From NCBI GenBank assembly GCA_000403315.2, contig KE159638.1:248001-312000 (forward strand): a stretch of 64,000 nt of DNA, read 5' to 3'. Both the position numbers and the translations under genes were made by a program. The notes beneath the pieces are model-generated. The model made no database searches. It worked only from the letters and a program-made list of their open reading frames with translations, and was not told the origin of the DNA. The stretch is from Lachnospiraceae bacterium A2 (GTDB lineage Bacteria; Bacillota; Clostridia; Lachnospirales; Lachnospiraceae). Numbering within the stretch: the stretch's first letter is position 1; every line of letters begins with the position of its first letter. Shown here piece by piece: positions 1-64,000 of this stretch.

Positions 1-45
1 AGCTTAAGGATAGAAGAACACCTGGCCCATAACCTGCGGGAATAA
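1..45 (+). CDS. possible 3' tail of an upstream gene
   Basis: Frame 1 is open from the window edge and encodes 14 residues (SLRIEEHLAHNLRE) before TAA at 43-45. This could be the end of a gene outside the window. The stretch is too short to identify and could be chance. Confidence 0.3.
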   Translation, partial: SLRIEEHLAHNLRE

Positions 46-82
46 ATAGTTTCCTGTGAAAACCAGCGGTTTTTCCCCTTCC

Positions 83-106
83 ACCACATAATTTTCATTA
101 TGTGGT
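83..106 (+). promoter_or_regulatory. perfect inverted repeat upstream of the surface-protein gene
   Basis: ACCACATAAT (83-92) and ATTATGTGGT (97-106) form a perfect 10-bp stem with a TTTC loop, 37 nt before the start codon at 144. There is no clean U-tract, so an operator or leader hairpin is as likely as a terminator of the upstream gene. The symmetry is seen; the role is inference. Confidence 0.5.
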
Positions 107-143
107 AAATGTTCATGTTCAATTTTATGGAAGGAGAATCAGG

Positions 144-3044
144 ATGGAGAAAAAGACAGGAATATGGAAACGGCTGCTGTCTATGCTGCTTGCGGCGGCA
201 GTGATGGTTACTGCGCAGGGAATGCCGGCATTTGCGGAAACAGGCTACACAGGCGCATATAATCCCTCATATGATGCTGGCAGCGATGATACAACATGGC
301 ATTACATTACATTTGGCAGCTATCCACAGACGGAAGTGGACGGGGAAGAACTGACAGAGGAAATCACCCAGGCAACCTACGATGGGGCAGGGGATGCATG
401 GGTAGATGGGGTGAAATACCGCAGGCTTAGCAAAACCAATACAGATAACAGCGACTATTTCGGGACGGAAGCTTACCGTTACTTTAAATGGGAAAAGATT
501 GACTGGCGTGTCATTAACGAAGACGAGGACGGAATACTTACAGTGATGGCAGACCAAGGGCTTGACTGTAAGAAATATAATGAGGGGTCTAACTCGGCTT
601 CATGGGGGAACGCCAGTATCCGTGAATGGCTGAACCAAACTTTTTATAATACGGCGTTTAACAGCAGTGAACAGGGGAATATACAGTATAATGCAGGGGA
701 TAAGGTTTGCTTGCTTACGGATGAACAGGCAGTGAACACAGAATATGGCTTTTCCGATGACTCTGCCCAAAACTCCCTTAGCAGGCGTAGGAAGGCCACT
801 GCCTATGCCAATGCAAGGGGGGCTTTTGTTGATGCGCAAAGCGGTTATGAAGGGAACTGCTGGTGGTGGCTGCGCCCTCGGTCTGAATATTCATCCGATG
901 CGAAACGGGTAACTAAGGAAGGGGTCATAGAAGCTTGGGATTTGACAAAAACATATGGCGCAGTAATTCCGGTACTTAAGATAAAGCAGGATACCACAAG
1001 TACCCTTAACCCGTCTTACAATTCTGGTACTGATAAAACGGAATGGAATTATGTATCTTTTGGCAGCTATCCCCAGGCAGAAATAGATGCAGAAAACGAC
1101 AGGGCTTTGTATGTGCAGTTGGAGAATGCTACGTATGTGGATGGTGAAGTGGAAATTGATGGAACCAAATACAGCAGGATACAAAAAGGCGACGCAGGGA
1201 CAGCAAATTTTGGGGATGCAGAATACCGTTATTTTAAGTGGGAACCTATTAGATGGAAGATTTTGCGGCAAAATGACTCAACATTGTTCCTTATGGCAGA
1301 TAAGGCGCTGGATGCTAGGCAATATGATGATATGTCCGCTTCTGTTTGGCAGGATTCTGCCCTCCGTACTTGGCTGAATGATGCATTTTACCAGAAAGCA
1401 TTTACCCAGTATGAGCGGAATGCAATTGCAAGCCAGTGGGTGCAGAATGAAGCAAATCCATCTTATGCAATAGACGGAGGGGATGAAACTTTAGATAACG
1501 TGTACCTGCTGTCTATTCAGGAAGCGGAAACTTCTGTCAATGGGTTCCGGGGAGATGGTTCTGCAACGTCCAGCCGCCAGATTCCGGCAAGCAGTTATGC
1601 ATACCGGATGGGAGCATATGTGAATGAAAGTGGTAATAGCCGATGCTGGCTTCGCTCTCCGGGCAATAGCAGTTCTTATACAGCAAATATTGATGTAGAA
1701 GGCAGAGTTGATAGGTCTGGGCAGGACAAGTCTTATTTTAATGCGGTTGTGCCAGTCCTGCATGTAAGCAAGGGGTCATCCGCATGGTCTTTGGTAGAAA
1801 ATGAAGGGCAGTCCTTGCAGGTATCTCCACAGGGCGGGAGTTATTGGCCAATACAGGAGAACGATAGCTTGACTCTTAATGTAAAGGCTACAGATGGCCA
1901 TCCTTTTGGATACACATATCAATGGTATTGTGCTCCAACTGCGGAAGGGAAAGGTACTAGAATAGACGGGGCAACGTCTTCCAGCTATACCATAGAAAAT
2001 GCAAGTACCGCAAATACAGGTTATTACTATTGCGTGGTGACAAGCGGCAAATATCAGGTGACAAGCGGATGGGCAAATGTTATTGTTTCGCCATCGTCTG
2101 CCGGGAATCCGGGAACACCAGACAACCCTGCAAGTAAACCTCCTGCCCTCACAGGCATTACTTTGAGCACTTCCAGTTTAAGCCTGAAAGTAGGCGCAAA
2201 AGGTGAATTAACTGCAGCCCTAACCCCTGCATCTGCCAATGCAGCTGTAAAGTGGGCAAGCAGTAATGAAAAAGTAGCAAAAGCAGAACCTAACGGGGGA
2301 ACCAAGGCAACCATAACAGCAGTTGCAGCAGGGACAGCCACGATTACTGCGGAAGCAGGCGGCAACACAGCAAAATGTACCGTAACTGTAACAGCAAATA
2401 CTAATACAAACACTAATACTAATACAAACACAAAGCCGGCTACACCATCTAAGCCGCCTTCTGGCTCAACAACGAAACCGGCCGCAAAATTGCCAGCCCC
2501 CAAGCTGACAGTAAAGCTAACTTCATCCAACGCCGTAAAGCTAACTTGGAAAAAGGTAAGCGGAGCCACTGGGTACTATGTATACCGCACCGACTCTAAA
2601 AAAGGAAAATATAAAAAAATTGCCACAACTAAAAAAACTTCCTATAAAAACTCAAAGCTAAAGAGCAATAAAACCTATTATTACAAAGTGGCGGCATACA
2701 AAGGGAAGAAAACAGGCACATACTCAAAGGTAGTTTCCAAGAAGATTTTAGGCAAGCCTTCCACGCCAAAAATGAAGTTTACCAACAAGTCTTCTGCCCA
2801 GAAGTTTACCATTTCATGGAACAAGCTGAAACATGCAAGCCATGTGGAAATCTGGCGCAAGATAAATAAAAAAGGAACCTACAAAAAATGGAAAACCGTA
2901 TCCGCCAAAAAGGGGAAAGCTACGTATTCTTACAGAAGCTATACAAGGGGGCGCACGTATTTCTTCCAAATCCGTTCTTATTATGTGAAGGATAAAGTAA
3001 AAGTGTACAGCGGATATTCCAAGGGCCTTGGCATACAGTTATAA
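144..3044 (+). CDS. secreted DUF6273/Ig/Big2/Fn3 multidomain surface protein
   Basis: This is a 966-residue exported protein. I chose ATG 144 because GGAAGGAG lies just upstream and translation then opens with a classical signal peptide (MEKKTGIWKRLLSML..., likely cut after AFA). Two copies of a DUF6273-like module follow (about residues 30-275 and 285-560; each has F-GSYPQ and RYFKWE-I-W), then an Ig-like segment (about 575-660), a Big2 domain (about 668-750), an Asn-Thr repeat linker, and two Lys-rich Fn3-like modules (about 785-960). No LPXTG or membrane anchor is seen; the basic C-terminus may bind the wall. It directly precedes the first kinase gene. Function is unknown; an adhesin or sensed wall protein is inference. 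Confidence 0.85.
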   Translation: MEKKTGIWKRLLSMLLAAAVMVTAQGMPAFAETGYTGAYNPSYDAGSDDTTWHYITFGSYPQTEVDGEELTEEITQATYDGAGDAWVDGVKYRRLSKTNTDNSDYFGTEAYRYFKWEKIDWRVINEDEDGILTVMADQGLDCKKYNEGSNSASWGNASIREWLNQTFYNTAFNSSEQGNIQYNAGDKVCLLTDEQAVNTEYGFSDDSAQNSLSRRRKATAYANARGAFVDAQSGYEGNCWWWLRPRSEYSSDAKRVTKEGVIEAWDLTKTYGAVIPVLKIKQDTTSTLNPSYNSGTDKTEWNYVSFGSYPQAEIDAENDRALYVQLENATYVDGEVEIDGTKYSRIQKGDAGTANFGDAEYRYFKWEPIRWKILRQNDSTLFLMADKALDARQYDDMSASVWQDSALRTWLNDAFYQKAFTQYERNAIASQWVQNEANPSYAIDGGDETLDNVYLLSIQEAETSVNGFRGDGSATSSRQIPASSYAYRMGAYVNESGNSRCWLRSPGNSSSYTANIDVEGRVDRSGQDKSYFNAVVPVLHVSKGSSAWSLVENEGQSLQVSPQGGSYWPIQENDSLTLNVKATDGHPFGYTYQWYCAPTAEGKGTRIDGATSSSYTIENASTANTGYYYCVVTSGKYQVTSGWANVIVSPSSAGNPGTPDNPASKPPALTGITLSTSSLSLKVGAKGELTAALTPASANAAVKWASSNEKVAKAEPNGGTKATITAVAAGTATITAEAGGNTAKCTVTVTANTNTNTNTNTNTKPATPSKPPSGSTTKPAAKLPAPKLTVKLTSSNAVKLTWKKVSGATGYYVYRTDSKKGKYKKIATTKKTSYKNSKLKSNKTYYYKVAAYKGKKTGTYSKVVSKKILGKPSTPKMKFTNKSSAQKFTISWNKLKHASHVEIWRKINKKGTYKKWKTVSAKKGKATYSYRSYTRGRTYFFQIRSYYVKDKVKVYSGYSKGLGIQL

Positions 3045-3060
3045 GGCGGAAAGAGGAAAA

Positions 3061-5058
3061 ATGGAAAATCAGTTATGTTTTCAATGCTTTAAAATGAAGG
3101 GCAGTTACGGGGTATGCCCCCACTGCGGATACGAGGAAAACACAGGTGCGGCGCAGGCTTACCAGCTTGCGCCAGGAACCGTTTTGCGGGGCAGGTATAT
3201 CATAGGCGTCAGCATTGGGTTCGGGGGCTTCGGGATTACCTACAAGGCGTTTGATACCGTGCTCAGCATTGTTGTGGCAATCAAGGAGTTTTACCCGGCA
3301 GGCCTTGTAAACCGGGGAGAAGGGGAAGTAAAGGTAGGCATTTTTTCCGGGGAAAAGGAGGAGGAGTTTAAACGCCAGCTTAACCGTTTTCTGGAAGAAG
3401 CCAGAAATATGGCAATTTTCTCCAAGGAGAAGGATATCATCAATGTATTTGACTATTTTGAGGAAAACCAGACTGCCTATATCATTATGGAATATGTGGA
3501 CGCGCCTGTGCTAAAAGAGTGCCTGAAAGAAAAAGGCAGGTTCCGGGCAGAAGAAGCAGAAGGCTATATCGTAGCAATTTTGGATGCGCTGTCCAAGGTC
3601 CATAGCCACGGCATCATCCATAAGGACGTGAGCCCAGACAATATTTTTATCTTAGGGAAAACGTCAGTAAAGCTGTTTGACTTCGGAGCCGCCAAATTCC
3701 AGGGGACGGAAACAGAGCGGACCGAAGACGTGGTGGTAAAAGCGGGATATACCCCGCCAGAGCAGTACCGCTCTAAAAATGAGCAGGGGGCATTTATGGA
3801 TATTTATGCCGCCGGGGCAGTGCTCTATGAAATGGTGACCGGGGAAAAGCCAATGGAAGCCCCGGACCGTTCCGTAGAGGACGCCTTAAAACGCCCCAGT
3901 GAGTTTGGGGTTGAAATAGAAGAACAGATGGAGCGCGTGATTTTAAAAGCCTTAGCCCTGGAGCCAAAGCTGCGGTTCCAGGCTGCAGGGCAGATGAAAG
4001 AAGCAATCATCAGCAGGAAAAAGGTGGAGCTCCCCGAAGAAGAAATAAAAAAGTACCAGAAAAAAAAGAAAATGCTTGCAGCAGGGATGGCGGCGGCGTT
4101 TGCTGTGGCAGGCGGTATGTTCCTGTTAAGCCAGACTTATTTTTCTGGCAGAGGGAAAATTGACGTGGCAAAATTACCAGAACAGGACTTGGAAATCTGG
4201 ATTTCCAGTGAAGATGCATCTGCGGGGGAAGGGCTTTCGGAGGTGCTTTTGGAGAGCGTAGAAAAAGAGTGCCCCCAGTTAAATGTTACGGTGCAGGTGG
4301 TTGACGAGAGGGACTACGGGGAAAAAATACAGCAGGCGGCGAAGGACGGGGAATTGCCAGACGTATTCTGTACAGACGGCATCCAGGCTTCGGATTACTG
4401 CGCAGACCTTTCCAAGCTGCTCAATACCATGGAATTGTCCGGTTACCTGCATTTAGATGGGCTGGGCAGGAAAGGGGTCTATGAACTTCCCACTGCCATG
4501 CAGGTTGCAGTGGTTTATATCAATGAGGAAAAGGAAGCGGAACTGCCGGAATCCCTGGAACAGGATTCCTTGCCGGGACAAGGGGAGCTTCTGGGCTATG
4601 CAGAAGACGCAGAAGCGTTTATGGCATTTCAGGATATGGACCTTTCCGTTTCACGGATTGCCGGGGATTTGTCAGATATGGACCTGATAAAAGAAGTGAC
4701 TGTGGATGTAATACCGCCCACGGATTTTGCCGTTGTCCCCATTTTAAAAGATGGCAACCTGATTGGGACTATGGAACGCCCTTATGGCGTCAGCAAGGCC
4801 GGGAGCCGTTCCCGGCAGGAGGCCGGGATGTTCCTGTTATCCCTTTTGTTAAGTGACGGGGCGCAGAGCGCAGCTTATATGGGAAATGAGGAAGGGATTC
4901 CTTTAAACCGTACGGTTTTAAGCAATTATCAGGAAACGAAAATGACTACATATCTGGATTTTTTAAAGGGCTTTGATTTGGAAAAAGCAGAACTTTATGA
5001 GGGCGGCAGCATATGCAGGATACTTCAGGAGGAAGCCGGGGCGTCTAAGGAAAAGTAG
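3061..5058 (+). CDS. membrane Ser/Thr kinase with extracellular solute-binding-protein-like domain
   Basis: This is a 665-residue Hanks-type kinase. ATG 3061 is chosen because AAAGAGG precedes it. A zinc ribbon sits at the N-terminus (C6, C9, C19, C22), followed by the kinase domain (about 43-300) with Gly loop GFGGFGITY, VAIKEF lysine, catalytic loop HKDVSPDN and DFGAAK. The usual HRD arginine is Lys here. A single membrane helix lies at about 337-357. The outside part (about 370-660) begins LEIWISSEDASAGEG and resembles a family-1 extracellular solute-binding protein. That layout suggests a receptor kinase that binds a small ligand outside the cell and phosphorylates cytosolic partners. Ligand unknown. 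The neighbouring kinases, PP2C and FHA genes fit a phospho-signalling locus. Confidence 0.88.
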   Translation: MENQLCFQCFKMKGSYGVCPHCGYEENTGAAQAYQLAPGTVLRGRYIIGVSIGFGGFGITYKAFDTVLSIVVAIKEFYPAGLVNRGEGEVKVGIFSGEKEEEFKRQLNRFLEEARNMAIFSKEKDIINVFDYFEENQTAYIIMEYVDAPVLKECLKEKGRFRAEEAEGYIVAILDALSKVHSHGIIHKDVSPDNIFILGKTSVKLFDFGAAKFQGTETERTEDVVVKAGYTPPEQYRSKNEQGAFMDIYAAGAVLYEMVTGEKPMEAPDRSVEDALKRPSEFGVEIEEQMERVILKALALEPKLRFQAAGQMKEAIISRKKVELPEEEIKKYQKKKKMLAAGMAAAFAVAGGMFLLSQTYFSGRGKIDVAKLPEQDLEIWISSEDASAGEGLSEVLLESVEKECPQLNVTVQVVDERDYGEKIQQAAKDGELPDVFCTDGIQASDYCADLSKLLNTMELSGYLHLDGLGRKGVYELPTAMQVAVVYINEEKEAELPESLEQDSLPGQGELLGYAEDAEAFMAFQDMDLSVSRIAGDLSDMDLIKEVTVDVIPPTDFAVVPILKDGNLIGTMERPYGVSKAGSRSRQEAGMFLLSLLLSDGAQSAAYMGNEEGIPLNRTVLSNYQETKMTTYLDFLKGFDLEKAELYEGGSICRILQEEAGASKEK

Positions 5059-5115
5059 GATGCAGGCGTTACACTGGGCATCTTTGCGGGAATGGAAAAT
5101 AGGAGGGAACAGGAA

Positions 5116-7371
5116 ATGGTAAGATGTTTTGGCTGCATGGAGGAAATTCCAGAGGGGGAGGAAATTTGCCGGCATTGCGGCTACCAGAAAGGGACGGATG
5201 TCAAAGAAGCTTATTACCTGCTGCCCGGGAAAATAATAGGCGGAAAATATTTGATAGGCAAAGTGCTGGGATACGGCGGGTTTGGCGTAACTTATATTGG
5301 CTGGGACACAACGCTGAACCGGAAAGTGGCAGTGAAGGAATACCTGCCCAGTGATTTTGCTACCAGAAGCTATGGGACGGAATTACTGACGGTATTTTCC
5401 GGGGAAGCTACGGTGCAGTTTGAAGCAGGGCTCAGCAGCTTTATTTCCGAAGCAAAGCGGCTGGCAAAGTTCAACCGGATTCCGGAAATTGTAGATATTT
5501 ATGACTGCTTTATGGAAAATGGCACAGGCTACATTATTATGGAGTTTTTAGAAGGGGTGACAGTCAAGGAAATCTTGAAGGAGCAGGAACGCATCCCGGT
5601 AGAAGAAGCCCGCCGGATTGCCATGGCGGTGCTGCGGGGGCTTTCGGAGGTACATAAAGAAGGGATTATCCACAGGGATATTGCGCCGGATAATATTTTC
5701 ATCAACCAAAAGGGGGAGGTAAAGCTTTTGGATTTTGGCGCGGCGCGGTATGCCACGGCAGTCCAGTCCAGAAGCCTTTCCGTGGTTTTAAAGCCGGGGT
5801 ATGCGCCGGAAGAACAGTACCGGAGCAGGGGCGAGCAGGGCCCGTGGACGGATGTGTATGCCATGGGGGCAACCCTTTACCGGATGGTAACAGGAATCCG
5901 GCCAGAAGAAGCCATAGAGCGCATGGTGGAGGATAACCTAAAGCCGCCTTCTGCCCTGGGCATAGCCATAGAGCCAAATACGGAAACTGCCCTGATGAAC
6001 AGCTTGAATGTCAGGAAAGAATTCAGGACGAAGGATGCAGAAACTTTTTATAAGGAGCTGGGCAGCGATGTAAAAGTGGAGCGTGTGGTAGAGGAAAAAA
6101 CTGTAAAAGAGGACTTGAAAATCCCCCCATGGATGCGGTGGGGAGCTGCCGCGGCAGGGGTGCTTTTGTGCCTTTGCGTCGGACTGTTTGCCACAGGGAA
6201 AATAAGCTTTACCAAAAAGCAGATTGACAGTGCAGGGGGTGCGGAAGCCTTAAAGGAAGGGGAGTGCTATGTGCCCAATATTTCCGGGATGAGTTATGAA
6301 GAAGCGGAGAAAGCACTAAAGGAAAAGAACCTGACGGTACTTATCAATGGGATGAACTACAGCGAAAGCATAGAAAAAAATAAAATTCTGAGCCAGACCC
6401 CAAAGGATGGGGAAAAAACCATGGCAGAGGAAACCGTATATGTCATTATGAGCGGCGGCAGCCAGGAAGTGATGATGCCAGACCTATCTGGAATGGAATA
6501 TGAAGAAGCAAAAGAATTGATTGCCGCCCAGAACCTTGTGCTGAAAAAAGATGGGGTAACGGAAGAATATAACGATGTTGTGGAAAAAGGGAGAATCATT
6601 GCCCAGAACATTGAGCCGGAAGAACGGATTAAGGTGCAGACAGAAATCACCCTTACGGTTTCGCTGGGCAGCCTTTCCACAGAAACGGCAGTCCTGGCCG
6701 TGCCAGACGTCAGGGGCATGACAAAGGATGAAGCTGTGGCCTGCCTTACCCAGTTGAAGGAATCCACAGGCTTCACCTATTCCTTGGGGAAAGTGAAGAA
6801 GAAATTCAGCAGTGAAGTGGAAAAAGGGAGAATTATCAGCCAGGGGTTAGAGCCAGGGAGCGAGGTGCGCACCAATGAGCCGCTGACCCTTGTGATTAGC
6901 AAAGGGCCGCAGATGGTACAAGTGCCGGAAGTGGTATATCTGCCGAAGGAAGATGCAGTGAAGAAACTGGAAGAAGCAGGGCTTGCCGTAGAGATACAGG
7001 AGGAATACAGTTCCAAGGTTTCCAAAGGGCTTGTGATCAGCCAGAGCCAGGAAGCAGATACGAAGGTTGGGAAAGGCACGGCTGTTACTATAAGCGTCAG
7101 CCTTGGGGAAGAACCAGAGAAAACGGATTCCAACAATTCAAATTCCAATACAAATAAAACACCATCTTCCCAAAAACAGCCCAATCCAACACAGCAAATA
7201 CCAGAGCCGCCCCAGCCGGAGCCGCCCGCACCCCAGCCAGAACCGCCTGCACCCCAGCCGGAACCGCCTGCGCCCCAGCCGGAGCCGAAGCCAGAGCCAG
7301 AAGGGAAGGTTGTGGAAGACAGTGGCGGCGGTGTTGTGGAGGATGACAATAATAATGTGGTTTCAGACTGA
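5116..7371 (+). CDS. membrane Ser/Thr kinase with four PASTA repeats
   Basis: This is a 751-residue PrkC/Stk-like kinase. ATG 5116 is preferred over the in-frame ATG at 5092 because AGGAGG lies 9 nt before it. Order: zinc ribbon (C4, C7, C17, C20), kinase domain with GYGGFGVTY, VAVKEY, IIHRDIAPDN and DFGAAR, one membrane helix at about 341-362, then four PASTA-like repeats (about 385-667; openings YVPNISGM, MMPDLSGM, AVPDVRGM, VQVPEVVYL). The tail is Pro/Gln/Glu-rich (QPEPPAP repeats) and then acidic. PASTA domains in this family bind muropeptides or beta-lactams, so the extracellular signal is probably peptidoglycan. The zinc ribbon ahead of the kinase is not part of classical PrkC. Confidence 0.92.
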   Translation: MVRCFGCMEEIPEGEEICRHCGYQKGTDVKEAYYLLPGKIIGGKYLIGKVLGYGGFGVTYIGWDTTLNRKVAVKEYLPSDFATRSYGTELLTVFSGEATVQFEAGLSSFISEAKRLAKFNRIPEIVDIYDCFMENGTGYIIMEFLEGVTVKEILKEQERIPVEEARRIAMAVLRGLSEVHKEGIIHRDIAPDNIFINQKGEVKLLDFGAARYATAVQSRSLSVVLKPGYAPEEQYRSRGEQGPWTDVYAMGATLYRMVTGIRPEEAIERMVEDNLKPPSALGIAIEPNTETALMNSLNVRKEFRTKDAETFYKELGSDVKVERVVEEKTVKEDLKIPPWMRWGAAAAGVLLCLCVGLFATGKISFTKKQIDSAGGAEALKEGECYVPNISGMSYEEAEKALKEKNLTVLINGMNYSESIEKNKILSQTPKDGEKTMAEETVYVIMSGGSQEVMMPDLSGMEYEEAKELIAAQNLVLKKDGVTEEYNDVVEKGRIIAQNIEPEERIKVQTEITLTVSLGSLSTETAVLAVPDVRGMTKDEAVACLTQLKESTGFTYSLGKVKKKFSSEVEKGRIISQGLEPGSEVRTNEPLTLVISKGPQMVQVPEVVYLPKEDAVKKLEEAGLAVEIQEEYSSKVSKGLVISQSQEADTKVGKGTAVTISVSLGEEPEKTDSNNSNSNTNKTPSSQKQPNPTQQIPEPPQPEPPAPQPEPPAPQPEPPAPQPEPKPEPEGKVVEDSGGGVVEDDNNNVVSD
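7213..7290 (+). repeat. 21-bp Pro-Glu-Pro coding repeats
   Basis: Degenerate tandem units of about 21 bp (CAGCCGGAGCCGCCCGCACC and variants) encode the QPEPPAP repeats in the kinase tail. The unit is a multiple of three, so copy number can vary without frameshift. Confidence 0.7.
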
Positions 7372-7393
7372 TACAGAAACGGAGGGTAAGACC

Positions 7394-8122
7394 ATGGTTA
7401 CATACGAAATTTTGTCAGACCCGGGCGAACGGGAATACAACGAGGATTATGCTGGCGTCAGCCAAAACGGGGGCTCTTTCTGCTTTGTCCTTGCAGACGG
7501 CCTGGGGGGCCACGGCGGTGGGGACGAAGCATCCCGTATGGTAGCTGAGCATATTTTAAAGGATTTTGAAGCGCAGGGGGAAGTATCAGAAGCATACATA
7601 AAAAGATGCTTTGAAGAAAGCCAGGAGCTTCTCGTAGCAGAACAGGAAAAGCAGAACCGAGCCTTTGAGATGAAGACGACCTTAGTGGTGCTCCTTACAG
7701 ACGGGCATACCATGCGGTGGGGCCATATCGGGGACTCCCGGCTGTATTTTTACAAAAATAAAAAGCTAAAGCAGCGCACCCTGGACCACAGCGTACCCCA
7801 GATGCTGGTAGCCGCAGGGGAGATTAAGGAAGAAGAAATCCGCGGCCATGCAGACAGGAACCGCCTGCTCCGGGTTATGGGCTCGGAATGGGACCATCCC
7901 CGTTACCAGCTTGCAGCCCCAGTGGAGTGTACGGGGCAGGAATCCTTCTTGCTGTGCTCTGACGGCTTCTGGGAATGGATCGAAGAAAAGCCTATGCAGT
8001 CTGCCTTGAAAAGGGCAGGCACCCCAAGGGAATGGATGGCACAGATGCAGAAGGAAGTATTGAAAAACGGCACAGGGAAAGGGATGGACAATTATTCTGC
8101 CATTGCAGTATTTGTAGAGTGA
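7394..8122 (+). CDS. PP2C-family Ser/Thr phosphatase
   Basis: This 242-residue soluble phosphatase is read from ATG 7394 after GGAGGGTAAG, 22 nt past the PASTA kinase stop. PP2C metal-binding motifs are visible: REYNEDYAG, ADGLGGHGGG, GHIGDSRLYFY, LLCSDGFWEWI and the final DNYSAIAVFVE. The family removes phosphate from Ser/Thr using two Mn or Mg ions. Pairing with the preceding kinase mirrors prpC-prkC in other Firmicutes, but here the phosphatase follows the kinase. It probably resets phosphorylation of the kinases and FHA partners in this operon. Confidence 0.93.
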   Translation: MVTYEILSDPGEREYNEDYAGVSQNGGSFCFVLADGLGGHGGGDEASRMVAEHILKDFEAQGEVSEAYIKRCFEESQELLVAEQEKQNRAFEMKTTLVVLLTDGHTMRWGHIGDSRLYFYKNKKLKQRTLDHSVPQMLVAAGEIKEEEIRGHADRNRLLRVMGSEWDHPRYQLAAPVECTGQESFLLCSDGFWEWIEEKPMQSALKRAGTPREWMAQMQKEVLKNGTGKGMDNYSAIAVFVE

Positions 8123-8179
8123 AGCTCAGGAAAAACCCAGAATTAACGGTACTTAAAGATTAGGGTTTAGAAGGATTAT

Positions 8180-8202
8180 CCTGTAATTCGTATCGTTACA
8201 GG
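8180..8202 (+). promoter_or_regulatory. hairpin immediately before the FHA gene RBS
   Basis: CCTGTAA (8180-8186) pairs with TTACAGG (8196-8202) around a 9-nt loop, directly before the GGAGGGAGG Shine-Dalgarno of the gene at 8219. It could influence translation or processing within the operon. The pairing is seen; the role is inference. Confidence 0.4.
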
Positions 8203-8218
8203 TGGAGGGAGGAACGAA

Positions 8219-8815
8219 ATGGCAATCGTACAATGCCAAAATGGTCATTATTATGACAATGAAAAATTTAACGGCTGCCCGCACTGCGCTGCTTTAGCAG
8301 AAGGCGGCCCACAGCAGGATTCTGTGACGGTGGCTCTGGCGCAGGAAGCGCGGCAGGTGGAAAATTACGCGGTAGAATACTTAAAGCGTACCGCCCCGCA
8401 GCAGGCTCCAGCCCCGGCAGCGGTGCAGAGGGACATGGAAAAGACGGTAAGCCTGTATGAAAAAGAAGGCGTTTCCGAATGCATTGCAGGCTGGCTTGTA
8501 TGTACCGAAGGGGAAGAATACGGCAAAGGGTTCCCTCTGTATGCAGGGTTTAACCGCATTGGCAGGAGCCGCAGCAATGACATTGTGCTGACGGACCCGC
8601 ATGTGTCACGGGAGGAACACTGTTCTGTCATTTACGAAGAAAAAAGGAATGTTTTTTACCTGTTCCCGAAAGACGGCAACCTTGTATATGCAGGGGAAGG
8701 GCTGGTAGAGCAGGCGCAGCAGATTACGGAAGGGCAGGACATTACAATAGGGGAAACCCATTTGGAATTTGTGCCATACTGCAAGGGAGAGAAAAAATGG
8801 GAAAAAAAGAAATAA
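8219..8815 (+). CDS. zinc-ribbon-like FHA-domain protein
   Basis: This 198-residue soluble protein starts with a possible metal-binding knuckle (CQNGHYYDNEKFNGCPHC), followed by a linker and an FHA domain at about 90-185 with NRIGRSRSNDIVL and VSREEHCSV. FHA domains bind phosphothreonine peptides, so this is a likely reader of the neighbouring kinases. A short element before the FHA, EKTVSLYEKE, recurs almost unchanged in the FHA protein at 12910, and its Thr is a plausible phosphosite. The gene has a strong GGAGGGAGG RBS and overlaps the next gene by 19 nt. Confidence 0.88.
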   Translation: MAIVQCQNGHYYDNEKFNGCPHCAALAEGGPQQDSVTVALAQEARQVENYAVEYLKRTAPQQAPAPAAVQRDMEKTVSLYEKEGVSECIAGWLVCTEGEEYGKGFPLYAGFNRIGRSRSNDIVLTDPHVSREEHCSVIYEEKRNVFYLFPKDGNLVYAGEGLVEQAQQITEGQDITIGETHLEFVPYCKGEKKWEKKK

Positions 8816-10656
8816 AAAACAGTTATTTGGGGCAGCCGCCCACAATCCTGCACCGCGCGCCCCTATGCCGAAAGACAGGCACAAACCCGCTATTCCACCA
8901 CTTGCCGTTTGGCTTATGCCAAATAGTTTGTGAAGGCAAGGTACTCTATAGACAACTTTTTCTGCTGATGGCATGCCTGTGGCTGGGCAGTGGGCTGCAG
9001 GCAGCGGCAGCAGGAATAGATACCCAGATTGGGGATGTCAGGATCGAAGGGGCGGCAGCCAACATGCCCGAAATGAACATTTACTGTTATCCCGGCCAGC
9101 CAGAACTTTTGGAAGGGGTAAGCGTTACATATGGGAAAGAGGAGCTGATGGCGGGGCAGGCCATCCCCTTTGCTCAGACAGAAGCCGGTACGGACTATTT
9201 TATTCTGCTGGATGTTTCCGCTTCGGTCAGCCCGGATTATTTTGCCCAGATGAAGGAAAGCATTCTGGATTTCTGGCGGAACATGGGGGCAAAGGATAAG
9301 CTTTCCCTGATTACGTTTGGGGATGCGGTGACGGTGGTGTTCCAGGGCCAGACGGCGGCGGATGACATTTCCGGGGCAGTCAATGGCCTGCAGAACACAG
9401 ACCAGACTACCTGCCTGTTTGAAGCCATTGAAAAAACGGCAAAGCTTGCAGACACCAAGGAAGAAGCCGGCGTCCGCAAGGTTGCATTGGCAATGACGGA
9501 CGGGGAGGATTTTTCAGAAAATACATCGACGAAAGAAGAAGCCCTTGCCACGTTAAAGGAAAAAATGATCCCCCTTTACGCCATGGCGGCAAAGGAGGAT
9601 AAGCAGGGCGGGGAAAACCCGTATTTAGACAGCATGGGGGCCTTTGTCCGGGAATCCGGCGGCATAATGGAAGTGTTTGACGCAGGGAGCGCAGTCCTGA
9701 AAATGCAGGGGCTGCACCAGACGTTCCAGGAAGCCTTTATGATACCGGCGCGGGCAAGGACGAATGTGGTGAACCATAAGAAAAAAGCCCTGACTGTCAC
9801 ATTTTCCGATGGGAAAGCAAAAACTTCTGATTTTATAGCGTCTTATTACCAGGAGGACACAGACCCGCCCGTCGCTTCCATAAAACAGAATTCCAAACAT
9901 TCCCTGAAAATAAATTTCAGCGAGCCGGTAAAAGGCGCAAACAAGGTGGACGCTTATGAAATCAAGCATGAGGACGCCCGGATTACGGACGGGTATATGG
10001 TGCGCTATGACAAGGAAAAGGCCACTGCAGTCCTTACGTTTGAAGAAGACCTCCTGAAAGGGAAATATGAAATAAAATTCCGTGGGATAACAGACGATTC
10101 CATGGAAAAAAATGAATTGGAAAAACGGTGCAGCATTAAGGTGAAAAAAGGGAGGAAGCTGGGCGTTTCGGATTATCTGGAACAGTATCAGGTTTTCCTT
10201 GCAGGGGCGGTTATCCTGATTGTGCTGCTGTCTGCCGGGGCAATCCTATGGCACAGGGTAAAGAAGCAAAAAGGGATTGTCACCATTGAGGGAAGGGCGG
10301 TGCTCCAGTCCAATGTAGAGAGAAAACACCATGTGCAGGTACAGAAAAAACAAATCCCAAGGAGGCAAATCCAATTTTGCCTGGAAGGGGTGCAGGGCAC
10401 AGGGCGGCAGCTTACGGTGGATATTGCAGGGAGCATTATTGTAGGGCGTTCGGGGAACTGCGATGTTTCCATTGAGGATGACAGGATGTCCCGCCAGCAT
10501 TTTGCCATTGCAGAGAGTAACGGCATGTTTACCATCGAAGATTTGCATACCACCAATGGGACCTGGGTGAACGGGAGGAAAATTTCCGGGCAGAGCCCAT
10601 TGGCGCCCGGGGACAGGATACAGGCTGGGGACATTGCAATGACGGTGAGGTGGTAA
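8797..10656 (+). CDS. membrane vWA-FHA protein
   Basis: This 619-residue protein overlaps the previous gene by 19 nt. From ATG 8797 about 50 residues precede a hydrophobic export segment (LYRQLFLLMACLWLGSG), so the start is uncertain, but no better RBS-start pair is visible. The extracytoplasmic part has a von Willebrand A domain (about 125-300) with a MIDAS-like DVSAS, a Thr-containing QTTCLFEAI stretch and AMTDGED. An Ig-like module (about 345-450) follows, then a membrane helix at about 463-485 and a cytosolic FHA domain (about 540-615; IIVGRSGNCDVSI, MSRQHFAI, TNGTWVNG). It could link an external metal-dependent binding event to phosphothreonine recognition inside. Confidence 0.87.
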   Translation: MGKKEIKNSYLGQPPTILHRAPLCRKTGTNPLFHHLPFGLCQIVCEGKVLYRQLFLLMACLWLGSGLQAAAAGIDTQIGDVRIEGAAANMPEMNIYCYPGQPELLEGVSVTYGKEELMAGQAIPFAQTEAGTDYFILLDVSASVSPDYFAQMKESILDFWRNMGAKDKLSLITFGDAVTVVFQGQTAADDISGAVNGLQNTDQTTCLFEAIEKTAKLADTKEEAGVRKVALAMTDGEDFSENTSTKEEALATLKEKMIPLYAMAAKEDKQGGENPYLDSMGAFVRESGGIMEVFDAGSAVLKMQGLHQTFQEAFMIPARARTNVVNHKKKALTVTFSDGKAKTSDFIASYYQEDTDPPVASIKQNSKHSLKINFSEPVKGANKVDAYEIKHEDARITDGYMVRYDKEKATAVLTFEEDLLKGKYEIKFRGITDDSMEKNELEKRCSIKVKKGRKLGVSDYLEQYQVFLAGAVILIVLLSAGAILWHRVKKQKGIVTIEGRAVLQSNVERKHHVQVQKKQIPRRQIQFCLEGVQGTGRQLTVDIAGSIIVGRSGNCDVSIEDDRMSRQHFAIAESNGMFTIEDLHTTNGTWVNGRKISGQSPLAPGDRIQAGDIAMTVRW

Positions 10657-10660
10657 GGCT

Positions 10661-12019
10661 ATGAAAAATGAATATAGATGCCCCAATTGTTTTCAGGGGG
10701 ATATCGGCACAGGGAGGTGCACCCGCTGCGGGTTCAGCAGGCAGGAGGAAAAGCAAAACCCCATGCGGCTGCCGGAACTGTCCTTCCTGGGGAACCGTTA
10801 CCTGATTGGGCGGATTTTAGGGTACGGGGGGTTTGGGATTACTTACAAGGCATTTGACGTGCTGAACCAATGCGTCTGCGCAGTGAAGGAATTTGTGCCC
10901 ATTGGCGTTGTAGCAAGGCAGGGGGACGGGATGCAGGTTACCGTAACTTCCAAATCCAATTTAGAGGATTTTGAGCACGGGAAACGGCGTTTCATGGAGG
11001 AAGCAGAAGTCCTGAAAAAGCTGACGGATGTGCCGGAAGTGGTGCAGGTAATGGACTACTTTATGCTGAACAACACGGCCTATTTTGTTATGGAATATAT
11101 TGAAGGGGCAACCTTAAAGCAATTGATGAAAAGCTACGGCGGGAGGATCCCGCTATTTAATGCAGTGTCCATGATCTACCGTGCAGGGATGGCCTTAGAC
11201 CAGGTCCACCGGCGGGGAGGGATTTTCCACAGGGACATCAGCCCGGACAATATTATGGTCACGGCGGATAACCGGGTAAAGCTCATTGACTTTGGCAATG
11301 CCAAGCACATCATTGGGAAAAGGAGCCAGACCCTCTCTGTGATCTTAAAACATGGGTATGCGCCGCCGGAACAGTATTCCAGCGCCAGCAGCCAGGGGAG
11401 CTATACGGACGTCTATTCCCTGGCAGTCACCTTTTACTATGTGGCAACGGGCATTATGGTGCCTAACGCCCCAGACCGTTTTGGCGGGGAGGAGTACCGG
11501 CCGCTGCTGGAATTATGCCCGCAGGCTGGCGCCCAACTATCAGAAGCAGTGGACCGTGCGCTGGTATTAAACAGCAAAAATAGGACAAGTTCTGTGGCAG
11601 AGTTTTTATATGCGTTTTACCTGCAGCTTGGAAAGGCGGCAGCTTACCCGGATTCCACAGACGGAAGCGGGATGCCGGCACAGGGCGGGCAGGCAGCGCC
11701 GATAAAGGCTTACCTGAAACTGGCGGGGGACGGAGGCCCCTCCTGGAGCCTTCCGGAAAATAAGCAAGTAATGATTGGCCGTTCCAGCAATTGGGCTGAT
11801 ATTGTCCCCACCAACAACAGGCAGGTCAGCAAAGAGCATTGCAAGCTGTTCTGGGACAGCCTGGAAAGACGCTTTTACCTTACGGACTGCTCTGCCAATG
11901 GTACTTTTATTGGAAATGAAAGGCTGAAAAAGGGGGAAACTTATATCCTCCCAAACGGCGGGCAATTTTCCCTTGTGAACCATATCTGCAATTTGGAAGT
12001 GAGGTGGGAAAATGGCTGA
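10661..12019 (+). CDS. soluble Ser/Thr kinase with C-terminal FHA domain
   Basis: This 452-residue kinase begins 4 nt after the vWA-FHA stop. A zinc ribbon (C7, C10, C20, C23) leads into a kinase domain (about 40-305) with GYGGFGITY, CAVKEF, IFHRDISPDN and DFGNAK, then a FHA domain (about 365-440; VMIGRSSNWADI, VSKEHC, SANGTFIG). No membrane helix is seen, so it should act in the cytosol. A kinase that carries its own phosphothreonine reader may dock on substrates already phosphorylated by the two membrane kinases, or bind its own phosphorylated loop. This is the third kinase of the locus. Confidence 0.92.
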   Translation: MKNEYRCPNCFQGDIGTGRCTRCGFSRQEEKQNPMRLPELSFLGNRYLIGRILGYGGFGITYKAFDVLNQCVCAVKEFVPIGVVARQGDGMQVTVTSKSNLEDFEHGKRRFMEEAEVLKKLTDVPEVVQVMDYFMLNNTAYFVMEYIEGATLKQLMKSYGGRIPLFNAVSMIYRAGMALDQVHRRGGIFHRDISPDNIMVTADNRVKLIDFGNAKHIIGKRSQTLSVILKHGYAPPEQYSSASSQGSYTDVYSLAVTFYYVATGIMVPNAPDRFGGEEYRPLLELCPQAGAQLSEAVDRALVLNSKNRTSSVAEFLYAFYLQLGKAAAYPDSTDGSGMPAQGGQAAPIKAYLKLAGDGGPSWSLPENKQVMIGRSSNWADIVPTNNRQVSKEHCKLFWDSLERRFYLTDCSANGTFIGNERLKKGETYILPNGGQFSLVNHICNLEVRWENG

Positions 12020-12929
12020 AATGGAAAAAGACATTGTAACCCTCCGGTTAAAGCCCCAGGACACAGCAAAACCGGGGCTGGTTCCCCAAAACATGGAAGG
12101 GCCGGAAATGGAAATTGAAATCGGTACCTCCAGCATTATCGGGACCAGAAGGAACCAGGAGGACACAATATTTGGATACGGCTCCGGCAGGGAAGCCATT
12201 GCCTTGGTCTGCGACGGCATGGGAGGGCTTTCCGGCGGGGAAATTGCAAGCAAGGCTGCGGCAGAAAGCTTGGCGGATGCATGGTTTGGCCGGCAGGGGA
12301 ATGTGGATATCCCGGAATTTTTAGAAGAAGAAGCATTGCGGGCAGACGAAAAGGTATTCCAGCAGAAAAATGAAAAAGGGGAACGGCTCCGGGCAGGGAC
12401 TACGATTGCGGCGGCAATTATCCGGGGAAACGAACTGTATTGGCTGTCAGTAGGGGACAGCAAAATTTATATTATCCGGGGGAATGAAATCCTGTCTGTG
12501 TGCAGGGAGCATAATTACAGGCTGACTTTGGACCAGCAGCTCGTGCAGGGGGAACTGACGCCAGAGGAATATGCTGCGGAGGAGTACCGGGCAGAAGCCT
12601 TAATCAGCTATCTTGGCATGGGGAATATGTCGCTGATGGACTTAAACCGGCGGCCGTTCCTGCTGGAAGACGGCGACATCATCCTGCTAAGCAGCGACGG
12701 GCTTTACAGGAGCCTTACGGAAGAAGAAATTTTGTGCCTGGTAAAGGAGTTTGGCGGGAACATGCAGGAAACGGCAGACTTACTGACTTCGGCAGCCCTG
12801 GGAACAAAACAGTCCGGGCAGGACAATACCTCCGTGGTATTGCTGCGCTACCGCCTGAATGGCAGGAACGGGCAGCGGAACAGAATAAAAAATATGGGAG
12901 GGATACAGGATGAATTTAAAAAGATGTGA
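12012..12929 (+). CDS. second PP2C-family phosphatase
   Basis: This 305-residue phosphatase overlaps the kinase-FHA gene by 8 nt, which suggests translational coupling. PP2C motifs: TRRNQEDTIF, LVCDGMGGLSGGEIAS, YWLSVGDSKIYII, LLSSDGLYRSLTEEE and GQDNTSVVLL. It has about 40 extra N-terminal residues (VTLRLKPQDTAKPG...) compared with the first PP2C, possibly a docking or phosphorylated segment. It is probably the dedicated antagonist of the kinase-FHA protein. Confidence 0.93.
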   Translation: MAEMEKDIVTLRLKPQDTAKPGLVPQNMEGPEMEIEIGTSSIIGTRRNQEDTIFGYGSGREAIALVCDGMGGLSGGEIASKAAAESLADAWFGRQGNVDIPEFLEEEALRADEKVFQQKNEKGERLRAGTTIAAAIIRGNELYWLSVGDSKIYIIRGNEILSVCREHNYRLTLDQQLVQGELTPEEYAAEEYRAEALISYLGMGNMSLMDLNRRPFLLEDGDIILLSSDGLYRSLTEEEILCLVKEFGGNMQETADLLTSAALGTKQSGQDNTSVVLLRYRLNGRNGQRNRIKNMGGIQDEFKKM

Positions 12930-13611
12930 AAATGGGCATTTTTACGATGGGGACAAGTTCCAGTTATGCCCCCATTGCGCAGCGGCAGGAGGCGGGCAGC
13001 AGCAGGCTACCATGCCTTATACCGAAAATAACAGCAGTTATAACACGGCGATGACAGAGCCGGTCACCATGCCGATGTACGCCCCGCAGGAGCAGCCGGC
13101 AGCAGGGGGCTACCCTGTGCAGCCCCAGATGGTGGAGCCGCAGGCCGGGAACATTTCCCTGCAGGATGCCGTGAGCAGGGCAATTACCGCCCCTGCCCCC
13201 ATGCAGCAGGACGAGGAGAAAACCGTAAGCCTTTACCAGTACCAGCACAAAGCGGACCCGGTAGCGGGGTGGCTGGTATGCATTGAAGGGACGGAGTTCG
13301 GCAGCAGCTTTACGGTGAAAAGCGGCAGGAACTTCATTGGCAGGGCGTCCCATATGGATATCGTCCTGCGGGGGGACAACAGCATTTCCCGGGAAAAACA
13401 TGCCATTATCCTCTATGAGCCAAAGCGCAGGGAATTTATCGCCCAGGCAGGCGAATCCAGGGAATTATTTTACTTAAACGACGAGGTTGTGCTGAACCCG
13501 GTACGGTTAAAACAGCATGACATCCTGACAATTGGGAATACCCGCCTGATGTTTTTCCCCTGCTGCGGGGAGAATTTCAGTTGGGACGATTTCAAGAAAG
13601 ATGAGGAGTAA
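12910..13611 (+). CDS. second zinc-ribbon-like FHA protein
   Basis: This 233-residue relative of the gene at 8219 overlaps the PP2C by 20 nt. It opens with the same kind of knuckle (CENGHFYDGDKFQLCPHC), has a Gln/Pro/Met-rich linker, the shared EEKTVSLYQYQ element, and an FHA domain at about 125-215 (NFIGRASHMDIVL, SISREKHAII). The shared start motif suggests duplication of an adaptor that bridges phosphoproteins through the FHA domain and another partner through the metal knuckle. Metal binding is inferred from the C/H spacing. Confidence 0.88.
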   Translation: MNLKRCENGHFYDGDKFQLCPHCAAAGGGQQQATMPYTENNSSYNTAMTEPVTMPMYAPQEQPAAGGYPVQPQMVEPQAGNISLQDAVSRAITAPAPMQQDEEKTVSLYQYQHKADPVAGWLVCIEGTEFGSSFTVKSGRNFIGRASHMDIVLRGDNSISREKHAIILYEPKRREFIAQAGESRELFYLNDEVVLNPVRLKQHDILTIGNTRLMFFPCCGENFSWDDFKKDEE

Positions 13612-13613
13612 GG

Positions 13614-14801
13614 ATGGGAAACTTAAAGACAAACAGGAGCGTTGGGCTCTATGTGGCGCTGACAGCCATTATGAATTTCCTGCCGGTGGTTTTGGTTGTT
13701 GTAATTGGGAAACGGCTGGCATCCGGGAGCGGCAATTTACTGTCTGCTGCCCTGGGGCTTGGGGGCGGCTTGAAGGATATGCTGGCGGACATTATGGTTA
13801 TTCTGGCTGTGGCATGGATTTTTATAATTGTTTACTGCATCTATCTGCTTGTACTGTTCTGGGGCGTCTGCCGGGATATGAATGTCATCTGCCAGAAATA
13901 CAGCTTAGGCGCCACCATGAACTATATTTTCGTTATGCTGCTTTCGGCTGTTACCCTGAATATTTATTATATTTTCTGGTCGAACCAGCAGGGGAACCGG
14001 CTGAAAGAAGCAGAAGGGTGCTACCAAAGGCAGGTAAAGGGGACAGGGACGTCCCATATGGTGTTTGCGCTGTTGGGGTCAGTCCCGGTGTGGGGCATGG
14101 TTTTTTTTGTATATAAAGTACAGTCAGACCCCCTCTATTTTATGGCTCATCCGCTGTTTACCATAGTGGTGTCTTTCATAGGCTTTGTCCTTGGGTTTAT
14201 GGACTTAGTGAACCGGGCGTATTTTATCAGGGACGTCAATACCCTTGCAGAAGCATACAATGGGCAGGGGGCTGGCTATGCATCAGGCGGGTATCAGGGC
14301 AAGGCGGCAGGAAATGCCATGCAGCAAGGCGGCTGCCCCCAAAGCCCCGCAGGGGACAGTATGCAGCCAGAGGGCTATTCCCAGGACCCGGCAGGGAGCG
14401 CCATGTACAATGGCGGGCCGGAGGGATATACCATGCCAGTCAACGAATGGATGCCGGACGCAGCCGAAGCGTGGAAGCCTGCGGATACCGGGGCACAGGC
14501 AGGGGCTTTGGTAGGACGCAAGGGGGAATACCAGGGGGCATCCATCCCAGTAGAGGGGGAACTGGCTATTGGCAGGGATGGGACAAGCTGCCAGGTGGTA
14601 ATTAAAAAACCGGATATCAGCAGGAAACACTGCACCATCCGTTACAACCCGGGCAATGGCGTTTATACCGTAACGGACTGCTCATCCAACGGCGTTTTTG
14701 ACAGGGAGGGGAATCCCTTCCCGAAAAATGTCCCAGTTGCCTGCAGCTCTGGCACGGTCCTTATCATTGCAAAAAGCGGGAATGAATTCCTGCTTCAATA
14801 A
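13614..14801 (+). CDS. DUF4234-like membrane protein with cytosolic FHA domain
   Basis: This 395-residue protein begins 2 nt after the previous stop. The N-terminal 210 residues hold about five hydrophobic helices. The segment GATMNYIFVMLLSAVTLNIY followed by YIFWSNQQGNR resembles DUF4234. A Gly/Gln/Met/Pro-rich linker (about 215-290) with repeated QG and YSQDP units leads to a C-terminal FHA domain (about 300-395; LAIGRDGTSCQVVI, DISRKHCTI, SSNGVFD). It probably recruits phosphorylated partners to the membrane. DUF4234 has no known biochemical activity. Confidence 0.85.
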   Translation: MGNLKTNRSVGLYVALTAIMNFLPVVLVVVIGKRLASGSGNLLSAALGLGGGLKDMLADIMVILAVAWIFIIVYCIYLLVLFWGVCRDMNVICQKYSLGATMNYIFVMLLSAVTLNIYYIFWSNQQGNRLKEAEGCYQRQVKGTGTSHMVFALLGSVPVWGMVFFVYKVQSDPLYFMAHPLFTIVVSFIGFVLGFMDLVNRAYFIRDVNTLAEAYNGQGAGYASGGYQGKAAGNAMQQGGCPQSPAGDSMQPEGYSQDPAGSAMYNGGPEGYTMPVNEWMPDAAEAWKPADTGAQAGALVGRKGEYQGASIPVEGELAIGRDGTSCQVVIKKPDISRKHCTIRYNPGNGVYTVTDCSSNGVFDREGNPFPKNVPVACSSGTVLIIAKSGNEFLLQ

Positions 14802-14824
14802 CCAACAGAAAGATGGGGGATGGA

Positions 14825-17137
14825 ATGGAACAGAAGATAGGTCAGGTAAACAGGAAGCTTACCATCATGGACGGCGAAGGCAGGGTGCAGGAAATCTCCA
14901 TAGACGCCCTGCGCAAGGAACGGGTTTACTGGGGCAGGGATGCCGCCCGCAATGACATTGTGACAGCGTCGCCCGCGGTATCCCGGCTCCATGGCAAGTT
15001 TAAGCTTGCGCCGCAGGGGCTCCTGTTTGCCGATATTGGAAGCACCAACGGCACATTCTTGGAAAATGCAGCCGGAAAGCATTTGCTGCAGAAAACCAGC
15101 GGTTATGTCATCTTGAAGGATGGGGACATGCTGCGGGTGCAGCCGCCAAATGGGGAAATGGGGAATTCCGTCTTGCTGCTGTATACGGAAGCCATGCAGG
15201 AGGGGAAATGGCAGAAATTTGCGCTGCCTGCCCCGCGGATTGCTATTGGCCGTGGAAATGAAAATGACATTGTGTTGCAGCATATGGGGATTTCCAGAAA
15301 ACATGCGGTAATTGAGCAGAAAGGGGACGCCTATTTTATTTCAGACTGCCAGAGCACCAATGGGGTGCTTGTGAACGACAGCATACTGAATGGGGCCTGC
15401 AGGCTCAATGATAAAGATGTCGTCCGCATCCTGAACAGCGTTTTAATTTTTACCAATACAGGGATTTTCTATAAGAGTTCCCAGCAGGGGGTAAGCCTTC
15501 GGGTGCGGAACATGAACAAAGTGGTGGGGAAAGGCAAACAGATCCTCCATGACGTAAACGTAGATATAGACAGCAATGAATTTGTAGCAATTATCGGCGG
15601 TTCCGGCGCAGGGAAGTCCACGCTGATGAACGCAATCAGCGGATTTGACAAAAAACGGCAGGGGACCGTCCTCTTTTCCGGGCTGAATTTGGACGAAAAT
15701 TTCCCAGTCCTGAAAAGCCTTATTGGGTATGTGCCCCAGCAGGACATTATTTATGAAAACCTTACCTTGAACCGGATGCTGCTGTACACGGCAAAGCTAA
15801 AAATGCCCAAGGATACCTCAAAAGAGGAGATAGAAAAGAGAATCCGAGACGTCCTGGAAATGGTGGAGCTTTCCGAGCACCAGAATACATATATCCGAAA
15901 GCTTTCTGGCGGGCAGAAAAAGCGCGCCAGCATTGCCGTGGAGCTTTTGGCAGACCCCAGCCTGTTTTTCCTGGACGAGCCTACTTCCGGCTTAGACCCG
16001 GGAACCGAAAAGAAGCTGATGGGAACCTTAAGCCGTCTGGCAAAGTCCCAGGGGAAAACCATCATTATGGTAACCCATACCACCCAAAGCCTTGATTTGT
16101 GCGATAAAGTCATATTTATGGGACAGGGGGGAAGGGTCTGCTTCTGCGGCACATGCCAGGAAGCACAAATGTTTTTCGATACGGACAACCTGGTGGATAT
16201 TTATAACGAAATGGCAGCCCAGCCGCAGGAATGGGCGGCCCAGTACGCAGGATGCGTGCCCTTGGAGCCCATTGGCTTTGGGGAAGGGAAAGAAGCGCCA
16301 AAGAAGAAAAAATTCTCCGGCATCCGGCAGTTTTTCATTTTGACAATGCGCTATGCAGAGATTATGAAAAATGACCTGCCAAGGCTGGCGCTTTTATTCC
16401 TGCAGCCAGTCCTGATTGCGCTGCTTTTAGGGATTGTGGCGGACGACCGGGTATTTGAAATCTATGAGAGCACCAAGTCCATCCTGTTTGCCTTAAGCTG
16501 CGCAGGCATTTGGATTGGCCTGTTTAATTCCATCCAGGAAATCTGCAAGGAACGGGCAATCCTGAAGCGGGAATACATGGGGAACATGAAGCTGTGGTCT
16601 TATACCCTGTCAAAATTTGTCGTACAGACGGTTGTGGGCGTCCTGCAGGCATCCATTATTGTAGCGGTATTTGGTATAGCAGTGGGGATGCCGGAGAAAG
16701 GGATCCTTTTGAAAAACAGCTTCCCGGAAATGTTTGTGACAGTCTGGCTTACCATCACGGCATCCATGGCCCTTGGGTTTATCATATCCGCTTTTGTAAA
16801 GAGCGGGGATAAGGCCATGGCATGCGCGCCCTTTGTACTGATTATCCAGCTCCTGTTTTCCGGCATCCTCTTTGAGCTTAAGGGAGCAGGCAGCAAAATT
16901 GCCTATGCGACCATCAGCAAATGGTCGGTGGAAAGCCTTGGGAGCATTGCCGATTTAAACAGCCTGACTATGAAAATGCAGGAGGAGCTGCCAGGGATTG
17001 AGCATGAGTTCCAGGAAATCTTTGAATTTGCCAAAAAGCACCTGCTGTCCAACTGGGCGGTACTGGCGGTAATGATAGCGATATGCTTTGCCATTACTAC
17101 GGTAATGCTGCGGAGCGTGGCAAAGGATGGAAGGTAA
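14825..17137 (+). CDS. FHA-FHA-ABC transporter (ATPase plus ABC2 permease)
   Basis: This is a 770-residue half transporter. ATG 14825 is preferred over ATG 14813 because GATGGGGGA fits as its RBS. Two FHA domains come first (about 20-110, with SRLHGKF and STNGTF; about 130-215, with IAIGRGNENDIVL and ISRKHAVI). Next is an ABC ATPase with GGSGAGKST, LSGGQKKR and FFLDEPTSGLD, and then an ABC2-type permease with about six helices (about 520-770). The order matches Mycobacterium tuberculosis Rv1747, whose FHA domains are bound and regulated by the kinase PknF. It is likely the transport output of this phospho-signalling locus; the cargo is unknown. Confidence 0.92.
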   Translation: MEQKIGQVNRKLTIMDGEGRVQEISIDALRKERVYWGRDAARNDIVTASPAVSRLHGKFKLAPQGLLFADIGSTNGTFLENAAGKHLLQKTSGYVILKDGDMLRVQPPNGEMGNSVLLLYTEAMQEGKWQKFALPAPRIAIGRGNENDIVLQHMGISRKHAVIEQKGDAYFISDCQSTNGVLVNDSILNGACRLNDKDVVRILNSVLIFTNTGIFYKSSQQGVSLRVRNMNKVVGKGKQILHDVNVDIDSNEFVAIIGGSGAGKSTLMNAISGFDKKRQGTVLFSGLNLDENFPVLKSLIGYVPQQDIIYENLTLNRMLLYTAKLKMPKDTSKEEIEKRIRDVLEMVELSEHQNTYIRKLSGGQKKRASIAVELLADPSLFFLDEPTSGLDPGTEKKLMGTLSRLAKSQGKTIIMVTHTTQSLDLCDKVIFMGQGGRVCFCGTCQEAQMFFDTDNLVDIYNEMAAQPQEWAAQYAGCVPLEPIGFGEGKEAPKKKKFSGIRQFFILTMRYAEIMKNDLPRLALLFLQPVLIALLLGIVADDRVFEIYESTKSILFALSCAGIWIGLFNSIQEICKERAILKREYMGNMKLWSYTLSKFVVQTVVGVLQASIIVAVFGIAVGMPEKGILLKNSFPEMFVTVWLTITASMALGFIISAFVKSGDKAMACAPFVLIIQLLFSGILFELKGAGSKIAYATISKWSVESLGSIADLNSLTMKMQEELPGIEHEFQEIFEFAKKHLLSNWAVLAVMIAICFAITTVMLRSVAKDGR

Positions 17138-17207
17138 CGGAATAGGGTGGCTCATGCTTTTTGCAGGGCTTGGGGCTGCCAATGAAAATGAAAGGAAGGG
17201 AAAGAAC

Positions 17208-18542
17208 ATGAAACAAAAATTATTGAAATGGGCAACAGCCTTAACTAGCTGCATTGTGCTTCTGCTATTTTGCGGAATCCATGTACAGGCGGCGGAGTAC
17301 AGTATCGGTACGAATGACAGTTGGGCAGAAGGGAGTACAGAAAAAGAGGGAATTGACTATCGGACATTTACGTTGCCAGCAGCAGGGAGGGTAACCGTAA
17401 CATACCAATCTTATATGTCAAATGGAAGATGCAATTTATATGACAAAGATTTGGTAACAAACTATAAGTATGTGAGAACGAGTGGAAGTACCACGGCTCC
17501 GGCTACAGAACAGTTTAGCATGGATTTGGAGGCAGGGGCATATAGTTTAAAATTATCAGGAGGATATTGGAATGCTGGTGATGATCCATCTAGTTACAGG
17601 GTAAAAGTTTCATTTGTACCTGCACACAATAATGAGAAAGAACCAAATGATGCATTTGAGTCAGCGATGCCACTGGCAAATGGAACATTAATAAAAGGGT
17701 TCCTTTCAGAGGATGACAGTATAGATTTTTACAGATTTTCCATAGGGGAAAGTGCAAATGTAAGAACCACAGTAAGCAGAGATACAATAGGGAGTTATAA
17801 ATTTTCAATCTGGAATTCAGACTTAATTGAAGTAGCTTCTTATACAACAAGCGAGCAGACAAAAGTATGGGAGGAATATCTGGCTCCCGGAACATACTAT
17901 ATAAAAATCAATAAAGATTGGGATGCTACAGGTACTTACATATTAAAATGGGAGGGATTTACTTACGTCAAGGTTATCCAGCTAAAAAAATCAGCCCTGA
18001 CACTGGAAAAAGGGAAATCCTACAGCCTTCTCCAGTCCATTACCCCGGCGAGCGCAAATAATAAGAACATAAAATGGACGTCCGACAATACCTCTGTGGC
18101 AAAAGTAGATTCCCATGGAAAAGTAACTGCTAAAGGGGTTGGGGCTGCCAATATCAAAGCCGCTGCCATGGATGGGAGCCAGGTTGAAGCCACCTGCCAG
18201 GTTGTGGTAAAGCCCGCAAAGACCCAGATCACAGCATGTAAGAAAACAAGGGACAGGAATGTCTATGTAAAAGTCAAAGCCCAGAAAAATGTGTCCGGCA
18301 TCCAGTTCCAGTTAAGCAGGGACAAAAAATTCAAAGGAAGGAAATCCTCCTATTATGCCGGGGCAACCGAAACAAAAGCAACAACGGCAGCCCTCAAAAA
18401 GAGCAAAACGTATTATTTCAGGGCAAGGATGTATATTGATTACGGCGGAAAACGGTACTATGGGGCTTGGAGCCAGGTTAAGAAAGTAAAGACTGGGAAA
18501 AAGAGCAGGCTGTCGGGGAGCTCTTCTTGGAAAGCAGTATAA
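17208..18542 (+). CDS. secreted PPC/Big2 domain protein
   Basis: This is a 444-residue exported protein. ATG 17208 is chosen because AAGGAAGGGAAAG precedes it and a clear signal peptide follows (MKQKLLKWATALTSCIVLLL..., cut near VQA). Two PPC-like beta domains (about 30-120 and 145-245; NEKEPNDAFESA then DSIDFYRF) lead to a Big2 domain (about 255-335) and a basic Fn3-like end (about 340-430). PPC and Big2 modules are non-catalytic wall or carbohydrate-associated units. Its Big2/Fn3 pair resembles the end of the protein at 144, so similar surface proteins flank the kinase-FHA-ABC operon. It may be cargo, substrate or ligand of the system; that is inference. Confidence 0.85.
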   Translation: MKQKLLKWATALTSCIVLLLFCGIHVQAAEYSIGTNDSWAEGSTEKEGIDYRTFTLPAAGRVTVTYQSYMSNGRCNLYDKDLVTNYKYVRTSGSTTAPATEQFSMDLEAGAYSLKLSGGYWNAGDDPSSYRVKVSFVPAHNNEKEPNDAFESAMPLANGTLIKGFLSEDDSIDFYRFSIGESANVRTTVSRDTIGSYKFSIWNSDLIEVASYTTSEQTKVWEEYLAPGTYYIKINKDWDATGTYILKWEGFTYVKVIQLKKSALTLEKGKSYSLLQSITPASANNKNIKWTSDNTSVAKVDSHGKVTAKGVGAANIKAAAMDGSQVEATCQVVVKPAKTQITACKKTRDRNVYVKVKAQKNVSGIQFQLSRDKKFKGRKSSYYAGATETKATTAALKKSKTYYFRARMYIDYGGKRYYGAWSQVKKVKTGKKSRLSGSSSWKAV

Positions 18543-18600
18543 GAGGGAGAGCCGTGAAAGTGTTTTAAGAATTTTTGAAACTCTATAAGCTATGTAGGGA

Positions 18601-18636
18601 TAACATGCCAGCGCATGGAATAGTGTTGGCATGTTA
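18601..18636 (+). terminator. inverted repeat after the PPC/Big2 gene
   Basis: TAACATGCCA (18601-18610) pairs with TGGCATGTTA (18627-18636) as a perfect 10-bp stem. The following AAAAC gives no U-tract on the plus strand, so this may be an operator, a processing site or a weak terminator between the operon and the next secreted-protein gene. Confidence 0.45.
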
Positions 18637-18729
18637 AAACCTATATGTTTAGATGCAAAACATATTAAAGCCTTCTGTTAATGGAATAGTATTTTTCAGG
18701 GAGAACTAAAGAAACAAGGAGAAAAATTT

Positions 18730-19593
18730 ATGAAAAAAAAATTATTATTTACGGCATGTATGTTGTTATTATTTACGGCATTTGTAGGTAATAGTATTCC
18801 AGTGCAAGCGTCAACGGAGTATAAAGTAATTGGAACGAATCCCAATTATCAGACAGTGAAAGAAAGAACAGTAGGAAAAACTACATTTGAATCTACAGGG
18901 AATTATCTTTATGCGATAAAAAATGGAAAACGGACATTATTAGCTTCTGGGCTGGGGTTGGGAAACACTATCTTAACAAATGGTTCAACAGTATACTATG
19001 ACTATTCGTTTATCAATAATAGCCCTTTTTATGTTACTTCAACAGTTTATAGTATACCATCTATTGGGAAGAAAGGTAAAAAACTGTTTTCTGTGAAAGA
19101 TGTTGAACCTATCTGTTTTCATGGTTATTATAGCGGAAAAATATACTATGGACAAGGCGAATTATATAGAGAGAAATTTTGCAGTTACAGCATTAAAAGT
19201 GGGAAAAGGAGAAAGATAGCAGGTAAAGATGCTGGAGGGATAAAACAATTTGGGCAATATTTTTATCTAATTCCATCGGAGGGGGAGTATTGGCCAATTA
19301 CATTTCGCGTCTATAATGCGAAAACTGGAAAGTTAAAAACAATAAGTAAAAAGATGTTAAACAATGATATTATTTCCAATTCAGTATACTATGTAGAATC
19401 TAAATCAAGTGAGGGCACGAGCGGAATAAATGGAAGGAGGTATTTTGATATTGCAGTAAAAAAGTGCAGACTGAATGGCAGCAATAAGAAAACGTTAGTA
19501 AAGGATTTAAGAATAACAGGCGTTAAAAAAATCAGGAAGAATTCTATTACATATTATGATGTAAACGGGAAGGAAAAAACAAAAAGGTTCTAA
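18730..19593 (+). CDS. secreted protein of unknown function with beta-propeller-like repeats
   Basis: This 287-residue protein is read from ATG 18730 after AACAAGGAG. The signal peptide is clear (MKKKLLFTACMLLLFTAF..., cut near VQA). The mature part is Tyr-, Lys- and Ser-rich with repeated short strands such as NYLYAIKNGKR, GKIYYGQGELYR, SIKSGKRRKI and NAKTGKLKTI, the style of DUF5050 or propeller-type repeats. No catalytic motif is visible. Base composition is more AT-rich than in the kinase operon. Confidence 0.75.
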   Translation: MKKKLLFTACMLLLFTAFVGNSIPVQASTEYKVIGTNPNYQTVKERTVGKTTFESTGNYLYAIKNGKRTLLASGLGLGNTILTNGSTVYYDYSFINNSPFYVTSTVYSIPSIGKKGKKLFSVKDVEPICFHGYYSGKIYYGQGELYREKFCSYSIKSGKRRKIAGKDAGGIKQFGQYFYLIPSEGEYWPITFRVYNAKTGKLKTISKKMLNNDIISNSVYYVESKSSEGTSGINGRRYFDIAVKKCRLNGSNKKTLVKDLRITGVKKIRKNSITYYDVNGKEKTKRF

Positions 19594-19637
19594 ATACTAT
19601 TGATAATCATAACAGTGAAAGGATAGGAAAGTATCTT

Positions 19638-20363
19638 ATGAAACATCTATTAAACAAAGAGAATAAAAATTCCAAGCATTTATGGCAAAAAACAGCGCTA
19701 TTCTTCATGATAGGTTTCCTTTTTACAGCGGCAGCTTTCCCGATAACATCACAGGCAGCATCCGCAAAGTGGAAAAAAGCCTGCAAAGCCTACAATACGT
19801 GGCTTTCCAAAAATAATTCCAAATTTACAGCAAAAGAATTTGATTTCAGCACGAAGAACACAGAAAACTATAAAAAGGCAGACCGTTTCATGATTGTAGA
19901 TTTAGACAAAAATGGTGTGCCGGAGTTGGTTGTTACCCATCCAGTTGCCTATAAATCAGATAATATTTACGTTTATACTTATAAATCTGGAAAAGTGGCA
20001 CAGGCCAAGGACACTTTTGGAAGGAAGGGGGAAACGGCTGCTGTCAGCATAAATTGCCAAGCTTCTGGAGGGTATGAAGTATATAAATGCAGGAAAAAGC
20101 ATCTTCATGTTGTCTGGAATGGTGGAATGGATGGGACGGAAGAAACGGTATATACATTGAGCAAAGGAAAATTAAAACAGTATGCAAAGGCAAATGAGGT
20201 AGATATTTCAGGCGGGCAGAATTCGGATTATTTTTCCTATATGCTTAATGGCAAGGAAGTGACGAGCAAGAAATATAAGTCATTTACTAAAAAATGCGGA
20301 AATAGCAGTGGTGGTTTCGTATCAAATACGAAAGCAAACCGCAAGAAATACCTGAAAGGATAA
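19638..20363 (+). CDS. secreted protein with a calcium-loop-like motif
   Basis: This 241-residue protein has a signal peptide (after GFLFTAAAFPITSQAAS) and an RBS GAAAGGATAGG. Residues about 90-105 read IVDLDKNGVPELVVTHP, an EF-hand or dockerin-like Asp-rich loop often found in secreted proteins of unknown function from gut Clostridia. The rest is Lys/Tyr-rich without recognisable enzyme motifs. It sits between two other exported-protein genes. Confidence 0.75.
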   Translation: MKHLLNKENKNSKHLWQKTALFFMIGFLFTAAAFPITSQAASAKWKKACKAYNTWLSKNNSKFTAKEFDFSTKNTENYKKADRFMIVDLDKNGVPELVVTHPVAYKSDNIYVYTYKSGKVAQAKDTFGRKGETAAVSINCQASGGYEVYKCRKKHLHVVWNGGMDGTEETVYTLSKGKLKQYAKANEVDISGGQNSDYFSYMLNGKEVTSKKYKSFTKKCGNSSGGFVSNTKANRKKYLKG

Positions 20364-20370
20364 AAAACAC

Positions 20371-21036
20371 ATGAAAAACAACAACCAAGGAAAACTGCTT
20401 ACCATCGCCCTGGGCGTCATCCTGGCAATTTCCGCAGGCGTGCTGGCATACCTGGCAGTCAGCACAAAACCGCCCAAATTGTCCGAGGAAAAAATGCAGA
20501 AGGCCGCAGAAGCAGCAGAAGCCGCGAAAAAAGAAAACATCTCCCAGGCAGAAAGAACCGAAGAGGAGGACGGGGAACCAGAGCCCATGGCAAAATCCAT
20601 CAAATCATTCCAGTTAACAGCAGGCACATCTTCCCTGTCTGGTTCAGCTTCTGCAAATGGGGAGCAGGAAGCAGATTCTGATGAGAAAGACGATGAAGAT
20701 TCCGGTGAAGATGAGGAAGACGATGCAGAAAACAGTTATCTGTGCGCATACAGTTCCGACCGCCTGATGACAGAAGAAGACGTCCAGGAACTGCAGCAGG
20801 GAACTTATGCAGATTTGCCCCAGGGCAAAGGCATTATCCGGATGGTGGTAAACGAACTATACGCCAAATACGGCTACCAGTTCGGCAACGAGGAAATCCA
20901 GGCATATTTCAACCAGAAGGAATGGTATCAGGATATCCCCACAAGGAACACCGACATGAATGACGTTATCAAGAAAATGACAGATACAGAGCGGGCAAAT
21001 GTAGAGTTCCTGTCCCCATACATAGAAGAGGAGTAA
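20371..21036 (+). CDS. membrane-anchored YARHG-domain protein
   Basis: This 221-residue protein begins 7 nt after the preceding gene. One N-terminal helix (about 9-30) is followed by an Ala/Glu-rich stretch and a strongly acidic linker (about 90-120; DEKDDEDSGEDEEDD). The C-terminal 90 residues carry a YARHG-like domain (NELYAKYGYQFGNEEIQAYF then NQKEWYQ), a small extracellular module of unknown function. Four zinc-ribbon membrane proteins follow in the same direction. Confidence 0.82.
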   Translation: MKNNNQGKLLTIALGVILAISAGVLAYLAVSTKPPKLSEEKMQKAAEAAEAAKKENISQAERTEEEDGEPEPMAKSIKSFQLTAGTSSLSGSASANGEQEADSDEKDDEDSGEDEEDDAENSYLCAYSSDRLMTEEDVQELQQGTYADLPQGKGIIRMVVNELYAKYGYQFGNEEIQAYFNQKEWYQDIPTRNTDMNDVIKKMTDTERANVEFLSPYIEEE

Positions 21037-21039
21037 AAA

Positions 21040-21759
21040 ATGTTTTGTAGGAAATGCGGAATGAAATTAAACGATGGGGAAACGATATGCCCCCAATGCG
21101 GACAGGCTACCAGCAGGGGCAAGCTAGAAAATAGCACACAGCAAGACAGTCCCCAAGGGCAGTCCTTTCCGCCGAAAGACCAGAATATTTATCTCCAAGG
21201 CCAGTCCTACCAGCCCCAGCAGGGCAATCCCCAGCCATATCAGCCCCAACAGGGTTATCCCAGCCAGCAAGGCAATGCCCAAGGCCAGCCTTACCAGCCC
21301 AATCCAGTCCAGCAGGCAGAGCCCTGGCTGCAAAACTGGGTTATAACCCATCAGTTGGACAAAGGCCACGCCATAGGGATTACAGGGTGCGTGATACTGT
21401 TTCTTTCTATCTTCATGACACTGGTTTATACATCTGGTTTAGGGGAGTATGAAAAGGCGACGTTACAGCAATATTTCACGGAGGTTATGGATCGGCCGTC
21501 ATTGGTGCCAGTGATGGGAATTTGCACCATAGCGGCGGCAGCGCTGTTTTTTTGCAATAAGGTAACGCCAGGGACGGCGGTTGGCATAGTGGGAGCAATT
21601 ACGGGGCTCGGCGGATTGTTTTCCGCATGGGCGTACATTGCAGAAACAGAATATGCCGCTATGATGCATACAGGCATTGGAGGGTATATGGTGATGGCTG
21701 GCACAATTCTTGTACTGGTTCCGCAGATCAGGAAATCCAGTAAACAAAACCATGGTTAA
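21040..21759 (+). CDS. zinc-ribbon membrane protein (1)
   Basis: This 239-residue protein starts 3 nt after the YARHG gene. It has an N-terminal zinc ribbon (MFCRKCGMKLNDGETICPQC: C3, C6, C17, C20), a Gln/Pro/Tyr-rich repeat linker (about 30-100; QPYQPQQGYPSQQGN type) and a hydrophobic C-terminal half with about four helices. The zinc ribbon is cytosolic by topology. Function unknown. The same zinc-ribbon plus linker plus membrane layout recurs in the next three genes. Confidence 0.8.
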   Translation: MFCRKCGMKLNDGETICPQCGQATSRGKLENSTQQDSPQGQSFPPKDQNIYLQGQSYQPQQGNPQPYQPQQGYPSQQGNAQGQPYQPNPVQQAEPWLQNWVITHQLDKGHAIGITGCVILFLSIFMTLVYTSGLGEYEKATLQQYFTEVMDRPSLVPVMGICTIAAAALFFCNKVTPGTAVGIVGAITGLGGLFSAWAYIAETEYAAMMHTGIGGYMVMAGTILVLVPQIRKSSKQNHG

Positions 21760-21767
21760 GGGAGGAA

Positions 21768-23264
21768 ATGCTTTTGGAAGGAACAAATAACAATACAAAT
21801 GGGATTATCTGCCCCAAATGCGGGGCAGTAAATGTAGAAGACGCCCGGTTCTGCGAAAGCTGCGGCACAGATTTAGGGACTGCGGCAGGGGGTGCAGGGC
21901 AGCAAAATATTCCGTTGGGAGTAAATCCCCAAGCCCAAAACAGCCAGTACGGAAACGCAGTCCCCAGCCAAAGCGCTGGGCAGGATAACACAGCTCCCAG
22001 CCAAAATTTAGGGCAGGGCAGCATGGTTTCCAGCCATGGCTACGGGCAGGGCGGCTCTGTATCCGGCCCATATGGGAGCATGCCCAGCCAGCCCCAGCCA
22101 GCAGTAAAAAAGCCCGTCCCCAAATGGGTGCCAGTCTTAATAGCAGAAGCCGCATTACTTGCGCTGTCTGTTTATGGAAATACTGTGGTCCTAAAAAACA
22201 GCAAAACCCCAGAGCAGGCAGCGGAAACATTTTTTGTACATATTGCCAACGGCGACTGGGAGGAAGGCTATGCCCAACTGGACGCAGAGGATTCAGAATT
22301 TATCAATGCCAAAATGTTTGCGGAATTGCATAAGCAGGACAGCCTTGGCATTGTGACGAATTACCAGTTCAATGCCAGCTACAATAGCCAAGCCATGGAT
22401 GAAATTTCCCAAAACCTGTATGACTGGGCAGAGGAGTGGGGGATTGACGAATACATGGGGCAGGAAAGCGGCTCAACCTCTTTGGAAAAAGCAGTGCAGA
22501 TTGATTACCGGGTGAAAGGGGACACTGAAAACAGTTCTTACCCAATCATATTGAACCAGACCCCGGAAGGCTGGAAGGTATGGACGTCTAACCATATCTG
22601 CAAGGATTATTATGTGTATGTTCCGGCAGGTGCCAGCGCCACGTTGGATGGGATTGCCTTAGGGGAAAACTATAAAGTAAAAGAAGGGGAAGAAGGATAC
22701 CAGGAAGACAGTTCCATAGACAGTTATTCCATCCCCCAGATTTTTTATGGCTCCCATGAAATAAAAATTACCATGGAAGACATGGAGGACGTAACAGAAC
22801 GGTTTAGCATTAACTATGGCAATTCTTCTTATTGGAAAGAGAGCATGGAGTTAAAAGAGGAAATCCGTGACAGCCTGATCCAAAAAGCAGGGGAAAATAT
22901 GCGCAAGATTTACGGCGCAGCTTTGGCAGGGAAGAATTTTAAAACCATAGAAGGCTTATTTTCCGCAGATGGGGAACGCAGGAAAGAGATCAAAGAATCC
23001 TATGATTCCCTGATGGCGGAACTCAACGAAGGAAACGACATTACCACAAGGATTGCATTTCAGGACATCACAGGCGTATCCCAAGGCTCCGGCAAAACAG
23101 TAGGCCTTACGTTTTCTTATATCAGGGAGTATAAGTATAAAGGCTGGTTTGGAGAGTGGTCAGATGAGCAGGACGATGGGAGCAGCGAGCTGGAGTTTTA
23201 TTTTGCAAAGGAAAACGGGGAATGGGTCCAGACGAACTTAGGGTGTGAAAACTTATATTGGTAA
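21768..23264 (+). CDS. zinc-ribbon membrane protein (2), TcaA/YvbJ-like
   Basis: This 498-residue protein reads from ATG 21768 after GGGAGG. It has a zinc ribbon (ICPKCGAVNVEDARFCESCG), a Gln/Ser/Gly-rich linker, one helix at about 122-145 (VPVLIAEAALLALSV) and a large outer region. That region begins with an NTF2-like segment (EQAAETFFVHIANGDWEEGY) and continues with a PEGA/TcaA-like beta module (about 280-345; YYVYVPAGASATLDG). Zinc-ribbon proteins of this layout, such as TcaA in staphylococci, are linked to cell-wall and glycopeptide responses; extending that role here is inference. Confidence 0.82.
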   Translation: MLLEGTNNNTNGIICPKCGAVNVEDARFCESCGTDLGTAAGGAGQQNIPLGVNPQAQNSQYGNAVPSQSAGQDNTAPSQNLGQGSMVSSHGYGQGGSVSGPYGSMPSQPQPAVKKPVPKWVPVLIAEAALLALSVYGNTVVLKNSKTPEQAAETFFVHIANGDWEEGYAQLDAEDSEFINAKMFAELHKQDSLGIVTNYQFNASYNSQAMDEISQNLYDWAEEWGIDEYMGQESGSTSLEKAVQIDYRVKGDTENSSYPIILNQTPEGWKVWTSNHICKDYYVYVPAGASATLDGIALGENYKVKEGEEGYQEDSSIDSYSIPQIFYGSHEIKITMEDMEDVTERFSINYGNSSYWKESMELKEEIRDSLIQKAGENMRKIYGAALAGKNFKTIEGLFSADGERRKEIKESYDSLMAELNEGNDITTRIAFQDITGVSQGSGKTVGLTFSYIREYKYKGWFGEWSDEQDDGSSELEFYFAKENGEWVQTNLGCENLYW

Positions 23265-23290
23265 AGGCAAAAGAGGAAGGAGAAAAGAAT

Positions 23291-24265
23291 ATGAGTAAAT
23301 TTTGTACGAAATGTGGGCGGCCTGTCCCAGAAGGAGGGATTTGCTCCTGTCAGCTTCAGGCAGGGGGACAGGCGCAGACGCCGCCAAACCAGAACAGCAA
23401 TGGATCCCAACAGGGAAGCCAGCCATTCCAGGGTCAGCAGCAGGGAAGCCAGCCGTTCCAGGGTCAGCAGCAGGGAAGCCAGCCGTTCCAGGGGCAGCAA
23501 TTTCAGGGGCAGCAGGGAAGCCAGCCATTTAACGGCCAGCAATACAAGGAACAGGCATCGGCGTTTGCCCAAAATTTCTTTGGGAAACTGCTGTATTTAA
23601 TCAAACGCCCGGTAGAAGCTGGCACAAACCTTATTTTGGAAGCCAACATTAAGACAGCCCTTTTGCTGCTGGCAGCCCAGGGGCTTTGCAGCGCGCTTTT
23701 TGCTATGGCAGCGGCAGGGAAGGTATCCGGGTATATTCAGGCGGCTTCCGGTCTGGCAAATGAGATATCTTCCGGCCTGGGAAATGTTGTGGCAGGAGCC
23801 ATGGGTATGCCATATTTCCGGATTTTCCTTGTGACAGTGGCATTTTCCATGGTTCTGTCCTGCATATTGGCGCTTATGCTGCTGTTAGGGCACATGGCGT
23901 TGAAAATACCGGTTTCTTTCCAGCAGATGCTATCTGCAGCGGCCATCCGCAGTGCAGTGCTGTGCCCGGCCATCCTGTTGTCCTTGGTAGTATTTGAACT
24001 GACGGCCCCGGCAGGGATTGCCTTATTCCTCTTGATTAATATCTGGGGTTTTACGGCAATGGCAGTGACGATGTCTAATTTTGTCCATAAGGAAAAACGG
24101 GATATGTTTGTGCTGGCGGTAAGCGTCGTAAACCTGCTGTTTGTATTTGCTGCACTGTTAGTGTTTTCAAAAATTTGGACGTTATATTTGCCTGATTTAA
24201 TCAGGGCGGGGATAAAAAGCATGGGAGATGCATCCATGCTGGAGCTGATAGATGAATTCCTCTAA
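23291..24265 (+). CDS. zinc-ribbon membrane protein (3), Yip1-like
   Basis: This 324-residue protein uses ATG 23291 (AAGAGGAAGGAG upstream). The N-terminus has a zinc ribbon (MSKFCTKCGRPVPEGGICSC), then QQGSQPFQG repeats (about 38-85), then about five to six membrane helices from residue 120 on, in a pattern like Yip1/YIP1-domain proteins. No catalytic motif is seen. Context suggests a membrane partner of the adjoining zinc-ribbon proteins. Confidence 0.8.
   Translation: MSKFCTKCGRPVPEGGICSCQLQAGGQAQTPPNQNSNGSQQGSQPFQGQQQGSQPFQGQQQGSQPFQGQQFQGQQGSQPFNGQQYKEQASAFAQNFFGKLLYLIKRPVEAGTNLILEANIKTALLLLAAQGLCSALFAMAAAGKVSGYIQAASGLANEISSGLGNVVAGAMGMPYFRIFLVTVAFSMVLSCILALMLLLGHMALKIPVSFQQMLSAAAIRSAVLCPAILLSLVVFELTAPAGIALFLLINIWGFTAMAVTMSNFVHKEKRDMFVLAVSVVNLLFVFAALLVFSKIWTLYLPDLIRAGIKSMGDASMLELIDEFL
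23411..23500 (+). repeat. 30-bp tandem repeat, three full copies
   Basis: Units starting at 23411, 23441 and 23471 (CAGGGAAGCCAGCCGTTCCA and on) are nearly identical, and a shortened fourth copy ends near 23530. Each unit encodes QGSQPFQGQQ. The in-frame length allows expansion or contraction. Confidence 0.85.
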
Positions 24266-24325
24266 AGGGCTCCGCCCTGTCCATGGCGTTGCCTGATATA
24301 TGCTTTAGAAAGGAAAGAATGAAAG

Positions 24326-25501
24326 ATGAAATTATGCCCAAAATGTGGCAGCCAATATGCAGATGGCAATATGTTCTGTGAAATATGCGGCTCAAAGCTA
24401 ATTCCCCAGATGCCTCCCGGCCAGGGGCTGGAAAAAAAGAAAATAAACCCGTTGTTCCTGGCAATTCCCATAGCCATAATCTTGCTAATAGCAGCTTTGG
24501 TTTTCCTGTTCCGGGATGAACTGCCATTTGGCAAAAAGGATCCGTCCTCACAGGAAACAGTGCAGCAGGAATCCCAAAGTTCCCCAAAAGCAGGTTCAGA
24601 GAATGGCTCCCCACAAGATTCCGGGAAAGAAGATGCAGGCGGGGAAGCAGAAGTTTCCGGGCAAAACAGCTTGGAAGGAGAAAAACCTGCCTCTGGGGAA
24701 GAAACTGAAAGCCAGGAAAATTCTTCCGGGAAAGAATCCAGCAGCCCGGAAGATGCTTCCTACGCAGATTCTGATATTAACGGCGTAGACAACGCCTATG
24801 TGCAGGTAATGGGCACAGTTGCCCAGAAAAACAGCAAATACATCCTAAAGCTGCAGGAACCATCTTCCGTTTGCGCCTATAATGCCGAGGATGATATTAT
24901 CCAAAAGAAAAAGGTAAAAAATCTTACCCTTGACGCAGGCAGCATGGAGGAGTATCTTGGAGATACCGTGGAAATCAAAGGGAAACTGTCTGCAGATTTT
25001 GACGGCAATTTTTCCCTGCAGCCCGTAAAAACAGAGGTACTGCAAAAAGCCAAAGAGGAAATAGAATCCAAGGTACGCTACCAGCTTATTCAGGCAGACG
25101 TCACGTGGGAAGAAGCATTTTCTGACTGCATCAGCCGCGGAGGGGCGCTTGCCCAAATTAATTCCGAAGAAGAATTCCAGAAGGTAACGGCTATGATAGA
25201 GGAGCAGGATATGCAGAATGTCCATTTCTATTTAGGGGGAAGGCGCAACACAGACAGCCGGGAATATTACTGGGCAGATGCTGCCAACCGCCTGGAAGGG
25301 GAACTGTTAAACCCGGAAGGGGATTCTTGGGCAGCGGCCCATTGGATGGAAAATGAGCCCAGCTTCACGTCAGAAGGCGACATGGAACTTTACATGAACC
25401 TGATATACTATAAGGGAAGCTGGGTGCTTAATGACGTGCCCTTGGACATTACCCAATATTATCCCGGAAAAACAGGGTATATTTGTAGGTTTGATGAATA
25501 A
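24326..25501 (+). CDS. zinc-ribbon membrane protein (4) with C-type-lectin-like domain
   Basis: This 391-residue protein starts at ATG 24326. It has a zinc ribbon (LCPKCGSQYADGNMFCEICG), a helix at about 44-66 (FLAIPIAIILLIAALVFLF), and a long Ser/Glu/Gly-rich spacer to about 150. A beta segment (about 155-250) precedes a C-type-lectin-like fold at the end (about 255-391; TWEEAFSDCISRGGALAQIN, FYLGGRR, YWADAA, WMENEP, GYICRF). Such folds in bacteria usually bind protein or glycan ligands. This is an outward-facing binding receptor tied to a cytosolic zinc ribbon. Confidence 0.85.
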   Translation: MKLCPKCGSQYADGNMFCEICGSKLIPQMPPGQGLEKKKINPLFLAIPIAIILLIAALVFLFRDELPFGKKDPSSQETVQQESQSSPKAGSENGSPQDSGKEDAGGEAEVSGQNSLEGEKPASGEETESQENSSGKESSSPEDASYADSDINGVDNAYVQVMGTVAQKNSKYILKLQEPSSVCAYNAEDDIIQKKKVKNLTLDAGSMEEYLGDTVEIKGKLSADFDGNFSLQPVKTEVLQKAKEEIESKVRYQLIQADVTWEEAFSDCISRGGALAQINSEEEFQKVTAMIEEQDMQNVHFYLGGRRNTDSREYYWADAANRLEGELLNPEGDSWAAAHWMENEPSFTSEGDMELYMNLIYYKGSWVLNDVPLDITQYYPGKTGYICRFDE

Positions 25502-25512
25502 GGGAGGGTCTG

Positions 25513-27054
25513 ATGCCTGCCAGGACAATGGGGAAAGGAATTAATAGGACATTGGGAAAATGGAAAAAAAGACGGAAAATAAAATATTTGGTTCTGTGTA
25601 ACTGCGCCCTTCTTGCTGTTTTTCTTGTGCTTCTAGGGACGGCGTTTTTATCAGGGAAATTCTCCCAACAAACACAGGGGCAGAAGGAAGAAGCCGTCAG
25701 CCAAAGTGCACAGCATATTCCCCAACCCCTGGATTTTGGGGAAGCAGGCTCTGCGGCTCCAGATCAAGGGATAGCACAGCCGGAACAGGAAGATTCAGGA
25801 AGCCTTAATTCAGAAGATGTAATCCAGGGGGCAGGGCAGCCGGAACATGCAGGCTCAGATAGCCTTAATCCAGAAGATGCGGTCCAGGGAGCAGCGCAGC
25901 CGGAAAAAGACGGTTCATACAGCCCGGAGGGCTCAGGTTCACAGCAAGCTGCCTCAGATCAGGGGAATAGTGAAGTGCTTTTGCAGAAAAAGATTCAGGA
26001 CAAAATTAATTCTATGACATTAGAAGAAAAGGTTTCCCAGCTATTTATCATAACCCCGGAAGCTCTGACAGGCTGCTCCTCTGTGACACAGGCAGGGGAA
26101 GCCACCAAAAATGCAATCAGCCAGTACCCGGTAGGGGGCCTGATTTTCTTCGGGGGCAATATCCAGTCCCAGCAGCAGGTAACGGAAATGCTGGGCAGGC
26201 AGCAGGAATACAGCCAGGCCCGCATTGGCCTGCCCCTGTTTTTGTCTGTGGACGAGGAGGGCGGGCAGGTTACGCGCCTTGCTTCCGCTCCCGGGATCCA
26301 AGTGGAAACCTTCCCTGACATTGCGGAACTTGGGGCTACGCAGGACGTAAACCAAGCCTATCAGCTAGGGGATGCCCTGGGGGAATATTTAAGCGCAATG
26401 GGATTTAACCTGGACTTTGCCCCTGTGGCAGATGTGCTTACAAATCCCAGCAATACCGTGGTAAAACGCCGCTCCTATGGCAGCAGCCCTCAATTAGTTT
26501 CCGAAATGGTAAGGAACAACCTGGAAGGCCTGCAAAACCATCAGGTATTCGGCTGCATTAAGCATTTCCCCGGGCACGGGGCGACAGTAGGGGATACCCA
26601 CGAAGGGTATGCTTACACTGACAAAAGCTGGGAAGAACTAAAGAGCAGCGATCTTATCCCCTTTCAGGACAGCATCGCGTGGGGCGTGGAATTTGTGATG
26701 GCAGGCCATATATCGCTGCCCCAGATAACTGGCGACGGCACGCCCGCGTCCCTGTCCCCATATGCCATTGGGGATTTGCTGCGCGGGGAACTGGGATATG
26801 AAGGCATAGTGCTGACTGACGCCCTGAATATGAAGGCAGTCACCAGCCAATACACCTCATCCCAGGCAGCAGTGGCGGCAATCCAGGCTGGAAATGACAT
26901 GATCCTGATGCCGGAGGATTTCCCAAGCGCATATCAGGGGATTTTGGATGCCGTGAAAAGCGGTGTTATTACCCAGGAACGCCTGGAGGAATCTTTAAGG
27001 AGAATCCTGGAACGGAAGTTTTCTGGAACATTTGATGATGCCATCAATCGGTGA
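25513..27054 (+). CDS. membrane-anchored GH3 beta-N-acetylhexosaminidase-like enzyme
   Basis: This 513-residue protein starts at ATG 25513 after GGGAGGG, 11 nt past the lectin-like gene. It has one N-terminal helix (about 24-45), a spacer with repeated QPEQEDSGSLN-type units (about 75-145), then a GH3 domain (about 155-510): GLPLFLSVDEEGGQVTRL, KHFPGHGATVGDTHEGY and the nucleophile region VLTDALNMKAV. The KHFPGHG and DTH motifs are typical of NagZ-type GH3 enzymes that remove GlcNAc from muropeptides. Acting outside the membrane, it may trim peptidoglycan and fits the PASTA-kinase theme. Confidence 0.9.
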   Translation: MPARTMGKGINRTLGKWKKRRKIKYLVLCNCALLAVFLVLLGTAFLSGKFSQQTQGQKEEAVSQSAQHIPQPLDFGEAGSAAPDQGIAQPEQEDSGSLNSEDVIQGAGQPEHAGSDSLNPEDAVQGAAQPEKDGSYSPEGSGSQQAASDQGNSEVLLQKKIQDKINSMTLEEKVSQLFIITPEALTGCSSVTQAGEATKNAISQYPVGGLIFFGGNIQSQQQVTEMLGRQQEYSQARIGLPLFLSVDEEGGQVTRLASAPGIQVETFPDIAELGATQDVNQAYQLGDALGEYLSAMGFNLDFAPVADVLTNPSNTVVKRRSYGSSPQLVSEMVRNNLEGLQNHQVFGCIKHFPGHGATVGDTHEGYAYTDKSWEELKSSDLIPFQDSIAWGVEFVMAGHISLPQITGDGTPASLSPYAIGDLLRGELGYEGIVLTDALNMKAVTSQYTSSQAAVAAIQAGNDMILMPEDFPSAYQGILDAVKSGVITQERLEESLRRILERKFSGTFDDAINR

Positions 27055-27136
27055 AACAACGCTGCAGTTCAAACTTTTGTTTTTCAGATGAAAATATCTT
27101 GCGTAAAGTATTGCGGTATTTAACCGCCCTTAAAAT

Positions 27137-27192
27137 AAAAAAGGAATCCTTATGGCTATGGCGTTTCATGTGGCTTTTGGATTCCTTTTTTG
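27137..27192 (+). terminator. rho-independent terminator after the GH3 gene
   Basis: AAAAAGGAATCC and GGATTCCTTTTTT form a long A/T-flanked stem around a loop of about 30 nt, ending in a run of T. It closes the long plus-strand series. Confidence 0.75.
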
Positions 27193-27363
27193 TTACGGTT
27201 CATACAACACGTTTCGCGATGCACAGAAATCGCATAAAGATGCGGCTTCGCGCTGAGAAACTCGGGATTTCCGCACAAAATGTGCGGGAACACCTCGCGG
27301 AACAGAGGCGTGTGGACAGTAATCCCTTTTTTCGCTTCAAACACGCATAAATCCGAGAAACTG
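27193..27363. other. intergenic stretch with one perfect hairpin
   Basis: No convincing gene is present. A perfect 7-bp hairpin (CCGCACA, loop AAA, TGTGCGG; 27271-27287) stands out. The open frame crossing this stretch has no RBS and no recognisable product. A small RNA cannot be excluded. Confidence 0.4.
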
Positions 27364-27392
27364 TTGCAAATATTTTTCTGCTAAGGTATCAT
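27364..27392 (+). promoter_or_regulatory. promoter for the HD-domain gene
   Basis: TTGCAA (27364-27369), a 17-nt spacer and TATCAT (27387-27392) make a good sigma-A-like promoter, 46 nt before the TTG start at 27439. Confidence 0.6.
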
Positions 27393-27438
27393 AAAAGCAG
27401 CAACAAACCGTGCACCAGCGTAAAGGAGGGAAACTGCT

Positions 27439-27897
27439 TTGATTTATACACCCTTAACCAAAAAAGCCATGGAAATTGCCTACCAAGCCCACCACGGGCA
27501 AAAAGACGCCGGCGGCGTCCCGTATATTTTCCACGCCGCCCACCTGGCAGAGCAGATGGAAGGGGAAACCGCCACATGCGCCGCGCTGCTCCACGATGTA
27601 GTGGAGGACACGGACATTACGCTGGAACAGCTGCAGCAGGAGTTTCCAAAGGAAGTAACAGACTTGGTGTCCCTCCTGACCCACGACCCCAAGGAAGATT
27701 ACTTTGATTATATTCGGAGAATCCAGAAAAACCATGCTGCAGCCGTCATAAAATTAGCCGATTTAGCACATAATTCCGACGAAAGCCGCTTAACTGGAAG
27801 CTGCTCTGTCACAGAGGAAAAAAAGGCGGCTTGGCGCAGGAAATATGGGAAAGCAAAGGAATTCCTTACAGAAAAAGAAAAAACACCTCCAAAATAA
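27439..27897 (+). CDS. HD-domain phosphohydrolase (RelA/SpoT-HD-like)
   Basis: This 152-residue protein starts at TTG 27439, 8 nt after AAAGGAGGG. It has an HD_4/SpoT-type fold: YQAHHGQKDAGGVPYIFHAA, ALLHDVVEDTDIT and the helix EFPKEVTDLVSLLTHDP. It lacks synthetase and TGS domains. Small stand-alone proteins of this type can act as (p)ppGpp or nucleotide pyrophosphohydrolases; the substrate here is unproven. Its end overlaps the upstream open frame of the kinase gene, but the true kinase start is 100 nt later. Confidence 0.85.
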   Translation: MIYTPLTKKAMEIAYQAHHGQKDAGGVPYIFHAAHLAEQMEGETATCAALLHDVVEDTDITLEQLQQEFPKEVTDLVSLLTHDPKEDYFDYIRRIQKNHAAAVIKLADLAHNSDESRLTGSCSVTEEKKAAWRRKYGKAKEFLTEKEKTPPK

Positions 27898-27964
27898 GCC
27901 TATCAATTTATACAAATTTAATAAATTTTTAGAAATTTACCATAGGATTTTCTATAAAAGCTGT

Positions 27965-27970
27965 TATAAT
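27965..27970 (+). promoter_or_regulatory. -10 element of the sensor-kinase gene
   Basis: A perfect TATAAT lies 28 nt before the start at 27998 in an AT-rich stretch. No good -35 box is seen at 16-18 nt spacing, which fits a promoter needing an activator, perhaps its own response regulator. Confidence 0.5.
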
Positions 27971-27997
27971 AGTAACAATCGGAGGTTGCAGCAATTT

Positions 27998-29488
27998 ATG
28001 AAGTTAAGGACCAGATTAATTATCTCATTCTGTATCATCATTTTCGTGCCAGTCCTGCTAACACTAGCTACCCTATGGGGATTTGGCCGCTACCAGATGA
28101 AAGCGGTACGCCAGATTTATAATATTGATGGGAATGCCTATGATTATTTCGTCAATTCTTTTAAGGTACTCAGCCATTTTACCAAATCGGATTACGAGAA
28201 ATTGCAGAAAGTGGCAAAGAAAACGCCGGAAAAGCTGCAGGACCACTCTTATCTGGAAAAAGTCAACGGTGAGCTTGCAGAGAAATATTCTTACCTGCTT
28301 GTGCGGAAGGGCACAGACTTGATTTACGAAGGCAGGGATGAGCGTGAGAGCCTTTTGGACGAAAACCTGCCGGAGTACGACAGCGACATACTGACAGGCG
28401 CAGGTTCTAGTTTTTATATAGAAGGGGAAACGCAGGCGCTGGTAAAGCAGATTGATTTCCTTTTTCCAGACGGCGGCCATGGGAGCATTTTTATTGTCAC
28501 CTCTATGGAACGCATTTTGCCGGAAATAAAGGGAGTCCTGTTTGATATAGTAATTTCTGTTGTCTTAATCCTGATTTTTACCGCAGGGATGCTGACAGTC
28601 TGGATTTATCAGGGCATTATTAACCCAATCCATAAATTAGAGATAGCCGCCCAGAATATTAAGGCGGGCAATCTGGATTTTACCATTGATGCGGAAGGGA
28701 AAGATGAAATTGGGGAGCTTTGCCGGAATTTTGAGGAAATGCGGTTCCGGCTGAAAGAGTCAGCCGAGGAGAAGGTAGAAGGGGAGAGGGAGAATAAAGT
28801 ATTAATCAGCAATATTTCCCATGACCTGAAAACCCCGATTACTGCCATCAAAGGCTATGTAGAGGGGATTATGGACGGTGTGGCAGACACGCCGGAGAAG
28901 CATGACAAGTATATCCGCACCATTTACAATAAGGCAAATGAGATGGATATGCTAATTAATGAACTGACCCTGTATTCCAAAATTGATACCAACCGGATAC
29001 CTTATAATTTCAACCGGATTAATGTGGCAGATTATTTTGAGGACTGCGTAGAAGAAGTAGGGCTTGACTTAGAAGCCAAGAACATTAAGCTGAATTATAT
29101 TAACTATGCAGATAAGGACGTGCTGATTATTGCCGACCCGGAACAGCTCCGCCGTGTCATTAATAATATTATTGGGAATTCAGTGAAATATTTGGACAAG
29201 CAGCAGGGTTTTATCAATATCCGCATCCGCGACGTGGGGGATTTTATCCAAGTGGAAATTGAGGATAATGGAAAAGGGATTGCGGCCAAAGATCTGCCCT
29301 ATATTTTCGACCGGTTCTACCGGACGGACGCTTCCCGGAATTCAGCCACTGGAGGAAGCGGCATCGGCCTGTCCATTGTGAAAAAAATTATTGAGGACCA
29401 TGGAGGGAAAATTTGGGCCAACAGTAAAGAAGAAACCGGCACTATTATGTATTTTGTAATCCGGAAATACCAGGAGGTAATAAGTTGA
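27998..29488 (+). CDS. sensor histidine kinase
   Basis: This 496-residue protein uses ATG 27998 (GGAGG 12 nt upstream), so the first residues MKLRTRLIISFCIIIFVPVL form a membrane helix. An extracytoplasmic sensor region (about 40-180), a second helix (about 187-210), HAMP (about 210-262), HisKA with the phospho-His in NISHDLKTPI (about 272-335) and HATPase_c (about 380-490; IIGNSVKYL, VEIEDNGKGI, GSGIGLSIVKKI) follow. It is co-transcribed with the regulator at 29485, whose TTG start overlaps this stop. The signal is unknown. Confidence 0.95.
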   Translation: MKLRTRLIISFCIIIFVPVLLTLATLWGFGRYQMKAVRQIYNIDGNAYDYFVNSFKVLSHFTKSDYEKLQKVAKKTPEKLQDHSYLEKVNGELAEKYSYLLVRKGTDLIYEGRDERESLLDENLPEYDSDILTGAGSSFYIEGETQALVKQIDFLFPDGGHGSIFIVTSMERILPEIKGVLFDIVISVVLILIFTAGMLTVWIYQGIINPIHKLEIAAQNIKAGNLDFTIDAEGKDEIGELCRNFEEMRFRLKESAEEKVEGERENKVLISNISHDLKTPITAIKGYVEGIMDGVADTPEKHDKYIRTIYNKANEMDMLINELTLYSKIDTNRIPYNFNRINVADYFEDCVEEVGLDLEAKNIKLNYINYADKDVLIIADPEQLRRVINNIIGNSVKYLDKQQGFINIRIRDVGDFIQVEIEDNGKGIAAKDLPYIFDRFYRTDASRNSATGGSGIGLSIVKKIIEDHGGKIWANSKEETGTIMYFVIRKYQEVIS

Positions 29489-30174
29489 GCAAAGTATTGA
29501 TTATTGAGGATGAAGTGGCAATCGCAGATTTGGAGAAGGATTATTTGGAATTAAGCGGTTTTGACGTAGAGATAGAAAACGACGGGAATCAGGGACTGGT
29601 AAGGGCCTTGGGGGAGGAGTTCGACATGTTTATCCTGGATCTGATGCTGCCGGGAGTGGATGGGTTTGAAATCTGCAAGAAAATCCGGGAAAATAAGAAT
29701 ACCCCTATCCTGATGGTTTCAGCCAAGAAAGATGACATAGACAAAATCCGCGGGCTGGGGCTGGGGGCGGATGACTATATCACAAAACCTTTTTCCCCCA
29801 GTGAATTGGTAGCCCGGGTAAAAGCACACCTTTCCCGCTATGAGCGGCTGATTAATAGCAGCGTGCAGGAAAACGACGTTATTGAAATCCGCGGCCTGAA
29901 AATTGACAAGACGGCAAGGCGCGTCTGGGTCAATGAGGAGGAGAAACAGTTTACCACGAAAGAATTTGATCTGCTGACATTCCTTGCACAGAACCCAAAC
30001 CGGGTATTTTCCAAGGAAGAACTGTTCAGCCAGATTTGGGATTTGGAGTCGGTAGGCGATATTGCGACCGTTACCGTCCATATTAAGAAAATCCGTGAAA
30101 AAATTGAATTCAGCACCACAAAACCCCAATACATTGAAACAATTTGGGGCGTGGGCTACCGCTTTAAGGTATAA
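29485..30174 (+). CDS. OmpR-family response regulator
   Basis: This 229-residue protein starts at TTG 29485, which overlaps the kinase TGA and follows AGGAGGTAA, implying translational coupling. The receiver domain has acidic EDE, phospho-acceptor Asp in FILDLMLPG and Lys in DYITKPF. The winged-helix DNA-binding domain ends with TVTVHIKKIREKIE and TIWGVGYRF. It is the partner of the preceding kinase and likely controls its own operon among others. Confidence 0.95.
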   Translation: MSKVLIIEDEVAIADLEKDYLELSGFDVEIENDGNQGLVRALGEEFDMFILDLMLPGVDGFEICKKIRENKNTPILMVSAKKDDIDKIRGLGLGADDYITKPFSPSELVARVKAHLSRYERLINSSVQENDVIEIRGLKIDKTARRVWVNEEEKQFTTKEFDLLTFLAQNPNRVFSKEELFSQIWDLESVGDIATVTVHIKKIREKIEFSTTKPQYIETIWGVGYRFKV

Positions 30175-30193
30175 TATCGGAAGATATTATACC
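30168..30193 (+). terminator. perfect 11-bp hairpin spanning the regulator stop codon
   Basis: GGTATAATATC (30168-30178), loop GGAA, GATATTATACC (30183-30193). The stop codon lies inside the left arm. A second hairpin follows (ATCAC GAA GTGAT, about 30234-30246). Neither has a proper U-tract. Confidence 0.55.
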
Positions 30194-30278
30194 GCCCGGA
30201 GCGAAGCGGAGTGGTATAGACAGCCATAGTTTATCACGAAGTGATTATGGCATAATAGGCAAGGGGTAAATCAGGTAT

Positions 30279-31001
30279 ATGCTACAGATTATTTTTGAGG
30301 ACAGTGAAATCATTGCCTGCCACAAGATGCCAGGGGTTCCCGTGCAGACTGCTAAGGCTGGGCAGCAGGATATGGTAAGCCTGCTGCGGAATTATTTTGC
30401 AGGGAAAGGGGAAGATGCAGACGCCTTTGTCATCCGGCGCCTGGACCAGCCAGTGGAAGGCATTATGGTGTTTGCCAAAAACCAGCAGGCTGCGGCTGCC
30501 TTAAGCAGGCAGGTGCAGGAGAAAACCGTGGAAAAAGAGTACCTTGCATTGGCAGAAGGCAGGTTCCGTGAGCCAGCAGGCATCCTGGAAGATTACCTCC
30601 TGCGCGATGGCAAAAGCAATACTTCACGGGTGGTCCAAAAAGGGACGAAGGGCGCGAAGGCAGCAAAATTATACTATGAAGTAAAAAAAGTGGTTTCAGG
30701 TTCCGAAAAATCGGGCACTGCCCTGGAAGCTGCCTGCCAAAGTGAAACTGTAAGCTTTGTAAGCATCCGCCTGGACACAGGGCGCCACCACCAAATTCGG
30801 GTGCAGATGGCACATGCAGGGCATCCCCTTGTAGGCGATAAGAAATACAATAAAAATTGTTCCCCGGGCTATCTGCCCATTGGGCTGTGTTCTGCCAAGA
30901 CATCCTTCAACCATCCGGCGACCGGGGAACGGATGGAATTTTGTGTCCAGCCAAAAGGGAAATTATTTGCAGGTTTTACCTGCGGTTTAAGGGATATTTG
31001 A
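30279..31001 (+). CDS. RluA-type pseudouridine synthase
   Basis: This 240-residue protein has the RluA/RluD family layout: LQIIFEDSEIIACHKMPGVPV at the start, catalytic Asp in RRLDQPVEGIMVFAK, and the RLDTGRHHQIRVQMAHAGHP segment near the end. Family members convert uridines of 23S rRNA or tRNA to pseudouridine. No S4 domain is present, so it resembles short RluA or YhcT-like members. The usual HRLD is RRLD here. The exact RNA target cannot be told. Confidence 0.9.
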   Translation: MLQIIFEDSEIIACHKMPGVPVQTAKAGQQDMVSLLRNYFAGKGEDADAFVIRRLDQPVEGIMVFAKNQQAAAALSRQVQEKTVEKEYLALAEGRFREPAGILEDYLLRDGKSNTSRVVQKGTKGAKAAKLYYEVKKVVSGSEKSGTALEAACQSETVSFVSIRLDTGRHHQIRVQMAHAGHPLVGDKKYNKNCSPGYLPIGLCSAKTSFNHPATGERMEFCVQPKGKLFAGFTCGLRDI

Positions 31002-31092
31002 AATTCATCCCAATAGCGCGGGATTTGGCTGGAACATAAAACCAGGCACGTTCCGCCCACATAAAAACCCCAAAACACCGCATACTGATTAC

Positions 31093-32127
31093 ATGAAACA
31101 AGAAGCAAAAGAAAGTATGCGGGGCATAGGGAAAATCCTTGGAATTACCATATCAGTTTATGCCGGCATCCGTTGGCTGTTTCCCTTGGTAATTCCTTTT
31201 TTTGCAGCTTTTTTGCTGGCAAAGCTCCTGAATCCGCTGGTTGAAAAATTAGAAAACAAATTAAAATTAAAAAGAAGCATATGGTCCTCCCTGCTGGTAG
31301 GGGCTTTGCTGCTCCTGCTTGGCGCAGCAATATTCTTTTTCCTGAAAACGCTGGCAATACAGGTGAAAAACGTGATGGAAAACCTCGACCTGTACCGCCA
31401 GCAGGTAGGGAAGTTTTGGGAAGAATGCTGCTGCCAGATTGAGAGCCTTACCGGGATCCAGGCAGAAGTTATCCGTTATGGGGTGGAGCAGCGGATGCCC
31501 ACAGTTATGGACCATGCAAAGGAAAACATGATACCTGCCATGATGAATGGGACGTTCCTGTATGCAAAAAACATGTTTGTGTTTATAGGGATCTGCTTTG
31601 TAGTAGTGATCAGCACCATCCTGATTTTGAAGGATTATAAGAAAATGCGCGCAGCCCTTGCAAACCACCCAGTAGGCAGCATGGCCCTTAATGTCTGCCG
31701 CAGTGCATATGGGGCAGGCGGGGCTTACATCAAGTCCCAGATTATTATTATGGTGGTGATAACTGTGATCTGTGTGGCGGGGCTGTACCTGTCCGGGAAT
31801 GAGTATGCACTGCTGGCAGGCTGCGGCATTGGGATTTGTGACGCCATGCCTTTCCTTGGGACCGGCACCATTTTCGTCCCATGGGCAATTATCGAGCTGG
31901 TTCAGGGAAAGTACATGCTGGCTGCAATTTATACTATTATTTATACGGTCTGCACCTTAATGCGGGAAATTTTAGAGCCGAAGCTTATCGGCAATAAGCT
32001 GGGCATGCACCCTTTGGCAGTGATTATAACCATGTATGTTGGGCTGGAAATTTACGGCCTGTGGGGTTTTGCCCTCGGCCCCCTTTCCTATATCCTAATT
32101 AAGGAAATCTATTATGAAACCCGCTGA
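31093..32127 (+). CDS. AI-2E family / YtvI-like membrane protein
   Basis: This 344-residue protein has about seven to eight helices with the family pattern: N-terminal pair (GIGKILGITISVYAGIRWLF, FFAAFLLAKLLNPLVEKLE), a long amphipathic middle, and terminal helices with DAMPFLGTGTIFVPWAIIEL and EPKLIGNKLGMHPLAVIITM. Clostridial members are often annotated as sporulation integral membrane protein YtvI or AI-2E permease. The transported substrate is not predictable. Confidence 0.88.
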   Translation: MKQEAKESMRGIGKILGITISVYAGIRWLFPLVIPFFAAFLLAKLLNPLVEKLENKLKLKRSIWSSLLVGALLLLLGAAIFFFLKTLAIQVKNVMENLDLYRQQVGKFWEECCCQIESLTGIQAEVIRYGVEQRMPTVMDHAKENMIPAMMNGTFLYAKNMFVFIGICFVVVISTILILKDYKKMRAALANHPVGSMALNVCRSAYGAGGAYIKSQIIIMVVITVICVAGLYLSGNEYALLAGCGIGICDAMPFLGTGTIFVPWAIIELVQGKYMLAAIYTIIYTVCTLMREILEPKLIGNKLGMHPLAVIITMYVGLEIYGLWGFALGPLSYILIKEIYYETR

Positions 32128-32149
32128 TGCCGCCATTTTCACTTAGAGC

Positions 32150-32184
32150 GTGTTTGAAAATTATAGGAATGACTTTTCAAACAC
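32150..32184 (+). terminator. hairpin after the AI-2E family gene
   Basis: GTGTTTGAAAA (32150-32160) pairs with TTTTCAAACAC (32174-32184). It probably ends or stabilises the upstream transcript, though no T-run follows. The left arm belongs to a 20-bp sequence repeated after proS. Confidence 0.55.
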
Positions 32185-32191
32185 ACCCTAA

Positions 32192-32239
32192 TACCCCATC
32201 CAGGCAGGGAACAAGTCAGATACCTGTCTGGATGGGGTA
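32192..32239 (+). terminator. second strong hairpin upstream of the T-box promoter
   Basis: TACCCCATCCAGGCAGG (32192-32208) pairs with CCTGTCTGGATGGGGTA (32223-32239), 17 positions with one G-T pair. A transcription barrier before the proS leader is likely. Confidence 0.55.
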
Positions 32240-32294
32240 CTAGGTTCCCTGCAATGGAAAATGTTATGGCGTGACAAATGGCGTGACAAATGAC

Positions 32295-32323
32295 TTGACA
32301 AGTGCCTTACTTAGGCTTAGAAT
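32295..32323 (+). promoter_or_regulatory. promoter of the proS T-box leader
   Basis: TTGACA (32295-32300), a 17-nt spacer and TAGAAT (32318-32323). Position and quality fit the start of the T-box leader RNA. Confidence 0.75.
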
Positions 32324-32334
32324 AACCATACCAA

Positions 32335-32580
32335 TAGTTATGCAGACTGTAAAATTGGCGAAGAAAAGGACTAGTACAGATAGGACGATGTACAGAGAAG
32401 GGGCCGGCGGTGAGAGGTCCCCCATACAAATATCTGGAACCTGCCTTGGAGCCGCGTATGAAAATACGACGTAAGCCGCGTTAAGGCAGATGAGAGAATG
32501 GCAGAAATGTGATTAATCAGGGTGGTACCGCCGGATATCCGGTCCCTTTGGGATAGGATGTTTGGCGGTGTTTTTATTTT
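32335..32580 (+). promoter_or_regulatory. T-box riboswitch leader of proS
   Basis: The diagnostic T-box AGGGTGGTACCGCC lies at 32519-32532, and an AGAGA-type element (32393-32397) followed by GGTGAGAGG marks Stem I. A terminator (ACCGCC at 32527-32532 with GGCGGT at 32564-32569, then TGTTTTTATTTT) competes with the antiterminator formed by the T-box. Uncharged tRNA should stabilise the antiterminator and permit proS transcription. tRNA-Pro specificity is inferred from the downstream gene; I did not fix the specifier codon. Confidence 0.92.
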
Positions 32581-32626
32581 ATAGGAAAGACCTTGTCCGC
32601 TTTGTTGCCTTATAGGAAAGACCTTG
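32579..32626 (+). repeat. 17-bp direct repeat between T-box and proS
   Basis: TTATAGGAAAGACCTTG occurs at 32579-32595 and again at 32610-32626, a 31-bp period. It probably arose by local duplication just after the T-box terminator and separates leader from coding region. Confidence 0.8.
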
Positions 32627-32677
32627 CAGTCTGCAGGGCTAACACATATGGCAAAGCTAGAAAAGGAGGTTCATATC

Positions 32678-34120
32678 ATGGCAAAAGACAAGAAATTAGT
32701 AGAAGCCATCACATCTATGGACGTGGATTTTGCACAGTGGTACACAGATGTGGTAAAAAAAGCGGAATTAATTGAGTATTCCAGCGTAAAAGGATGCATG
32801 GTAATCAAGCCGGCAGGTTACGCCATCTGGGAGAATATCCAAAAGGAATTAGACCGCAGGTTTAAGGAAACTGGGGTGGAGAACGTATACATGCCCATGT
32901 TTATCCCGGAAAGCCTGCTCCAGAAAGAAAAGGACCATGTGGAGGGATTTGCCCCCGAAGTGGCCTGGGTCACCCATGGTGGACTGAATCCATTGCAGGA
33001 AAGGATGTGCGTCCGCCCCACCTCAGAAACATTGTTTTGTGATTTTTATGCAAATGATATCCAGTCCTACCGGGATTTGCCCAAATGCTACAACCAGTGG
33101 TGTTCTGTTGTCCGGTGGGAAAAAGAAACCCGCCCCTTCCTGCGTTCCAGGGAATTTTTATGGCAGGAAGGCCATACAGCCCATGCGACAGCAGAAGAAG
33201 CAGAGGAACGCACTTTGATGATGCTGCACCTGTATGCAGATTTCTGTGAGGAAGTATTGGCAATGCCGGTAATCCGCGGCAGGAAAACCGACAAAGAGAA
33301 GTTTGCTGGGGCAGAATCCACCTATACCATTGAAGCATTGATGCATGACGGGAAAGCCCTCCAGTCTGGTACCAGCCATAATTTTGGCGATGGGTTTGCG
33401 AAAGCCTTTGGCATCCAGTATACCGACAAGGACAATAAACTGCAGTATGTCCACCAGACTTCCTGGGGAATGACGACCCGTTTAATCGGGGCAATTATCA
33501 TGGTGCATGGGGATGATTCCGGCCTTGTGCTGCCCCCATTGCTTGCGCCTACCCAAGTGATGGTAATCCCAATCCAGCAGCATAAAGAAGGCGTCCTGGA
33601 AAAAGCGGCAGAACTGAAAGACACGCTGCTCCATGCCGGCATCCGGGTGAAAATGGATGACAGTGATAAAAGCCCCGGATGGAAATTTTCGGAGCAGGAA
33701 ATGCGTGGAATCCCAATCCGGGTAGAATTAGGGCCAAAGGATATAGCGGCAGGGAAGTGTGTGCTGGTGCGCCGTGATACAAGGGAAAAAACGGAGTGCG
33801 CTTTGGAGGAGTTGCCTTCTGTGGCGGCTGAACTTTTAAAAACCATCCAAAAGGATATGTTTGAGCGTGCAAAGAAGCATCAGGAATCCCATATTACAGA
33901 TGTAACATCTTACGATGCATTTCAGGATGCTGTAGAGAATAAGCCGGGATTTATCCGTGCCATGTGGTGTGGGGATGTGGAATGTGAAACTAAAATTAAA
34001 GAAGATACTACTGCAACTTCCCGCTGCCTGCCATTGGACGGCCAAGAGCCTGTTTCCGATGTATGCGTGTGCTGCGGCAAGCCAGCCCATAAGCTGGTTT
34101 ACTGGGGGAAAGCTTATTAG
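32678..34120 (+). CDS. proS: prolyl-tRNA synthetase (short, archaeal/eukaryote type)
   Basis: This 480-residue enzyme is read from ATG 32678 after AAAAGGAGG. It charges tRNA-Pro with proline. The class II core is clear ([54 protein letters not shown]), followed by the anticodon-binding domain and a C-terminal zinc-like domain ending [18 protein letters not shown]. The length and C-terminal domain match the ProRS type without the bacterial editing insertion, common in Clostridia. The T-box leader directly upstream supports both function and regulation by proline supply. Confidence 0.97.
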
Positions 34121-34149
34121 AGCGTGTCTGAAAATTCATTCCCGCTCTA
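34117..34149 (+). terminator. hairpin at the proS stop codon
   Basis: TAGAGCG (34118-34124) pairs with CGCTCTA (34143-34149); the left arm includes the stop TAG. TTAGAGCGTGTCTGAAAATT (34117-34136) matches the element at 32143-32162 in 19 of 20 positions. Confidence 0.5.
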
Positions 34150-34168
34150 GGAGATTAATACAATGTAA

Positions 34169-34206
34169 AAGGCTGCACCGATATCAATTTCATCTGATGC
34201 AGCCTT
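34169..34206. terminator. inverted repeat downstream of proS
   Basis: AAGGCTGCA (34169-34177) pairs with TGCAGCCTT (34198-34206). Read on the minus strand the hairpin is followed by TTTT. It is probably a weak bidirectional terminator. Confidence 0.5.
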
Positions 34207-35174
34207 CTATGCTATGCTGTCCATGGGACTTTACCTCATTCTTTCCGAAATCTCAATTCCTTCCATCTGAAATTTTGCTACCTCTGAATTCTTTGGTATG
34301 TATCCATATATGAACGAATCTTACTGGAATATCATACATGCTCTCTTTTGATTCTTGATTCAAGGCTTCTTCTGAAAATCCTTTTGATTTCTTCTTGTCT
34401 GTAATTCTGCCTGCTCTGGATCCTAAACCTGCAAACCTTCTGTTTCACTCTGTACGGAACATTTCTTATCCGTTTTTTCTTCAGCTTGTTTTCCCATTCC
34501 GAAAGTATAAGGTCGGATGTTATCACGTTTGCTAATATCCAGTTCCGTTGTTGTTCTATGCAAGCTTTCCTGCCGGACACTATCAGGTTGGATAATAACC
34601 TTATTATAATTTCCCATTCCGAAAACTCAACTTCCAATACCGACTTCTAAAAAATATTCGGTTCCAGAACTTCAACTTCCGTTTTTACATTTCCAAAATC
34701 CTTAACAGGGGAGAATGTGATGCCGTTTGTCTTGTACCTCTGAATAATGATTGAGGGGGAGTTATTTTAGTATTTTGGTGGACTGTACCTCTCTTTCTTA
34801 AATTATGAGATATTTCTTTCTGTTTCCGGTGGACTGTACCTCCTTCTTTTTGTTTTTCTTGTTGCTTGTGTTGTTTTTGTTTTGTGAGTTTATTATATCT
34901 AATAAAACCGGATATGTCAACTATTATTTTTAAAAATTTATATTAAAGGTACTTATAATTGAAATAATATAAATAAGCTATAGAATATTCTGAAAATTTA
35001 GCCCGGATAAACTTAGGAATTTTGCCAAGGAGCTTGATACGGGAAAATATTTGTAGGAGGGCGGGGGAGCCGGTATAATAGGGGAGGGGACAGAAAAGAA
35101 AGGAATGGCTGGAAAGCGCCGTAACCGGGCACTGGCGCCCAAAAGCCAGATGGTTGGGGGATGCCGGAACATAC
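34207..35174. other. gene-poor AT-rich intergenic region with degenerate repeats
   Basis: No convincing gene is visible over about 970 bp. A minus-strand frame at 34332-34637 lacks an RBS and family resemblance. TTCCCATTCCGAAA occurs at 34491 and 34611 (120 bp apart). TGTACCTC occurs at 34733, 34784 and 34835 (exactly 51 bp apart), and the last two copies are extended to GGTGGACTGTACCTC. The pattern suggests a worn mobile-element end or a non-coding array. Confidence 0.6.
34733..34842. repeat. three TGTACCTC copies at a 51-bp period
   Basis: Copies start at 34733, 34784 and 34835. Two are preceded by GGTGGAC, so the shared unit there is 15 bp (34777-34791 and 34828-34842). Intervening sequence is not conserved. 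Confidence 0.75.
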
Positions 35175-35231
35175 AAGGCTCCTGCAGCATAAAAATATAA
35201 CAAATCCTTATTTTTATGCTGCAGGAGCCTT
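35175..35231. terminator. 23-bp perfect palindrome (bidirectional terminator candidate)
   Basis: The arms 35175-35197 and 35209-35231 are perfectly complementary around an 11-nt loop; each contains GGCTCCTGCAGCAT or its complement next to an A5/T5 run. It lies downstream of the minus-strand TSCPD gene and ends with TTTCC on the plus strand. Confidence 0.75.
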
Positions 35232-35301
35232 TCCTTTCCGCGGGCGATGCAAAGCCCTGCCCCGCTAAAATGGCATGGCAGCCTGAAATATGTAAGGGAT
35301 G

Positions 35302-35559
35302 CTAATTCTTGGAAGCCTCAAATGCAGCCCTGCAGGCTTTCGCAAGCTGGTCGCCGCAGGAGGTAGGCCTTCCATTGCAGGAAATGCCGCCGATTTTCTG
35401 TTCTACCTGCTCAATAGTCAGCCCCTCTACCAGCTTTGGGATTGCCTGTAAATTGCCATTGCAGCCGCCGGTAAATTTCACATATTTCACAACGTTGCCG
35501 TCAAGCTCCACTTCGATCAGCGTGGAACAGGTTCCTTTTGTCTTATAAATGTAACCCAT
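35302..35559 (-). CDS. TSCPD-domain protein (TIGR03905-like)
   Basis: This 85-residue protein on the minus strand has RBS AAAAAGGAGAAG before its start. Conserved features: TKGTCSTLIEVELDGN, KFTGGCNGNLQAI, GISCNGRPTSCGDQLAKA. The cysteines in GTC, GGC, ISC and TSC are typical of the TSCPD family, related to the C-terminal domain of ribonucleotide reductases. The family is common in Clostridia but has no firm function; metal or nucleotide binding is possible. Confidence 0.9.
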   Translation of the reverse strand: MGYIYKTKGTCSTLIEVELDGNVVKYVKFTGGCNGNLQAIPKLVEGLTIEQVEQKIGGISCNGRPTSCGDQLAKACRAAFEASKN

Positions 35560-35714
35560 AAGTTCTTCTCCTTTTTCATATTTTCTCTGGATGGGTGTTT
35601 TATTACTCCGGCATTTAACCGCCGGAGTAATAGGTAGGGAAAGTATAGCACATTTGCATCGGCAGGGAAAGGGGATTTCATAAAAAATTCATAAATCGTT
35701 CATGGCCTAAAGTA

Positions 35715-35743
35715 TTGTGAATCAAACCATTAAGTGGTACAAT
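35715..35743 (+). promoter_or_regulatory. promoter of secA
   Basis: TTGTGA (35715-35720), 17-nt spacer, TACAAT (35738-35743), 73 nt before the secA start. No other plus-strand gene precedes it closely. Confidence 0.65.
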
Positions 35744-35815
35744 GTAAGAAGTTGTCCGCCGTAAACGGAGTAGAACTGGCAGCCTGCTGCCAGAGTAAAA
35801 TAGGAGCATAGTATT

Positions 35816-38380
35816 ATGGGTATTATCAATAAAGTTTTCGGGACCCACAGCGAACGGGAAATTAAGAGAATTAATTCCATTGTGGAAACAATTGAAAACT
35901 ATAGGCCATCCATGATGGAACTGGCTGACGAACAGTTAAAAGGCAAGACAAAGGAATTTAAGAAGCGGCTGGAAGAAGGGGCAACCCTGGACCAGATTCT
36001 GCCGGAAGCTTACGCAGTGGTGCGGGAAGCGGCAAGGCGGGCTTTGGGCATGGAGCATTACCGGGTGCAGCTAATTGGCGGCATCATCCTCCATCAGGGC
36101 CGTATCGCGGAAATGAAAACCGGTGAAGGGAAAACGCTGGTGTCTACCCTCCCTGCTTACCTGAATGCATTGGAAGGGAAAGGGGTCCATATCGTTACCG
36201 TCAACGACTATCTGGCACACCGCGACGCTGAATGGATGGGGAAAGTCCATGAATTCCTGGGCCTTACGGTAGGCGTGGTGCTGAATTCCATGGATAATGA
36301 CGAACGGCGGGCCGCCTATGGCTGCGACATTACGTATGTTACCAATAATGAGCTGGGTTTTGACTACCTGCGTGACAATATGGTGATTTACAAAGAACAG
36401 CTTGTGCAGCGCGATCTGCATTACGCCATTATTGACGAGGTGGACTCGGTGCTGATTGACGAAGCCAGGACGCCCCTGATTATTTCCGGGCAGAGCGGGA
36501 AATCCACCAGCCTGTATGAAGCCTGCGACATTCTGGCAAGGCAGCTAACCCGGGGGGAAGACCTGCCGGAATTTTCCAAGATGGACGCTATTATGGGGGT
36601 GGAGCAGGAAGAAACCGGGGATTTCATTGTCAATGAAAAGGACAAAGTGGTAAACCTTACGGCGGAAGGCGTAAAGAAAGTTGAGAAATTTTTCCATATA
36701 GAAAATCTGGCGGATGCAGAAAACCTTGAAATCCAGCATAACATTATCCTCGCCCTCCGGGCGCATAACCTGATGTTCCGGGACCAGGATTATGTGGTCC
36801 AGGATGAAAAAGTCCTGATTGTGGATGAATTTACCGGGCGTATTATGCCGGGGCGCCGCTATTCGGATGGCCTGCACCAGGCAATTGAAGCAAAAGAGCA
36901 TGTGAAGGTGAAGCGGGAAAGCAAGACGCTGGCGAATATCACTTTCCAGAATTTCTTTAATAAATATACGAAAAAAGCCGGCATGACGGGTACTGCGCTG
37001 ACAGAGGAAAAAGAATTCCGGGATATCTATGGGATGGACGTTATTGAGATCCCTACCAATATGCCGGTAATCCGTGAGGATTTGCAGGATGCGGTATACA
37101 AGACCAAGAAAGAAAAATTCCATGCTGTCATAGATGAAATTGAGAAGGCCCATGAAAAGGGGCAGCCAGTCTTAGTAGGTACGATTACGATTGAAACTTC
37201 TGAATTAATCAGCGGTATGCTGAAGCGGCGGGGCATCCAGCACAAGGTACTGAATGCCAAGTTCCACGAACTGGAAGCGGAAATCGTGGCTGAGGCAGGC
37301 CAGCATGGGGCAGTGACCATTGCTACCAATATGGCGGGCCGTGGTACGGATATTAAGCTGGACGAAGATGCAAAGAAAGCGGGGGGCCTGAAAATCATCG
37401 GTACCGAGCGCCATGAGTCAAGGCGTATTGACAACCAGCTCCGCGGCCGTTCTGGGCGGCAGGGGGACCCGGGGGAATCCCAGTTCTTCATTTCGCTGGA
37501 AGATGATTTGATGCGCCTGTTTGGTTCGGAAAGGCTGATGGGCATGTTCAATACCCTGGGCGTACCGGAAAATGAGCAGATTCAGCATAAAATGCTGACA
37601 AGCGCCATTGAAAAGGCCCAGATGAAGATAGAGAGCAACAATTTTGGCATCCGTAAGAATTTGCTGGAATATGACCAAGTCATGAACGAGCAGAGGGAAA
37701 TTATTTATGCTGAACGCCGCCGGGTATTGGATGGGGAAAGTATGCGGGATGTGATTTACAAGATGATTACAGACCGTGTGGAAAATACGGTAGACACCTG
37801 TATTTCCGCAGACCAGGGGAGCGAAGAATGGGACCTGAATGAGCTGAACCAGCTTCTGATTCCGATTATCCCCTTAAAGCCAGTTGCCCCAGAAGAAGTG
37901 AAGGACATCCAGGCCAATGAGCTAAAGCACCGCCTGAAAGAGCAGGCAGTGAAGCTATATGAAATGAAAGAAGCAGAATTCCCGGAACCTGAGGCTGTCC
38001 GGGAGCTGGAGCGGGTAGTGCTCTTAAAAGTTATTGACCGGAAATGGATGGACCATATTGACGACATGGACCAGCTTCGCCAAGGCATTGGCCTGCAGGC
38101 TTACGGGCAGCGGGATCCGTTGGTGGAATATAAGATGAGCGGCTATGACATGTTTGACGGCATGATAGCCAACATTCAGGAAGATACCGTGCGCTTATTG
38201 TTCCATGTACGCATTGAGCAGAAGGTAGAGCGGGAGCAGGTGGCGAAAGTCACAGGGACAAACCGCGACGAATCCATGCAGAAGGCGCCGAAAAGGCGGG
38301 AATCTGCGAAAATATACCCCAATGACCCATGCCCATGCGGCAGCGGGAAGAAGTATAAGCAATGCTGCGGAAGAAAATAA
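35816..38380 (+). CDS. secA: preprotein translocase ATPase SecA
   Basis: This 854-residue protein is the motor of the general Sec pathway; it drives unfolded preproteins through SecYEG. Visible features: Walker A region [15 protein letters not shown]-like [21 protein letters not shown], the preprotein cross-linking region, second nucleotide domain with [11 protein letters not shown] and [13 protein letters not shown], and a C-terminal SEC-C zinc motif ([18 protein letters not shown]). Length matches housekeeping SecA1. RBS AGGAG lies 11 nt upstream. It is monocistronic, with its own promoter and terminator. Confidence 0.98.
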
Positions 38381-38406
38381 AGGGAGCTGCATCCCGATAA
38401 CAAGAG

Positions 38407-38452
38407 GGCAAGATATGGCGACAGGACAAGGGTTTCCATATCTTGCCTTTTT
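38407..38452 (+). terminator. rho-independent terminator of secA
   Basis: GGCAAGATATGG (38407-38418) pairs with CCATATCTTGCC (38436-38447), followed by TTTTT. Confidence 0.9.
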
Positions 38453-38560
38453 GCTGCCCATCCAACAGAAAATTATGAAATATTCAGGAAAATTTAAGAA
38501 ATAATTGAAGGTCTAGTTAAGATGTATCGTTTATATTAATTGACAGAAAAGGAGCAATCT

Positions 38561-39247
38561 ATGGAAAAGAAAACACTGCTAATCCCCAAGGCCACATGGC
38601 TGCCCCTGATTTTGACATTTGTATGCAATGACATTGCCTATTTTGGCACAAGGCTGCTGATGTCAGATAAGAAGCATTATAACCTCTCCAACCCCCTGGA
38701 TGAACAGATTCCATTTCTGCCATGGACGCTTATTATATATTGGGGCTGCTACTTATTCTGGCTTGTGAATTATGTGATTGGGTGCAGGCAGGAGCAGGAG
38801 GAAGCATTCCGGTTTTTGGGTGCAGATTTATTTTCCAAACTTATCTGCCTTGTGTTTTTCCTTGTGTTTCCCACAACGAATACAAGGCCAATCATAGAAG
38901 GGCACTCTATATGGGAAGAAGGGATGCGGCTGTTGTACCAGATGGACGCCGCAGACAATTTGCTCCCTTCCATCCATTGCCTTGCGAGCTGGCTTTCTTT
39001 TATTGCTGTAAGGAAGAATGAAAGGATCCCAAAATGGTACCGGGCTGCTTCCTTCCTGATGGCTGCCAGCGTCTGCATTTCCACCCTTACCACCAAACAG
39101 CATGTGCTGATCGACGTGGCTGCAGGGGTTGCGCTGGGAGAATTCAGTTACCAGTTTGTAGGGAAAAGCGGGCTTTCCAAATGGTATATGGATGTGATGT
39201 TGAAATTAGAGCCGAAGGGCTGGGGGAAAAAATTTCAGGGCAGGTGA
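38561..39247 (+). CDS. PAP2-family membrane phosphatase
   Basis: This 228-residue membrane protein starts at ATG 38561 after AAAGGAG. It has about six helices and the phosphatase fingerprints of the PAP2 superfamily in worn form: a TTNTRPIIE segment, LLPSIHCLASW (P-S-x-H) and TLTTKQHVLIDVAAG (K-x-H-x-x-x-D). Such enzymes dephosphorylate phosphatidate or isoprenoid diphosphates. A VTT-domain gene follows 67 nt downstream, so both may act on membrane lipids. Confidence 0.88.
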   Translation: MEKKTLLIPKATWLPLILTFVCNDIAYFGTRLLMSDKKHYNLSNPLDEQIPFLPWTLIIYWGCYLFWLVNYVIGCRQEQEEAFRFLGADLFSKLICLVFFLVFPTTNTRPIIEGHSIWEEGMRLLYQMDAADNLLPSIHCLASWLSFIAVRKNERIPKWYRAASFLMAASVCISTLTTKQHVLIDVAAGVALGEFSYQFVGKSGLSKWYMDVMLKLEPKGWGKKFQGR

Positions 39248-39314
39248 GTATCCCGTAAGGCAGCAGGCGGGGCGGCGGAAGGAACTTATCAATTGGATGG
39301 GAAAGGAAGGCAGC

Positions 39315-39944
39315 ATGAGCGAAATATCAGTAAATGCAAAAAAGGAACTGTACAGCAGGGATTTCAGTAAACAGGAAAGGGAAAACTGCATGATTAAAAA
39401 AATAAAAATAGCAGTGACAATAGCATTTGTGGTTGCTGCAATGGTTTTGGCAAAACATTTTTTTAACCAGAAATTTGATTCGGTAGAAGCAGTGCAGGAG
39501 TATATGAAAAGCTTTGGCCTGGCTGCGCCTTTCCTGCTGATGGTCTTTCAGGCTTTTCAGGTAGTAATCCCGGTGCTGCCGGGGTATCTGGGCTGCGCTG
39601 CCGGGGCGGTTGCATTTGGCAGCATGGCAGGCTTCTGGTGCAACTATATTGGCATCAGCGTAGGTTCCATAATGGCCTATTTCCTTGCGCGGAAATATGG
39701 GGTTCAGATTGTGCTATCCCTGTTTCCCGGGCATCAATATGAAAAATGGAGCGGAAAAATTGAGAACAGCAAGTCCTTTGGCTGGTTCCTGTTTGTTGCC
39801 ACGCTGCTTCCCCTGTTCCCAGACGATTTGCTGTGCTATTTGTCGGGGCTTTTGAATATGAACAGCAAAAAATTTATTTGGATTATTATTTTGGGGAAAC
39901 CTTGGTGCATTTTGGCTTACAGCATTGTGTTTGGCATGGTATAA
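39315..39944 (+). CDS. TVP38/TMEM64-type (VTT domain) membrane protein
   Basis: This is a 209-residue protein if ATG 39315 is used (GAAAGGAAGG upstream); ATG 39390 is an alternative that would begin at the first helix. About five helices, with the VTT signature FQAFQVVIPVLPGYLGCAAG and the later FVATLLPLFPDDLLCYLSGL. VTT/DedA proteins include lipid scramblases and are needed for envelope homeostasis. The exact role here is unproven. Confidence 0.85.
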   Translation: MSEISVNAKKELYSRDFSKQERENCMIKKIKIAVTIAFVVAAMVLAKHFFNQKFDSVEAVQEYMKSFGLAAPFLLMVFQAFQVVIPVLPGYLGCAAGAVAFGSMAGFWCNYIGISVGSIMAYFLARKYGVQIVLSLFPGHQYEKWSGKIENSKSFGWFLFVATLLPLFPDDLLCYLSGLLNMNSKKFIWIIILGKPWCILAYSIVFGMV

Positions 39945-39974
39945 AAAAGTTATTTTTGGAATATGCTTTGGCAG

Positions 39975-40004
39975 TTGACAAACATACTGGCAGTATGTTA
40001 AAAT
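39975..40004 (+). promoter_or_regulatory. tetR promoter with operator in the spacer
   Basis: TTGACA (39975-39980), an 18-nt spacer and TAAAAT (39999-40004). The palindrome ACATACTGGCAGTATGT (39982-39998) lies between the two boxes, ideal for repression by a TetR dimer. Autoregulation by the gene at 40038 is inferred from position. Confidence 0.75.
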
Positions 40005-40037
40005 AAAAGCCATCAGCAACAGCCTTGGAGGTAGGAG

Positions 40038-40691
40038 ATGGCCCGGAACAAGCATCCAGAGGAAACGGTAAATTTAATATTGGATGTGTCTTACCGCCTG
40101 TTTATGAAGAAAGGCTATGAGCATACCTCCATTCAGGACATTATCAGCCATTTGGGCGGATTGAGCAAAGGGGCTATCTACCACCATTTTAAGTCAAAGG
40201 AAGAAATCCTGATGGCAGTGTCTGACAGGATGACGGAGGAGTCCAACCAGTTGCTTGTCAGGATCCGTGACTGCAAAGGGATGACGGGGAGGGAAAAGCT
40301 GAAGGCAATTTTTAAGGAATCCATTAACCGGCCGGTGCAGGATGAAATTTTCACTGCAGCGCCGAATTTCCACAATAACCCGAAGCTTTTAGCGAGCCTG
40401 CTGAACGATACCATCAAGGAAGTGCCGCCAGTTTATATTACGCCTATTATTGAACAGGGGATTGCGGATGGTTCCATCCAGACAGATTACCCGGAACAGT
40501 TGGCGGAGCTTATTATCCTTGTGGCAAATATTTGGATGAACCCTATGGTGTTTGAGGATACCAGGGAGCATGCTTATGGGAAATTCCAGGTGTTCCGGCA
40601 GATGATGCAGGGATTGGGGCTGGATATTGTAGATGAGGAAATGCTGGAAAGGCTGCAGGAACTTACATCTATTTATCAGGAGAAAAAATAA
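40038..40691 (+). CDS. TetR-family transcriptional regulator
   Basis: This 217-residue protein has a typical N-terminal helix-turn-helix (NLILDVSYRLFMKKGYEHTS, IQDIISHLGGLSKGAIYHHF) and a variable ligand-binding C-terminal domain. RBS GGAGGTAGG. It probably represses itself through the palindrome at 39982-39998 and controls the adjacent MFS transporter gene, the usual arrangement for drug-responsive efflux. Confidence 0.92.
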   Translation: MARNKHPEETVNLILDVSYRLFMKKGYEHTSIQDIISHLGGLSKGAIYHHFKSKEEILMAVSDRMTEESNQLLVRIRDCKGMTGREKLKAIFKESINRPVQDEIFTAAPNFHNNPKLLASLLNDTIKEVPPVYITPIIEQGIADGSIQTDYPEQLAELIILVANIWMNPMVFEDTREHAYGKFQVFRQMMQGLGLDIVDEEMLERLQELTSIYQEKK

Positions 40692-40884
40692 CGTTTTTAT
40701 GGGCAGGCGGCAATTCAGGGCAGCTTGGGTTGCCGGCATGCCAAGTAAAAAGCTTTTGCATAGGCTGCCGTGAGGGCAGGCTGGCAGCGAAAGGAAGGGG
40801 GAACTCTAGGTTTTTAAACCGTTGATGGATGGTTGTGTAAGGTTGGCAAAGAAAACTGGAAGGATATTTTTTTTGGGCTTATAC

Positions 40885-40901
40885 ATACCGACGTTTGGTA
40901 T
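40885..40901 (+). promoter_or_regulatory. imperfect palindrome upstream of the MFS gene
   Basis: ATACCGACGTTTGGTAT has matching ATACC/GGTAT ends and lies 28 nt before the transporter start. It differs from the tetR operator, so a shared regulator is not certain. Confidence 0.45.
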
Positions 40902-40928
40902 TAATACAAAGAAAGGAATGGATAAACA

Positions 40929-42167
40929 ATGGGAAAAAAATTATTTACAAAGGATTTTACATTAGTTGTGCTGGGGCAGATTATTTCGCTCTTTGGCAAT
41001 GCTACCATCCGGTTTGCGCTGCCCCTGTACCTGCTGAACCAGACAGGTTCCGCCGCCCTATATGGGATGGTGACTGCCTGCGCATTTATCCCGGCAATCC
41101 TGCTGTCCCCGGTGGGCGGGATTTTGGCGGACCGGGTGAATAAGAAAAACATTATGGTTGTGCTGGATTTTTTTACTGCGGCAGTGATTTTGGCGGTTTC
41201 CCTGCTTTTGGGCAAAGTGGACCTTGTCCTCCTGCAGACCTCTGCGCTGATGCTTTTGTATGGGATTGCCGGAGCGTACCAGCCTTCGGTGCAGGCAAGC
41301 ATACCTATGCTGGCCAGCCAGGAAAATTATATGGCGGCAAATTCCATCATCAATACCATCAGCTCCTTTGCTTCGCTGGTTGGGCCTGTGCTGGGCGGGA
41401 TTGTTTACAGCGCTTATGGGCTTAGGCCTGTGCTGTGGGTCTGCATTGTATGCTTTTTCCTGTCGGCAGTGATGGAAATTTTTATCAAGATGCCCTTTGA
41501 AAAACCGGAACCCAGCGGGAACCTGTGGGACACCATAAAAGCAGATTTTGGGGAAAGCGTCCGGTTTATCCGGCAGGAAAAGCCAGTCATTGGGAAAGCG
41601 CTTCTTGTGGTTTGCGGGATAAACTTATTTTTGTCTGCCATGATAATTGTAGGGATGCCGTACCTGGTGACGGAGGTATTGGATTTGGAGGCCCATGAAG
41701 CAAATAGGCTGTTTGGTTATGCGCAAGGGGCTTTGGCGGCCGGTGGGCTGACAGGGGGCATTTGCGCCGGGGTTTTTGCGGGAAAGCTGTCTATAAAAAA
41801 GACGGGGAACCTTCTGGTTGCCTGTGCGGCTCCGGTATTCCCGATAGGGCTGTCATTGCTGTTTTTTGAATCTGGGATGGTGAATTATCTGGTCCTGACA
41901 GGATGCAGCTTTTTGGTTATGGTATGTTCCACGGTTTTTTCGGTGCAGATGATGTCGTTTATCCAGACGGAAACGCCCCAGAACCTGCTGGGAAAGGTGA
42001 TCGCAGTTATCCTTACCATATGCATGTGCGCCCAGCCCTTGGGAAATGCATTTTACGGCGTGATGTTTGGGGCATGCAAGGGGTTTGAATATGTGGTAGT
42101 CCTGTTTGCAGGGGTTGTGACTCTGGGGATTGTGGTGTGTGCCCGGAAGATTTTTGAAAACTTGTAG
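40929..42167 (+). CDS. MFS efflux transporter
   Basis: This 412-residue protein has about 12 helices and MFS signatures: GQIISLFGNATIRFALPLYL at the start and motif A-like GGILADRVNKKNIMV between helices 2 and 3. It resembles the DHA3 (MefA/EntS-like) drug efflux group. The TetR gene upstream suggests induction by a substrate such as an antibiotic or bile compound. The ligand is not predictable. Confidence 0.9.
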   Translation: MGKKLFTKDFTLVVLGQIISLFGNATIRFALPLYLLNQTGSAALYGMVTACAFIPAILLSPVGGILADRVNKKNIMVVLDFFTAAVILAVSLLLGKVDLVLLQTSALMLLYGIAGAYQPSVQASIPMLASQENYMAANSIINTISSFASLVGPVLGGIVYSAYGLRPVLWVCIVCFFLSAVMEIFIKMPFEKPEPSGNLWDTIKADFGESVRFIRQEKPVIGKALLVVCGINLFLSAMIIVGMPYLVTEVLDLEAHEANRLFGYAQGALAAGGLTGGICAGVFAGKLSIKKTGNLLVACAAPVFPIGLSLLFFESGMVNYLVLTGCSFLVMVCSTVFSVQMMSFIQTETPQNLLGKVIAVILTICMCAQPLGNAFYGVMFGACKGFEYVVVLFAGVVTLGIVVCARKIFENL

Positions 42168-42256
42168 GGAGGATTTATATAAAATAGAACAAATGTTCAA
42201 TTTGCACTGTACTTTTTCAGGCGATGGTGTTATACTATAGGGGCAGTGGCAGATAA

Positions 42257-42445
42257 CGTATCATTAAATGGGATGCGGATTTGGAGGTGCATTTACATCC
42301 ATATAAGATAAGAAGGATCTCCGTTTCAGAGGCCTTGGCGATTCAGTCGCTGCCTAAAGAATTTGAATTGCCTAAAGAAATGAGTTTATCTGATATGTTT
42401 AATGAAAGGTCTAATTCCCCAGCTATGCTGGGGAGAATCGTGTAA
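42257..42445 (+). pseudogene. C-terminal remnant of a DNA cytosine-5 methyltransferase
   Basis: The frame after a TAA at 42254-42256 encodes KIRRISVSEALAIQSLPKEF and then ELPKEMSLSDMF, the target-recognition end and conserved final motifs of C5 methyltransferases. The expected KTIGNGVP-like ending is replaced by NERSNSPAMLGRIV, which is encoded by the left end of the IS200-type element. So the methyltransferase was cut at its 3' end by this insertion; its 5' part is also missing. Confidence 0.75.
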
Positions 42446-42472
42446 GTGGAAACGATGAGGATATAATAAAAT

Positions 42473-42527
42473 GCCTCCTATGTTAAAATGAGAATGGTGC
42501 CGCAAGCCAAACTCAAAAATAGGAGGC
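42473..42527 (+). promoter_or_regulatory. leader inverted repeat hiding the tnpA RBS
   Basis: GCCTCCTAT (42473-42481) is complementary to ATAGGAGGC (42519-42527), which contains the AGGAGG of tnpA. Pairing would block ribosome access, a control known for IS200 transposase mRNA. Confidence 0.7.
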
Positions 42528-42534
42528 GGTCCTA

Positions 42535-42963
42535 ATGGACAATAAAAGTTTATCACACACGAAATGGAAATGCCAGTATCATATAGTATTCATTCCGAAG
42601 TATAGGAAGAAGCAATTGTATGGGCAAATAAAAGTCGATGTACGTGGGATAATCAGTACATTATGCAAATATAAGGATGTTGAGATAATAGCAGGCGCAG
42701 TATGCGAGGAACACGTACATCTAAGTGTAGCAATTCCGCCGAAAATAAGTATATCAAGTTTTATGGGATACTTAAAAGGAAAAAGCACACTAATGATATA
42801 TGGCAGATACCCAGAATTGCAAAGTAAGTGGAACAAAGCATTTTGGGCACGTGGATATTACGTAGAAACAATAGGTAATATAACGGAAGATGCTGTCAGA
42901 AAATATATTAACGGGCAGGCAGAAGAATCACGAAAAGAAGATGCAAGAAGTACCGCTTTTTAG
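42535..42963 (+). CDS. tnpA: IS200/IS605 transposase TnpA (Y1 HUH)
   Basis: This 142-residue single-strand DNA transposase appears full length. It has KCQYHIVFIPKYRKK at the start, the HUH motif in CEEHVHLSV, and the C-terminal helix NITEDAVRKYINGQ carrying the nucleophilic Tyr. The family excises and inserts as single-stranded circles during replication, recognising end hairpins. No TnpB or IscB companion is present, so it is IS200-like. It looks potentially active. Confidence 0.95.
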   Translation: MDNKSLSHTKWKCQYHIVFIPKYRKKQLYGQIKVDVRGIISTLCKYKDVEIIAGAVCEEHVHLSVAIPPKISISSFMGYLKGKSTLMIYGRYPELQSKWNKAFWARGYYVETIGNITEDAVRKYINGQAEESRKEDARSTAF

Positions 42964-43067
42964 CGGACCAGTAAGAATGCTTGCGACACCGCCCTTTTGG
43001 GCGGGCAGTAAGAAAGCCCTTATTAGGGCTTAGGGCAAACCACCAGTTGAACTGGTGGTTGCTGACT

Positions 43068-43250
43068 AGACAAAACAAATGTTTCTCCTTTATCGGCCTG
43101 TCCACTGATAAATTCAAAAATTGCATTAAGCCGTTGCTGTCCGTCCACAATATGTTCATAAGTTTTTCCAGAATCAATATGCTTAAACTCATCAGAAATT
43201 TCAAAAACCTCATGCCCACTTCCTAAATAAGATATTCTCAAAATACCAGT
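43068..43250 (-). pseudogene. DUF262 (GmrS-like) protein fragment
   Basis: Read on the minus strand, GHEVFEISDEFKHIDSGKTY and EHIVDGQQRLNAIFEFISG carry the DUF262 signature (I/V)DGQQR-T/N found in GmrSD-type modification-dependent nucleases and related proteins. The right IS end follows immediately after the fragment, and no start or remaining domain is present. Together with the methyltransferase remnant it points to a dismantled restriction or defence locus. Confidence 0.65.
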
Positions 43251-43881
43251 TGTACGAACGCATGATATATTTAATATCAAAATAACAGCGTAAAGACGCA
43301 TATAACAGTAAATTGTAAACCATGCGTCTTTTTTTGCGCCGAAAAGGAGCATGGACGACAACATTCAGAACACTACCACAGGGCAGACCAAGAAAAAGTA
43401 ATGAAAAATGATGAATACGTCCTTGGCAAGTAGCAACAGGCAAAACCTCGAAGTCGATCTTAATTTCCTTGTGGCGATCATGTATATGTGCGCCCATAAG
43501 GCCGGGCGCTACTAAATCCGGCCGTGGCTTTTTTGAAAATTTGCTGTGAGAAAGCAGTAGGCAAAATACCATGCGGTTCGCCGCAGCCTATCATCCCCCG
43601 ACTTATCTGAAATGGGAAACCTGACAGGGAGTGTAGCATGTTTGAACATATAAAAGAAAAATTACAGATGGTTATTAATATAGATAGATAAATGACGAAA
43701 TTATACTGTTAAAATATCACATTGAAATGTTTGGCAAAAAGCTGTAGACAAAAAAGATAACGAATAGCTGTCATTCATTATTCGATGTGGTAGTAGTCAA
43801 CTGATGGTTGAATTAGAGAATCAACCAATAGTTCCTTCCAAAAAAATGCTTATAATGTATGATAAAACTAGGAGGTAAAAA
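43251..43881. other. intergenic debris with terminators
   Basis: No intact gene is seen. A good terminator (AAAGACGCAT 43292-43301 with ATGCGTCTTT 43322-43331, then T-run) and a second GC-rich hairpin (GGCCGG...CCGGCC near 43500-43525, followed by TTTTTT) are present. GGTTGA (43806-43811) and TCAACC (43821-43826) form a possible operator just before TATAAT (43851-43856), the likely -10 of the next gene. Confidence 0.55.
43292..43335 (+). terminator. rho-independent terminator
   Basis: AAAGACGCAT and ATGCGTCTTT with a 20-nt loop, followed by TTTT. Confidence 0.7.
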
Positions 43882-44355
43882 ATGAATCAAGAGAAAATTG
43901 GAAAATTTATTGCTGAATGTCGTAAAGAAAAAAATCTTACTCAGTTACAGTTGGCAGAAAAGCTTAACATTAGTAATAGGGCGGTTTCAAAATGGGAAAC
44001 AGGAAAAAGCTGTCCAGATGTATCAATAATGATGGAGCTATGTGGCATTCTTGGAATAAATGTAAACGAATTGTTAACAGGAGAAAGGATTATAATGGAA
44101 AATTATCAAAAAAAGGCAGAAGAAAATTTGGTGGAATTACAGAAACAAAAAGAGAAAGCAAACAAGATGAAAAGAAAATTAGAAATATTATGGGGGGTGA
44201 TTGCAATTATTCTATTCCCAGTTCATTTAGCTATAAATTATTTTTATCCTGAAAATCAAGGAACATATATTGGCTGGGTGATTTTGATAATAGGGGCTCT
44301 TTTGTTTGTGCCATATTTTTTGAAATATTACAAAGTAGAAATTAAATTGAAATAA
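43882..44355 (+). CDS. XRE-family regulator with membrane tail (1)
   Basis: This 157-residue protein has RBS AGGAGG. An N-terminal XRE helix-turn-helix (IGKFIAECRKEKNLTQLQLA, NISNRAVSKWETGKSCPDVS), a charged coiled linker (ENLVELQKQKEKANKMKRK) and two C-terminal helices (about 98-118 and 128-148) are seen. Membrane-tethered XRE regulators of this size are frequent in Clostridia near mobile DNA; targets are unknown. Two relatives lie at 47338 and 48431. Confidence 0.88.
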   Translation: MNQEKIGKFIAECRKEKNLTQLQLAEKLNISNRAVSKWETGKSCPDVSIMMELCGILGINVNELLTGERIIMENYQKKAEENLVELQKQKEKANKMKRKLEILWGVIAIILFPVHLAINYFYPENQGTYIGWVILIIGALLFVPYFLKYYKVEIKLK

Positions 44356-44542
44356 GTTACAAGATTGATATATTTGGACTTTTTTGTAAAGAAAAAGCCA
44401 AATTCCTATCTATCGGGCAGGTAAATATATCATCAAAGAACCCGATGCGTAGATGCAGAGCCGATAAACAGGCGGTTTTACCGATAGACGAGCGACTTCG
44501 GCAAATACCTTGAGGGAATGGCAGACGAAAAGAATCGTTATC

Positions 44543-46450
44543 TCAACCGATGATATCAACTGAAATTTCACAAGACAACAGCTTCATATTTTCCGTGGAT
44601 AAGCTATTTTCAAGTTCGGCGGCTTTATCCATAAGTATTGTTTCGATATTGCTTTGTTTAATTTCAGCTTCACTTAAGCCATTCAAGTAGTTTTGCATTT
44701 CTTCTTTAAATGTTAGCAGCATATTATCCCGCTCAGCCACCGTTATATGTTCCGGAGAACTAATGGAATAGTCAACGTATAAATTAGCAAAACAGTTAAA
44801 TTCATACCATATTTCCCCATCTTCGTCCAACCATTCGCTTGGTCTACTCTGTTTTGATATGCTCGCTAAGAATGCAACTTGTTCCCCCATATGCCCGCAA
44901 TATAATTCTTGGGACGAAAAACAGATTGTTGTATCCAAAAAATCATAATTTTCATCATCGTGGGATATGGTGCCGCTCACATCAGCCACTGCGGCAAGAA
45001 ACTCTGTCAATTCATCGGGCGTTGAAGCAAGTGTTCCATTAAAATCGGCTATGCTCTGTTGTAGATAGTTCTCAGTTTTACATGCTATCAACTTCTCATA
45101 TGAAGCAGAATGTTCTGAACTTTCCAAAACTCCTGCTGCGGTCTTTATTACCAATTCCTTTTCCTCCTGCGTAAGAGATTTCATAGGTTCGCACTGTTTT
45201 GCAACATCTTCCATAAGTGTTTCCGAATGGGCAAACGGACCGATAGAGGTATAACTGTCTTTTCGCACCAATACAAACATAATATCCCCAACAGAAACGG
45301 AAGCAAGGGGTTTGTCATTTTCTCCTGCGCCATCACAAAAGATGTAGTATATTCCATCTTCTGTTAATACATCATTCAATATCCTGCTATCTTTCCATAT
45401 CATCTCATTGCCATCATTTACGGAAGGTACGGCATATGCACCAGTTCCTAAAAAACAGACGCAAACCGCAACAGAGAAAATAGCAGTGACAGCAACAACC
45501 GTTTTAGATTTTTTCTTAAATTTCATAATAGCACCTAACCTTTCTTTTAATTGTTCTGCTCCCTCTGTCAAAGTGACGGAAGCTAAAGAACTTTTGTAGA
45601 GATTGTTTGACTTCAAAAAAGAAATCAGTGTATCTCCATACTCACGCCTTGCGTTATCGTCAAGTACAGATATAACTTTTTCATCACATGACAATTCACA
45701 AGATTTATTCACTTCCTTTTCCAGCAAATATATAAAAGGATTGAACCAATGGACGCATACAGCAATCTGTATTAGCCATTTATAAAACATATCCCTTTGT
45801 TTATAGTGAGTTAGCTCATGCACAAAGATATAAGACAACTCTTTATCTTCCAATTCGCCAATGGGCAAAATGATTCTTGGCCGAAAGAACCCAATCAGCA
45901 TAGGAGAAGCAATTAGCGGATTACAAGAAAGTTCTACCCTTGCCTTGATATTCAGTTTTTCTTCACAATCAGATAGCAGATTCAGGATTTTTATATCTGA
46001 TAGTTCTTTATTTCCCGCTTTAATGTATTGGATAAATCCTTGATAAACTGTTATCTTACGGACAAATAAAATCAGTGCCAATGCTGACCAGATAAAAAAC
46101 AGGCAGACATAGTTGTTAAATGGCTCACGCATGGCAGCAGCGTTTATTTCCCGGTTTGTCTGTATCGGCTCTGCTTTGTTGTCACCCGTACCTGCGGGAA
46201 CGGGTACATTGGGGCTTGTAGAAATTTCATTCGTTATTGCTGCTGTGCCGAATTTTTCAAACAGGCTCCCAACAATCGTAGTATCGGGAGTAAATGGAAG
46301 CAGAAACCGCAAAGCAACAACTATCCAGATATAATACTGCCAACGCTTGCTGAATTTGTTTTTATACAGCGGCTTCAATCCCAAAATGAGAAGCAGTAAC
46401 AGTGCGCCGGAAACAGACAGCGACAATAATACTTTTATAAATTCATTCAT
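44543..46450 (-). CDS. BlaR1-like M56 peptidase, membrane sensor
   Basis: This is a 635-residue protein; the start 46450 follows GGAGAAAAGAAA. Four N-terminal helices surround the zinc peptidase motif HELTHYKQRD (HExxH, about residue 195) with the downstream conserved CELSCDEKV. Another helix (about 320-345) leads to an outer C-terminal part of about 290 residues that does not show the SxxK penicillin-binding domain of true BlaR1. So the peptidase module is BlaR1/MecR1-like but the sensor differs. In this family the peptidase inactivates a BlaI-type repressor; the neighbouring blaI copy is only a fragment. Confidence 0.85.
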   Translation of the reverse strand: MNEFIKVLLSLSVSGALLLLLILGLKPLYKNKFSKRWQYYIWIVVALRFLLPFTPDTTIVGSLFEKFGTAAITNEISTSPNVPVPAGTGDNKAEPIQTNREINAAAMREPFNNYVCLFFIWSALALILFVRKITVYQGFIQYIKAGNKELSDIKILNLLSDCEEKLNIKARVELSCNPLIASPMLIGFFRPRIILPIGELEDKELSYIFVHELTHYKQRDMFYKWLIQIAVCVHWFNPFIYLLEKEVNKSCELSCDEKVISVLDDNARREYGDTLISFLKSNNLYKSSLASVTLTEGAEQLKERLGAIMKFKKKSKTVVAVTAIFSVAVCVCFLGTGAYAVPSVNDGNEMIWKDSRILNDVLTEDGIYYIFCDGAGENDKPLASVSVGDIMFVLVRKDSYTSIGPFAHSETLMEDVAKQCEPMKSLTQEEKELVIKTAAGVLESSEHSASYEKLIACKTENYLQQSIADFNGTLASTPDELTEFLAAVADVSGTISHDDENYDFLDTTICFSSQELYCGHMGEQVAFLASISKQSRPSEWLDEDGEIWYEFNCFANLYVDYSISSPEHITVAERDNMLLTFKEEMQNYLNGLSEAEIKQSNIETILMDKAAELENSLSTENMKLLSCEISVDIIG

Positions 46451-46563
46451 TTTCTTTTCTCCAAAATGTTTCAATCTCTTTCAATTCGTCTGCCGAAAGA
46501 ATATCCTGCCGCAACAAGGTTGATATCTTAACGTTTTGTGGGTATAAGAATATATTAACACCT
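46443..46563 (-). pseudogene. 3' remnant of a BlaI/MecI-type repressor
   Basis: On the minus strand the frame ending with TGA 46445-46443 encodes VKISTLLRQDILSADELKEI followed by ETFWRKENE, which resembles the dimerisation end of BlaI-family repressors. The stop overlaps the BlaR1-like start by 8 nt, the usual blaI-blaR coupling. The winged-helix part is absent. Confidence 0.65.
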
Positions 46564-46745
46564 TGTAGGTGATAATGCAATACCCTAAAGGAAATTTAAG
46601 AATTTTTAAAAAGATATGAAAAATAGGGGGACTCCATAGCCAGTTATGCACATTTCCACAATGCTTGTCTTTTGGTCTTTGGCTTCTTTGGTTCGGAATA
46701 GTGTGGTGCTGGCGGCCTATCTCTTGTTTTCGGTATCTTGCTTCT

Positions 46746-46938
46746 TTACCGTACATGAGCATTCGCGCCAGGGTTGTCATTGCCGTAACCTTCCAGCAGG
46801 TATTTGTACTGCGGGTGTCTGGTGATGTCAAATTTGTCGCTGTAAAACGGCCTTACGCCCTGCACCTGCAAGATGCACTTGCCGCAGTCCATCACCGCCA
46901 GTCCATCGGCTGACATCAGTTCTTTGCCGCAATGTCAA
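46746..46938 (-). pseudogene. C-terminal remnant of a VirD4/TraG coupling protein
   Basis: The minus-strand frame encodes ELMSADGLAVMDCGKCILQV, QGVRPFYSDKFDITRHPQYK and YLLEGYG before TAA. This matches the end of type IV coupling proteins of Clostridia conjugative elements, which feed DNA to the mating channel. Only about 60 codons remain, upstream bounded by TGA. Confidence 0.7.
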
Positions 46939-47285
46939 GTGAAGAATCCATTCTTTTTGCTTTTTCATACACGGAATCTTGTAGATATTCTATAAATATG
47001 CTAAACTGAACACAACAACAAACGGGAAGTTGTACTGGGAAAACAAAATTATTCTGGCAATAGATGATGATTGGCAAAAAATTCAATACTTAAGATGATT
47101 AGGATTCAAAAAACAGAAAATTTATTGAGGTCGTGTTTCGTTTCTTTCTAGTTTTTGCTTTGTTTAAATATAGAATGGACAGGAAGAATGAGTAACATAC
47201 GTGCTTGTGCAAGGGGGATTGTAGAAGGGGAAGTTATTTTTTGCATAAATCCAATGCAGCGTTTCACATTTCAACGGAGCGTTTC
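46939..47285. other. intergenic, no gene seen
   Basis: AT-rich sequence between conjugative remnants and the next regulator. No RBS-start-frame combination of note and no strong hairpin was found. Confidence 0.5.
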
Positions 47286-47313
47286 TTGAATATGGTGTTT
47301 CTCGTGATATTAT
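47286..47313 (+). promoter_or_regulatory. promoter of the second XRE regulator
   Basis: TTGAAT (47286-47291), 16-nt spacer, TATTAT (47308-47313), 24 nt before the TTG start. Confidence 0.5.
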
Positions 47314-47337
47314 AAAACCAGAAAGAAGGTGAAATAA

Positions 47338-47778
47338 TTGAACGCTCAAAAAACAGGCAGCCTAATTGCTGCCATCAGGAAAGAACAAAATCGCACGCAG
47401 CAGGATTTAGCGAATGAATTGGGAGTATCAGGTGCAGCTATTTCAAAATGGGAACGGGGTATCGGATTTCCAGATGTATCTCTTATGGAACCATTAGCTG
47501 CATCCCTGGGGATTACTATAGCAGAATTATTCAAGGGCGAAAGAACAGAAAACAGCGTTGATAACGAATATGAAAGTCTGTTGTCAGATGTTGTAAAAGT
47601 ATCAGCTAATGAAATAACCAAGAAGAAAAAAACAGCGAATTGGATGATTGCTATTACTGTTGCTGTTCTTTATTTGATGATTTCTATAATATCACACAAG
47701 TGGGAAATAACCTGGGTGGTCTGGATTGTATATTGTTTTTATCGGATTTTCACTGAATATATCTATAAAAAATATTAG
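47338..47778 (+). CDS. XRE-family regulator with membrane tail (2)
   Basis: This 146-residue protein starts at TTG 47338, with GAAGGTG 5-6 nt upstream. XRE domain: TGSLIAAIRKEQNRTQQDLA and GVSGAAISKWERGIGFPDVS. Two C-terminal helices (about 105-120 and 125-140) follow a basic KKKKT. It has the same layout as the gene at 43882. Targets are unknown; the following gene is a frameshifted relic. Confidence 0.87.
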   Translation: MNAQKTGSLIAAIRKEQNRTQQDLANELGVSGAAISKWERGIGFPDVSLMEPLAASLGITIAELFKGERTENSVDNEYESLLSDVVKVSANEITKKKKTANWMIAITVAVLYLMISIISHKWEITWVVWIVYCFYRIFTEYIYKKY

Positions 47779-47811
47779 CAATCTACAGAAACGTAAGAAA
47801 CGGAGGAAAAA

Positions 47812-48129
47812 ATGGCCGATTATTCACAATTTGAGGAAGGTGGGCTGCCGGAAAATTTTCTGACGAATATTTACGGGAAATGTACGAGGAGGGGCCTTTG
47901 GTTCCTGGCATGATCGTAAAAACAGAACCCCTCACCATCATGGCAATCGCAAACATGACTGCGCGGGATGGTGCGGCAACCGTAAATGGGTGCTACTGTC
48001 TGGAGGTGAAGGAGCTTGACGGGGCGCAAAAAATTCTATTTGAAAGGTTGCACGGCAGTTCCCTTCGGGAAAAAGAACTACATGGACAGCAGCTATAAAC
48101 CCCTCAACGAGGAAGCTGGCTCCAAGTAA
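47812..48129 (+). pseudogene. frameshifted gene of a conjugative-element type
   Basis: RBS GGAGG and ATG 47812 open MADYSQFEEGGLPENF, then the frame breaks near 47857 (one base apparently lost). It continues in another frame as EYLREMYEEGPLVPGMIVKT...GCYCLEVKELDGAQ and breaks again near 48055, continuing FGKKNYMDSSYKPLNEEAGS to TAA. The three pieces join smoothly, so it is a decayed gene. I do not recognise the product with certainty. Confidence 0.55.
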
Positions 48130-48131
48130 TA

Positions 48132-48180
48132 TGTTCCATTTAAGGAAACTCTGATGAAAGCGTTTCCTTAAATTGGAACA
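48132..48180 (+). terminator. long inverted repeat
   Basis: TGTTCCATTTAAGGAAAC and GTTTCCTTAAATTGGAACA form a nearly perfect stem of about 18 bp with one bulge and a 12-nt loop. It lies just after the frameshifted relic; terminator or element end. Confidence 0.6.
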
Positions 48181-48430
48181 AAAAGGTTTCCCACAAATAG
48201 TAATAGTTATAAAACAGTTGCTATATTTTATCTGCACAAAAAATGACAATTCGGTAATTATACACCCGCAGATATTCAATTTGATAACTTCAAATCCGGC
48301 GGTAAATGAAAATGCACGAATAATTAGTGGCAGACATACCTTGTCGGGTAGTAAAGTAAGGCATTTCCCGCTTTGTGTCCTGTTTTTTATCAGGCAGTTC
48401 TGATAGGATTTTTCTGAAAGGAGGAAAACA
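48181..48430. other. intergenic, no gene seen
   Basis: AT-rich stretch before the third XRE gene; no convincing frame or motif. The RBS GAAAGGAGG of the next gene ends it. Confidence 0.45.
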
Positions 48431-48940
48431 ATGAATCAAGAAAAAATCGGAAAATTCTTAAAAGGACTCCGTAAGCAAAAAGGACTTACCCAAGAACAAA
48501 TTGCGGAAAAATTTCATGTATCAAACAGAACAATATCCCGTTGGGAAAACGGCAACAATATGCCAGACTTAGATATTTTGATTGAACTATCAGATTATTA
48601 TGAAGTCGACCTGCGGGAAATCCTAAATGGAGAAAGGAAAAGTGGGAATATGGATAAAGAAATGAAAGAAACTGTATTGCAGGCAGCAGATTATACAAAT
48701 GCAGAAGCGGAGCGCTGCAATAGGCGTGTACGCATATGTAATGGAATAGCATTGCTTTTCGTATTAGCTTATATCATTTTGAAAGACACAAGCCTTTATA
48801 AGAACCCAACAGTTGTGATAGGATTGGATATTGTACAGGGATTTGCAGTCGGAATGCTTTTAGTGGGTTTGTTATATTCCAGCCGCTATGGCGCAAGGAT
48901 TAGGGCGTTCAAACATCGGCTTATGAAAAAACAAGGATAA
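48431..48940 (+). CDS. XRE-family regulator with membrane tail (3)
   Basis: This 169-residue protein has RBS GAAAGGAGG. XRE domain: IGKFLKGLRKQKGLTQEQIA and HVSNRTISRWENGNNMPDLD; linker with DKEMKETVLQAADYTNAEAE; two helices at about 103-120 and 130-150. It shares the opening MNQEKIGKF with the gene at 43882, so the two are close paralogues. No obvious regulated neighbour. Confidence 0.88.
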   Translation: MNQEKIGKFLKGLRKQKGLTQEQIAEKFHVSNRTISRWENGNNMPDLDILIELSDYYEVDLREILNGERKSGNMDKEMKETVLQAADYTNAEAERCNRRVRICNGIALLFVLAYIILKDTSLYKNPTVVIGLDIVQGFAVGMLLVGLLYSSRYGARIRAFKHRLMKKQG

Positions 48941-48946
48941 TCGTAA

Positions 48947-49117
48947 GTTGTAGAAGGTGTTGCTTATGAAAAAGCAGATATAAAAGCAGTTGCTGAAATA
49001 GAGTGGACGAATAATCATTCTAATGCTTCAAATTGCTGCTTTGAAGATATTGACCCAATGCCATATGATATATCTGAGCAAGAAATAATCTGGCAGGTGG
49101 ATAAACTGTTGCTGTAA
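48947..49117 (+). pseudogene. open fragment without start, possible toxin C-terminus
   Basis: A 56-codon frame bounded upstream by TAA encodes VVEGVAYEKADIKAVAEIEW then TNNHSNASNCCFEDIDPMPY and ends IIWQVDKLLL. It has no start codon or RBS. It lies 22 nt before an acidic immunity-like gene, so it may be the tail of a polymorphic toxin or another element gene. Identity is unknown. Confidence 0.4.
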
Positions 49118-49139
49118 ATCAGATTTTTGGGGGGCTATT

Positions 49140-49577
49140 ATGGAGGAACTATTGATTTATGCGATTTTGTTATATGAGGAATTGGTAACAGAAAATGAGT
49201 ATAACAAACGGCTTGATGAATTATTTCTCAGCACTCCCGAAAACGATGATTTATTTAATGATTTACTCTATTTAGAATGGGAAACGGACATTAAAAAAGC
49301 TATAATATATGTGAGGACACATATTGATTACAATAATCTGGACATTGATTTATTTGGTAAAGTTTTGATGAGCAAATTAAAGGAGGTCTATGAAAATCAT
49401 TTGGATATAAGAGAATTTGCAAGCCGAATGTTTCACTTGTGGGAGGGATTGCCCGGGAATCTCCAAAATATAGAACCATTTTGGAAGCTTAGTTATGCAG
49501 ATGACCCCTTATCATGGGGAGATGAAGAACAAACCAGTTATATTTATAAGCATATGTTGAGTTACTATAGAGATTAA
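49140..49577 (+). CDS. acidic hypothetical protein, immunity-like
   Basis: This 145-residue protein has no signal peptide or membrane helix and is rich in Asp/Glu/Leu (LYEELVTENEYNKRLDELFL; DLFNDLLYLEWETDIKKAII). Size, acidity and position after an orphan fragment resemble immunity proteins of contact-dependent toxins, but I do not recognise the family. RBS GGGGG is weak. Confidence 0.6.
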   Translation: MEELLIYAILLYEELVTENEYNKRLDELFLSTPENDDLFNDLLYLEWETDIKKAIIYVRTHIDYNNLDIDLFGKVLMSKLKEVYENHLDIREFASRMFHLWEGLPGNLQNIEPFWKLSYADDPLSWGDEEQTSYIYKHMLSYYRD

Positions 49578-49671
49578 ACTAATATAACAATTCGAGTTTA
49601 CTTATCTAACCCTCTGAAATCCCTGCATTTTCAAGGCATTACGCCTGTCTAATGCTCAAACCTTGTCTATC

Positions 49672-49716
49672 TGCCCTTGTTTTTGCCCTTACGGGCCGAA
49701 ACAAGGGCAAATTTTT
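49672..49716. terminator. hairpin next to the integrase remnant
   Basis: TGCCCTTGTTT (49672-49682) pairs with AAACAAGGGCA (49699-49709), followed by AATTTTTA. It ends the plus-strand unit or marks the 3' side of the integrase relic. Confidence 0.6.
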
Positions 49717-49828
49717 ATTCCCCGCCGACTACCTTATCCAGCAGCCTTGCGGAAGTACGCTTCGCCTCCCTTGTAGCGTGAGCGTTTATGTTCATCGTGG
49801 TACTTACATCGGCGTGTCCGAGAAGCCT
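49715..49828 (-). pseudogene. C-terminal remnant of a tyrosine integrase
   Basis: The minus-strand frame encodes LLGHADVSTTMNINAHATRE followed by AKRTSARLLDKVVGGE and TAA. LGHADVSTTMN-Y(N) is the box II region of phage/Tn916-type integrases; the nucleophilic Tyr position appears as Asn (MNINAH), so it would be inactive even if complete. Confidence 0.75.
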
Positions 49829-49874
49829 TTTTCGCCGCGGTACATACAGATTTTTTCTAATGTCGCTTTTTCTT

Positions 49875-51056
49875 TTATTTGAGAAACAAATGGATGGACA
49901 ATTCCTGTCCCTGTAACGATGCACCGACCTCGCCCCCGTGGAGTTCCACGATGCGTTTTACAATGGCAAGCCCCAGCCCGGAGCTTTGGGGAGTGCTTCT
50001 GGCCCGGTCTCCGCAGTAGAAGCGCTCAAAGATTCGGTCAGGCTCAATGCCGTGAGCATCCGTCAACCGATTCGTGATACAGATATGGAGCCGATCCGTG
50101 TCCTGTGCTGTCACGGTTACCGGAGCGGAACGATTGGCATATCTGCGGGCATTGTCCAGCAGATTCTGAAACACCCGTACCATCTGCTGCGTATTGATAT
50201 AGGTGGCATAGCTTTTCGCCCCCATCTGCCATGAAAGCGTCAGGCCCTCTGCCTCCATAAGAATTTTATATTCATAAAGGATATGCCGCAGCAGTTCCAG
50301 CACATCCATCTTCTCCATGTCAGAAAACCGGTCGGCGGAGTTCAGCTTTGTATATTCAAACAGTTCGTTGATCAGCCCATTAAGCCCCGTCAATCGCCGC
50401 TCTACCACTTCAATGTATTCATCAAATCGCTGCCGGTCTTCAGGCCCCGTCTCCTTCAGCAGCTCCACATAGCCGATGATTGAGGTAAGAGGGCTGCGCA
50501 GATCATGGGAGACATTGGTAATCAGCTCATTCTTACTCTGTTGCTGCCTTTTTTCCCTTTCCTCCTTTTCCCTGAGCTGGACGGACATCTCGTTGATGAC
50601 GGCGCACAGCAGGGTGATTTCATCGTCACCCTGCAGTTCCATGCTCCTTCCAAAGCCCTCCTCCCGAATCTTCTGAATTTCCTGGGACAGATACTCCACA
50701 TACCTGACCCTGCGGTTGACCCTGACGGAAAAGGAGACAACAAAGCATATCACAGGAAACGCCACTGCCAGCACAGACTGGAGATATTCGGCGACAATAA
50801 GGTATCCATAGCCCAGCTCATGAAAAAAATCCCACATCCCGGAATGGAGCAGAAGCTGCAGCAAAGTCAGCACTGCCGCAAGCACCGCTAAGCTGATAAC
50901 AAGGGAGACGCAGGCCGCTTTCAGGAAATATGCCGTAAGGCGCTTTCGAAATGAAGAGGACAGTTTTCTGTAAACCAGAAAAATCACGAAAACCGTTCCT
51001 CCGATAGCAATGCCGTTGATTAAAATATAGTTAGGAATTATCTGAAACAGCGTCAT
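49875..51056 (-). CDS. sensor histidine kinase (VanS-like layout)
   Basis: This 393-residue protein starts at 51056 in an ATGA overlap with the regulator stop. Helices at about 8-28 and 42-66 and a third at about 80-100 precede HAMP-like and HisKA parts (phospho-His in NVSHDLRSPLTSIIGYVELL) and HATPase_c (VFQNLLDNARRY, SSGLGLAIVKRIVELHGGEV). The order regulator-kinase and the short extracellular loops resemble envelope-stress sensors such as VanS or BceS relatives. It is part of a four-gene minus-strand operon. Confidence 0.93.
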   Translation of the reverse strand: MTLFQIIPNYILINGIAIGGTVFVIFLVYRKLSSSFRKRLTAYFLKAACVSLVISLAVLAAVLTLLQLLLHSGMWDFFHELGYGYLIVAEYLQSVLAVAFPVICFVVSFSVRVNRRVRYVEYLSQEIQKIREEGFGRSMELQGDDEITLLCAVINEMSVQLREKEEREKRQQQSKNELITNVSHDLRSPLTSIIGYVELLKETGPEDRQRFDEYIEVVERRLTGLNGLINELFEYTKLNSADRFSDMEKMDVLELLRHILYEYKILMEAEGLTLSWQMGAKSYATYINTQQMVRVFQNLLDNARRYANRSAPVTVTAQDTDRLHICITNRLTDAHGIEPDRIFERFYCGDRARSTPQSSGLGLAIVKRIVELHGGEVGASLQGQELSIHLFLK

Positions 51057-51736
51057 ATCTGATACCCTCTTCCCCAACAGGTTTTGATAAAATCCGAATG
51101 TACATTGTCCCAGTTCAGTTTATTGCGTAGATTGGCAATATGCATCATCACAGCATTTTCCGAACAGAAAAATTCTTCATGCCATACCGCTTCATAAATC
51201 TGCGCCATGGTCAACACCTGCCCTTTGTTTCGCAGCATATATTCCAGAATGTCATACTCTTTGCGCGTCAGCCTCACTTCCCGTCCGCTTACCCATACCT
51301 GACGGCTTTCCATGTCCATCGTAAGATCCTCTGTCCGGAGCGTGTGCACCGGCTTTTCCGTCTCATTGTACTGTTTATAGCGGCGAAGCTGGGCTTTGAT
51401 ACGCGCGAGAAGCTCAATGGGCTTAAAAGGCTTCGTCACATAATCGTCTCCTCCCACCGCGAGACCCTGTATTATGTCTATATCTTCCACTTTTGCCGAC
51501 ATAAATATAATCGGCATTTTGCTTTTTTCCCTTATTCGCAGGCAGGCGCTGATACCGTCAATTTCCGGCATCATTACATCCATCAGGATCAGATCCACCT
51601 GATAGCGCTCCAGGATATCCAGCGCCTGCGCTGCATTTTCACAGGCGAGGTAACGGTAGCCCTCATTTCCCAGATAGATGCCCACAAGCCTGCAGATGTC
51701 TTTATCATCGTCAACAATCAATATGAATTCTTGCAT
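51053..51736 (-). CDS. OmpR-family response regulator (VanR-like)
   Basis: This is a 227-residue protein; the start 51736 (MQEFILIVDDDKDICRLVG) is preceded by GGGAGAAG. The longer upstream frame lacks receiver character. Phospho-acceptor Asp in LILMDVMMPEIDG, Lys in DYVTKPFKP, and a winged-helix DNA-binding end (NAVMMHIANLRNKLNWDNVH, TCWGRGYQI). It probably activates the operon it sits in; repeated CTTTATA motifs before the first gene are candidate sites. Confidence 0.93.
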   Translation of the reverse strand: MQEFILIVDDDKDICRLVGIYLGNEGYRYLACENAAQALDILERYQVDLILMDVMMPEIDGISACLRIREKSKMPIIFMSAKVEDIDIIQGLAVGGDDYVTKPFKPIELLARIKAQLRRYKQYNETEKPVHTLRTEDLTMDMESRQVWVSGREVRLTRKEYDILEYMLRNKGQVLTMAQIYEAVWHEEFFCSENAVMMHIANLRNKLNWDNVHSDFIKTCWGRGYQI

Positions 51737-52257
51737 GATAGCTTCGCTTCTCCCTTTTTGCAAAAATGCTGCAGAACCGCCGAGGCAAGGAACATGAACA
51801 AAAGCTCCACAGCGATCATCTGCCATCGCCTCAGACCGCACAAGTTTCCAAGAAAACCCGAAAAGGCAATCATACCGATGGATATGACTTTAGCAATTAT
51901 ACCAATTTTCAAAAACTGAGGCAATGGTATTTTCAAAAAAGCAGAGCCTGCACAAAGCACTTCATCGGACACAAGCGGAACAATCAGCAGTACGCCAAGA
52001 ATCCAAACGCGATACCGCCCTGTCAGCTGCATGAACCACGCAAGCTGCCTGCTCTCTTTTCTCCCCTTTAAAATATGATGTGCAATCAGTGAAGATAAGG
52101 AATACATAAACATCAATCCCAGCACAGAGCCTGTGACCCCAAAGAAAAAAGCCCCCAGGCTGCCGATCTGTCTGGTTCCCCACAGTACCACTGCCGTTTC
52201 CGGTACCGGAACACATATAGGAAGCAGCACACAAGCAAGAAAATAGACGCACCACAT
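51718..52257 (-). CDS. VTT/DedA-type membrane protein
   Basis: This 179-residue protein has an RBS AGGAGGTG and overlaps the regulator start by 19 nt. About four to five helices with CVPVPETAVVLWGTRQIGSL, GVLLIVPLVSDEVLCAGSAF and a basic end. VTT/DedA proteins aid lipid translocation and resistance to cationic peptides. The operon context with a membrane-type methyltransferase and an envelope two-component system supports a lipid-related role; this remains inference. Confidence 0.8.
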   Translation of the reverse strand: MWCVYFLACVLLPICVPVPETAVVLWGTRQIGSLGAFFFGVTGSVLGLMFMYSLSSLIAHHILKGRKESRQLAWFMQLTGRYRVWILGVLLIVPLVSDEVLCAGSAFLKIPLPQFLKIGIIAKVISIGMIAFSGFLGNLCGLRRWQMIAVELLFMFLASAVLQHFCKKGEAKLSCKNSY

Positions 52258-52278
52258 AACGACACCTCCTGATATTGG

Positions 52279-52872
52279 TCATACTGCACTGTTGGCAGAA
52301 GTCTGTTTCCTGCGGCAGCATTTTAATTTCATGTGCAGCACATATGCCGGGGGCAGGTTTCGCCAAACCCTTACAATCTTCTGAATATTGAAATAATGTT
52401 CAAGAAAGGTTTTCCGCAGCAGCGTATACTGAAATGTGGTAAATACGCCTTCGGTTCCGATGGCCTTTTGGGTTTGTGACAATATTCTGTGGGACACCTG
52501 CCGGGGAAGAGATGTAAATGGCAAACCGGAAATGATGTAATCCGCATGCCGAAACCCCTGTTCTCTTAAGAAGCCGCATACAGTTCCGGCATCTCCATGG
52601 ATCAGCTCCACTCCTGGCATTCCATGGAACTGTTTCCGCAATATATCGTAAAAACGGTCATTCTGTTCAATCACGATATAAGTCGTGTCCCGCCTTTTTC
52701 TTGTTGCCACCTCTCTGGTAAATACGCCCGTCCCCGCCCCGTATTCTACAATGCAGTGCGCTTTATCGAAATCAATAGAAGCCGTCATGGACGCCGCAAG
52801 GTGTCTGCTGCTGGGAGCAAGCGCTCCGACCGTGTTCGGAGCGCTGAGGTATTCTCTTAAAAACTGCCACAT
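52279..52872 (-). CDS. class I SAM methyltransferase, phospholipid N-methyltransferase-like
   Basis: This 197-residue protein has RBS GAGGAGGG. SAM-binding motif I is IVEYGAGTGVFTREVA, followed by TYIVIEQNDRFYDIL and DYIISGLPFTSLP. The opening WQFLREYLSAPNTVGALAPS resembles PmtA-like phospholipid N-methyltransferases and short rRNA dimethylase relatives. In this operon (methyltransferase, VTT protein, regulator, kinase) modification of membrane lipid headgroups is a reasonable idea, but the substrate cannot be proven from sequence. Confidence 0.8.
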   Translation of the reverse strand: MWQFLREYLSAPNTVGALAPSSRHLAASMTASIDFDKAHCIVEYGAGTGVFTREVATRKRRDTTYIVIEQNDRFYDILRKQFHGMPGVELIHGDAGTVCGFLREQGFRHADYIISGLPFTSLPRQVSHRILSQTQKAIGTEGVFTTFQYTLLRKTFLEHYFNIQKIVRVWRNLPPAYVLHMKLKCCRRKQTSANSAV

Positions 52873-52929
52873 AGGATGTCCCTCCTCATATAATGAATTC
52901 AGCGTGTTATGCTGTTATTTGATGATTCC

Positions 52930-52974
52930 AGTATAAAGGGGAAGTATAAAGAGAAAACCGTAAGAACTATAAAG
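52930..52974 (-). promoter_or_regulatory. repeated CTTTATA[CG]T motifs before the methyltransferase operon
   Basis: On the minus strand CTTTATACT occurs twice 13 bp apart (plus coordinates 52930-52938 and 52943-52951) and CTTTATAGT once at 52966-52974. TATACT may serve as -10. Direct repeats of this kind are typical binding sites of OmpR-type regulators, here likely the one at 51053. Confidence 0.5.
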
Positions 52975-52984
52975 ATTTCTTTAG

Positions 52985-53433
52985 ATATGGCAGGCCGTTG
53001 CTTCCGCCTGCCATAAATTTTGAATAGATAAACATTATGGAAAAAATGCCCCTATAGGGGGCGGCATATACAAATAAGAATGGGCAAAGAAAAGGACAAT
53101 CACACATGAAAAAAGGATAAAAGGAGATGGGGCAAATTATGATCAGCCCCTTAGTAGACAGCTTAAATATCTAAAATAAAGTGCTGGGAATGGCCACGCT
53201 GATATAAGTGGTCATTCTACGCACACCATTTTTCCTTATATTTCTCAATGCGTTTGTTTGGGGGGATGGGGTATTCTATCGGCTGGTATGATGCCAGTGT
53301 TTCATTCCCGCGAGCAATGAGCCAAGCAGCCGCGCTTGCGCGGATATTTGGCGAATGCCGCGAGGGTTGAATACCCCGCCCCTTGGGGGCGGAAAGAACA
53401 AGCCAGGCCATGCCCCGTAGCTTGCTGCAGGGA
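52985..53433. other. non-coding debris before the recombinase remnant
   Basis: No intact gene. Short GC-rich hairpins (GCCGCGCTTGCGCGG near 53328; CCCCGCCCCTTGGGGGCGG near 53373) and frames without RBS are present. It appears to be part of the mobile-element scar. Confidence 0.45.
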
Positions 53434-53820
53434 ATCCGTGACTTCCTCTCCCTAATCCGCAGCTATCAAGGCTTAAAAGAACTGGACGCAACAGTGGTAA
53501 ATGCACTGATAGACAAAATACTTGTTTCGGAGCGTGAGAAGTCAGCAGACGGAACGGTTAGGCAGGAAATCAAGATTTACTATAAATTCATCGGCTTTGT
53601 CGGTGAATTACATATCACCCCCACGAAGCGGTGGACAGCGTTTCCCACTAAACACTGTATGGTGTGTGGTGCTGAATACGTCCCCGGCTCTGGCATATCA
53701 AAGTATTGCCCTGCTTGTGCCAAGAGGATACAGAGGGAGAAGCCAAACGATTGCAAACGCAGGAGCAGGGAACAGAAAAGGATGGCATGTATTGAACTGT
53801 CCGCAAAAATGACCGACTAA
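53434..53820 (+). pseudogene. C-terminal remnant of a large serine recombinase (TnpX/DUF4368-like)
   Basis: The frame encodes SYQGLKELDATVVNALIDKI, EIKIYYKFIGFVGELHITP and a zinc-knuckle-like end (MVCGAEYVPGSGISKYCPAC). This is the C-terminus of Tn4451-type large serine recombinases. The catalytic resolvase domain and most of the recombinase domain are missing. Confidence 0.78.
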
Positions 53821-53864
53821 CGCAGATCGCCAGGGCATTTTCAGTTGGATAGGAGACTTTGAAA

Positions 53865-54402
53865 ATGCCGGAAACTTTGAATCTGAATTACTGCTATGGG
53901 AATGAAGCCGACCAGTACAGCTTCTACCATATCCCTAAAATTCTTTTGACCGACCGCCGCTGCAAGGGCATATCGCTGGAAGCAAAGGTTCTGTATGGCC
54001 GCATGGGGCTGTCTGTCCGCAACGGCTGGCTGGACGACAACGGGCGTGTGTTCCTCTACCTCACCCAGGAGGAAGCCATGGCTATGCTGGACTGCGGCAA
54101 GGACAAGGCGACAAAGCTGTTCCGTGAATTGGAGGGCACCGGCCTTATGGAACGGAAAAAGCAGGGCCGGGGACATTCCGTCCGGATTTACGTCAAGAAC
54201 TTCATTCTGGAGCCGGAACCCTCCGCGCCGGTTCAGACTGCGGAAAACCAGCAGTCAGGGCTGCTTGACAGTGCCATAGTCTGCACTCCTGAAAACCAGC
54301 GGTTAAGAGTGCGGAATTTCCGCCCCTAATAATACTGATATAAATAAAACTGAAAAAAGCAATACTGCTCTATCTATCCTACCCCCTCAGCAGTTTCGGT
54401 AG
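53865..54402 (+). pseudogene. RepA_N-type replication initiator, frameshifted
   Basis: ATG 53865 has AGGAG 9 nt upstream. The frame gives LNYCYGNEADQYSFYHIPKI, SLEAKVLYGRMGLSVRNGWL and YLTQEEAMAMLDCGKDKATK, the RepA_N domain of plasmid and integrative-element initiators. It ends early at 54329. The sequence continues in another frame from 54313 as SAPNNTDINKTEKSN to TAG 54402, the expected linker, so a frameshift has truncated the gene. Confidence 0.75.
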
Positions 54403-54440
54403 TGTCAAATACTACCTGATCAATACCTTTACCAGCGTTC

Positions 54441-54899
54441 AAAATTGATGAATTCCCTCTTATCACTGGCTTTCGTCAGGGCTGGACTTATAAAGAGCTG
54501 ATCCCTTACTACGGAAAGCGCTATGGCAGGAAATTCCGGCCTGTCAGCCGGCGTTCAGAGTGCGACATCCCTGACGGCTGCTCCTGTCCCCGCTGCAATG
54601 TCCCGAAATCATTCCTTTACAAAAACAATGGATCGAAAAGCCAGATCCTCTGCAAGGTCTGTGCTGCAAGGTTCTCTCCTTCAGAAAGCCGATTCTCCTG
54701 TGTTAAGCTGCGCTGTCTCCATTCCGGCAACGCACTTGTTCCAAAGAAAGACCGGAAGCATTTTATCGTCTATAAATACGTAAACCCGAAATGTCCCTAT
54801 TACCTCCATAACCTCAACAAAGTTCAGTTGCCTGACTACGGCAACCTCTGGAGGACGGAGAATTTTTTGCGTATGATACCTTTGGCGGCCAAGGTTCTA
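54441..54899 (+). pseudogene. N-terminal fragment of a zinc-ribbon DDE transposase
   Basis: A continuous frame without start encodes ITGFRQGWTYKELIPYYGKR, CPRCNVPKSFLYKNNGSKSQ, ILCKVCAARFSPSESRF and LVPKKDRKHFIVYKYVNPKC. The cysteine-rich arrangement (CPRC, CKVC, NPKCPYY) matches transposases with an N-terminal zinc-binding part. The frame upstream (YYLINTFTSVQ, from 54404) is shifted by one, and the DDE core is missing. Confidence 0.6.
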
Positions 54900-54984
54900 T
54901 GCCCACACAGAGGTTCTTCCTTATCTGGAAAGCCTGCTGGAGCAAATGATGCAGGTATTAGGCGAGTTGAGCGGGAAGCATATA

Positions 54985-56265
54985 TCATTTACACCGTTCG
55001 GTCATGATGGACAATATTGTCTGATCTGTCTGCCGCATTCCCTGCTGCGCTAAAATGCCGACATTCGCAATGGTGTCATCCACGCCTTTGGTCACGATGC
55101 CGTCTCCACTCTTGAACTCCTGATGATTTTTATACATGGAATAGCCAAGGATCCCAGCATCCACGCTGGCGGCAATTTTGGCGGCGCATGACGGCTTTGC
55201 ACCATCGCAGATGGTACCGCTGATAATCGCCACAGCGTTGACGATCGTGTGCGCAATGGCTTCGTAACTGCCGTCCAGCAGATAAGCGATTCCTGCCCCT
55301 GCCCCGACGCCCGCACTGACCGCGCCGCAGTAGGCCGAGAGACGGCCTATGCCACTTTTCTGATGGATCGTGACCAAATCGCTGACCAGCAGTGCCCGGT
55401 ACAACTTCACCTGACTTACCCCCAGATACCTGGCGTACCGCACCACTGGCACGGAAGCGGTGATCCCCTGGTTGCCGGAGCCGGAGAGGATCACTACTGG
55501 CAGCTCACATCCGCTCATCCGGGCGTCGCTCCCGGCGGCAGCCCATGCTTTCGCTTCGGTCTTGATGTCCCTGGGATACTCCGCCAGCAGCATGGAGCCG
55601 ATATTGGCGCCCCAGTCATTTTGCAGCCCTTCCTCCGCGATGGCCGTGTTGCAGTCGATCTGACGTCGCAGCAGCGGTATGGCATCTTCCAAATCCACTG
55701 TATCCGCAAACTCCAGAATATCCGCCACATTCAGCACGCTCTTATCCGTCAGATTGTCCTCGGCGGAATCTGTGACCGGCTTTTCCAGCAGAACCTCGCC
55801 GTCCCGTTCCTCCCGGACGATATTGCTGTGGCTGTTGGCGATGTGTACAGATGCGGAATGCTCCCCGGCCCAGCCGGTCAGCCGGATGTCCAGCATCCGG
55901 GGAGTATCGGCGCAGGCAATCTCAATAGGAGTATCCTGAGAATAGGCCGCGATGGTTTCGTGCCGCTCCGCCGGGACATCGGAAATGACTTGCAGGATCC
56001 TCCCCGCGTCACCGGCTGCAACGCCCGCCGCTATGGCTGCACGGATGCCCTTCAACCCTCCGGAGTTGGGGACAACAACACTTTTCACGTTTTTAATAAT
56101 ATTGCCGGAAACCTCCGCCCGTATTCTTTCCGGCCAGACACCCAGGATGTCCCGGAGCCGGGCTGCGGCATAAGCCAGGGCAATCGGCTCAGTGCAGCCC
56201 GTTGCGGGAACCAGTTCCTCACTTAAAATGGAGAGATACGCCTTTTTCTTTTCAACTGTCAGCAT
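54985..56265 (-). CDS. L-cysteine desulfidase-like protein (UPF0597/CyuA family)
   Basis: This is a 426-residue protein; the start 56265 (MLTVEKKKAYLSILSEELVP) follows AGAGGAAAAA. Conserved family features: ATGCTEPIALAYAAA, VPNSGGLKG, ILSGSGNQGITASVPV, AYCGAVSAGVGAGAGIAYLL and ICDGAKPSCAAKIA. The Cys residues in ATGC, AYCG, ICDG and PSC could hold a [4Fe-4S] cluster as in the related serine dehydratases. CyuA breaks L-cysteine into pyruvate, ammonia and sulfide. It is the last gene of a minus-strand operon after the M16 and YitT genes. Confidence 0.9.
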   Translation of the reverse strand: MLTVEKKKAYLSILSEELVPATGCTEPIALAYAAARLRDILGVWPERIRAEVSGNIIKNVKSVVVPNSGGLKGIRAAIAAGVAAGDAGRILQVISDVPAERHETIAAYSQDTPIEIACADTPRMLDIRLTGWAGEHSASVHIANSHSNIVREERDGEVLLEKPVTDSAEDNLTDKSVLNVADILEFADTVDLEDAIPLLRRQIDCNTAIAEEGLQNDWGANIGSMLLAEYPRDIKTEAKAWAAAGSDARMSGCELPVVILSGSGNQGITASVPVVRYARYLGVSQVKLYRALLVSDLVTIHQKSGIGRLSAYCGAVSAGVGAGAGIAYLLDGSYEAIAHTIVNAVAIISGTICDGAKPSCAAKIAASVDAGILGYSMYKNHQEFKSGDGIVTKGVDDTIANVGILAQQGMRQTDQTILSIMTERCK

Positions 56266-56287
56266 AATTTTTCCTCTTTTCTTCCTG

Positions 56288-57196
56288 TTATGGTTGATTG
56301 TGCCGTTCGGGGGATTCCACATAAATCCGCTCCCTGGAAAAGCCCTGCCCCCGAACTTCTTTGATCTGCGTGATGGTCAGAAACGCGTTGGGGTCAATGG
56401 ATTGGATCAGCGACTGCGCGGCATACAGCTTCCGGGGCGGGATCACGCACAGTACGCCGCGCTGAGGCGTCCTAGTTCTGCCAGTCTCAATCTGAACCAT
56501 GGTGGTTCCCGCTTGCAGATCCGTCAGGCATTTCTGCCGGATTTCTTCGTATTTGCCGGAAACTACAAAAATCTGTATCTGGGACTGCCCCAGAAGCATC
56601 ACCCGGTCCAGCGCGATCGTTTCCACTACCAGCAGGACAACGCCGTATAAGATCTGCTCCGGATCGGAAAACAGGGCCTGCGCACCCATGATGACAATGT
56701 CTGTCAGATAGACCGCCACGGAAACCGGGATATGGCTCCATTTATGCAGCACGAGATTGACCACGTCCGTTCCGCCGGTGGAGGATCCTACCCGCATAAC
56801 CAGCCCTACGGCGATCCCTACCAGCCCGCCGCCCAGCAGGGCCGCTAGCAGCGGGTCGGCTGTCAGCCGGTCAATGCCCGGTATCCGCTGCGCCGCACCC
56901 AGAAAAAAGGGGTAGAGCAGCGAGCTGGCAATGGTGGCCAGGACGAACCGCCACCCCAGCACGGCCCAGCCTAACGCCAACGCCATCAGGTTCACACCCA
57001 AAACGATTCCTGCGGTGTCCAGCGGGATTACCTTACCAAGAACAATCCCAACGCCGGTAGCGCCGCCCATAATCGCACCGCTGGGCAGAATGAACGCCGC
57101 CACGGCAAATCCTAGCAATATGTTTCCGGCCAGGATCGCAGAACAAACTTCCGCCATTTTTTTGAAACGTCTCGTTGAATAACCTATCTTTCCCAT
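56288..57196 (-). CDS. YitT-family membrane protein (DUF161/DUF2179)
   Basis: This 302-residue protein begins 1 nt after the M16 peptidase stop. Five to six helices contain the family repeats (FILPSGAIMGGATGVGIVLG, GLVMRVGSSTGGTDVVNLVL), followed by a cytosolic DUF2179 domain at about 220-290 (IQIFVVSGKYEEIRQ, TRTPQRGVLCVI, FLTITQIKEVRGQGF). The transport substrate is unknown. The operon partner CyuA-like protein raises cysteine or another amino acid as a possibility; that is inference. Confidence 0.88.
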   Translation of the reverse strand: MGKIGYSTRRFKKMAEVCSAILAGNILLGFAVAAFILPSGAIMGGATGVGIVLGKVIPLDTAGIVLGVNLMALALGWAVLGWRFVLATIASSLLYPFFLGAAQRIPGIDRLTADPLLAALLGGGLVGIAVGLVMRVGSSTGGTDVVNLVLHKWSHIPVSVAVYLTDIVIMGAQALFSDPEQILYGVVLLVVETIALDRVMLLGQSQIQIFVVSGKYEEIRQKCLTDLQAGTTMVQIETGRTRTPQRGVLCVIPPRKLYAAQSLIQSIDPNAFLTITQIKEVRGQGFSRERIYVESPERHNQP

Positions 57197-57197
57197 A

Positions 57198-60092
57198 TCA
57201 AAGCACCATTATATTGTCCAGCCACCCGGCGCAGGCATCCACCTGCTGCTGGGAGCCGAGAATGCAGACGCTCCCCCGCGCCGCCAACTCTTCCACAAGG
57301 TCTGCCATGGATGCCAGGTTATCCGGCACGGTGGAAAGCATCTCGCGGCGGACGCGGCAGCGGTCCTCATGGCTGATCCGCCGCCAATAGAGGGCGTCGG
57401 AGACTTTGCCCTTCATGCGGGGCGTCAGGAGCGGGTCGGATTCCGCCACTGTGCCGGTAATCATGCCAGTCAGATCCATATCCCCAATGCCCCGCAGGAA
57501 GTCAGCGGAGGCTCGGTAACAGTCTATGGTCCGGGCGGCGCTGGGGTCCCGGTAGGAGAAAAATCCCGCGAAGCCAGTGTCCCGCAGGACCATTCCTGTG
57601 CCGTACGCCCCGCCTTGGACCCGCACCGTGTTCCACAGATGGGCCAGGGAGACTGTATGGCCCATGACCTTTGCCGCGCCCCGTCCGGCCTCCTGGAAAA
57701 GGCCGCCCAGAGCCGCGTAGGATACGCCGGAGGGAATCACAATTCCCTCCCGCCGGGGTTCCCAGGGCAGGATGGATGCCGCGCACGGCAGGACGAAACT
57801 CCCTTCCGGCAGACTGGACGACAGGAGACGGGCGGCGGTTTCGGCGGACGATTTATCCCCGGCGGTGACGCTGATTGTCATGCGGACGCAGCAGAAAACG
57901 CGCCGGGACAGGGCTTTCAGGTCTTCCGCCAGGGCTGTGAATCGAGCGGGGAAGTCCTGCTCCAGCTCCGTCAGCCACCGGAGAAAGGTAATGCCTGATG
58001 CCTGCTCCTGCACAGCGCCTTCGGCGGTGGAGCAGGCCAGGACTCTGGACATAGCGGCATTGTGGCCCGCCATGACCATCTGTTCCGCCATGGCCGCTCG
58101 CTGCTGGCGCAGGAATACCAGCATCTGCTCGGAATTTTCCCACTGCTGCCCCGTCAAAAGCTCTGTCAGAAATGACAGGGCTTTTTCCAGCTTCGCGTCC
58201 AGGGCGCTGCATGAAACGCACAGGAACGTCCGGCAGCGGTCCGGGGCATTCTGCGGACCGTATGCTTCAATTATAAACCGGATGTCCCCGAACAGGGAGC
58301 GCATCTCCCGGCTGAGATCTGCCAGCGCGTACCGCTCCGTATCCAGATGGCCGAATAATTGGGCCATGAAAGCCGCTTTGGTCAGCTCGTTTGGAGTAAG
58401 ATCATCCAGCGAAAAATAGAGATTGCAATAGGTGATCCCGCTGGTGGGCAGATCGTGGCGCAGAAGCGTCATATGGGCGGCGGTTTCCTCCGACAAGGGA
58501 AGCTTTTCCGGTTCCGTCGGGACCTGGTCAAGATGCAGTCTGGGAATGGCTGCAAGCTGTTCCGGCGTGTCCGGCGTATTCTGCCAGACGGCGATTACCT
58601 CCTGAAATCGGCGGATACCAACGGCTTCTTCGGCACTCCAGCCGGATTGGATGGCGCTGAGACGGGCTGTCTCCTGAGCCTGGCGCTCCTGCCCGATGGT
58701 GTGGGAGGGCCGCATCAGAACCCGGCAATGATGGGGATTCTCTAAAATGAGCCCCTTCAGCAGTTCCTCAAAATAGCCCGCTTCACATTTCTTCCGCAAA
58801 ACGTCGAAAAGTGTGCCGACGCTGAGATTTGCCGCTGGATCGCCGCCGTAGAGCCAGCTCTCCAATACCTGGGAGCCAAGCATGATCCCTTGGGGCATCT
58901 GGCCGTAATCCCGCTGTCGGGCTTCGAATTCCAGATTGTTCAGCACCGCGAGGATCCTATGGTGGTCCAGTCCTTCCCGGGACAGCCGCTCCAGCTCCTC
59001 CCAGAGGGCGGCGGATACCACGTCCGCCTTGTTTTCGGCAATGTCCCGGGCTTCCAGCGTGAACCAGGGCTGCTGGACGCCGCCGCAAATCTCCATGCGG
59101 ACGTCCCGGGCAAGGCTGCTTTCCAGAAGACGTCGCTTCAGCGGTGCCTGGTTGTCCCCGCAGAGGACATCCGATAACGCTTGCAGCGCCGTCAGAGTTT
59201 CACTGTCCCGGAAGGTACAGGCTGCATACCCATCCGCCAGCCGGGCGCGTCCCTCCAGGGATTCCTGGGGGGACAGCTCGTAGTAAATGGTGGCCATGCC
59301 CGCTTCTATGGGCTTTTGTAGCGGAATTGCTTCTGGTGCGGGACGGCGGTCGTAAGCAGAAAGATATTCTTCGTCCAGGATCGCAAGAATCTGGGCAATG
59401 TCGATGCGGCCGTCCAAGAATATGTAGGCATTGGACGGGTGGTAGAGACGGCTATGGGCGGCGGCAAAGGTTTCATAAGTCAGCTCCGGGATATGTTCCG
59501 GGTCGCCGCCGGCAACAAAGCGGTAGCAGGTGTCCGGGAACAGAAGCCGGGTTACTTCCCGCTCCAGAAGGGTGTCTGGTGCGGAGAAGGCTCCCTTCAT
59601 CTCATTGAACACTACGCCCTTAATGGAAAGTGCACCGTCTTCGTCCATCTCGTAATGCCAGCCCTCCTGGCCGAAAATCTCCGGCTTGGAATGGAGCAGC
59701 GGGTGCAGTACCGCATCCATGTAGACCCGCAGGAGATTCATGAAATCCTGGCTGTTCCGGCTGGATACCGGGTAGATTGTCCTGTCCGGGAAGGTCATGG
59801 CGTTGAGGAAGGTGTTCAGGGAGCTTTTCATCAGCTCCACAAACGGTTCCTTTACCGGATAGCGCTCCGAGCCGCACAGGACTGAATGCTCCAGAATGTG
59901 GAATACGCCCGTGTCGTCCCAGGGCTGGGTCTGGAAAGCAATGGCAAAGGTTTTGTTCTCCTCCGCCCGCTCCAGCCAGACCAGCCTTGCACCGGATTTT
60001 TGGTGCTCCATCTGCCAGAGATCCGCTTCCAGTTCATTAATGCGCTGTCGGTTGAGGACAATAAAATCTGAAAGGATACTGTTCTTTTCCAT
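57198..60092 (-). CDS. M16C zinc metallopeptidase (PreP/insulinase family)
   Basis: This is a 964-residue protein; the start 60092 (MEKNSILSDFIVLNRQRI) follows GAGGAGG. The inverted zinc motif HxxEH is seen as GVFHILEHSVLCGSERYPVK (about residue 70), with the third ligand Glu likely in VVFNEMKGAF. Four M16 modules in one chain and the length match presequence-protease-type M16C enzymes, which cut short peptides in a closed chamber. No signal peptide is seen, so it is cytosolic. It is the first gene of a three-gene operon; GC content is high. Confidence 0.93.
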   Translation of the reverse strand: MEKNSILSDFIVLNRQRINELEADLWQMEHQKSGARLVWLERAEENKTFAIAFQTQPWDDTGVFHILEHSVLCGSERYPVKEPFVELMKSSLNTFLNAMTFPDRTIYPVSSRNSQDFMNLLRVYMDAVLHPLLHSKPEIFGQEGWHYEMDEDGALSIKGVVFNEMKGAFSAPDTLLEREVTRLLFPDTCYRFVAGGDPEHIPELTYETFAAAHSRLYHPSNAYIFLDGRIDIAQILAILDEEYLSAYDRRPAPEAIPLQKPIEAGMATIYYELSPQESLEGRARLADGYAACTFRDSETLTALQALSDVLCGDNQAPLKRRLLESSLARDVRMEICGGVQQPWFTLEARDIAENKADVVSAALWEELERLSREGLDHHRILAVLNNLEFEARQRDYGQMPQGIMLGSQVLESWLYGGDPAANLSVGTLFDVLRKKCEAGYFEELLKGLILENPHHCRVLMRPSHTIGQERQAQETARLSAIQSGWSAEEAVGIRRFQEVIAVWQNTPDTPEQLAAIPRLHLDQVPTEPEKLPLSEETAAHMTLLRHDLPTSGITYCNLYFSLDDLTPNELTKAAFMAQLFGHLDTERYALADLSREMRSLFGDIRFIIEAYGPQNAPDRCRTFLCVSCSALDAKLEKALSFLTELLTGQQWENSEQMLVFLRQQRAAMAEQMVMAGHNAAMSRVLACSTAEGAVQEQASGITFLRWLTELEQDFPARFTALAEDLKALSRRVFCCVRMTISVTAGDKSSAETAARLLSSSLPEGSFVLPCAASILPWEPRREGIVIPSGVSYAALGGLFQEAGRGAAKVMGHTVSLAHLWNTVRVQGGAYGTGMVLRDTGFAGFFSYRDPSAARTIDCYRASADFLRGIGDMDLTGMITGTVAESDPLLTPRMKGKVSDALYWRRISHEDRCRVRREMLSTVPDNLASMADLVEELAARGSVCILGSQQQVDACAGWLDNIMVL

Positions 60093-60149
60093 AATGGCCT
60101 CCTCATAATAATAGCTTCCTTTTTCTGTTTGGGTGTCACCATTATAAAT

Positions 60150-60171
60150 GTTTTTCCAGCCGCCGCAAGGC
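60150..60171. promoter_or_regulatory. GC-rich hairpin upstream of the M16 gene
   Basis: CCAGCCGCC, loop GCAA, GGCGGCTGG: a perfect 9-bp stem in the leader of the minus-strand operon. No U-tract follows on either strand, so it is more likely a leader structure than a terminator. Confidence 0.55.
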
Positions 60172-60316
60172 GGCTGGTTCATTCTGTCCATTTCTCCGAC
60201 AATTCTGTCTCGTTCGCTAAAGTTCCTTCCCTTTCATGCCGGTTCCGGCAAAAAAGGGAAGGGTATCCGCATTAGTACAGAATAAACTGTTTCCGGGGCG
60301 GAATAAACAAATGGTA

Positions 60317-60344
60317 TTGATTTCCCCGAAAAAAATGATATGGT
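60317..60344 (+). promoter_or_regulatory. promoter of the redox operon
   Basis: TTGATT (60317-60322), 16-nt spacer and TATGGT (60339-60344) with an extended TG at 60336-60337. It lies 35 nt before the start at 60379. Confidence 0.45.
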
Positions 60345-60378
60345 TACATTCAGAAAAATTCTGGGAGGGGTGTGTCAT

Positions 60379-61233
60379 ATGTACGATCTGCTTATTATCG
60401 GCAGCGGACCTGCTGGTATTTCCGCCGCACTGAGCGCAAAAGCACGGAACATGGATTTCCTCTGGTTTGGCTCCAGGGTGCTGAGCCCTAAGATTGCCAA
60501 GGCCGAGCGCGTCATGAATTATCCGGGGCTTCCGGCAGTCACCGGGCCGGAAATGTGCGATGCCTTCCTGCGCCAGATTGACGGGCTGGGTATCGAAATC
60601 CGGGAAGAACGGGTCAATTCGATTTATGACATGGGCGGATATTATACCGCCGTGGTCAACGACAAAATGTATGACGGCAGAACCGTTATCCTTGCTGCCG
60701 GCGTATCCAACAGCCGGGAAATCCCCGGCGAGAGCCGCCTGCTGGGAAAGGGCGTCAGCTATTGCGCTACCTGCGACGGGGAACTGTACAGGGGCAAGCG
60801 GATCGCCGTGGTCTGCACGGATTCGGGCCTGGAGGAGGAAATTGAGTTTTTGGCGGGCCTTGCTGCAGAAGTGTTCCTCTGCACCAGTTATAAGGACTGC
60901 GGCATCCGCCGGGACAACGTACGGCACACTGTGGGCTATCCCACGGAAATCCTGGGAGAGGATCGCGCCATGGGCATCATCTGTGGCGGGGAGACGGTGG
61001 CGGCGGACGGGATTTTCTGCCTGCGCTCCTGCGTGGCCCCGGCGGCGCTGCTGCCGGGACTGAAGGCGGCGGACGGTCATATCCAGACGGATCGGCAGCA
61101 GCGCACCAATCTGCCGGGATGCTTCGCCGCCGGGGACTGCACGGGACGGCCCTATCAGTACGCGAAAGCGGTGGGAGAGGGCAACGTGGCTTTGCACAGC
61201 GCGTTGGAATATCTGAAAAAACTGGAGGTGTAG
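60379..61233 (+). CDS. thioredoxin-reductase-like flavoprotein lacking the NADPH loop
   Basis: This is a 284-residue protein; ATG 60379 follows GGGAGGGG. The FAD-binding start DLLIIGSGPAGISAALSAKA, the redox-active SYCATCDGELY and the end CFAAGDCTG are typical of TrxB. The second nucleotide-binding loop, normally GGGxSA, reads VVCTDSGLEEE, so classic NADPH binding is unlikely. Clostridial ferredoxin-dependent flavin thioredoxin reductases (FFTR) have just this kind of loss. The thioredoxin gene in the same cluster is the probable partner. The electron donor is inferred, not shown. Confidence 0.85.
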   Translation: MYDLLIIGSGPAGISAALSAKARNMDFLWFGSRVLSPKIAKAERVMNYPGLPAVTGPEMCDAFLRQIDGLGIEIREERVNSIYDMGGYYTAVVNDKMYDGRTVILAAGVSNSREIPGESRLLGKGVSYCATCDGELYRGKRIAVVCTDSGLEEEIEFLAGLAAEVFLCTSYKDCGIRRDNVRHTVGYPTEILGEDRAMGIICGGETVAADGIFCLRSCVAPAALLPGLKAADGHIQTDRQQRTNLPGCFAAGDCTGRPYQYAKAVGEGNVALHSALEYLKKLEV

Positions 61234-61234
61234 C

Positions 61235-62155
61235 ATGAAATCAAGAGTATTGCGGCTAAAGGACTACCGGGAAGTAGATGTGAAGTCCCTGTTAAAGCCC
61301 TTCGTACTGGACGGGGAGGCGTTGGAAGCAGAGCTGCGGCGGCTGACCAACCCGTATATCCGCTGGGAGAACGGTACAACGGTTTCTCCCGGAGATCAGG
61401 TGGTGTGCCGACTGGCATCGGACTGCCCCCGGTTCCAGAAGGAGAAGGTCCGGTTCGTAGCCGGGAGCAGCATGTTCCACAAGGATCTGGAGGATATGTC
61501 CATCGGCATGGAAGTAGGCGGAACTAGGGAGACCATCCTTCCGGAGGGCAAAGTCTCCCTTACGGTGATGGGTGTGATGAACCGCGTGGTACCGGAACCC
61601 AGGGATGAAATGGTGGAGAAGCTGGGGCTGGAGGGTGTGCACACCGTTGCGGCGTATCGGGCGTATCTGCTGGAGCAGCAGAAGGCGGCCGCGTTCCAGG
61701 AAGATTCCTACGATGCGCTGAACTACCTTGTGCGGGAGGTCATCAGTGGCTCGGAATTTGTCCTGGACCGGGAGGAATGGGCGGAAGCCATCAACCGGGA
61801 GCTGGACCGCTGCCGGACGCTGTGCCGTCAGGAGGGCATGGTCCTGGAGAAGATGACCCCGGAGCAGTTCAAGGGGCGCATTCCGGTGAAGAGCTACCAC
61901 GAGCTGGTGGCCATGCTGCAATACGACGGTTGGGACAAGCTCTGCCGCTATCTGCTGGGCTGCCAGTACGCCGAAAACGATGGCTTCCGGGCGGGGGAAG
62001 CGGAGTATAGGGAATTTATCGCGGACTATGTCAGATCCTGGCACGTCTCCGAGGAGAACGCCCGGGAAGCCAACCCCTATGACAGCTTTATCTTCAACGA
62101 GTACGCCGGACACGCCTATACGGTACTGAAAGAATACATCAGAAAATTTTATTAA
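61235..62155 (+). CDS. trigger-factor-like peptidyl-prolyl isomerase/chaperone
   Basis: This 306-residue protein begins 1 nt after the reductase stop (GGAGGTG RBS). It has an FKBP-like part (about 45-130; VSPGDQVVCRLASD, MSIGMEVGGTRETILPEGKV) and a helical trigger-factor or SurA-like C-terminal half (about 140-306; REEWAEAINRELDRCRTLCR, GWDKLCRYLLGCQYAEN). The N-terminal ribosome-binding domain of true trigger factor is missing. Placed between a disulfide reductase and a thioredoxin, it may help fold redox-sensitive proteins. Confidence 0.75.
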   Translation: MKSRVLRLKDYREVDVKSLLKPFVLDGEALEAELRRLTNPYIRWENGTTVSPGDQVVCRLASDCPRFQKEKVRFVAGSSMFHKDLEDMSIGMEVGGTRETILPEGKVSLTVMGVMNRVVPEPRDEMVEKLGLEGVHTVAAYRAYLLEQQKAAAFQEDSYDALNYLVREVISGSEFVLDREEWAEAINRELDRCRTLCRQEGMVLEKMTPEQFKGRIPVKSYHELVAMLQYDGWDKLCRYLLGCQYAENDGFRAGEAEYREFIADYVRSWHVSEENAREANPYDSFIFNEYAGHAYTVLKEYIRKFY

Positions 62156-62169
62156 AGGAGGAACCCATC

Positions 62170-62487
62170 ATGTCGATTCAAAACGCAGACAAGAGCAATT
62201 TCAAGGAGCTGATCAGCGAAGATTTCGTGATTGCCGATTTTTATGGCACCACCTGCGTCCCCTGCAAGCTGTTTTCCAAAATCCTGGAGGACATCGAGGC
62301 GGAGATCCCATTCCTGAACATCGTTAAACTCAACACCACCGAGAACCCGGAAATTGCGGAAGAGTACGGCATTACCGCCGTTCCCACCATCCACTTCTAT
62401 AAGGATGGCAAGCTGGTTGACAGCCATGTGGGCGTGATGCAGCCCCAGGCGGTGAAGGATGTGATCGCCCAGTACATGTATGCGTAA
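62170..62487 (+). CDS. thioredoxin with CVPC active site
   Basis: This 105-residue protein has RBS AAAGGAGG. The thioredoxin fold is clear (FVIADFYGTTCVPCKLFSKI, VKLNTTENPEIAEEYGITAV with cis-Pro in VPTIHFYKDGK). The active site is CVPC rather than CGPC, which should change its redox potential or partner choice. It lies in the same operon as the reductase-like flavoprotein, its likely electron source. Confidence 0.93.
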   Translation: MSIQNADKSNFKELISEDFVIADFYGTTCVPCKLFSKILEDIEAEIPFLNIVKLNTTENPEIAEEYGITAVPTIHFYKDGKLVDSHVGVMQPQAVKDVIAQYMYA

Positions 62488-62592
62488 TACAGACAGATCA
62501 ATCGCCTTTTCGGACAAAATCGACACGCGCCCTTTTCCAGGGACCGCGGATGTGATATGATACATTTACTTATAAAAGGGAGGACTTATTCC

Positions 62593-63072
62593 ATGAAATA
62601 CGCTGCAAAACGTACCCTCTGCGCCCTGTTGGCGCTTGTTCTCTTATGCGGCCTAACCGCCTGCGGCGGCGCAAAGGCCGTTGACCCGGAAACCTGTACA
62701 TATGATGAAATGGTGGAATACCTGACTGCTAAGGGCTATATTTCCAAGGATTCCTCTCCGGTGGACATGCTCACTACCGAGGGCTATCTCACGGACAACA
62801 CCGACGGGGAGATCCCCTTCGCCCCCTTTGCTGACAAGGCCCAGGATTATGACGGGCTGTGGCTGATGTGGTGGGACGCTGCTGCTCCCTCCGAAGCGTA
62901 TACCAACTGTTTCCAGAACCTTGCCATGAACGGCGGCACGGTCGTCTATATGGGCGGCGCTGCCGTCCTGGAAACCGCTGCCCATAACGGCAGCTTCGCC
63001 ATCGCCTTTGGGGATGAGTACGCCCAGAAAGATGCCGTCATGGCTGATTTCCAAGGGCTTTCCGGGAAGTAA
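62593..63072 (+). CDS. lipoprotein of unknown function
   Basis: This is a 159-residue protein; ATG 62593 follows GGGAGGA. A lipoprotein signal peptide with lipobox LTAC (CALLALVLLCGLTACGG) is present. The mature part (YDEMVEYLTAKGYISKD, YDGLWLMWWDAAAPSEAYTN) has no known catalytic motif. It sits between the redox cluster and an ABC exporter gene. Confidence 0.8.
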   Translation: MKYAAKRTLCALLALVLLCGLTACGGAKAVDPETCTYDEMVEYLTAKGYISKDSSPVDMLTTEGYLTDNTDGEIPFAPFADKAQDYDGLWLMWWDAAAPSEAYTNCFQNLAMNGGTVVYMGGAAVLETAAHNGSFAIAFGDEYAQKDAVMADFQGLSGK

Positions 63073-63081
63073 GAACATATG

Positions 63082-63127
63082 AACGCCCCTACCCTGTCCT
63101 TTGTGGGATGGGGCAGGGGCGTTTCTC
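63082..63127 (+). terminator. terminator after the lipoprotein gene
   Basis: AACGCCCCT near 63082 pairs with AGGGGCGTT near 63115-63123, followed by TTCTCT. An inner CCC/GGG pairing extends the stem. Confidence 0.6.
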
Positions 63128-63157
63128 TGAAAAGTATATACGAGGAAGGAGAAACCA

Positions 63158-64000
63158 ATGGAAACAAACGCAATTTTTCGAAAAAATTACGGCAACTTCC
63201 GCCGCTTCTTCTCCATGCTGGGCAAGGCGGATTTGCCCTACCTATGGATCATCGGCTACCTGGCAGCCAGCGCCGTCATTGCCAAGGTGGGCGTTAACAC
63301 TACTGAATACAGCGCCGCCCTCTTCGCCGGAAACGTGGGTCTGACCGCTGTGGTGCTGCCTTACTTTTTCTATCAGATCCTTTCCTTGGTTCTGAGTTCT
63401 GTTTCCGGACTCATCAATAACCTCTGTGAAGCCCGCATGGACCGGAATCTGCGCCGGATGGTCTGGCGCAAGACGGTGAGCCTGCCCCTGTGGTTCTATG
63501 AAAATAATAACCCTAAGGAACTGCTCAGCCGTATCACTACCGATATTTCCAGCATCAGTAATCTGGTTATGAAGGTGTTCATCCCCATATTCACCACCGC
63601 CTATGCCAGCTTCGTCATTCTCCTGAAGGTTTCCAGCTATGATGGAGCTTTGATGTGGTCCCTGGTGGTGGCGCTGCCGGTGAATATCCTTATCAGCTTT
63701 ATCCTGGGCAGGCTGCAATTCGGCGTGCAGGATCTCATTAACCGCCGCAATGCCGAGCTGACGGCCTCCATAGCGGAGCGGACCAATAACCTGATGCTCA
63801 TCAAGTCCATGGGCACCGAAACAAAGGAATCCGGTACCGGGGAAGAACGAATGAAGGCAAGCTACCGCGCCGCCGGGATGAACATTTGGATTACCGGCTT
63901 GGCAGTGCCTATCCAGGCTATTGCCGGGGTGCTGCAAACTATCGTTATTATCCTGGTAGGCAGGGGCTATTATGCCTCCGGCGCGCTGAGCCTGACAGAA
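63158..64000 (+). CDS. ABC exporter, transmembrane domain (cut by window end)
   Basis: ATG 63158 follows GAGGAAGGAG; 281 codons are open to the window edge. The visible part is the six-helix ABC exporter type-1 domain (LPYLWIIGYLAASAVIAK, VLPYFFYQILSLVLSSVSGL, then the coupling region ENNNPKELLSRITTDISSIS and SIAERTNNLMLIKSMGTETK). The ATPase domain should follow outside the window. Substrate unknown; small peptide, lipid or drug exporters share this fold. Confidence 0.88.
   Translation, partial: METNAIFRKNYGNFRRFFSMLGKADLPYLWIIGYLAASAVIAKVGVNTTEYSAALFAGNVGLTAVVLPYFFYQILSLVLSSVSGLINNLCEARMDRNLRRMVWRKTVSLPLWFYENNNPKELLSRITTDISSISNLVMKVFIPIFTTAYASFVILLKVSSYDGALMWSLVVALPVNILISFILGRLQFGVQDLINRRNAELTASIAERTNNLMLIKSMGTETKESGTGEERMKASYRAAGMNIWITGLAVPIQAIAGVLQTIVIILVGRGYYASGALSLTE

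Follow-up and report, generated by a model that had tools for sequence, protein, structure and literature searches.

The window analysed here, a 64,000-nt stretch of DNA from Lachnospiraceae bacterium A2, carries at positions 3061–17137 an operon of three kinases (K1–K3), two PP2C phosphatases and five non-kinase FHA proteins, with an additional FHA domain in K3. What kind of system does such a gene set encode? A preliminary description had counted the same genes within 14 kb and suggested an envelope-sensing export system of Clostridia with an ABC transporter as output. Its gene content and coordinates hold (Table 1). So does its statement that genes from K2 on mostly overlap or lie less than 25 nt apart, as this applies to seven of the eight junctions (+22, +96, overlap of 19, +4, overlap of 8, overlap of 20, +2, and +11 nt, with the starts as used here); the K1–K2 gap is +33 nt. 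The Pfam matches of the operon proteins all exceed the curated cut-offs, except for the solute-binding-like ectodomain of K1 (SBP_bac_8, 26.0 bits, just under the cut-off of 27), for which a relative in locus L065 reaches 49.3 bits. Zinc-ribbon-like, Cys-rich N-terminal segments were seen in the sequences of all three kinases and of both small FHA proteins (ZnFHA A and B).

Table 1. Coordinates of the operon genes, adjoining genes and predicted phosphosites in the window.
Feature	Position	Strand	Basis
Secreted DUF6273/Big_2/fn3 protein; possible operon member or extracellular partner	144..3044	+	Pfam
K1: active-type Hanks kinase with zinc-ribbon-like N-terminus, one TM, and an ectodomain resembling solute-binding proteins	3061..5058	+	Pfam and own models
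K2: kinase with zinc-ribbon-like N-terminus, TM, four PASTA domains, and Pro-rich tail	5092..7371	+	Pfam and own models
PP2C phosphatase A	7394..8122	+	PF13672, 50.4 bits (cut-off 24)
ZnFHA A: N-terminal zinc-ribbon-like motif, linker, C-terminal FHA	8219..8815	+	Pfam for FHA
Thr76 codon in the EKTVSLY linker motif of ZnFHA A, predicted phosphosite	8444..8446	+	Motif statistics
vWA-FHA: predicted signal/TM, outside MIDAS vWA, Ig/CopC-like stretch (below cut-off), TM, cytoplasmic FHA	8797..10656	+	
K3: zinc-ribbon-like N-terminus, soluble kinase, C-terminal FHA	10661..12019	+	Pfam and homologue comparison
PP2C phosphatase B	12012..12929	+	PF13672, 45.3 bits; PF00481, 41.5 bits
ZnFHA B	12910..13611	+	Pfam for FHA
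Thr105 codon in the EKTVSLY motif of ZnFHA B	13222..13224	+	Thr invariant in 13/13 aligned
Multi-TM DUF4234-FHA protein	13614..14801	+	DUF4234, 27.2 bits (cut-off 25.3); FHA, 44.7 bits
FHA-FHA-ABC half-transporter (ABC_tran and ABC2_membrane), accessory	14813..17137	+	Pfam
Secreted Big_2 protein, possible operon member	17208..18542	+	Pfam

The co-directional block reaches beyond the operon on both sides and includes the two secreted Ig-type proteins of Table 1. K1 starts 17 nt past the end of the upstream one, and an ORF related to the latter lies directly 5′ of K1 in loci L070, L071, and L075. The downstream Big_2 protein has a downstream counterpart in L070 (75% identical) and L071 (51%).

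The clustering of FHA, kinase, and PP2C genes exceeds chance, and other genomes have the set as well. In the 5.2-Mb genome, the operon holds seven of eight FHA matches, three of five kinases above the cut-off, and two of five PP2C matches. The loci of relatives compared include the best 80 of 569 confirmed stretches from a profile search of genome contigs. Neighbours within 10 kb of vWA-FHA genes were counted with domain models that started from the domains of the window and were then extended with those of the loci fetched, rather than with Pfam, and TM segments were called by plain hydropathy. Removal of ORFs of up to 350 aa and of those sharing 90% identity or more with a retained ORF reduced 83 vWA-FHA genes to 72 in 68 loci, four of which were counted twice (two vWA-FHA genes each); the split gene of L069 dropped out. 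A PP2C gene lay near 71 of the 72 and at least two near 56, while a kinase-FHA gene was found near 59 and a multi-TM FHA protein (at least three predicted TM) near 55. The count for ZnFHA (70/72) arises partly by construction, since 80 loci were fetched using ZnFHA itself. Neighbouring genes shared the strand of vWA-FHA in 560 of 562 cases, with ZnFHA directly before it in 49/72 and kinase-FHA directly after it in 51/72. In a draw made by vWA-FHA, comprising one stretch for each of the 17 other vWA-FHA genomes (L024, L053–L068), kinase-FHA was missing from 8 stretches. FHA genes of relatives also occurred outside the operon among the matches listed. The core genes co-occur in relatives, contrary to the lack of shared neighbours that, according to the preliminary description, would have refuted its reading.

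The distribution of the system is patchy. At E ≤ 1e-12, vWA-FHA was detected in 18 of 397 family genomes (own included) and was not found in G176, the one same-genus genome listed. Phylum-wide there were matches in 3 of 398 genomes, namely the own genome and two in which the match is partial and ends before the FHA domain. Among the best 80 of the 569 confirmed stretches, the closest named record was Petralouisia muris (L070). MAG records assigned by title to Family XIII, Oscillospiraceae, and Peptococcaceae, which may differ from GTDB taxa, contain the core or part of it on a short contig. The earlier assignment to Clostridia stands for a recurrent phosphothreonine operon found above all in Lachnospiraceae.

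The first feature that defines the system is a set of PpkA-like kinases whose ectodomains are exchangeable (PASTA, solute-binding, RCC1, LRR, WG). The kinase catalytic residues are invariant in the K1 and K3 homologue sets, and in K1 the main catalytic residues together with four Cys are invariant among 25 homologues. Among solved structures, PpkA was the best PDB match of K1 (142.7 vs. 113.1 bits), K2 (173.7 vs. 88.7), and K3 (134.5 vs. 86.6), and likewise of two kinase profiles; the genome's own PrkC, used as a control, preferred StkP/PknB over PpkA. This agrees with the likeness to the kinase-phosphatase-FHA logic of the T6SS threonine pathway that had been pointed out before. K2 falls outside the NCBIfam equivalog NF033483 (PknB_PASTA), reaching 348.4 of the 450 bits needed. 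From 145 kinases in 82 loci we obtained 90 distinct ectodomains (27 kinases were without a TM found, and 28 were short or repeats), among which were PASTA (24), RCC1 (11), SBP_8 (8), LRR_4 (6), WG (3), and F5/8-C-like (3) domains. The envelope sensing suggested earlier is plausible through the PASTA ectodomain, but it is too narrow for a system whose other ectodomains are of solute-binding, RCC1, LRR, and WG types.

As a second defining feature, ZnFHA proteins bear an acidic-T-[V/I]-[S/G] site that is conserved some 15 residues N-terminal of the FHA domain and is reminiscent of the GarA/OdhI switch. The 121 ZnFHA proteins were reduced to 103 at 70% identity, and 98 of these had a recognised linker end. 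The strict motif acidic-T-[VIML]-[SGA]-[FYIVL] was present in 72 of the 98 linkers vs. an average of 1.5 after shuffling (at most 6 in 500 shuffles), and is common partly through descent, an effect that shuffles leave in; 26 linkers are without it. Thr occupies position -15 in 62% of linkers vs. 2–15% elsewhere between -5 and -40. Over 406 FHA domains, the pThr-contact residues were Arg in 375, Ser in 371, and His in 392. Arg and Ser are mostly kept in the ZnFHA class, and the NG-loop Asn, which is part of the full pThr pocket of FHA domains, is replaced, most commonly by Glu (66/121). The class therefore lacks the full pocket of GarA/OdhI, and GarA-style self-binding may fail because the usual Asn is missing. 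Among PDB entries, the ZnFHA profile matched 3gqs best (E 2.5e-6), while the other four of its five matches were GarA entries (E 0.0019–0.0043), some so named and two which we take to be GarA. GarA and OdhI have a phosphorylatable Thr motif, ETTS, N-terminal of their FHA domain (PMC8546545). The predicted phosphosite of the 72 linkers is similar in its location, whereas ZnFHA proteins differ in having a zinc-ribbon-like N-terminus, an FHA loop without the NG Asn, and T-[V/I]-[S/G] in place of ETTS.

The third feature is a transmembrane protein that would expose a MIDAS-vWA outside and keep its FHA inside; multi-TM-FHA proteins and the two PP2Cs are the fourth and fifth. A TM segment separates vWA from FHA in 71/71 vWA-FHA proteins, the FHA side is the more positive one in 66/71, and DxSxS is present in 65/71; a hydrophobic segment ahead of the vWA was seen in only 52/71, with uncurated start codons. 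In 47 homologues D139, S141, D235, G550, and R551 are invariant and S143 and T205 are conserved in at least 90%, which provides the DxSxS, Thr, and Asp of a MIDAS. A relative in L060 has thermolysin-Big_2-vWA fused to a C-terminal FHA with two TM segments, and this fits a vWA located outside. The vWA-FHA profile matched ArnA (5a8i) best among PDB entries, followed by 8s05 ("Conserved protein," whose chains match FHA and vWA separately), which is presumably of ArnA/ArnB type. ArnA and ArnB of Sulfolobus, a zinc-finger FHA protein and a MIDAS vWA protein, are described as interacting in a phosphorylation-dependent manner (PMC6509490), and kinases belong to that system as well. In contrast to Arn, where FHA and vWA reside on separate proteins, the operon joins both in one transmembrane protein, and where ArnA has a four-Cys finger, the FHA proteins of the operon show a motif of CHCC type.

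Taken together, we consider that the operon probably encodes a modular cell-surface system of phosphothreonine signalling that stands alone, as judged by its domains and their conserved neighbourhood, by catalytic and MIDAS residues that are intact and pThr-contact residues that mostly are, by topology signals, and by the linker motif with its usual spacing. From these we infer linker phosphorylation, FHA binding, the direction of signalling, and the outputs as follows. Membrane kinases, whose ectodomains are interchangeable (solute-binding-like and PASTA in this operon), would sense the outside and, together with the soluble kinase-FHA K3, phosphorylate the conserved Thr in the ZnFHA linker. 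The resulting pThr could be read by the FHA of the same ZnFHA, as in the closing switch of GarA/OdhI, or by that of a partner. Complexes would then form or break at the membrane on vWA-FHA, multi-TM-FHA and, where present, FHA-FHA-ABC, and the two PP2Cs would reset the system. The vWA-FHA may relay the signal across the membrane to its outer metal-dependent binding domain, or in the reverse direction.

It is rather unlikely that the operon instead provides phosphorylation control for a secretion system with its machinery encoded at another site, be it through a T6SS-like threonine pathway or as part of a T7SS variant. The PpkA-PppA-Fha pathway of T6SS has the same kinase, PP2C, and FHA logic, K1–K3 are nearest to PpkA in a comparison made with solved structures rather than by tree, and PpkA also bears an extracellular vWA (PMC3224232). 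In the operon, however, the vWA is joined to an FHA rather than to a kinase, and ZnFHA proteins and several receptor kinases are present. T7SSc and T7SSe of Bacillota contain a kinase, a PPM phosphatase, and vWA or FHA components (Garrett and Palmer, 2024; PMC11217815). As described there, TscE has a cytoplasmic vWA without TM, some T7SS ATPases are without FHA, and each system has one kinase, whereas here we find a kinase array. The cluster that holds a distant vWA-FHA in G107 is T7SS-like, containing WXG100 genes and an FtsK/SpoIIIE-FHA ATPase, and in G143 WXG100 genes precede the operon core. WXG100 (PF06013) was matched in 8 of the 19 genomes searched (18 with vWA-FHA, own included, and the same-genus G176). 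On the other hand, it had no match in 11 of the 19, among them the own genome (93% complete), and it shares a contig with vWA-FHA in two genomes of these fragmented assemblies. None of the eight FHA matches of the own genome is in an EssC-size frame, the largest open frame being 783 aa, and the long ORFs of L063 (G143), L059, and L060 have Ig-type domains (L060 only at the cut-off), not FtsK/EssC. Among the Pfam matches of the 20 ORFs at 102–27054, we detected neither FtsK-type domains nor T6SS structural genes. Membership of the locus itself in a T6SS or T7SS was rejected on the gene content of these 20 ORFs and the lack of a WXG100 match in the 93% complete genome.

An envelope exporter of the Rv1747/PknF kind, switched on by phosphorylation and with the ABC transporter as main output, is quite unlikely. 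Rv1747 is described as an FHA-FHA-ABC half-transporter regulated by a kinase (PMC3908365), and the operon has the same chain, with two FHA domains, an ABC NBD, and an ABC2 membrane domain in one protein, likewise beside a Hanks kinase; a 90% identical ABC occupies the same position in Petralouisia muris. Yet FHA-ABC lay within 10 kb of only 19 of the 72 vWA-FHA genes and in 1 of the 17 stretches, where L024 had been cut around the ABC and a transporter farther off could be missed because the stretches span 3.7 to 20 kb. Of 12 other family genomes with FHA-ABC, only G040 pairs it with vWA-FHA in the fetched stretches; the stretches of the remaining 11 hold some kinase in nine cases and PP2C in five. 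Two-FHA frames of 775–782 aa occur on other contigs of G316 and G373 among the matches listed. These counts show that an ABC transporter output does not define the system, and they ruled out the ABC as its core. The transporter is an optional accessory of a larger operon. The output claimed in general terms by the preliminary description thus fails, export being a possible branch output, and its parallel with Rv1747/PknF extends to chain architecture but not to a transporter that is a conserved kinase partner.

That the operon is a cassette for stress or against phages, akin to TerY-P or kinase-based defence, is very unlikely, as receptor ectodomains and a surface vWA are ill-suited to defence and restriction or effector domains are absent from the operon's Pfam matches. 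A kinase-PP2C-vWA neighbourhood is known from actinobacterial conflict systems (PMC7159879), and PADLOC kinase models (PD-T4-6, mad6) matched K1–K3 and a PP2C model matched PP2C A, but the matches cover kinase, phosphatase, and ATPase domains only, with none for the ZnFHAs, vWA-FHA, or DUF4234-FHA. No complete component set of a known anti-phage kinase system was detected by PADLOC.

In the literature searched we found no description of this system, and the preliminary description likewise did not recognise the combination by name. If the stand-alone signalling system is real, it would represent an undescribed signalling class in gut-type Clostridia, in which several external signals converge through threonine phosphorylation on membrane effectors, apart from secretion machines. 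It would also connect, in evolutionary terms, stand-alone signalling with the phosphorylation modules of T6SS and T7SS, and it offers a candidate phosphosite (the ZnFHA linker Thr) and a candidate transmembrane adhesin-type effector. More tentatively, it is possible that Clostridia, many of them from gut or rumen, possess a receptor-kinase network resembling those of animals and plants. Interchangeable sensor heads (LRR, RCC1, PASTA, solute-binding) might there feed one FHA-read phosphothreonine code that controls the surface MIDAS-vWA as an integrin-like inside-out/outside-in switch, with optional export and protease branches.

As regards a possible mobile-element origin, the window has no tRNA and the distribution is patchy, as given above. 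A scan for promoters and terminators was uninformative, with 33 promoter-like (23.5 expected) and 28 terminator-like (25.3 expected) signals, and the only Rfam match at the gathering threshold was a T-box at 32352–32550.

Ten co-directional genes in the 5.2-Mb genome of Lachnospiraceae bacterium A2 encode three Hanks-type kinases, the third of which carries an additional fused FHA domain, together with five FHA proteins that are not kinases and a pair of PP2C phosphatases. Of all matches in the genome, this group accounts for seven of eight for FHA, three of five for kinases above the cut-off and two of five for PP2C. From the second kinase (K2) onward, seven of the eight junctions are overlaps or gaps shorter than 25 nt; both this tight spacing and the gene content had been correctly read in the preliminary description.

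The transmembrane protein combining vWA and FHA domains (vWA-FHA) was detected in 18 of 397 family genomes, our own included (E≤1e-12); the other 17 each come from a separate genus, and at this threshold it was absent from the same-genus genome G176. The same kinds of genes were seen around vWA-FHA in other family genomes (stretches of up to 20 kb). A profile search of named genomes with ZnFHA B, one of two small operon FHA proteins with a zinc-ribbon-like N-terminus, gave at least 569 confirmed relatives, of which the best 80 were kept as loci (L070–L149); 59 of these 80 contain vWA-FHA in the first gene selection. Petralouisia muris (Lachnospiraceae), the closest among the matches listed, retains the entire operon at 66–90% identity. 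For 72 non-redundant vWA-FHA genes from 68 loci, a PP2C was found within 10 kb of 71 (two or more for 56), a kinase-FHA of 59, an FHA protein with at least three TM segments of 55, further kinases of 53, and a ZnFHA of 70, the 80 loci having been fetched by ZnFHA itself. Nearly all neighbour genes (560/562) share the strand of vWA-FHA; the gene just before it is ZnFHA in 49 of 72 cases and the gene just after it kinase-FHA in 51. Because of the way the 80 loci were fetched, the 17 stretches drawn by vWA-FHA, which take in a 3.7-kb contig (L061) and the distant G107 cluster (L068), form a cleaner sample: PP2C occurs in 16, kinase without FHA in 16, ZnFHA in 15, multi-TM FHA in 12 and kinase-FHA in 9. 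We conclude that this is a real, recurrent signalling operon and a variation on the kinase-PP2C-FHA theme. It is probably undescribed so far; our search of open-licence papers returned no description of it. A response-regulator-like family (LytTR type by eye) was also present in 26 of the best 80 ZnFHA loci.

The ABC transporter, presented as the output of the operon in the title of the preliminary description, did not hold that position: FHA-ABC lies within 10 kb of 19 of the 72 vWA-FHA genes and in one of the 17 vWA-FHA-drawn stretches. A search of 150 family genomes for FHA-FHA-ABC, the half-transporter at the operon end, detected it in 13, our own included (E≤1e-60). Among the 12 others, the fetched stretch also contained vWA-FHA in G040 alone, while the remaining 11 held some kinase in nine cases and PP2C in five. 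Several phosphorylation modules therefore recruit this transporter family, and the operon mostly occurs without it.

A TM segment separates vWA from FHA in all 71 vWA-FHA proteins compared, and the FHA side is the more positive in 66 (mean charge +3.5 vs. −0.3). A DxSxS motif is present in 65 and a hydrophobic segment ahead of vWA in 52; metal-site residues D139, S141 and D235 and FHA residues G550/R551 are invariant among 47 homologues. An extracellular position of the vWA side is independently suggested by a thermolysin-Big_2-vWA protein ending in FHA inside the G157 operon. Against the PDB, the vWA-FHA profile matched ArnA (5a8i) best, then 8s05, with integrin alpha-M further down. In Sulfolobus, an FHA protein with a zinc finger pairs with a vWA protein of MIDAS type in a phosphorylation-dependent manner (PMC6509490).

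Both ZnFHA proteins consist of a conserved N-terminal C-x3-H...C-x2-C motif, predicted to bind zinc (C6, H10, C20 and C23 of ZnFHA B are invariant in 13 aligned), a low-conservation linker and FHA. The linker contains a conserved Thr preceded by acidic residues and followed by V/I-S/G, resembling the ETTS site of GarA/OdhI (PMC8546545). This motif occurred in 26 of 31 proteins of the first set (shuffles: mean 2.3, max 8) and, in strict form, in 72 of 98 of the larger set (mean 1.5, max 6); Thr stands exactly 15 residues ahead of the FHA GWLV start in 62%, vs. 2–15% at other tested positions. Of five PDB matches of the ZnFHA profile, another FHA protein, 3gqs, came first (2.5e-6), with GarA entries behind it (E 0.0019 and weaker). 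The ZnFHA class of FHA lacks the NG-loop Asn, which speaks against a simple copy of GarA and suggests that the linker pThr may be read by a different FHA of the operon. Across 406 FHA domains from these loci, the presumed pThr-contacting Arg is conserved in 375 and the Ser in 371.

PpkA of the T6SS pathway was the best solved-structure match of all three kinases and of the K1 and kinase-FHA profiles, leading the next molecule by about 30 to 110 bits. As a control, a 710-aa kinase of PASTA-type length on contig C6, beside a PP2C, distinct from the operon kinases and taken as the genome's PrkC, preferred StkP/PknB, with PpkA outside its best 60 matches. Ectodomain type varies between operons: 90 distinct ectodomains included PASTA (24), RCC1 repeats (11), SBP_8 (8), LRR_4 (6), WG, F5/8-C-like and Big_2 (3 each) and SBP_3 (2). 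K2 has four PASTA domains, and the K1 ectodomain is SBP-like, slightly under the Pfam cut-off (26.0 vs. 27 bits).

We propose that an external ligand would act on a receptor kinase, whose signal the soluble kinase-FHA, where present, would amplify. The kinases would place pThr on the ZnFHA linker, whereupon FHA docking would change the state of two membrane proteins, vWA-FHA and the multi-TM FHA protein, and in some genomes also that of FHA-ABC. Reset would fall to the PP2Cs. A secreted Ig-type protein flanks the operon in the window, and very long ORFs with Ig-type domain matches occur in three other operons (L059, L060, L063); such flanking proteins are candidate extracellular partners. An integrin-like receptor network is a possible reading, though less probable than not.

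The operon would work in the same manner as the T6SS threonine pathway; no T6SS machine was found among 20 ORFs scanned at 102–27054. T7SSc/e include kinase, phosphatase, vWA or FHA components (PMC11217815). WXG100 had no match in the A2 genome and shared a contig with vWA-FHA in only two of 18 vWA-FHA genomes. The distant G107 vWA-FHA is located in a T7SS-like cluster, and common ancestry of the T7SS and operon modules is therefore likely. That cluster (L151, G107:C12) encodes a 1517-aa FtsK/SpoIIIE-FHA ATPase, WXG100 proteins, a PP2C, two FHA proteins, a kinase and the 518-aa vWA-FHA.

Coordinates of the operon and of features in the window and other loci
Location	Feature	Remark
Window 144–3044	Secreted Ig-type protein	
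Window 3061–17137	Ten-gene operon	
Window 20371–25501	Run of small membrane/secreted proteins	Same strand, downstream of operon; zinc-ribbon-like N-termini on four
L150:10054–11508 (G000:C5, A2 genome)	FHA protein	The only one of the genome beyond the operon
L153:9579–10871 (G176)	Counterpart of L150 protein	Neighbourhood alike
L060:1062–4949 (G157)	Thermolysin-Big_2-vWA-FHA protein, 1296 aa	Apparently extracellular protease joined to predicted cytoplasmic phosphothreonine reader
L066:10686–14066; L066:16869–18977	Kinases with leucine-rich-repeat ectodomains	Layout as in plant receptor kinases
L056:14380–16710	PASTA protein, weak kinase domain	Pkinase 27.5 bits (cut-off 31.7); possibly a pseudokinase sensor
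L058:4102–6321	PASTA protein	Lower kinase score, by our own model only; possibly a pseudokinase sensor
L152 (G143:C120:1265–2943 and 9716 on)	Five small WXG100-matching genes	Ahead of operon core; one match below cut-off
L152:4807–6291	Trypsin-FHA protein	Ahead of operon core
Window 32352–32550	T-box leader	111.5 bits
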